From positions 1-22,497 of IMG/VR virus record IMGVR_UViG_3300008120_000744: DNA of 22,497 bases; one strand, written 5' to 3'. Source of the DNA: a virus. How positions within the stretch are numbered: position 1 is the stretch's first letter; the number at the start of each line of letters is the position of its first letter. Both the position numbers and the translations under genes were made by a program. Under the pieces are notes generated by a model. It was not told the origin of the DNA and searched no databases. It worked only from the letters and a program-made list of their open reading frames with translations. Positions 1 through 22,497 of this stretch are shown here, one piece after another.

Positions 1-2
1 AC

Positions 3-260
3 TTGATGTTTGCTTTGATTTCTTCTGAAGAACTAGAAGAACTTGGCCAAATTATGGTTAAACAATTGAAGAATCGATATAATGATCCAACATTTCATAA
101 ACGATTTACTCTTGGTGTTGACAGAGCCAAAATGAAACTATATGATGTTGAACAGGCTGCACAGATGGGTATCGCTGATGCTGGCCACGATAAGCCTTTG
201 AACACATTTGGTACAAGAGAAGAAAAACAAAAGAAATCATTTAGTGGTTTTAAAGTATGA
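3..260 (+). CDS. 41: C-terminal fragment of T4 gp41-like replicative DNA helicase (partial, 5' truncated)
   Basis: The reading frame is open to the left edge of the window, so only the last ~85 residues are present; the TTG/ATG codons near the edge are internal, not the start. The visible part runs LMFALISSEELEELGQ, then KQLKNRYNDP and RFTLGVDRAKMKLYDVEQ. This looks like the end of the RecA/DnaB-type ATPase core of T4-like gp41 helicases: the 'KNRY' strand and the basic 'GVDRAKMKLY' strand precede a short, variable, polar tail. gp41 is the hexameric 5'-3' helicase that unwinds the phage replication fork with primase gp61. The stop overlaps the next ATG (ATGA). Recognition is from recalled family sequence, and no Walker motif lies inside the window, so the exact family is likely rather than proven. 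Confidence 0.65.
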   Translation: MMFALISSEELEELGQIMVKQLKNRYNDPTFHKRFTLGVDRAKMKLYDVEQAAQMGIADAGHDKPLNTFGTREEKQKKSFSGFKV

Positions 261-724
261 TAATCTCCAGAGAAAATGGTTTGTATTGCGCTAAGGCATT
301 CCATGATTACTTTAGTAACATCGGAAGTACCGAAGAATATATGCGTGATGAGAAACTGAAGAATGTGGCTGATATGCCATCTTCTTTATTTCCAATTGAA
401 GATGATTTGTTCTCTGATTTCTCAATGCACCCAAAAGATATGGATATTGAAGTATGTGAAATACCAAATGATGTTTGGGAACCTTTACTTGCTATTACCA
501 GTTCACATATTAATAAAGCACCAGTTGGTAAGAATGTTCAACTGGCAGTCAAAGAAAAGAACTCAGGAAAGATTCTAGGATTCATTCGTTTAGGTTCACC
601 AGTCATCTATATGAAACCTCGTAATGACTACCTAGGACAAGTTTGGATTCAAAATGAAGATACTGCTCAATACAGCCTGTGTTATGGGTTTCGTAATTGT
701 ACCATCTCAACCATTTGGTTTTAA
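257..724 (+). CDS. DUF4338/DruA-like protein, N-terminal part, truncated by an apparent frameshift
   Basis: The ORF starts at an ATGA overlap with the helicase gene and encodes 155 residues. Residues ~70-135 (EPLLAITSSHINKAPVG; GKILGFIRLGSPVI; KPRNDYLG) read like the first half of a DUF4338-type domain, the family that includes DruA of the Druantia defence system and T4-like phage homologues. After about codon 138 (near 665-671) the sequence stops resembling the family and soon reaches a stop. The continuation (NTACVMGFVIVPSQPFGFNY and beyond) lies one base downstream in the +1 frame and starts within the overlap with the 654-1358 ORF. One extra base near 662-672, or a programmed +1 frameshift, would join the two into one ~365-residue protein. 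Function in phages is unknown to me. Confidence 0.6.
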   Translation: MIISRENGLYCAKAFHDYFSNIGSTEEYMRDEKLKNVADMPSSLFPIEDDLFSDFSMHPKDMDIEVCEIPNDVWEPLLAITSSHINKAPVGKNVQLAVKEKNSGKILGFIRLGSPVIYMKPRNDYLGQVWIQNEDTAQYSLCYGFRNCTISTIWF

Positions 725-1358
725 TTACCTAGGTGGTAAACTTCTATCTGCCATTTGTACCAGTCATACTGTAAGAGAAATCTGTAATAAAAAATATGAT
801 ATGAATATCTGCCTATTTGAAACTACCAGTTTATATGGTAGTACCAAATCAGTATCACAATATGATGGCATGAAACCATATATTCGTTTTAAAGGTTTGA
901 CTGAATCTGATATTGTACCAATGATGCACGGCCAAAGATATACAGATTTAAAAAACTATGTGGAAGATATAACTGGAGATTTGTTGGGTGGAGATACTTC
1001 AACAACAAGTAGAAAACTCAGAACATTTACCAAGATTATTGCTCTAACAAAAGCAGCACTCAAAGGAACACCAGAAGGTGATGAATTCAATTTAACAATT
1101 GAAAATGCCAAAAAGTTGACAGAAAAGAAACGATATTATATTTCTGATTATGGATTTAAGAATACAGTAGATTACATGAACTGTAAAACAGATAAACTTT
1201 TACCTGGTGAAAATTATGAGAAACATGAACTACCAAATGTCATTGAGTGGTGGCGGACCAAAGCTATAAATAGATATGAAACTCTCAAATCTGAGGGTAG
1301 GTTAAGAACAGAACTTGAGGTATGGACTTCAGGTAAAGACATTCAAATTATTAGGTAA
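654..1358 (+). CDS. DUF4338/DruA-like protein, C-terminal part (continuation of the preceding frame)
   Basis: The frame overlaps the preceding ORF by 71 bases in the +1 frame. The ATG at 654 has no clear Shine-Dalgarno sequence and lies inside the upstream domain, so it is probably not a true start. The conserved core is GFVIVPSQPFGFNYLGGKLL, then CLFETTSLYG, QYDGMKPYIRFKGLTESD, and a helical tail with WWRTKAINRYETL. In DUF4338 proteins a similar order is seen: a hydrophobic strand with a proline, a helix with 'LG+', then 'LETF' and 'YRAANW'-like segments. That match in order is my reason for the family call. The charged tail after residue ~110 looks phage-specific. The most economical reading is one gene disrupted by a 1-nt indel or read through by +1 frameshifting. 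Confidence 0.6.
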   Translation: MKILLNTACVMGFVIVPSQPFGFNYLGGKLLSAICTSHTVREICNKKYDMNICLFETTSLYGSTKSVSQYDGMKPYIRFKGLTESDIVPMMHGQRYTDLKNYVEDITGDLLGGDTSTTSRKLRTFTKIIALTKAALKGTPEGDEFNLTIENAKKLTEKKRYYISDYGFKNTVDYMNCKTDKLLPGENYEKHELPNVIEWWRTKAINRYETLKSEGRLRTELEVWTSGKDIQIIR

Positions 1359-1362
1359 AAAT

Positions 1363-2295
1363 ATGGCCGTATCATTATCTGCAAGAGAATTAACCAAGCC
1401 AGGAAGAGAAGAAAGGCTTATGATATTTGCAAAAAAATATAAAGATAATGGTGAATTTGAATTAATGAATGGTAAAAAAGTTAAACTTATATATGACAAA
1501 AAAACTTATGATAAAATTGTTCGCAAACAAAGTTTAAACGAAATAACTTTTAATACCACATTAGGCACTCAAATAAAATTAAAAAATTTAAAAAAAACAA
1601 ATGAATTTGGTGGTAAAGAAATTAGCACCACACACATTGAAGAAAAAGAAATTATTTCTATTCGTAAACAAATGAGTGAAATTCGTAAAAAAACTGGAGA
1701 GCCAACCATACCAATAAAAGTAAAAAATCAAATATATGAAGTTTTTGAAGTTGTTAAAACTGCAGGTACTCCAAAGTCTGATTTTCACTTTTTGGATCAA
1801 CAAGGAAAACCGATTCTTTGGGTATCACATAAAGACGGCAATCGTGCATCGGATTTTCAACAATGGGGAGGTATATCGAAGATTGTACCAAACACCCACA
1901 CACATAATGAAACAAAAAGTTTTATTAAAGATTTAGAAGAAAAATTTGAAGATGGACTTCCTAGAGCTACTAATGTTGTAAAAGAAATACTTGATACTAC
2001 TTTAAAAAATAAAGCTGTTTATGGTGACGAATTTAAACCTAATTCAAAAAAATATAACGAACATAATATACAATTAGTATTACAAGGTCCAGTTAAATTG
2101 GTAAAAAAAGGAAATTTTTATGTGCTTCGAGCTAATCACACACATTCAAACGGTGAAAAGCTGACAGGTGATTATGAACCAGTTTTTTCTGCACAATACA
2201 GAAGTGATAGAGGTGCTCCAGTAAAAAATGCTAGAGCATCTATATGGCCAAAAGTGGTTGAAAAAAGAAAAAATACAATTAAAATTGAGAAATGA
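1363..2295 (+). CDS. Lysine-rich phage protein with a possible PD-(D/E)XK-like nuclease motif
   Basis: I chose ATG 1363 (MAVSLSARELTKPGRE) because AGG at 1353-1355 sits 7 bases upstream and the longer frame from 1315 overlaps the preceding gene out of frame. The protein is 310 residues. Its first half is very rich in Lys/Ile/Asn with A-ending codons, more so than its neighbours. The centre holds a compact motif (1770-1875) reading SDFHFLDQQGKPILWVSHKDG followed by ASDFQQWGG: an aspartate-bearing strand, then a hydrophobic strand ending S-x-K. That geometry resembles the D...(E/S)-x-K core of restriction-endonuclease-like folds. The C-terminal third has His-rich (VLRANHTHSNG) and basic segments. 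I recall similar 'hypothetical' proteins in marine T4-like phages, but function is unproven. An alternative is a non-enzymatic moron protein. Confidence 0.6.
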   Translation: MAVSLSARELTKPGREERLMIFAKKYKDNGEFELMNGKKVKLIYDKKTYDKIVRKQSLNEITFNTTLGTQIKLKNLKKTNEFGGKEISTTHIEEKEIISIRKQMSEIRKKTGEPTIPIKVKNQIYEVFEVVKTAGTPKSDFHFLDQQGKPILWVSHKDGNRASDFQQWGGISKIVPNTHTHNETKSFIKDLEEKFEDGLPRATNVVKEILDTTLKNKAVYGDEFKPNSKKYNEHNIQLVLQGPVKLVKKGNFYVLRANHTHSNGEKLTGDYEPVFSAQYRSDRGAPVKNARASIWPKVVEKRKNTIKIEK

Positions 2296-2579
2296 ATATG
2301 CCACTAACTGACTTTGACCGAGTAATGAAAGAATATGCCAATGTCGAAGATGACTTTGGTTTCTCTGCTGTATCAGAAGCAGAATATAATGCTGTTGTTA
2401 ATAAGACAGCCGAAACAGCAGACGATTATAAAACTCGTTTGGCTGAAGTAGAAAAGATGATTATTCCTTTTCTTCAGAAGTTACATTCTACTGGAGAGAA
2501 AGAATACATATATTGGCCAAATCGTAAACCAATTATAGAGAAGCAAATAGAGAGAATATTAAAACTAACACGAGATTAA
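2292..2579 (+). CDS. Small conserved T4-like marine phage protein, function unknown
   Basis: This 95-residue ORF starts at an ATGA overlap with the previous stop; a second in-frame ATG at 2298 gives MPLTDFDRVMKEYANVEDD and is equally plausible. The acidic N-terminus ('DFDRVMKEYANVEDDFGFSAVSE') is followed by a helical middle and a C-terminal signature YIYWPNRKPIIEKQIERIL. I recognise this arrangement (an 'NVEDDFGFSAVSE' start and a '(I/Y)xWPNR+P.IE.QI..IL..TR' end) as a short conserved protein found near replication genes of cyanophages and pelagiphages. No known domain, membrane segment or catalytic motif is visible. It is probably cytoplasmic and largely alpha-helical. It sits between replication genes and the glycan island, so it may belong to the replication transcript. 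Confidence 0.7.
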   Translation: MNMPLTDFDRVMKEYANVEDDFGFSAVSEAEYNAVVNKTAETADDYKTRLAEVEKMIIPFLQKLHSTGEKEYIYWPNRKPIIEKQIERILKLTRD

Positions 2580-2582
2580 ATT

Positions 2583-3296
2583 ATGTCTGCTACTGTGATT
2601 ATACCAACCACTGGTTCGCCAGAGGTGAAAACTGCCGTTGAATCTGTTTTAAACCAAAGTCATCCTACAGAATGTTATGTTGTGATTGATGGTGACCAAT
2701 ATATGGACAAAACATTAGAAGTATTAGATTCGACTGTTAATGATGAACGAGTTCACATCTGTTCTCTACCAATCAATGTCGGTGCCAATGGATTTTATGG
2801 ACACCGTGTCTATGCCGCTTTCACACACCTAGTCAATACACAATATGTTGCCTATCTCGACCAAGACAATTGGTTATATCGGTCTCATGTTGAAAACTGT
2901 ATTAAAACAATCAATACACGAAGTTTAGATTGGTGTTATTCTTTACGCCAAGTATATAATAAAGCAGGTAAGTTTGTTTGTTTTGATGACTGTGAATCGT
3001 TAGGTATTTGGCCAACATATCATGGAGTTCATCATATAGATACTAATTGTTACTTCATTAAAACAGAAGTAGCAAATAAGATTGCAAGCGTTTGGCATGG
3101 TGGTTGGGGACAAGATAGAGTGTTTCTACAAGCAATCACAAAACACTTTCCTAAATTCTATTGCACAAGTGAATATACAACCTGTTATAGAGTAGATGGT
3201 GGTAAAGGTTCTGTTAATGCAGAATTCTTTGAAAATGGTAATAAAGTAATGAATGAAAAATATAATGGAGAATACCCATGGCGTCAAAGAGCCTAA
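2583..3296 (+). CDS. Family 2-like glycosyltransferase (GT-A fold)
   Basis: The 237-residue protein opens with the classic GT2 strand-helix (SATVIIPTTGSPEVKTAVES, then VLNQ) and YVVIDGDQ at about 32-39, the usual sugar-nucleotide site. Residues 89-96 (VAYLDQDN) provide a D-x-D motif (D93, D95) for divalent metal and nucleotide-sugar binding. A later GGWGQDRVFLQ segment resembles the acceptor-side 'ED/QD' region. No membrane helix is present, so it should act in the cytoplasm. It would transfer a sugar from a nucleotide-sugar onto a glycan, nucleic acid or protein acceptor; which one cannot be read from sequence. It is the first gene of a nine-gene sugar-modification block, starts three bases after the previous gene, and its end overlaps the next gene by 19 bases. 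Confidence 0.85.
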   Translation: MSATVIIPTTGSPEVKTAVESVLNQSHPTECYVVIDGDQYMDKTLEVLDSTVNDERVHICSLPINVGANGFYGHRVYAAFTHLVNTQYVAYLDQDNWLYRSHVENCIKTINTRSLDWCYSLRQVYNKAGKFVCFDDCESLGIWPTYHGVHHIDTNCYFIKTEVANKIASVWHGGWGQDRVFLQAITKHFPKFYCTSEYTTCYRVDGGKGSVNAEFFENGNKVMNEKYNGEYPWRQRA

Positions 3297-4126
3297 TAAT
3301 CGGTGCATTTACAAACTATAATTACAATCAATTAAAACCATGGGTTGAATCAATCGATGAATGTGGTTTTACTGGTGACAAAGCCATGGTTGTGGGTAAT
3401 GCCTCACAAGAAACTATCGGTGAATTAATCAAACGAGATTTCATCATCATTAAGATGCATGATATCAAAGCACCAATTCATGTAGCTCGTTTTCTTTCAA
3501 TTTATGATTTCTTAAAATCTACTTGGCAAAACTACAATCATGTGGTGACTACCGATGTCAAAGATGTTTACTTTCAAACAAATCCAATTACATGGTTAGA
3601 ACTTAATCTTAAAGGTAAAAAATTAGTTGCCGGTTCTGAAGGCATGAGATATAAAGATGAACCGTGGGGTAATGAGAACCTTATGCAAGCCTATGGACCA
3701 TATGTTCATGAGCAGTTCAAACACAATGAGATATACAATGTAGGAACAATCGGTGGTGTGTCTGAATATGTAAAAGATATGGTGTTCAACATTCTATTCA
3801 ATGCAATCAACCGACCTATTCCTATTTGCGACCAAGCGGTCTATAATGTTCTGATTCAAACACAACCATTCAAAGATGTAACTTACTTTGCTAAACAATC
3901 AGATGGTTGGGCTTGTCAGGCTGGCACTACAGTTGACCCATCTAAAATTGCCTCATTTAGACCACATCTATTAGAACCAGAACCAAAGTTTGAGGATGGC
4001 ATTGTTAAAACATCTTTAGGTCGGCCATTTGCAATCGTGCATCAATATGACCGAGTGCCTGAATGGAAAGAATATATCAAGCAGAAATATCAACAAGAAG
4101 AACTATTGACTTTTAGGACTGAATAA
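3278..4126 (+). CDS. Glycosyltransferase-like protein with TTDVKDVYFQ motif
   Basis: The 282-residue ORF starts at ATG 3278, preceded by GGAG about nine bases upstream, inside the end of the GT2 gene. The N-terminus (SLIIGAFTNYNYNQLKPWVE) is a beta-strand/helix start typical of GT-A enzymes. Residues ~88-100 (HVVTTDVKDVYFQTNP) match the 'TD.+DV.FQ.(D/N)P' signature of nucleotide-diphospho-sugar transferases, with the two Asp residues probably binding metal and nucleotide-sugar. Further on, NVGTIGG and ICDQAVYN resemble the 'N.G.+GG...DQ..+N' region of such enzymes, and IVHQYDRVPEW lies near the end. These features support a glycosyltransferase acting on the same glycan as its neighbours. Donor and acceptor cannot be told. 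Confidence 0.75.
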   Translation: MASKSLIIGAFTNYNYNQLKPWVESIDECGFTGDKAMVVGNASQETIGELIKRDFIIIKMHDIKAPIHVARFLSIYDFLKSTWQNYNHVVTTDVKDVYFQTNPITWLELNLKGKKLVAGSEGMRYKDEPWGNENLMQAYGPYVHEQFKHNEIYNVGTIGGVSEYVKDMVFNILFNAINRPIPICDQAVYNVLIQTQPFKDVTYFAKQSDGWACQAGTTVDPSKIASFRPHLLEPEPKFEDGIVKTSLGRPFAIVHQYDRVPEWKEYIKQKYQQEELLTFRTE

Positions 4127-4656
4127 TGGACTTTGAAAAAGAATATCAAGATGCCTGTGCAAGAGATACAGATATACATGAACACTTGCCAACAATATCT
4201 GTTTTAACTTCAGAATGTAAACACGTTACCGAACTAGGTGTCGGTTGGGCTCAAAGCACTCGTGCCTTTTTACGGCATGATGTTGAGTTACACAGTTATG
4301 AATTTATGCCGCAACCTGGCATTCGTGAGTTCTTTGAGGAAGCCAAAAATGCAGGCCGTAATGTAACACTTCATGTTGATGATACTCGTAAGGTAGAGAT
4401 TGCAGAAACCGATTTGATGTTGGTAGACAGTCTACATATCTATGAGCAGGTACAAAAAGAATTAGAATTACACGCAGGTAAAGTTCGTAAGTATCTTTTA
4501 TTTCATGATACTACATTGTTTGCTGACCGTGGTGAATTTGGTGGCAAAGGTATTTGGCCAGCAGTTCAAGAATTCATTGATTCACATCCTGAGTGGCAAT
4601 TGGTCGAAAGACGCCATAATAATAACGGACTAACAATATTAAAGAGAGTATCATGA
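4126..4656 (+). CDS. Class I SAM-dependent methyltransferase-like protein
   Basis: The 176-residue protein begins at a TAATG overlap. A glycine motif at residues 34-40 (VTELGVG) is a clear methyltransferase motif I. It is followed by an acidic residue at the end of strand 2 (LHSYEFMPQPG, E59) and by LMLVDSLHIYEQVQKELELH, then LLFHDTT. That sequence resembles the Methyltransf_24/cephalosporin-hydroxylase-like group, in which 'DxxHxYexvxxDL' and 'fHD' residues surround the active site. It would transfer a methyl group from S-adenosylmethionine, presumably to a sugar hydroxyl given its place among glycosyltransferases. No membrane segment is present. The short length (about 175 residues) suggests a minimal catalytic domain. 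The family call is good; the substrate is inference. Confidence 0.75.
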   Translation: MDFEKEYQDACARDTDIHEHLPTISVLTSECKHVTELGVGWAQSTRAFLRHDVELHSYEFMPQPGIREFFEEAKNAGRNVTLHVDDTRKVEIAETDLMLVDSLHIYEQVQKELELHAGKVRKYLLFHDTTLFADRGEFGGKGIWPAVQEFIDSHPEWQLVERRHNNNGLTILKRVS

Positions 4657-5654
4657 AAATTTTTATTACAGGCATCGCAGGTTTTCTTGGTAGCCATTTG
4701 GCTGACCGAATGTTGGAACTAGGACACGAAGTTGTTGGTAATGATACTTTGATTGGTGGTTACCGTGATAATGTACCTAAAGGTGCAAAACTTCATGTGG
4801 TAGATTGTTGTGATGTTGAAAGTATGACATTCTATATGCAAGGTGCCGATATCGTTATTCATACTGCCGCTACAGCACACGAAGGACTTTCCGTATTCTC
4901 TCCAAGTTTTATTACCAAGAATATCTTTGAAGCATCCGTTGCAACCATTTCTGCTGCAATACAAAACAAAGTGAAACGATTTGTATATTGCACATCAATG
5001 GCACGATATGGTAATCAACCACATCCTTTCACAGAAGATATGACACCACAACCGGTTGACCCATATGGTGTTGCTAAAGTTGCTGGTGAAGATGTATTAA
5101 AGATTCTCTGTGAAACACATGGCATGGAATGGAATATTGCAGTACCACATAATATTGTTGGTCCTCGTCAAAAGTATGATGATCCATTCCGTAATGTGAT
5201 GAGTATTATGATTAATCGTAATCTCCGTGGTTTACCTGCAATCATTTATGGTGATGGCCAACAAACTCGTTGTTTCTCATATGTTGATGATTGTGTTGGT
5301 TGTTTGGAGAAAATGGCACTTGATCCTAAAGTTGTAAGTCAAATTATTAATATTGGACCTGACGATGGCACAGTAACAATTAAAGAACTTGCTAAGTTAG
5401 TTGCAGAAGCCACAGGTTTTCAAGGTGAAGCAATTCATATGCCAGACAGGCCACGAGAAGTGAAACACGCAGACTGTTCTGCTGATAAAGCTCGTTGGTT
5501 GTTGAACTATGAAACCAAAACAACACTACAACAATCAATACAAGAAACAGTAGAGTATATTAAAGAAAAAGGACCTAAAGATTTTGATTATGCTTATCCT
5601 TTAGAAATCGTTACCGAAAAAACTCCTAAGACTTGGTCAGAAAGATTAATGTAA
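4653..5654 (+). CDS. NAD-dependent nucleotide-sugar epimerase/dehydratase (extended SDR)
   Basis: The protein has 333 residues, the normal length for this family. The N-terminal Rossmann motif GIAGFLGSH (7-15) binds NAD(P). The catalytic serine is in VYCTSMARYG (S115), and the Y138-x-x-x-K142 pair lies in DPYGVAKVAGE. Substrate-side segments VPHNIVGPRQKYDDP and IYGDGQQTRCFSYVDD are typical of UDP-glucose/GlcNAc 4-epimerases and related dehydratases. The enzyme probably makes a nucleotide-sugar donor used by the neighbouring glycosyltransferases. Whether it is a 4-epimerase, 4,6-dehydratase or 3,5-epimerase cannot be decided. It starts at an ATGA overlap and ends at a TAATG overlap, so it is translationally coupled on both sides. 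Confidence 0.88.
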   Translation: MKIFITGIAGFLGSHLADRMLELGHEVVGNDTLIGGYRDNVPKGAKLHVVDCCDVESMTFYMQGADIVIHTAATAHEGLSVFSPSFITKNIFEASVATISAAIQNKVKRFVYCTSMARYGNQPHPFTEDMTPQPVDPYGVAKVAGEDVLKILCETHGMEWNIAVPHNIVGPRQKYDDPFRNVMSIMINRNLRGLPAIIYGDGQQTRCFSYVDDCVGCLEKMALDPKVVSQIINIGPDDGTVTIKELAKLVAEATGFQGEAIHMPDRPREVKHADCSADKARWLLNYETKTTLQQSIQETVEYIKEKGPKDFDYAYPLEIVTEKTPKTWSERLM

Positions 5655-6427
5655 TGGCAACAATATCGTTTCTACATTTGGCTTCGGCTGGTAAACAAAT
5701 ATCTACCGAAAAAGTAGTAAGTAATATAAGACAATATCATCCTAATGCCTACTATTTTCTAGGTTCAGATGCGGCAGATGATTTATCAGATATTGCCAAA
5801 CGATATAAATTAGATTATCATTATTTTAATGACAAACTAGGATATCCAACACAGCCATTTGGATATCGTAAAGAAAAGGTATTGATGTGGCTGGAAAGAT
5901 TCCATTATGCCTGTGAAAACTGCAATACATCACATATTATGATGGTAGAAGATGATGTTTGGATTAAGAAACCCATTACAGTAAAAGACGAATGGGAAAT
6001 GGCTTGTCATAAGATTAGTCATGGTAATCGTTTTCCACCAGAAGTATTAAAGATGATGGAAGAATTCTCTGGTGTAAAACCAAAGACTGATTTTTATGGT
6101 GGTGGCGGCGGTTCAATTTATAATGTCAAAACATTTTTGAGAAACTATACAAGAATGACGGCATTGGTCAATGACAAGTGGGATTATATACAAGATAATT
6201 TTTATCCCACGATTGGTTGGATGGATTGTTTCATGGTTGCATATTATTTCTTTTGTGGTAAAGACTACACAGAGAACCCATATATGACTGATACACACCA
6301 TCACCAAAAAGGTTTTGATTTTGATAAATTTGTAGACGAACAACCAGAACACATTGAGATTATCAATAACTATAAAAAATATTATTGGCCAGAAAGTCAA
6401 GATGTCCTTACTTTTAGCACAGTATGA
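5654..6427 (+). CDS. Probable GT-A glycosyltransferase (VEDD motif)
   Basis: ATG 5654 shares its A with the preceding TAA stop (TAATG) and gives MATISFLHLASAGKQIS; the upstream TTG at 5633 would add only seven unlikely residues. The 257-residue protein has SHIMMVEDDVWIKKPI at residues ~93-108, whose E-D-D is a typical metal/nucleotide-sugar motif (a DxD variant). This is followed by a glycine-rich YGGGGGSIYN at ~153-162 and a GWMDCFM segment at the acceptor side. The 'VEDDVW..KP' plus 'GGGG(S/G)' combination fits GT-A-type enzymes that modify surface polysaccharides. No transmembrane segment is seen. Its end overlaps the next gene's start by 26 bases. The acceptor is unknown. Confidence 0.7.
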   Translation: MATISFLHLASAGKQISTEKVVSNIRQYHPNAYYFLGSDAADDLSDIAKRYKLDYHYFNDKLGYPTQPFGYRKEKVLMWLERFHYACENCNTSHIMMVEDDVWIKKPITVKDEWEMACHKISHGNRFPPEVLKMMEEFSGVKPKTDFYGGGGGSIYNVKTFLRNYTRMTALVNDKWDYIQDNFYPTIGWMDCFMVAYYFFCGKDYTENPYMTDTHHHQKGFDFDKFVDEQPEHIEIINNYKKYYWPESQDVLTFSTV

Positions 6428-6968
6428 ACAAAATCGCCATAGGTATTTGGATACAGATAAAGAATATCCTGCACATGGTTATATAAGTAGATTCTACACT
6501 TTTGAATTTGAAAAATATAAAAACAGACAAATTAATTTATTAGAAATAGGTTGTGCATCTGGTGGAAGTCTTTTGTTGTGGTCAGATTATTTTAATAATG
6601 CAATAATATATGGTGTAGATACTGGCCAAGATGGCCGATTCAAAAAATGTCTAAGTTCTACAGCAGGTAATAATAGAATAAGGTTATATCAGGCTAGTGG
6701 TTATAATCCTGATTTAGTAAATGCTTTACCCAATTTTGATATTATAATTGATGATGGACCACACACAAAAGAAAGTCATCTACAATTTTTAGATTTATAT
6801 GTACCAAAATTAAATAGAGGTGGTGTTTTGATTATAGAAGATGTGGAAGATATCAACTACGGCAAAGAATATTGCCAAAAATTAACACCAGATTTTCAAT
6901 ATGCAACGCTTGACATTAACACCAAAAAAGAATATAATAGTATATTATTTGTGGCAAGAAAACTATGA
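6402..6968 (+). CDS. Class I SAM methyltransferase, CmcI/TylF-like
   Basis: I chose ATG 6402 (MSLLLAQYEQNRHRYLDTDK). An upstream ATG at 6354 would add 16 residues deep inside the preceding gene. The 188-residue protein contains motif I LLEIGCASGGS (46-56), the acidic strand-2 end GVDTG (D73), FDIIIDDGPHTKESHLQFLD (112-131) and RGGVLIIEDVED. The 'IDDGPHT' segment is characteristic of the cephalosporin hydroxylase/macrocin O-methyltransferase (CmcI/TylF) type, in which Asp/His residues bind Mg2+ near the acceptor hydroxyl. I infer sugar O-methylation inside the glycan pathway encoded around it. It is the second methyltransferase of the block and shares little beyond the core motifs with the one at 4126. 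Confidence 0.78.
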   Translation: MSLLLAQYEQNRHRYLDTDKEYPAHGYISRFYTFEFEKYKNRQINLLEIGCASGGSLLLWSDYFNNAIIYGVDTGQDGRFKKCLSSTAGNNRIRLYQASGYNPDLVNALPNFDIIIDDGPHTKESHLQFLDLYVPKLNRGGVLIIEDVEDINYGKEYCQKLTPDFQYATLDINTKKEYNSILFVARKL

Positions 6969-7693
6969 ATGACATTACAATCGTAACCGCTTTCTTTGAT
7001 ATTGGTCGTGGTGATTGGACACCAGATAAAGGTTTACCACACTATCTACACAGAACCAATAAAACTTATTTTGACAGGTTTGGTCACATGGCTAAACTTG
7101 ATAATCCAATGGTCGTCTATACATCAAAAGAATTTATAAATGACATAAAGTTTATAAGACAAGATAGACCAACCGAAATTCTAGCGCTTGATTTCCCTAA
7201 CAGTTTTGAAAAACTTAGAGAAGAAATTATTGGGGTTCAAAAAGACCCACAGTATCAAGCCAAAATAAATCCCATGCAAGTAAAAAATCCAGAATACTGG
7301 AATGCTGACTACGTTCTCGTCAATTTATTAAAATCTTCTTTCGTCACGAAAGCCATGCAAACAAACTTAATACAAACAGATTTGGTTGCTTGGTTGGATT
7401 TTGGTTATTGCCGTGAAGAATCTACTCTTAACAATGTAAAGAAGTGGCAATATCCTTTTGCCAAAGACAAGATTACTGGACCATGTATTGTTGCAGGTAA
7501 AGATGTTTGGCCTATATTAGAACAGTTAGTTCACCATAATGTTGGTGAATTAATTAAAAATAATTTAATAGATGATGACCAAACTTTATTGTTGATGTCA
7601 TATTTACAAAAACCAGAATTGTTTGAGCTACATAAAGTTTCTAGTAATGACTGGTTTGTAGCTTTTAAGGAATATAATGTTAATTCAAATTGA
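6965..7693 (+). CDS. HtrL/YibB-family (WlaTC-like) putative glycan-modifying protein
   Basis: The 242-residue protein starts at an ATGA overlap with the N-terminus ITIVTAFFDIGRGDW. This is the hallmark of the HtrL/YibB family of bacterial proteins found in LPS-core and capsule clusters and thought to be glycosyltransferases. Family-like features follow: HRTNKTYFDRFGHMAKLDNP, the VVYTS strand, and LVAWLDFGYCRE at ~141-152 with an acidic residue positioned like a DxD-type donor site. No membrane helix is visible. Its neighbours support a role in building or decorating a surface-like glycan. Catalysis has, to my knowledge, been little studied for this family, so 'glycosyltransferase' is an inference. 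Confidence 0.8.
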   Translation: MNDITIVTAFFDIGRGDWTPDKGLPHYLHRTNKTYFDRFGHMAKLDNPMVVYTSKEFINDIKFIRQDRPTEILALDFPNSFEKLREEIIGVQKDPQYQAKINPMQVKNPEYWNADYVLVNLLKSSFVTKAMQTNLIQTDLVAWLDFGYCREESTLNNVKKWQYPFAKDKITGPCIVAGKDVWPILEQLVHHNVGELIKNNLIDDDQTLLLMSYLQKPELFELHKVSSNDWFVAFKEYNVNSN

Positions 7694-8402
7694 TTGTACC
7701 GCCAACCTAGGTGATTTTGCTAATGCTTTACCAGTAATCTCTGGCCTATCTCTCTTTGACAAACGACCAATTGATTTAATTATTCGTGGTGAAATGAGAA
7801 AATTTAATGGTATCAAAGAACTTCTGTTACAGCAACCATGTATTAACAATGTTGAATTTAGTGATGAAGTTTTCTCTCATGGTGCAATCAAGTTAAGTTC
7901 TTGGACTCGTATGGACCAAGATGATAAAAATCGGCCAGTTGAAACTTGCCGTTATGAAAATTGGATTCGTGATAATTATGGATTTGATTTTAAAGTTGAT
8001 GATAACTTTGAATTAGTGATTAATCCTATGAATGGCATTGCCATAGAAAGTACCAACAAATATATCATTGGTGATAGGTGGAATCATTCAACAATTGACA
8101 ATCGTAGAAAAACTCATGTTGTTCGTGATGGTGTAAATCCCGATTGGTCAAAAGTGTTTTATTTGAATTATGATATGTCATTAATGTATAATTTGAATAT
8201 GATTAAAAATAGTCCTAAACCTTTTATTAGCACTTTTACAGGCATTGGTATTCTTGCTGACCTGATGAATAAAGAAACAATTGTTTGTTGGGACGAAGAT
8301 ATGAGAATGTGGGACGGACATCCTGTTGAGTTTGATTTCATTCGTCATTATTATGGTGACCGTAAATCTAAATTGGTTTATGTGAAAGATGTTGTTCTAT
8401 GA
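7677..8402 (+). CDS. GT9/heptosyltransferase-like protein (first of a tandem pair)
   Basis: The 241-residue ORF overlaps the preceding gene by 17 bases. Its start, MLIQIDCTANLGDFANALPV, matches the N-terminal 'R...lGDvi.alPvi..L' signature of GT-B ADP-heptose:LPS heptosyltransferases (GT9), including the GD pair and the ALP motif. KPFISTFTGIGILADLMNKETIVCW near 180-205 corresponds to the C-terminal donor-binding region of GT9, in which 'dtG..HlA.alg.p.v' is usual. The protein is shorter than a full GT9 enzyme (~340 residues), so one domain is probably reduced. It forms a tandem pair with the next gene, which has the complementary 'GGDTGSSHFAWAL' motif; the two may work together or derive from duplication. 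Confidence 0.6.
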   Translation: MLIQIDCTANLGDFANALPVISGLSLFDKRPIDLIIRGEMRKFNGIKELLLQQPCINNVEFSDEVFSHGAIKLSSWTRMDQDDKNRPVETCRYENWIRDNYGFDFKVDDNFELVINPMNGIAIESTNKYIIGDRWNHSTIDNRRKTHVVRDGVNPDWSKVFYLNYDMSLMYNLNMIKNSPKPFISTFTGIGILADLMNKETIVCWDEDMRMWDGHPVEFDFIRHYYGDRKSKLVYVKDVVL

Positions 8403-9112
8403 TTATCAATATTGAACCAGGAACTTTTGGCACAGTCCGAAATGGTGACATGATTGCTGTTGCTAATGTATTAGAACATATACGAAAAATCAACAATGAT
8501 CCAATGATTCAGTTTCACTTGAAACCTGGAAATGTTAGCTCTGACACACATTGTCAAACATTCTATGAGATAATGTTGAAGATGACTAACTATTTTTCAT
8601 CAGAACCAGGTGAACAATCATTGCCTTGGAGAAAAGTTAATGTTTGGGATTTCAGAGATATATCTGGTGATTTGGTAAAAATACCAAACAATGCACCAAT
8701 GGAAAAGAAGATTGCTGTATTTCCATTATTTGATGCACCATACAATCAATGGCGTAACTGGCCAAAGGATGTATATGAACAGATTATTGCCAAATATTCT
8801 ACCGAAGAATATAAAGATTATGAAAAAGTAATCTGTAAAAAAGGTGCACCTACCGAAAGTTGCCCATTTGAAGGTTGGCGGTATTCTACCAATTTTGTTC
8901 AGAATTATTACCACATTACCACAGCCGAAGTCTTTGTGGGTGGTGATACAGGTTCTAGCCATTTTGCTTGGGCTCTTGACAGAGGACCTAAAGACCTGAT
9001 ATACTACGGATCCAGTAGAGGATTAGTTCATACTTTACCATTTTATTTAATAGAAGGTAAAGGAAAAATGTCGACCTACTGGCTGGACTTTGAAGGTACT
9101 AAATGGAATTAA
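8399..9112 (+). CDS. GT9/heptosyltransferase-like protein (second of a tandem pair)
   Basis: The 237-residue protein starts at an ATGA overlap. The N-terminus IEPGTFGTVRNGDMIAVANV is a rough GT-B N-domain start ('GD' followed by 'A..VL..I'). The C-terminal part contains AEVFVGGDTGSSHFAWAL (~182-199), close to the GT9 signature 'lvvgnDtGp.HlAaal' that binds the ADP-sugar. A central KKIAVFPLFDAPYNQWRNWP resembles the 'h.p.a....+.Wp.+.+..l' strand/helix of the same fold. It is the last gene of the glycan island. Only 137 noncoding bases, with a hairpin and a late-type promoter, separate it from the next gene, so it is probably the end of a transcript. Confidence 0.65.
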   Translation: MIINIEPGTFGTVRNGDMIAVANVLEHIRKINNDPMIQFHLKPGNVSSDTHCQTFYEIMLKMTNYFSSEPGEQSLPWRKVNVWDFRDISGDLVKIPNNAPMEKKIAVFPLFDAPYNQWRNWPKDVYEQIIAKYSTEEYKDYEKVICKKGAPTESCPFEGWRYSTNFVQNYYHITTAEVFVGGDTGSSHFAWALDRGPKDLIYYGSSRGLVHTLPFYLIEGKGKMSTYWLDFEGTKWN

Positions 9113-9124
9113 AATCCAACAAAT

Positions 9125-9148
9125 TTGGGTCGTATATATCTAACCCAA
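9125..9148 (+). terminator. Candidate terminator hairpin after the glycan island
   Basis: TTGGGT (9125-9130) can pair with ACCCAA (9143-9148) around a 12-base AT-rich loop, starting 12 bases after the last glycosyltransferase stop. A TA-rich stretch (TAATTTAA) follows rather than a clean T-run. It may end the upstream transcript before the late promoter. The short stem and long loop make it weak, and a 6-bp pairing can occur by chance. Confidence 0.35.
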
Positions 9149-9195
9149 TAATTTAATCGTTGGAAACGGTTTGTACCATAAAGATTGAGAAGTTG

Positions 9196-9203
9196 TATAA
9201 ATA
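9196..9203 (+). promoter_or_regulatory. T4-type late promoter (TATAAATA)
   Basis: TATAAATA at 9196-9203 is an exact match to the T4 late promoter -10 element recognised by the gp55 sigma-like factor with sliding clamp and gp33. It lies in the only intergenic gap longer than about 35 bases, 46 bases upstream of ATG 9250, leaving a ~35-nt leader. The downstream genes are all of late type (head, virion and lysis). The 8-mer alone would occur a few times by chance in DNA this AT-rich; its unique intergenic position is what makes it convincing. Confidence 0.75.
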
Positions 9204-9212
9204 AGCAAACCG

Positions 9213-9230
9213 GCAACCAAAGTGTGTTGC
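9213..9230 (+). promoter_or_regulatory. Small hairpin in the late leader upstream of the ribosome binding site
   Basis: GCAAC (9213-9217) pairs with GTTGC (9226-9230) with an 8-base loop, about 10 bases after the late promoter element and before AAGGAA (9240-9245), the ribosome binding site of the 9250 gene. It could stabilise the 5' end of late mRNA. Only five base pairs are seen, so this may be chance. Confidence 0.25.
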
Positions 9231-9249
9231 ATATCTAGTAAGGAAATCA

Positions 9250-10494
9250 ATGTTTTCGTTTTCAATGTTTCTCAAAGAGGAAGATGAGGGTGGTAAACTC
9301 AAGCATATAACTCATGCTGAGGACAGGCCTCTACAAAAAGGATCCGAAGGTTTTGGTCACGCAGTTGGTGCATTACAACAAGCACATGAGCACATTAAAT
9401 CTGGTGGTCACAGCACCGCATTAACCATGAAATATGATGGTTCTCCATCATTAGTATTTGGTCATCATCCAGAAACCGGTAAATTCTTTGTAGCATCAAA
9501 ATCAGCTTTCAATAAAAATCCAAAAATCAACTATACAAATAAAGATATTGAAAAAAACCATGGCCATGCACCAGGTTTGGTTGAGAAATTAAAACACGCA
9601 TTAGAACACTTACCTAAAGTGTCACCAAAAAAAGGTGTGTATCAAGGTGATGTAATGTTTAGTGGTGAAGATAAAAAAGAAACAAAACATGGTGTTTCAT
9701 TTACTCCAAACACAATCACATATTCAGCCAAAGGTGAAGAAGGTGATAGAATTCGTAAAGCTAAGTTTGGTGTAGTAGTTCATCAACAATATCATGGTAA
9801 CGATATTGCTTCAATGAAAGCGGATGCTAGTCCTGATGTTCATAATTTCAAACAACACGAAGATGTTTGGCATAAATCAGCTGAACATGATTCATCGAAA
9901 ATAAACTATTCAGAAAAAGACCAAGAACAATTTAGAAAACATATTGACTCTGCACAAAAAATACACGATAAAATGGGTCAACAAATGTATCATGTCACAG
10001 AACCTCATCGTGGTGAAGGTGGTCATTTAGAAACATATATTAATCAAACTGTTAGAACAGGTGAAAAACCTACAGCAAAAGGTTTACAAAAACACATACA
10101 AAATAAATTTGTTAAAGCTGCATCCAAATTAAAAACACCAGCAGCACAATCAAGAAAAGAAACAGAAGCCAAATCTCATGTGCAACATATTGAAGGTAAT
10201 GCCGAACACTATAATAACCTCCTAAATATGCATCACCATTTACAACAAGCAAAAAATGTATTGGTGAAAAATTTAGAAAAAAATACTGGCGGTTTAGAAC
10301 ATCACATTGATGGTAAGCCAACAGGACCTGAAGGTTTTGTTGTTAACTATGGTGGCGAACCAACCAAATTGGTTAATAGAGCTGAGTTTGCAAGAGCCAA
10401 TCTATTGAAAGTAAGAAAACCTTCAATAGAAGATAAACCTAAACAGACAAAGAAAAAAGCAGTTAAAGTAGATTACGAAAACGATCCACAATGA
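9250..10494 (+). CDS. KxDG nucleotidyltransferase/ligase-like protein with N-terminal capsid-targeting-like sequence (DUF6267-like)
   Basis: AAGGAA at 9240-9245 supports ATG 9250. The 414-residue protein carries what looks like a full set of motifs of the covalent nucleotidyltransferase superfamily (DNA/RNA ligases, capping enzymes): motif I K61-Y-D-G64 in LTMKYDGSPSLVFG; motif III KGVYQGDVMF (128-137); a IIIa-like segment FGVVVHQQYHG (173-183); motif IV GPEGFVV (359-365); and motif V TKLVNRAEF (372-380). K61 would carry the AMP/GMP. The helical insert at 200-350 is His/Lys/Gln-rich. The tail is basic. The first ten residues, MFSFSMFLKE, resemble the T4 internal-protein targeting signal ending in L-x-E. 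I recall a related conserved family in cyanophages (called DUF6267, with KWDG). Enzymatic activity is inferred. It is the first gene after the late promoter, so it is made late and possibly packaged in the head. Confidence 0.7.
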   Translation: MFSFSMFLKEEDEGGKLKHITHAEDRPLQKGSEGFGHAVGALQQAHEHIKSGGHSTALTMKYDGSPSLVFGHHPETGKFFVASKSAFNKNPKINYTNKDIEKNHGHAPGLVEKLKHALEHLPKVSPKKGVYQGDVMFSGEDKKETKHGVSFTPNTITYSAKGEEGDRIRKAKFGVVVHQQYHGNDIASMKADASPDVHNFKQHEDVWHKSAEHDSSKINYSEKDQEQFRKHIDSAQKIHDKMGQQMYHVTEPHRGEGGHLETYINQTVRTGEKPTAKGLQKHIQNKFVKAASKLKTPAAQSRKETEAKSHVQHIEGNAEHYNNLLNMHHHLQQAKNVLVKNLEKNTGGLEHHIDGKPTGPEGFVVNYGGEPTKLVNRAEFARANLLKVRKPSIEDKPKQTKKKAVKVDYENDPQ

Positions 10495-10694
10495 AGTCAT
10501 TTAAAGAATACACCAAATCTTTACATGGAGCAATTGCTTCACACCATTTAACTGGCCATGCGTTACATATTCGTAAAGAAGGCAATGGTCATTACGGACT
10601 TTATTCTGGAGGAAAATCAGTTGCAACAATTTTTGCCGATAGTGAATCTGCCGCTATAAGAATTTTGAGAAAAAAAGGATATGATATAAAATGA
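10491..10694 (+). CDS. Small basic protein with internal-protein-like N-terminus
   Basis: The 67-residue protein has an ATGA overlap on both sides. It starts MKSFKEYTKS, close to the start of T4 internal protein IPI (MKTFKEFTS as I recall it), but lacks Glu at position 10, so no cleavage site of the (L/I)-x-E type is seen. The remainder is His/Gly-rich (HLTGHALHIRKEGNGHYGLY) then GGKSVATIFADSESAAIRIL and a basic end, predicted as a short beta-beta-helix domain. Function is unknown. Its place between two larger capsid-targeted-like proteins suggests an internal head protein. Small size leaves some doubt, but tight coupling and a sensible composition support a real gene. Confidence 0.6.
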   Translation: MKSFKEYTKSLHGAIASHHLTGHALHIRKEGNGHYGLYSGGKSVATIFADSESAAIRILRKKGYDIK

Positions 10695-11869
10695 TTGGCC
10701 TTTCGTTTATTTTTGAGAAAATATCTTCAAAAAATAAAAAATCTGTTGAACAGGTGATTCAGCAAGCTCGTAGTCAGGCCGATGCCAATAAAGAATCAAC
10801 ACATCGTTCAAATGTAAATGAATTTTTATTGGCTCATCATTTAGCCAAAGCTGCAGGATTAAAAGACACTAGACCAGGTGAAACTGAAGAAGAAAAAACA
10901 TCCGCACAAGCCAGACATGATGCATCAAAAGAAAAAATAAGTCCTGAAGAATATGAACATCAAAGCCAAAGGGCTAAACATATGGCTCAAGCCTCTATAC
11001 TAGAATATAAAAAAAGAGGTATTGATTTAACCAAAGCAAAAAGTGTTCATCTAAGTGCTGGTAAAGGTGCAATAAAAAAAATAACAGGTCTCAATATTGA
11101 AAGTAAAGACAATACTTCAGATGTTATGCTTAAAGTACCACATAAAAAACATGGAACAATATACCCTGGTATTTCAGCAAAATCTAATATGGAAAATACT
11201 GAAGGCAAAGGCGCTGAAAGAATTTCAAATCCAGGATTAACACCTATAGCCAAATCTCTTGGTGAAAAATGGCATGAAGATGAATATCCTAAACTAGATG
11301 ATTTTGCTGAAAGAAAAGGTATATCACATTTACCTTTAAGTAGCAAAAAAGAAAATGCCGAAGGCAGAAAACAATGGCTTCGTAAATCTGGCAATGAAGA
11401 ACATTTGGATCATGCAAAAGAAGAAGGTAATAAAATATTAAATAGTGTAAGGGAATCTTATTTTAATAAGTTGAATAAATTACCTACAGAAGAAATTAGA
11501 AAACATTTGGCTTCTAATCATTTTAGAACAAATGAAAGTAAAGAAGAAGATAATACTAACGAAAGAACGCCATATATAGTTGCTTCAGGTTATGGAACAA
11601 AAAAAGGAGAATATGGTGCACACGCACATGGAATGGAAACAGATTCTTCTGCTCATGTGGATGCATTAAGCCGAGCTCACCATTTTACATTTGAAAAAAG
11701 TGGTGGAAATGGTATTAGAGTTTATGCACACAAAGATGAAAATGACACGGCCGGAAATCATTTAATTACGGTCGCATCAAAATTTAATTCACAACCGATG
11801 GCAAGTTCTATCAACTTTGTTGGTACTGAAGGCACCTTAAAACCTAAAAAAATTAAAAAACCAGAATGA
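10691..11869 (+). CDS. Late phage protein, possible PD-(D/E)XK-like nuclease, with capsid-targeting-like start
   Basis: The 392-residue protein starts at an ATGA overlap with MIGLSFIFE, a variant of the targeting signal with I-F-E at 7-9. Residues ~40-55 (SNVNEFLLAHHLAKAAG) are followed after a charged helix by SDVMLKVPHKKHG and YPGISAKSN (~138-162). The order E...D...(S)-x-K is what PD-(D/E)XK nucleases show (helix Glu, strand Asp, strand S/E-x-K), and a similar S-D-(V/F)...S-x-K block occurs in the 1363 gene. Downstream ERISNPGLTPIAKSLGEKW is conserved-looking, and the C-terminal third (PYIVASGYGTKKGEYGAHAH...) is Gly/His-rich. I do not recognise a named family. The nuclease idea is an inference from motif order; a structural internal protein is the alternative. 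Confidence 0.55.
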   Translation: MIGLSFIFEKISSKNKKSVEQVIQQARSQADANKESTHRSNVNEFLLAHHLAKAAGLKDTRPGETEEEKTSAQARHDASKEKISPEEYEHQSQRAKHMAQASILEYKKRGIDLTKAKSVHLSAGKGAIKKITGLNIESKDNTSDVMLKVPHKKHGTIYPGISAKSNMENTEGKGAERISNPGLTPIAKSLGEKWHEDEYPKLDDFAERKGISHLPLSSKKENAEGRKQWLRKSGNEEHLDHAKEEGNKILNSVRESYFNKLNKLPTEEIRKHLASNHFRTNESKEEDNTNERTPYIVASGYGTKKGEYGAHAHGMETDSSAHVDALSRAHHFTFEKSGGNGIRVYAHKDENDTAGNHLITVASKFNSQPMASSINFVGTEGTLKPKKIKKPE

Positions 11870-13674
11870 AATCATTTTTAGAGATAGTTCAAGAAGCTGA
11901 ATCATTACAGAAACATCATGTGATGACTTTTGGCCGCATGAATCCTCCTACAACAGGACATCTTAAACTTATTCATAAAGTCAAAGAAGTTGCAGATAAA
12001 CATAATGCAGGTCATACTGTTGTGGCATCTCATTCACAAGATTCCAAGAAGAATCCATTGTCTGGTGAACAAAAAGTTAAACATCTTAAACGATACGCAC
12101 CAGGCACAAACATTAAAAGTTCTTCAAAAGAACATCCATCTATTTTTCATCATGCGGCCGAATTACACAAACAAGGTGTAACTCATCTTCATGTAGTTGT
12201 TGGTTCTGACCGTGTCAAAGAATTTAAAGATTCATTACACAAGTATAATGGTGTAAAAGGTAAACATGGGCATTATAACTTTAAAAAGATTACTGTTCAT
12301 TCTGCTGGTCATCGTGATCCAGATGCTGAAGGTTCTGAAGGTATGTCTGGCACCAAGATGCGTGGCCATGCGGCTTCAGGTAATTACAAAGAATTCAAAA
12401 AAGGTGTACCAGAGCACGTACCTGAACACCATGCAAAAGAACTGTACCATGATACTCGTAAAGGTATGGGAATACATGAAAATGTCAATCGTGGCCTTTT
12501 TAAAGCAATATTCGTAACAGGTGGACCTGGTTCTGGTAAAGATATTATCATTCGTGAAGCCATACCAGAATCTCGTGCAGTAGAATTAAATTCAAGTCAG
12601 GCATACGATTATCTTGCTGATAAACAAAAATTATCTGAAAAAACCAGTGATTTCCGTAGAGAAGCCATTCGAAACCGTGGTCCTTTAATTATTAATGGAC
12701 CAGCAGACAGTATTGATAAAATCAACCATATCAAAGAAGAATTGGAAGATTTAGGTTATTCGACCATGATGGTATTTGTTAATACTACAAACGAGGTAAG
12801 CCAAGAAAGAAATACCAAATTATCTCGTATGATGGTTGAATCTATTCGTTATGACAAGTGGTCACAAGCTCAGAAAAACAAACAACTTTTTTCAGAATCC
12901 TTTGACCGGTTTATACAAGTAGATAATACAGGCTCTTTGGAATCAATTGAAGAAGATATAACTCAAACTTACCTAAATATTCATAACTTCATTGAAGGCA
13001 AAGTCTATGGTGATATATCTTTGTCTTGGTTAGAAAAACATGGTAAGTTAAATACAGGTGACAACTTAATTAAGGAAGAAAAAAATGTTAAAAGCAATTC
13101 TAGACTATTTGAAAATAAAGCCCGCCTCATCCGAACTGGCCTGCCCAAAGCAGACGGACCAGACAGCATCAGCCCCGACAACCGAGGCAACGAGCCCCAG
13201 TCCGATGACATCAAATACAACGCAGGCAAACGAACAAAAACCTACACCTTCAAAACCTACAGCGAAGCCCAAGAGCCAACCCTCCAAGTCAACCCGGAGC
13301 CAAAAGAAACCAACTTCTCCAAAGACAAAGAGAAAGTAAAGAAGAAACGAATAGTAGATGCCCCAACCGTAAGTCAAAGACTACGGAACACCACAGGTGT
13401 GGGGCCAGAATTTGATACACGCCAGCAGGGAACAGTATATCCCATGTCCGGTCTAGGCGATGTAACATACAGAGAACAAAAAGAATTTAATAGTTTTAGA
13501 AAAACAATTAAAGAATATAAAGGCTTTCAAAATGACATTTCTATATCCGATATGGGTGTAGGTGGAACTTTGAATGGCGCTACTAATTTTGAACCGATGC
13601 AATCATATAAAGATGCGGATAGAAATATTGGCACACAAATAAAAATTAAAAAGAAAAAGAAACAGGAGAAATAA
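11866..13674 (+). CDS. Nucleotidyltransferase-P-loop kinase fusion with capsid-targeting-like start (NadR-like architecture)
   Basis: The 602-residue protein starts at an ATGA overlap with MKSFLEIVQE, a targeting-signal match with Glu10. Domain 1 (about 15-200) is a cytidylyltransferase-like nucleotidyltransferase: FGRMNPPTTGHLKLI (22-36) carries the (H/T)-x-G-H motif, VVGSDRV (111-117) and MSGTKMR (160-166) the C-terminal nucleotide-binding signature. Domain 2 (about 210-380) has a Walker A motif FVTGGPGSGKD (216-226) and a LIINGPAD strand, like small-molecule or polynucleotide kinases. Domain 3 (about 415-602) is a phage-conserved charged tail with GPDSISPDNRGN and TTGVGPEFDTRQQGTVYPMS, ending in poly-Lys. 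An NMNAT-like plus kinase order recalls NadR, but substrate is unknown. Bases ~13115-13420 are strongly C-rich at third positions, unlike the rest of the gene, and overlap a +1-frame ORF. Confidence 0.75.
   Translation: MKSFLEIVQEAESLQKHHVMTFGRMNPPTTGHLKLIHKVKEVADKHNAGHTVVASHSQDSKKNPLSGEQKVKHLKRYAPGTNIKSSSKEHPSIFHHAAELHKQGVTHLHVVVGSDRVKEFKDSLHKYNGVKGKHGHYNFKKITVHSAGHRDPDAEGSEGMSGTKMRGHAASGNYKEFKKGVPEHVPEHHAKELYHDTRKGMGIHENVNRGLFKAIFVTGGPGSGKDIIIREAIPESRAVELNSSQAYDYLADKQKLSEKTSDFRREAIRNRGPLIINGPADSIDKINHIKEELEDLGYSTMMVFVNTTNEVSQERNTKLSRMMVESIRYDKWSQAQKNKQLFSESFDRFIQVDNTGSLESIEEDITQTYLNIHNFIEGKVYGDISLSWLEKHGKLNTGDNLIKEEKNVKSNSRLFENKARLIRTGLPKADGPDSISPDNRGNEPQSDDIKYNAGKRTKTYTFKTYSEAQEPTLQVNPEPKETNFSKDKEKVKKKRIVDAPTVSQRLRNTTGVGPEFDTRQQGTVYPMSGLGDVTYREQKEFNSFRKTIKEYKGFQNDISISDMGVGGTLNGATNFEPMQSYKDADRNIGTQIKIKKKKKQEK
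13085..13339 (+). CDS. Candidate overprinted small ORF inside the nucleotidyltransferase-kinase gene (+1 frame)
   Basis: An 84-residue ORF in the +1 frame begins at ATG 13085, preceded by a strong AAGGAAG (13073-13079) 5 bases upstream. It encodes a short amphipathic start (MLKAILDYLKIKP) then a Pro/Thr/Ser/Lys-rich, very basic tail with repeated PTP/KPT/PSK units. The host gene turns abruptly from A/T-ending to C-ending codons across the stretch. In this geometry the host third position is the second position of the small ORF, so C there codes Ser/Pro/Thr/Ala. That is what dual-coding selection for such a protein would leave. The GC shift continues ~80 bases past its stop, which argues against a perfect fit. 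Low complexity and no known homologue keep confidence modest. Confidence 0.35.
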   Translation: MLKAILDYLKIKPASSELACPKQTDQTASAPTTEATSPSPMTSNTTQANEQKPTPSKPTAKPKSQPSKSTRSQKKPTSPKTKRK

Positions 13675-13675
13675 A

Positions 13676-14920
13676 ATGTTTGTTAATAAACTTAAAATGA
13701 ATTCAGTTGCTGAAGCTGTTAAAAAAATTACAGAGGAACAACCTGTTACTGAAGCCGAAAAAGTAGCTACTGCAACTGGCATGAAAGTTTACGGTTCTTC
13801 ATATGGCAATTCAGCCAAAGCTCGCCGTGACCAAGTTAAAAAAGACATTGATACACTCAAAGGTCCTAAAACAAAAGACTTAATTCAAAAAGACAAAGAA
13901 GATTATGAGAAAACCAAAGGCAGATACGATGAAGCTGCCAAACCAGACTTTTTAGACTTTGATAAAGATGGCGACAAAAAAGAACCAATGAAAAAAGCTT
14001 TAGGTGATAAGAAGAAATCTGGTGGCACAAATGAAAGCCATGAATTTAAGAACAAACTAATTGAAGCTCTTAAAGGTAAACAACACAAGATTGATAAGAA
14101 TAAAAATAACAAGATTGATGCTCAAGACTTTAAGATTCTTCGTGGTGAAAAAAATGTAACAGAAGCTTCTTGTGATGATGAAGTAAAGAAACACGAAAAG
14201 AAGATGCATGGTAAAGATGGTGAAGTTGCCAAACACGTTGATAAGATGCACAAAGAAGAAGTAGAGCAGATTGAAGAAAAAGAAATGACTGACGCCGAAA
14301 TGGCCAAGCGTGAGAAGATTGTTAAGTCTATGAAAAAAGGTTTTGCTGGTTTCAGACAGCGTTATGGAAAAGATGCTAAGTCTGTAATGTATGCAACCGC
14401 CACTAAACAGGCAATGAAAGAAGAATCAGTTGAAGAAGAAATTGATCCTAAAGTTCGTACCAAAGATACATTAAAAGGTCAAGAACCAACAGCACAAAAA
14501 GATGATGTTGGTCCTGGTTCTGACGCTAAGTCCACAAAAGTAAAATTTCGTGGAGGTCCAATGAAAGAAGAAGTAAAAAAGTCTGATATTCCAGCTTTCA
14601 TTAGAAAGGCTCGTGGTGACAAACCTTTGACTGTTGCCGATGCTAAAGCTGGAAGTAAAGATTCTATTTCTTCAAAGGAAAACTTAGCGAAAGCTCGTGG
14701 TGTTTCAGAAGGTAAACATCCTGAATCCGATACAGTTCCTTTTGTGACCAATGCTGAACAACCACCTTTTGATGGACCATACAAGAAAATTGGTTCAACA
14801 GTAACAGATAAATCTGGTGCACAACACACACCAATGTCCCGTGCTAGAGATTTGGCTCGTTCTGCTATGAAACGAATCAAAACAGAGATGTTAGGTAAAG
14901 CTCCAGGAAATAACGGTTAA
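13676..14920 (+). CDS. Modular charged late protein with EF-hand-like loops and an EQIEE linker
   Basis: AGGAG (13664-13668) precedes ATG 13676; ATG 13697 (MNSVAEAVKKITE) is an alternative start. The 414-residue protein is a string of short charged modules: PDFLDFDKDGDKKEPMKKAL (90-109, a partial D-x-D-x-D-G EF-hand loop); HKIDKNKNNKIDAQDFKIL (137-155, a near-canonical 12-residue EF-hand loop D140..D151); an EEVEQIEE linker (194-201); KGFAGFRQRYGKDAKSVMYA (221-240); and a C-terminal PFDGPYKK...SGAQHTPMSRARDLA segment. I recall these modules, shuffled, in many T4-like marine and rhizobial phages. ITE at 18-20 and the linker fit the T4 prohead protease rule (L/I)-x-E, hinting at a scaffold/internal head protein processed during maturation. 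Function is unproven. Confidence 0.7.
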   Translation: MFVNKLKMNSVAEAVKKITEEQPVTEAEKVATATGMKVYGSSYGNSAKARRDQVKKDIDTLKGPKTKDLIQKDKEDYEKTKGRYDEAAKPDFLDFDKDGDKKEPMKKALGDKKKSGGTNESHEFKNKLIEALKGKQHKIDKNKNNKIDAQDFKILRGEKNVTEASCDDEVKKHEKKMHGKDGEVAKHVDKMHKEEVEQIEEKEMTDAEMAKREKIVKSMKKGFAGFRQRYGKDAKSVMYATATKQAMKEESVEEEIDPKVRTKDTLKGQEPTAQKDDVGPGSDAKSTKVKFRGGPMKEEVKKSDIPAFIRKARGDKPLTVADAKAGSKDSISSKENLAKARGVSEGKHPESDTVPFVTNAEQPPFDGPYKKIGSTVTDKSGAQHTPMSRARDLARSAMKRIKTEMLGKAPGNNG

Positions 14921-14929
14921 GGGTAAAAC

Positions 14930-16891
14930 ATGGACGCAAAGAAATTAAAATTAATTGTCAAAGGTGAAAGAAAACCCACCTTTGGCACCGATCCAAATGA
15001 ACCATGGTCTGTTCGTGCCGGTATCACCGAGAGTGAGAGAGGTGAATTACACGCTTATCTCAAATCTCGTGGTATTAATCCAGAGTTTGTTAGTAAAGAT
15101 ACAAAAATATCTCATGCAAAATCTTCAGAGTTTCATAAGTGGAGGCGTGACCATCAGTTTGATGATCCAATCAATTATGTTTCAACTACTGTTGCAGATA
15201 GAATGAAAAAACAAAGAGCTCAAACAGAAGAAATTGAAATTGAAGAAGGTAAAACATTACAACACACTCCTGTTGAGTTACGTCAACACGCAATTGATAA
15301 AGAGAAACATATGACTAAAGTTCTACACCATAATGGTTTACATAAAGAAGAATCGGAACAAATTGATGAGTTAGCACCAGAAACATTGGCATCTTATGTT
15401 CTGAAAACAACCAGTAAAGATCCAAAGCGTGCTGAACCTCGTAAGAAAGCAATGAGTAAATTAGCCAAGATTATGGCTAAACGGTCGTTTTCTGAAGAAA
15501 AGAAACCGACAGCACTAGAGAAGTTTCGTGCAGCTGCAGCTGAAAGAGAAAAGAAACACGATGAGATTCAGAAAAAACAATCTAAAGATGGTTCTGGTAT
15601 GACTGCTGCTATTGACCGCTTAGCAAAACATCTGAATAAAGAAGAAACTATTAATGAAGTTTCTAGTTCAGAAGTTCAACATCACTTTGATAAATGGACA
15701 AATTCTGAACACGCTCCTTATAATAGTGATGCTGGAGATGATAACAAAGTTCATCAGTCAGCTTTAAGATATTTAAGAAGTACCGATGTACCAAAAGAAA
15801 ACCATGAAAAGTTGGCCATGCATATTGCTCACAAATTTCATGGAAGTGGTATTGATGAAGAGGCTGAACAGATTGATGAGAAGAATGTGCCAACAAGTCC
15901 AGAAAAATGGGCTCGTGCCAAAGCAGCTGCCAAATCTAAGTTTGCAGTATATCCATCCGCATATGCCAATGGTTGGGCTTCTAAAAAATACAAAGCAATG
16001 GGTGGTGGTTGGAAATCTGTTAAAGAAGAAATTGACCTTGCTGAAAAAAATGATTCACATACACACGCCGCACATTATGAAGATCCAAAAACAGGTGAGT
16101 GGACAGGAATGAATTTGTTGATTGCAAAAGATGACGATGATGCAATTCGCCAAGCAAATGAAAAATGTAAAGAAGGATGCCGACTAACAAAAGTAGAACG
16201 ACACACTACTGTTAAAGAAGAAGTTGAACAGATTGATGAGCTCAAGAAGTCCACAGTATTTTCTTGGTTAAAACAACAACCAGTTGTACCTGAGAAAAAA
16301 CCAGGTATGAGTAGAAAAGACCACAATAAAAAAATTAAAACTAGTAGTAAGAGTTGGAATAGGGCTTTAGACCGTTTGGCTGGTTATAAACCAACATCTG
16401 AATCAGCTGGTGTAAGCAAAACAAAAGAAACTAAATTTCATAAAAAATTAGACACTCTTGTTCATAATACTTTTGGTAAAAGAAAAGATGAACTAAAGAT
16501 GAAAGAAGATGTATACCAAGATTCACAGGCCGCAACACAAACAGCCTTTGATATGGGAACTCAAGCTGATGATAGGGAACCAACATATTCCAAAAGAAAA
16601 GAAATGTCTAAATCAGCTCGTATGATTAAGTCATTATACAAGAAACACAAGATGGTCAAAGAAGAACTATATGACCATGAAAAAGAAGATAAATCAGTAG
16701 CGACATATGGTAAGAAACCAAAAGCCGAAAAACAAGAGGTTTATGGTGACGATGATACCCAAGCTGCTATGATTTTAAAAGGTGGAAAAACATTAACTGG
16801 CCAAACCAGAGATACTTTGGAAATTGATCCAGTAATGAGAAAACCAGTAAAACCTGATAATCAAATCAGCGATAGAAAAACAGATAAATAG
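14930..16891 (+). CDS. Long modular charged late protein with three EQIDE linkers (possible processed internal head polyprotein)
   Basis: The 653-residue hydrophilic protein follows the previous gene by nine bases with AAGGGT upstream. Module order: N-terminal TFGTDPNEPWSVRAGITES...LKSRGINPEFVSK (17-56); EEIEIEEG acidic link (100-107); EQIDELAPETLASYVLK (143-159); ETINEVSSSEVQHHFDKW (239-256); EQIDE at 313-317, then KWARAKAAAKSKFAVYPSAY (326-345, a DUF5872-like module); EEIDLAEK then a HAAHYEDPKTGEWTG beta module; EQIDELKKSTVFSWLKQQ (433-450); and a tail with ATYGKKPK and KTLTGQTRDTLEIDP. Three EQIDE sites and INE fit (L/I)-x-E prohead-protease cleavage, with a different domain after each. 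No membrane segment is present. It is likely a virion or core-associated protein; processing is inference. Confidence 0.7.
   Translation: MDAKKLKLIVKGERKPTFGTDPNEPWSVRAGITESERGELHAYLKSRGINPEFVSKDTKISHAKSSEFHKWRRDHQFDDPINYVSTTVADRMKKQRAQTEEIEIEEGKTLQHTPVELRQHAIDKEKHMTKVLHHNGLHKEESEQIDELAPETLASYVLKTTSKDPKRAEPRKKAMSKLAKIMAKRSFSEEKKPTALEKFRAAAAEREKKHDEIQKKQSKDGSGMTAAIDRLAKHLNKEETINEVSSSEVQHHFDKWTNSEHAPYNSDAGDDNKVHQSALRYLRSTDVPKENHEKLAMHIAHKFHGSGIDEEAEQIDEKNVPTSPEKWARAKAAAKSKFAVYPSAYANGWASKKYKAMGGGWKSVKEEIDLAEKNDSHTHAAHYEDPKTGEWTGMNLLIAKDDDDAIRQANEKCKEGCRLTKVERHTTVKEEVEQIDELKKSTVFSWLKQQPVVPEKKPGMSRKDHNKKIKTSSKSWNRALDRLAGYKPTSESAGVSKTKETKFHKKLDTLVHNTFGKRKDELKMKEDVYQDSQAATQTAFDMGTQADDREPTYSKRKEMSKSARMIKSLYKKHKMVKEELYDHEKEDKSVATYGKKPKAEKQEVYGDDDTQAAMILKGGKTLTGQTRDTLEIDPVMRKPVKPDNQISDRKTDK
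16883..16890 (+). promoter_or_regulatory. Possible weak late promoter (GATAAATA) before the structural gene
   Basis: GATAAATA at 16883-16890 differs from the T4 late element by one base, overlaps the end of the 14930 gene, and lies 33 bases upstream of ATG 16924. The ATG has a very strong AAGGAG (16912-16917) six bases away, one of the best ribosome binding sites in the window. This would allow extra expression of an abundant virion protein. One-mismatch matches are common in AT-rich DNA. Confidence 0.3.
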
Positions 16892-16923
16892 TAACACAAC
16901 CCAAGGTTAATAAGGAGAAAAAA

Positions 16924-17544
16924 ATGCCATTATGGGGAAACACAGACCGAGCCAACAACGAGCCAAACTTTCCAGAAAATAGAGAGGTTCGTCCAGTAGC
17001 CGCATTAATAACCGCCAATGCGACAGCATTAGGCACCAACGAAATCATATTTACAACCAATCCAACGCTATCTGGTATTGCGAACGGAATGTATGTTTAT
17101 GCAACTGCAAATAACGGCTTATCCCGTTTCTTTGACACATCTATCATTGATCCTAATGATATTGATTTCAAACGTGGTAATAACAGCGTTGCAGTTATAA
17201 GAACAGGTGCAGCCAATGTTCGTATTCAATTTGCTAACAACACAGTTGCACCAATTGCTGCTGGTCAAACCATTGAATTTGCCACAGCCATTAATCACGG
17301 CACAAACACAGCTTCTCGTTTTGCTAACGATACCATCATGGTAACAAGCACTCGTTTAGCTAATGCTTTGATTGCTGGTGCAAATAGTGGTATTCATCAA
17401 GGTTGGAATCGTTTCACATACAAAGTGAACAATGACGGTACAAAACGCCAACTAAGAGAAACATTGGTTGTTCTTGCTAATCCAAGCGCACTAAACGTAA
17501 GCTCTGGAAATACAAGTACCAACTCAGTATTCTCTGGCCTATAA
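16924..17544 (+). CDS. Putative virion structural protein (MPLWGN family)
   Basis: The gene has the best leader of the cluster (AAGGAG at 16912-16917, 32-base gap), consistent with abundant product. The 206-residue protein begins PLWGNTDRANNEPNFPENRE, then Ala/Thr/Asn-rich beta-strand segments (VAALITANATALGTNEIIFT; VAPIAAGQTIEFATAINHGT) and a conserved-looking C-terminal GIHQGWNRFTYKVNNDGTKRQ-type segment followed by ETLVVLANPSA. I recall the 'M.LWGN.D...N.P+' start and the 'GW...T.G.GGR...ETLVA(M/L)' end in virion structural proteins of cyanophages and other marine T4-like phages. There is no capsid-targeting-like N-terminus, in contrast to its neighbours. It may be a head decoration or neck/tail-associated protein; the exact place in the virion cannot be told. 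Confidence 0.7.
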   Translation: MPLWGNTDRANNEPNFPENREVRPVAALITANATALGTNEIIFTTNPTLSGIANGMYVYATANNGLSRFFDTSIIDPNDIDFKRGNNSVAVIRTGAANVRIQFANNTVAPIAAGQTIEFATAINHGTNTASRFANDTIMVTSTRLANALIAGANSGIHQGWNRFTYKVNNDGTKRQLRETLVVLANPSALNVSSGNTSTNSVFSGL

Positions 17545-18002
17545 TGTTGGGATTTAAGCAATTTGTTGTAGAAGGACATGATTCAATTCCTACTGCACAT
17601 ATTGAAAAAAGTGGTTCAAACTTGGCGGACAAAACAACCCGCCAAGAGTTGAATCACAACCTAGCATTAGCTGTAGCAGGAAACAATATAAATCCATACT
17701 CAGCATGGAATCGTGTAAGTAAAGTTTTAGTTTTGTTTGGCATAACTCTCCCTAAAGTAATATTTCACGATTTAGACATGGGTGAAGAAATTGTGCATAT
17801 AGACCAATTCGGTGCTCGTTCGGGTGCCGAATTGAATGGCACAGTAGAGAAGATGAATAATTTGGATGAAGTTCAATATTATTTTTATTTTTCTTATGAA
17901 ATGGATGATAATGGTTACTATGATGTTGAAGCGATGATTTCTGATGAAAATGAGTTAGATGATTATCTTTCTTCAGAGGAACCAGATATAGAAGAAGAAT
18001 GA
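17544..18002 (+). CDS. Conserved T4-like phage protein with capsid-targeting-like start
   Basis: TAATG overlaps the structural gene's stop. The 152-residue protein begins MLGFKQFVVE, matching the M-x-x-F-x-x-F-V-x-E10 pattern. The body has INPYSAWNRVSKVLVLFGITLPKVIFHDLDMGEEIVHIDQFG (50-91 or so), an alpha/beta segment I recall in conserved marine T4-like phage proteins in which a 'lp...f.....G.e...i.QFG' region is typical. The C-terminus is very acidic (ENELDDYLSSEEPDIEEE). No catalytic motif is visible. The acidic tail could be a processed or charge-balancing part of an internal head protein. Function is unknown. Confidence 0.65.
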   Translation: MLGFKQFVVEGHDSIPTAHIEKSGSNLADKTTRQELNHNLALAVAGNNINPYSAWNRVSKVLVLFGITLPKVIFHDLDMGEEIVHIDQFGARSGAELNGTVEKMNNLDEVQYYFYFSYEMDDNGYYDVEAMISDENELDDYLSSEEPDIEEE

Positions 18003-18006
18003 TATA

Positions 18007-18393
18007 ATGATTGATGATTTAAATGATGATAATTTTTTGATATACGCAATGAAGTGTTATAATGCACCACATTGTATTTTATCTGAATTTGAAAGTGATA
18101 TTAAACGAACAAAATATTTGAAGCGTTTATTTCGTAGATATAAAGTAACAAAATCTCTTAAAGAGAGGTTGATATTAAATCACATTATTTTATTGAATAA
18201 TGTTTTTGGTCCAGAACCAACAGCCAGAATATTATTCTATAAGATAGATGAAAGAGATTATGATATATTGAAAACTTTTTTATCTTATTTAAATATTATG
18301 CCAGATATGATTTACGGAATTAAAGGTAAAAATATATCTGTTGCAGAAGTTCCAATAGATGTTAATGTCGCAGAGATATTGAGGCAAATATGA
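18007..18393 (+). CDS. Conserved T4-like phage protein (small helical), function unknown
   Basis: The 128-residue protein begins MIDDLNDDNFLIYAMKCYNAPHCI, with the start 4 bases after the preceding stop. It is rich in predicted helices (EFESDIKRTKYLKRLFRRYK; LKERLILNHIILLNNVFGPEP; ARILFYKIDERDYDILKTFL). The series 'F..YA.K.Y..P.C......F..D+.R.KY+KRLF.RY' and 'L+ERLILNHII.L.NVFG....R+LFYK+' is one I recall in a conserved protein of cyanophages and pelagiphages encoded near virion genes. There is no capsid-targeting start, membrane segment or known catalytic motif. It is likely cytoplasmic. Codon use is more A/T-ending than in the flanking genes. Confidence 0.65.
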   Translation: MIDDLNDDNFLIYAMKCYNAPHCILSEFESDIKRTKYLKRLFRRYKVTKSLKERLILNHIILLNNVFGPEPTARILFYKIDERDYDILKTFLSYLNIMPDMIYGIKGKNISVAEVPIDVNVAEILRQI

Positions 18394-18710
18394 AAACATT
18401 CAAACAGTTTGTAAACGAAGAATACTTGGATGAAAAATCTCCAGCATGGCAACGTGCTGCAGGTAAAGATCCAGAAGGTGGCCTAAATCGTAAAGGTATT
18501 GCTTCGTATCGTAGAGAAAATCCAGGTTCTAAATTGTCGATGGCTGTAACAACAAAGCCATCTAAACTAAAACCAGGTTCTAAAGCAGCCAATCGTAGAA
18601 AATCATTTTGTGCTCGTATGGGTGGTATGAAGAAACGATTAACATCTGCTAAGACAGCAAATGATCCAGATAGCCGTATCAACAAAGCATTAAGAAAGTG
18701 GAACTGCTGA
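18390..18710 (+). CDS. Small basic phage protein with FCARM...RKWNC modules and capsid-targeting-like start
   Basis: The gene starts at an ATGA overlap. The 106-residue protein begins MKTFKQFVNE (Glu10 of the targeting pattern), followed by EYLDEKSPAW, which adds an L-D-E site. The remainder is a conserved basic module: KDPEGGLNRKGIASYRRENPG, then KAANRRKSFCARMGGM, then DPDSRINKALRKWNC. I recall this series (GGLN..G..SY..ENPGS / FCARM.GM / NDP.SRIN+.LRKW.C) in many phage proteins, and DUF6321 may be its Pfam name. The paired Cys (FCAR and the C-terminal Cys) and high basic content would suit nucleic-acid binding. It could be a DNA-associated internal head protein. Function is inferred, not known. 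Confidence 0.65.
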   Translation: MKTFKQFVNEEYLDEKSPAWQRAAGKDPEGGLNRKGIASYRRENPGSKLSMAVTTKPSKLKPGSKAANRRKSFCARMGGMKKRLTSAKTANDPDSRINKALRKWNC

Positions 18711-19363
18711 TGCAATCTTTCAAAGAATACCTTGGTGAAGATTTACGCCAATGGTTTAAACAAAAGTGGGTTCGCATGGACACCAAAGGTAATATCAAAG
18801 GTGATTGTGCAAGAGAACCAGGTGAAGGCAAACCAAAATGTTTACCTCAAGCCAAAGCACACGCCATTGGTAAAGAAGCTCGTGCTTCAGCTGCTCGTAG
18901 AAAGCGTAGAGAGGATCCTAATCCAGAACGCCGTGGTGCACCAATCAATGTAAAGACTGAAAGTGTTTTTGAAGCCTGTTGGAGAGGTTATGTTGCCAGA
19001 GGTATGAAGAAAAAAGGCAATCGTATGGTGCCTAATTGTGTACCAGAAGAAACAGTAGAAGAAAAGTGGACAGACAAATACAAACGTAGTATTGATTGTA
19101 ATAATCCAAAAGGATTTTCTCAGAAAGCTCATTGTCAAGGCCGTAAGAAAAATGAAGAACTTGATATTCCGGTTTTAGAAGGTGAAGAAGAATGGTCAAT
19201 GAGAGTTATAGATGAAGATGGTGTAGTGGGTGGTTCAGCAGGACCAACAAATGTAACTGGTGTTGCAACATCTACTGATCCTATTAGTGCTAGTGCTGTT
19301 AATAGAAAGAAAAGAACAAGTCCTGTAATGTTGTCTATCAGGAGAAAATCTCCAAAGGCTTAA
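18710..19363 (+). CDS. Cys-containing modular basic late protein with capsid-targeting-like start
   Basis: I chose ATG 18710, a TGATG overlap with the previous stop; the upstream ATG 18698 would add MELL. The start MQSFKEYLGE is an excellent targeting-pattern match with the L-G-E site ending at residue 10. The 217-residue body joins short modules recalled from other phages: KQKWVRMDTKGNIKGDC...KCLPQAKAHAIGKEARASA (16-62); FEACWRGYVARGMKKKGNRM then VPNC (88-112); DCNNPKGFSQKAHCQGRKK (129-147); and a C-terminal GGSAGPTNVTGVATSTDP plus basic end. Cys pairs spaced like small zinc ribbons and high Lys/Arg suggest nucleic-acid binding. An internal head protein is the best guess; function is unproven. 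Confidence 0.65.
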   Translation: MQSFKEYLGEDLRQWFKQKWVRMDTKGNIKGDCAREPGEGKPKCLPQAKAHAIGKEARASAARRKRREDPNPERRGAPINVKTESVFEACWRGYVARGMKKKGNRMVPNCVPEETVEEKWTDKYKRSIDCNNPKGFSQKAHCQGRKKNEELDIPVLEGEEEWSMRVIDEDGVVGGSAGPTNVTGVATSTDPISASAVNRKKRTSPVMLSIRRKSPKA

Positions 19364-19364
19364 T

Positions 19365-19859
19365 ATGTGGTTTTTGTCATTCATTCCTGATTGGATTTTA
19401 CAATGGGCAATACATGGTCTAGTTATTCTTGGACTTGTATTAACATTTATAGGATCGCTTGTTAGATTTATACCTATAATTCAACCATACGCTTTGGTTG
19501 GCAGACAGTTAGGTATAGTGTTACTAGTAATTGGTGTATTCTTTGAAGGAGGATATGCCACAGAAATGTCGTATCGTGCTAGAATAGCCGAGATGCAAGC
19601 AAAAATAAAAGAAGCAGAAATACAATCTGCCAAAGCCAATGAAAAGTTGGCAGCTGAAGTGAGTAAGAATAAAGATTTGATTAAAGAGAAGGTGAATAGA
19701 AATGCTAAAGACATTGAAGCAAAAAGGCAAGCTATTAACGCTGAGTGTAAGTTGTCTGATGATGCTTGGGTGCTCTACAACCGTGCCATTGAGCCAAAAG
19801 TTTCCAGAAGCTCCTCAAGTGCTAATGGAGCCCGCTCCGGTTCTAAAGCCTCTAAGTGA
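19365..19859 (+). CDS. Inner-membrane spanin-like protein (i-spanin) with two TM helices
   Basis: The 164-residue protein starts one base after the previous stop. Two hydrophobic helices are visible: IHGLVILGLVLTFIGSLV (~16-33) and LVGRQLGIVLLVIGVFFEGG (~44-63). A long alpha-helical, coiled-coil-like periplasmic part follows (YRARIAEMQAKIKEAEIQSA, then KANEKLAAEVSKNKDLIKEK), then a Ser/Ala-rich end. A lipoprotein gene is embedded out of frame within its 3' half (19702-19995). This is the classic organisation of an i-spanin/o-spanin pair (lambda Rz/Rz1; T4 PseT.3/PseT.2) that fuses inner and outer membranes in the last step of Gram-negative lysis. Two TM helices rather than one is unusual for an i-spanin. 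Confidence 0.72.
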   Translation: MWFLSFIPDWILQWAIHGLVILGLVLTFIGSLVRFIPIIQPYALVGRQLGIVLLVIGVFFEGGYATEMSYRARIAEMQAKIKEAEIQSAKANEKLAAEVSKNKDLIKEKVNRNAKDIEAKRQAINAECKLSDDAWVLYNRAIEPKVSRSSSSANGARSGSKASK

Positions 19860-19995
19860 AGATAAAAAAACACTAGCAGACTTGTTACAAAATGCTAATG
19901 AGAATTATGGACTGTATTATGAGTTACAAGATAGATACAATGCATGGCAGTTATGGTATAAACAACAGAAACAAATATTTGATAGTGTAAAATGA
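19702..19995 (+). CDS. Outer-membrane spanin lipoprotein (o-spanin), embedded out of frame in the i-spanin gene
   Basis: The 97-residue protein starts at ATG 19702, well inside the i-spanin reading frame, and continues 136 bases past its stop. The signal sequence MLKTLKQKGKLLTLSVSCLM ends at a lipobox-like MLGC (Cys24 to be lipidated; -3 is Met rather than the usual Leu). The mature part is Pro-rich (FPEAPQVLMEPAPVLKPLSE), then a helical AWQLWYKQQKQIFDSVK end, as is typical of o-spanins. Overlapping out-of-frame encoding is itself a hallmark of Rz/Rz1-type pairs. It would sit in the outer membrane inner leaflet and bind the i-spanin across the periplasm. Confidence 0.75.
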   Translation: MLKTLKQKGKLLTLSVSCLMMLGCSTTVPLSQKFPEAPQVLMEPAPVLKPLSEDKKTLADLLQNANENYGLYYELQDRYNAWQLWYKQQKQIFDSVK

Positions 19996-20426
19996 AAAAA
20001 CTACTACTTGTTTTACTTGCAATGCCAATGATGGCAATGGCACAGAAAACTCCACAAGGTGTAACCTATGATGCGCAGATTGTCCGTGTAAGCGATGGCG
20101 ATACTGTTGTCATAGCGGCTCCCTTTCTACCGGCACCACTTAAGCCAGAACTTGCCGTTAGAGTATTCGGTGTTGATACTCCAGAAAAAGGACACAGAGC
20201 TCAATGTCCTGCAGAAGATGCAAGAGGACAAGCAGCCTCTGAATTTACAAAGAAAGCCGTATCAGCTTCCAGTCAGCGCCAAGTTGTGTTGTATGGATGG
20301 GATAAATTCGGTGGTCGTGTTTTGGGTGACATCATATTAAATGGTCAATCATTACGAACCATGTTAATTAAAAATGGTTTTGCTCGTGAATACTATGGTG
20401 AAGCAAAACAAAGTTGGTGTAACTAA
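19992..20426 (+). CDS. Secreted thermonuclease (SNase/TNase-like)
   Basis: The 144-residue protein starts at an ATGA overlap. MKKLLLVLLAMPMMAMA is a signal peptide with a likely cleavage after A-M-A17, so the enzyme acts in the periplasm. The SNase core is clear: VRVSDGDTVVI (31-41, including D37), RVFGVDTPE (57-65) and GWDKFGGRV (102-110). R57, D62 and E65 have the same spacing as the catalytic Arg35, Asp40 and Glu43 of staphylococcal nuclease, and R109 may be the second catalytic Arg (Arg87). The GFAREYYGEAKQSWC end is usual for the family. It would cut single- or double-stranded DNA/RNA in a Ca2+-dependent way. Its place in a lysis block suggests a role in host DNA clean-up or exclusion at the periplasm. 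Confidence 0.85.
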   Translation: MKKLLLVLLAMPMMAMAQKTPQGVTYDAQIVRVSDGDTVVIAAPFLPAPLKPELAVRVFGVDTPEKGHRAQCPAEDARGQAASEFTKKAVSASSQRQVVLYGWDKFGGRVLGDIILNGQSLRTMLIKNGFAREYYGEAKQSWCN

Positions 20427-20830
20427 TGAAAAAATTAATACCTTTACTTTTTGTTTCTTTATTGAGTGGTTGCACATTACTTGATGCCTACTTTATGGCC
20501 AAGTATGACACCAACGAATACTTTATTGTCAATGATATCAAAACAAAGGCACAGGTAGCAGAAGAAAATTGTGGTAACCATATACTGGTTGTTACACAGG
20601 TAAACGAATTGTATATCAAAGCGTTAGAGTTTAAGAACTTTACAACTCATATACCAAGAAACAAAGATACTGATAATATGTCAACCAAGTTATTGACATT
20701 GACAAAAGATACAAGAGATTATTTTAACAAAGCAGAAAAGATTTCACCAATATTCTGTAAAGCAAAATTACAACAAGTAGTTAAATCAGCTGATACTATT
20801 CAGCACGTCCTAGGGAGTAAACCAAGATGA
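20426..20830 (+). CDS. Predicted lipoprotein, function unknown
   Basis: The 134-residue protein begins at a TAATG overlap. MKKLIPLLFVSLLSGC is a lipoprotein signal with a good lipobox L-S-G-C (Cys16 lipidated). The mature part is about 118 residues, Lys-rich and mostly helical with two further Cys (NCGNHI; FCKAKL) that could form a disulfide. A long central helix (LYIKALEFKNFTTHIP; LLTLTKDTRDYFNKAEKI) is predicted. No known domain is recognised. It follows the secreted nuclease and precedes the endolysin, so a role in lysis, envelope protection or superinfection exclusion is possible but not shown. It probably sits in the outer membrane, though residue +2 (Thr) does not force this. Confidence 0.65.
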   Translation: MKKLIPLLFVSLLSGCTLLDAYFMAKYDTNEYFIVNDIKTKAQVAEENCGNHILVVTQVNELYIKALEFKNFTTHIPRNKDTDNMSTKLLTLTKDTRDYFNKAEKISPIFCKAKLQQVVKSADTIQHVLGSKPR

Positions 20831-21033
20831 ATCCTGAACAATTAAATGCTTACATCATTGAATACAATAAAATGTTGGCAGAAGGCCAAATCAGTAAAGA
20901 TGAGTATGTTCAACTACTACAAGGTATCAATATTATGGAAGGCATCAATGACGATGCTGAAGGATTAGCCTTGAAAGAACAACTCAATGTAATTTTAAAT
21001 GCCGCTATCACAGCAGCTTCTTTAATGGCGTAA
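20827..21033 (+). CDS. Small conserved phage protein, function unknown
   Basis: The 68-residue protein starts at an ATGA overlap with MNPEQLNAYIIEYNKMLAEG, then QISKDEYVQLLQGINIMEGI, and an Ala-rich hydrophobic C-terminal helix NVILNAAITAASLMA. It is helical and acidic. I recall similar small proteins (a 'LNAYI.EYN.ML..GQI...EY..LL.GIN' start and a 'L..INAAI.AAS' end) near lysis genes in T4-like marine phages. No catalytic motif is seen. The C-terminal helix is amphipathic to hydrophobic and might touch membrane, but a single short helix does not prove this. Function is unknown. Confidence 0.6.
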   Translation: MNPEQLNAYIIEYNKMLAEGQISKDEYVQLLQGINIMEGINDDAEGLALKEQLNVILNAAITAASLMA

Positions 21034-21035
21034 AA

Positions 21036-21662
21036 ATGGAACTGACAAAAGACCAACTGAAGCAATTGCTTCCAAAGAATCCATACATTGACCAATGGCA
21101 CAACGCCTTGGCACAATTACTACCTGACTATGGTATTAATACACCACAGCGTATCGCAGCCTTCATAGCACAATGCGCTCATGAATCTGGTAATTTTGTG
21201 TTTCTCAAAGAGAACCTAAATTACAAAGCACCTACACTACGCAAACTATTTGCTAAGTATTTTCCAACAGATGAGTTGGCGAATGAGTATGCAAACAAAC
21301 CAAACAAACAAGAAGCAATTGCAAATCGTATCTATGCTAATCGTATGGGTAATGGCGATGAGGCCTCTGGTGATGGTTTTAGATATTGTGGTCGTGGTCT
21401 AATTCAATTGACAGGTAAAGAAAACTATTCTTGGTTTGCTGCTTCAATTGAAATACCTGTTGAACAAGCATCTGAATATCTACAAACATTTGAAGGTGCA
21501 GCTCAGTCTGCTTGTTGGTTTTGGGAAACAAACAATCTCAATCAATGGGCAGATAAAGGCGACATACTAACATTAACAAAGCGTATCAATGGTGGTACCA
21601 TTGGACTTGAAGATAGAATTAAACATTATGAACACGCACTCCATGTATTAGGAGTTCACTAA
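21036..21662 (+). CDS. Endolysin, glycoside hydrolase family 19 (chitinase-like lysozyme)
   Basis: The 208-residue protein starts 3 bases after the previous stop. The GH19 core is recognisable: RIAAFIAQCAHESGNF (39-53), where E50 is the likely catalytic acid of the HES(G) motif; FLKENLNY (56-63), with E59 as a possible catalytic base; and DGFRYCGRGLIQLTGKENY (113-131), the conserved YxGRGxxQLTGxxNY signature. Length fits single-domain phage GH19 endolysins. There is no signal peptide or SAR domain, so the enzyme should need a holin to reach the peptidoglycan (beta-1,4 bond between GlcNAc and MurNAc). It lies between lipoprotein and holin-like genes, the usual lysis context. Confidence 0.85.
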   Translation: MELTKDQLKQLLPKNPYIDQWHNALAQLLPDYGINTPQRIAAFIAQCAHESGNFVFLKENLNYKAPTLRKLFAKYFPTDELANEYANKPNKQEAIANRIYANRMGNGDEASGDGFRYCGRGLIQLTGKENYSWFAASIEIPVEQASEYLQTFEGAAQSACWFWETNNLNQWADKGDILTLTKRINGGTIGLEDRIKHYEHALHVLGVH

Positions 21663-21940
21663 TGAATGATAAAAGATTAGCCAAAGGCCTAATTATTTTA
21701 TTATTGCTTCCCTTGACATTGGCATATTTTAGTGGCGATAAGTTTCGTTACCCATGCCAAGACCCAGCAAATTGGGATAAAGATATATGCAAGTTGCCAT
21801 ATTGTGATGTAACAAGGACTTGTCCTCAACATATTTTTAAGGGTCAAAATGACCCACGCTTGGGACCAGATGGAACTAAACCCATTGCACAAAATACACC
21901 AACACCAATAACGCCAACAACTGGAGCGAATTGCAAATGA
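21662..21940 (+). CDS. Small membrane-anchored Cys-rich protein of T4-like marine phages
   Basis: The 92-residue protein begins at a TAATG overlap. One hydrophobic helix (GLIILLLLPLTLAYFSG, 9-25) anchors it with the remainder outside the cytoplasm. The conserved segment RYPCQDPANWDKDICKLPYC and DVTRTCPQ has four Cys that could form two disulfides, a pattern I recall in small proteins near the lysis/virion genes of cyanophages and pelagiphages. The end is Pro/Thr-rich. It lies directly upstream of the two-TM protein, and the 63-bp tandem duplication begins in its last codons. A part in lysis (a holin partner or antiholin) is possible but not shown. Confidence 0.6.
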   Translation: MNDKRLAKGLIILLLLPLTLAYFSGDKFRYPCQDPANWDKDICKLPYCDVTRTCPQHIFKGQNDPRLGPDGTKPIAQNTPTPITPTTGANCK

Positions 21941-22035
21941 ACTTGAATATTTTTAATAAAGAAGAAAAGAAAAACGCCAACAACTGGAGCGAATTGCAAA
22001 TGAACTTGAATATTTTTAATAAAGAAGAAAAGAAA
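21910..22035 (+). repeat. Perfect 63-bp tandem duplication across a gene junction
   Basis: 21910-21972 and 21973-22035 are identical. Each copy spans the last codons of the upstream Cys-rich gene and the first codons of the holin-like gene, beginning AACGCCAACAAC and ending GAAGAAAAGAAA. Because 63 is a multiple of three, the duplication keeps the frame and gives the downstream protein a second copy of a 21-residue stretch (MNLNIFNKEEKK plus flanking residues). It could be a recent slippage event in the phage population or a repeat artefact of assembly. Confidence 0.95.
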
Positions 22036-22485
22036 CCAGAAGATAACTTCATGTATACCGAAGAGCAGTTGATGGCTCGTCTGAAGTTTTTTATTGGTAT
22101 TTGTTTGGCACTTACATTGTTTGGTATTGTATTCGTTGTGTTATACTCACTAATCTTTGTTACACAGCCACTTAATGCTATTTCACCTATCGACCAAAAA
22201 TTCTTTGAGTTGATTATCCCTATTGCCACATTCTTAACTGGTACATTGTCTGGTATCATGTTAGCTGGTGGTGATAAAGATGCACAAAAGATGGCACTAC
22301 AAGCTGCAACACGGCCTACAACAGTAAGTCCTGCACCAACAACACCATCTACACCAAGTTTTAGTGGTGTAACAACGCCTGCTTTTGTTGCATCGGCACC
22401 TGCACCATCGCCATTTGCACCAGCAGTTACAACAGGATTTGGTGGTAAACCAGCACCACTTCAACCACCTCAACCAGAGATTTAA
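21937..22485 (+). CDS. Two-TM membrane protein, possible holin, with duplicated N-terminus
   Basis: Starting at ATG 21937 (ATGA overlap with the upstream stop) the protein has 182 residues; ATG 21994 (second repeat copy) gives the likely ancestral 163-residue form. The N-terminal NLNIFNKEEKK is present twice because of the 63-bp duplication. Two hydrophobic helices follow, FFIGICLALTLFGIVFVVLY and FFELIIPIATFLTGTLSGIM, separated by ~25 residues with a short charged loop. The end is long, flexible and Pro/Ala/Thr-rich (TTPSTPSFSGVTTPAFVAS...). Two short TM helices, small size and position next to an endolysin fit a class II-like holin, but the Pro-rich tail is unusual. Another membrane-associated lysis or virion role is possible. 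Confidence 0.55.
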   Translation: MNLNIFNKEEKKNANNWSELQMNLNIFNKEEKKPEDNFMYTEEQLMARLKFFIGICLALTLFGIVFVVLYSLIFVTQPLNAISPIDQKFFELIIPIATFLTGTLSGIMLAGGDKDAQKMALQAATRPTTVSPAPTTPSTPSFSGVTTPAFVASAPAPSPFAPAVTTGFGGKPAPLQPPQPEI

Positions 22486-22488
22486 TAA

Positions 22489-22497
22489 ATGAATTGG
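22489..22497 (+). CDS. Possible start of a further gene (edge-truncated)
   Basis: ATG 22489 (M-N-W) lies three bases after the preceding stop, in the same tight spacing seen throughout the window, so another + strand gene probably starts here. Only three codons are in the window, so nothing can be said about the product. Confidence 0.3.

Follow-up and report, generated by a model that had tools for sequence, protein, structure and literature searches.

The window analysed here is a viral DNA stretch of 22,497 nucleotides (IMG/VR record IMGVR_UViG_3300008120_000744), and the subject of this study is the open reading frame at 9250-10494 of its plus strand, which opens with ATG and runs for 414 codons. 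The features of this gene and of its tagged neighbours are collected in Table 1. Directly upstream (2583-9112), the window holds open reading frames resembling, by appearance only, glycosyltransferases, a sugar epimerase and methyltransferases.

Table 1. Features of the DUF6267 gene and of the tagged genes downstream, in window coordinates
Feature	Position	Strand	Basis
DUF6267 protein (414 aa): tag, covalent-nucleotidyltransferase-like domain, helical insertion	9250..10494	+	ORF; Pfam; model; VIA-align
Capsid-targeting-like tag MFSFSMFLKE, residues 1-10; possible prohead-protease cut after E10	9250..9279	+	T4 IPII/IPIII N-termini; 74/83 homologues; low pLDDT at 1-14
Family signature H19-x-x-H22-x-E24-D25, 5' of motif I	9304..9324	+	H19, H22, E24 invariant; D25 in 65/66
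Motif I, K61-Y-D-G, predicted nucleophilic lysine	9430..9441	+	Invariant; K61 on T4-type Rnl1 K99 (HHalign)
Motif Ia, F79-F-V-A-S-K84-S-A-F87	9484..9510	+	F80, V81, K84, F87 invariant; aligned with Rnl1 FKSKGS
Motif III, YQGD134VMF (residues 131-137)	9640..9660	+	D134 invariant; Q132 in 65/66; model strand 130-138
Motif IIIa-like strand ending H178-x-x-Y181	9766..9792	+	H178, Y181 invariant in homologue alignment; model strand 173-182
Helical insertion, residues 222-342, between IIIa and IV	9913..10275	+	DSSP of model; conserved N265, R269, K335
Motif IV, E361-G-F-V-V (residues 361-365)	10330..10344	+	E361, G362, V364 invariant; E361-G on Rnl1 E227-G (HHalign)
Motif V-like, T-K373-L-V-N-R377	10363..10380	+	K373, R377 invariant; K373 on Rnl1 K240
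Tagged partner MKSFLEIVQEAE: HIGH-type adenylyltransferase (~15-204) and polynucleotide-kinase-like P-loop domain (~210-365)	11866..13674	+	Pfam CTP_transf_like, Zeta_toxin; model; structure matches
Tagged ORF MLGFKQFVVEG	17544..18002	+	Tag scan
Tagged ORF MKTFKQFVNEEY, DUF6321	18390..18710	+	ORF list; Pfam; tagged orthologue in related contig
Tagged ORF MQSFKEYLGED	18710..19363	+	Tag scan

A known family, near-universal in T4-like cyanophages

The sequence-only reading had missed the family of this protein. In hmmscan, it is a full-length match to Pfam DUF6267 (PF19782; E 5.2e-100, 335.8 bits against a gathering threshold of 27), covering positions 2-373 of the 376 of the profile, and it matches phrog_455 as well. 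The protein is hence not an orphan and belongs to a known family (PF19782 DUF6267, phrog_455, T4-GC 71), for which neither Pfam nor phrog assigns a function and the cyanophage members of which are annotated as hypothetical. A full-text search of the open-access literature for DUF6267, phrog 455 or T4-GC71 returned no paper.

The family is widespread in cyanophages. By tblastn, DUF6267 turned up in 470 phage records, of which 371 bear the name Synechococcus and 61 the name Cyanophage; the gp20 portal protein of cyanophages, searched with a strict cut-off, was found in 381 and 62 such records, respectively, both tallies being made by record name and not matched record by record. By these counts, about 97% of the T4-like cyanophage records carry DUF6267, which is thus close to universal in these phages. 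Homologues also occur in GTDB genome contigs, for which a cellular origin was considered. As many of them carry the tag and have the HIGH partner nearby, we regard most of these bacterial and archaeal members as phage contigs that ended up in metagenome bins, or as prophages.

In the S-PM2 record AJ630128.1 (5986-7765, p138/p139), DUF6267 and the HIGH domain are split over two overlapping frames, and BFVD contains one S-PM2 protein of 591 residues with both domains; the original record looks frameshifted at this place. Furthermore, some cyanophage records annotate proteins of this neighbourhood (JN371769.1, 145362-146246, and S-PM2 p141) as "NrdB ribonucleotide reductase A subunit", and in JN371769.1 this annotation conflicts with the DUF6267 match.

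Motifs and predicted fold of a probable covalent nucleotidyltransferase

Conservation was assessed in two sets of homologues, namely 66 aligned IMG/VR proteins sharing 31-93% identity with the window protein and 20 members, including those of named phages, sharing 22-66%. In both sets, K61, D63, G64, P66, K84, D134 and H178 are invariant, as are E361, G362, V364, K373, R377, F380 and N384 in the C-terminal part. The motifs that the sequence-only reading had listed, I (KYDG at K61), III (131-137), IV (361-365) and V (TKLV, 372-375), are all present and in the order claimed, and, because residues of each are invariant in the 66 homologues and in the 20-member set, this motif set goes beyond chance. 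Its description as a full ligase set has to be qualified. The nucleophilic lysine falls in register with K99 of T4 Rnl1, and motifs III, IIIa, IV and V follow one another as in ligases, with E361/G362 and K373 invariant, but motifs III and V deviate from the consensus of ligases: motif III has an aspartate (D134) in place of glutamate, and motif V reads K-L-V-x-R, the second lysine of K-x-K being missing and an arginine (R377) standing two residues further on. Position 375 is accordingly V, I or N in DUF6267, whereas the corresponding K242 is invariant in the Rnl1 set. We know of no ligase with the H-x-x-H-x-E-D signature that precedes motif I.

An AlphaFold2 model built on the 66-row alignment has a mean pLDDT of 90 and a pTM of 0.86, with disorder only at the tag (residues 1-14) and in the last nine residues; in the model, an insertion of some 120 residues, folded as helices, separates IIIa from IV. 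Foldseek against the PDB gave weak matches (best E 0.18; ligases at E 0.5-1.7). Its list at E >0.1 also holds capping enzymes, LigA, Trl1 and the Pnkp1/Rnl/Hen1 complex, and its ranking was not relied on, with unrelated CorA and dehydrogenase chains on top. The fold comparison with T4 RNA ligase and DNA ligase families that had been proposed beforehand was more telling with VIA-align 2, run on the Foldseek candidate pool: the 50 best entries are, without exception, RNA or DNA ligases. The top match is the Naegleria RNA ligase NgrRnl (6vt9; Z 8.7 over 185 residues, 3.8 A), followed by Trl1 (6n0v, Z 8.2), REL1 (1xdn, 7.9) and T4 Rnl2 (1s68, 7.7) and, further down, by T4 Rnl1 (9do4, 7.0) and human DNA ligase 1 (6.6), so that RNA ligases are closest by a small Z margin. 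Taken alone, a Z of 8.7 is modest and barely exceeds the range common by chance; it is the uniformity of the best 50 entries, rather than this score, that makes the ligase fold persuasive. NgrRnl, a nick-sealing RNA ligase of Naegleria gruberi, shares 10-12% identity with DUF6267, and as the match starts at its residue 140, its N-terminal domain has no counterpart in DUF6267.

The register of the motifs was examined by aligning two DUF6267 family alignments to a seven-member T4 Rnl1 alignment with HHalign. For one of them, the best local match falls on motifs I-Ia and places K61 on K99 (P 0.032); for the other, it falls on motifs IV-V and places E361 on E227 and K373 on K240 (P 0.024). Each P value is weak, and both matches fall on catalytic residues; the same profiles, run as controls against the family of the unrelated partner, gave P 0.31 and 0.42 and matched outside the motifs. 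Only the seven-member Rnl1 alignment gave a signal, the DUF6267 family profile giving none against single ligases.

Profile and sequence searches did not connect DUF6267 to any ligase family. Searching the PDB by sequence, with the protein itself or a profile of 15 members as query, returned no ligase; hmmscan of 15 members at E values up to 10 matched no ligase family, including PF09511, PF01068 and PF01653 (the latter two being ATP- and NAD-dependent DNA ligases); NCBIfam and PADLOC gave no ligase family match; and a scan of the viral_contigs collection for Rnl1 relatives found none. Membership in the Rnl1 family was rejected, with no PF09511 match and no K-x-K in motif V, and membership in the DNA ligase families was rejected for lack of a sequence match to PF01068 or PF01653. 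DUF6267 is thus classed as ligase-like, yet neither as an Rnl1 nor as a DNA ligase. With T4 RNA ligase 1 (gp63), it shares KxDG followed by EGxV, three catalytic residues in register and, in the model, the fold; it differs by its motif III aspartate, by K-x-V-x-R in place of K-x-K and by the helical insertion.

Judging from motifs and model, the domain very probably folds as a covalent nucleotidyltransferase, K61 being the predicted nucleophile. Given its departures in motifs III and V, we regard DUF6267 as a divergent branch of the covalent nucleotidyltransferase (KxDG ligase) class and not as an Rnl1; the class is known, whereas the branch would be new and its setting is unusual. Of the ligase-type enzyme first proposed, the nucleotidyltransferase/ligase fold is supported by the model, while sequence searches matched no ligase family.

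A capsid-targeting-like tag and a tagged partner

The N-terminus of the protein, which the sequence-only reading took for an internal-head-protein tag, is indeed similar to MKTYQEFIAE, the N-terminus of both T4 IPII and IPIII. The tag pattern is found at 74 of 83 distinct homologue N-termini, the starts of which were chosen by the analyst upstream of the HxxHxED signature, whereas among 443 internal methionines of a related contig of 115 kb only one fits it. The long contig of the close relative L029 (115 kb) has 5 tagged open reading frames among 124, all within nine consecutive genes, where shuffled N-termini would yield about one to two per 124; these five encode the DUF6267 protein, the HIGH protein and three small proteins that apparently have orthologues in the window. 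A gp21-type protease and gp23 are encoded in three of the five long related contigs, including L029, the window being a 22-kb fragment. The likeness to T4 thus covers both the N-terminus and, in relatives of the window, the protease. It has limits: in the window clade, the P1' residue is frequently Glu, T4 having Ala there, and the T4 internal head proteins are small, whereas the cargo proposed here has a predicted enzyme fold.

Most of the cyanophage DUF6267 proteins examined start right at HLEHxED and, unlike the window clade, have no tag, which would limit packaging to part of the family. Among cultured phages, Methylophilales phage Melnitz has a tagged DUF6267 protein. In the available text of a virion proteomics study, the DUF6267 protein (T4-GC71) is not named, whereas T4-GC190, the S-SM1 homologue of the HIGH partner, is listed as detected in purified virions (PMC3037559). 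T4-GC190 is tagged, with MKKFSAFLNEAER at its N-terminus, and its gene overlaps the DUF6267 gene. Among experimental results, this detection comes closest to supporting the tag as a mark for packaging. From its N-terminus, the window version of DUF6267 is probably packaged in the capsid.

The HIGH-type partner is a near-constant companion of DUF6267, since it lies downstream of it or is fused to it in 62 of the 66 loci with enough sequence (fused in seven). The model of the window partner has a pLDDT of 91. Its nucleotidyltransferase domain resembles PPAT (Z 14.5) and NMNAT-like enzymes (Z 12.8), and its P-loop domain is closest to the bacterial polynucleotide kinase CthPnkp of Clostridium thermocellum (Z 13.4); Foldseek retrieved NadR (6gyf, E 7e-7), which likewise combines a HIGH domain with a P-loop kinase, and also the 4xrp RNA repair complex. 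The P-loop of the window partner reads GKD and not GKS/T, and the kinase domain, unlike the nearly universal HIGH domain, is confined to part of the family. No phosphatase domain was seen.

In the window, two open reading frames with no significant family match (10491-11869) lie between the two genes, which are adjacent (63 bases) in L029 and L025. Downstream of the partner (13676-16891), two low-complexity open reading frames contain repeated acidic stretches of the KEE-EQIDE type, and in S-SM1 a comparable acidic/basic protein adjoins GC190; the window pair may be core or scaffold proteins.

Possible roles in infection

The explanation that we favour, and consider rather likely as a whole from sequence and model, is a packaged covalent AMP-transferring enzyme that seals or caps nucleic-acid ends. 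In this scheme, the ten-residue tag would carry the protein into the prohead core, a T4-type prohead protease would cut after the glutamate of the tag, and the enzyme would enter the host along with the DNA. K61 would then accept AMP, with ATP or a different molecule as donor, and pass it on to a nucleic-acid 5' end, leading to sealing or capping early in infection, together with the co-tagged HIGH adenylyltransferase encoded downstream, which here also has the polynucleotide-kinase-like domain. Packaging, nucleotidylation of K61, substrate and timing are what we infer. For the activity itself, we give the sealing or capping of nucleic-acid ends an even chance. The gene neighbourhood, with a HIGH adenylyltransferase and a PNK-like kinase, favours nucleic-acid ends over a protein modification of the Alt type.

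That the motifs are coincidental and the fold unrelated to ligases is very improbable: the absence of a sequence-level ligase match and the weak Foldseek E values would fit such a reading, but the motif residues are invariant, the best 50 structural entries are all ligases and two profile alignments fall in catalytic register with clean controls. A conserved fold turned to another use, either as an AMP transferase acting on proteins or metabolites or as a non-catalytic structural protein of the core, is unlikely, although motifs III and V are off consensus, the PPAT/NMNAT and NadR-like folds of the partner suggest small-molecule nucleotides and T4 Alt is an earlier case of a modifying enzyme that is packaged (PMC9503650). 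Against a dead scaffold speaks the invariance of K61 and its surrounding residues in all aligned homologues, and a Pfam scan of the window protein revealed no other enzyme domain. More specific roles in nucleic-acid repair were also weighed. T4 Rnl1 and Pnkp repair tRNAs cut by host anticodon nucleases, and DUF6267 might do so with the PNK-like kinase of its partner, as an RNA-repair ligase pre-made in the virion. The RNA ligases among the best fold matches, the likeness of the kinase to CthPnkp and the 4xrp match argue for this role; the restriction of the kinase to part of the family beside a nearly universal HIGH domain, the GKD P-loop and the lack of a visible phosphatase domain make it doubtful.

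The other role is that of a DNA (nick) ligase that has gone unrecognised in T4-like cyanophages and related phages; it would act at replication or on the injected DNA and take the place of gp30. According to two earlier accounts, no DNA ligase has been recognised in T4-like cyanophages; one of them allows for distant unidentified homologues while preferring absence (PMC2984593), and the other points to a DNA-binding domain of ligase type that stands alone (PMC7824862). With the catalytic part missing and homologues of such a binding domain (AAX44695.1) occurring in the same cyanophage records, DUF6267 is a candidate for the catalytic part of the missing ligase. Its near-parity with gp20 in Synechococcus and Cyanophage records and the position of its cyanophage gene close to UvsX, gp41 and MazG are consistent with this role. 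So is a survey of 17 DUF6267-bearing records, 12 belonging to named phages and five being IMG/VR contigs, in which PF01068 was found in four, PF09511 and PF09414 in one and PF01653 in none, known ligase families occurring in only four of the 17. These four phages, however, carry DUF6267 in addition to an ATP-dependent DNA ligase; moreover, a capsid tag is odd on a replication enzyme, the host ligase can substitute, according to one account (PMC2984593), and the closest folds are those of RNA rather than DNA ligases, if by a small margin. Overall, we find a DNA ligase role rather unlikely. P-SSM2 AAX44695.1 (15440-16063) itself corresponds to Pfam DUF6433, and its homologues are found in DUF6267-bearing records of cyanophages, pelagiphages and Methylophilales phages.

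A broader scheme would make DUF6267 and its partner a virion-delivered end-sealing machine, with an NAD+-type dinucleotide as AMP donor that the NMN-adenylyltransferase-like partner regenerates, and in cyanophages the missing DNA ligase. We judge it quite improbable; cofactor recycling by the partner was set aside, as nothing supports it directly and the partner is as PPAT-like as it is NMNAT-like.

DUF6267, a family without assigned function, is near-universal in T4-like cyanophages, most of which have no recognised DNA ligase according to the two accounts (PMC2984593; PMC7824862). With a ligase-fold assignment and named catalytic residues, this old gap becomes testable with one purified protein. 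Moreover, should the tagged form be found in virions, a nucleotidyltransferase and a second one encoded beside it would join the short list of enzymes delivered by phages.
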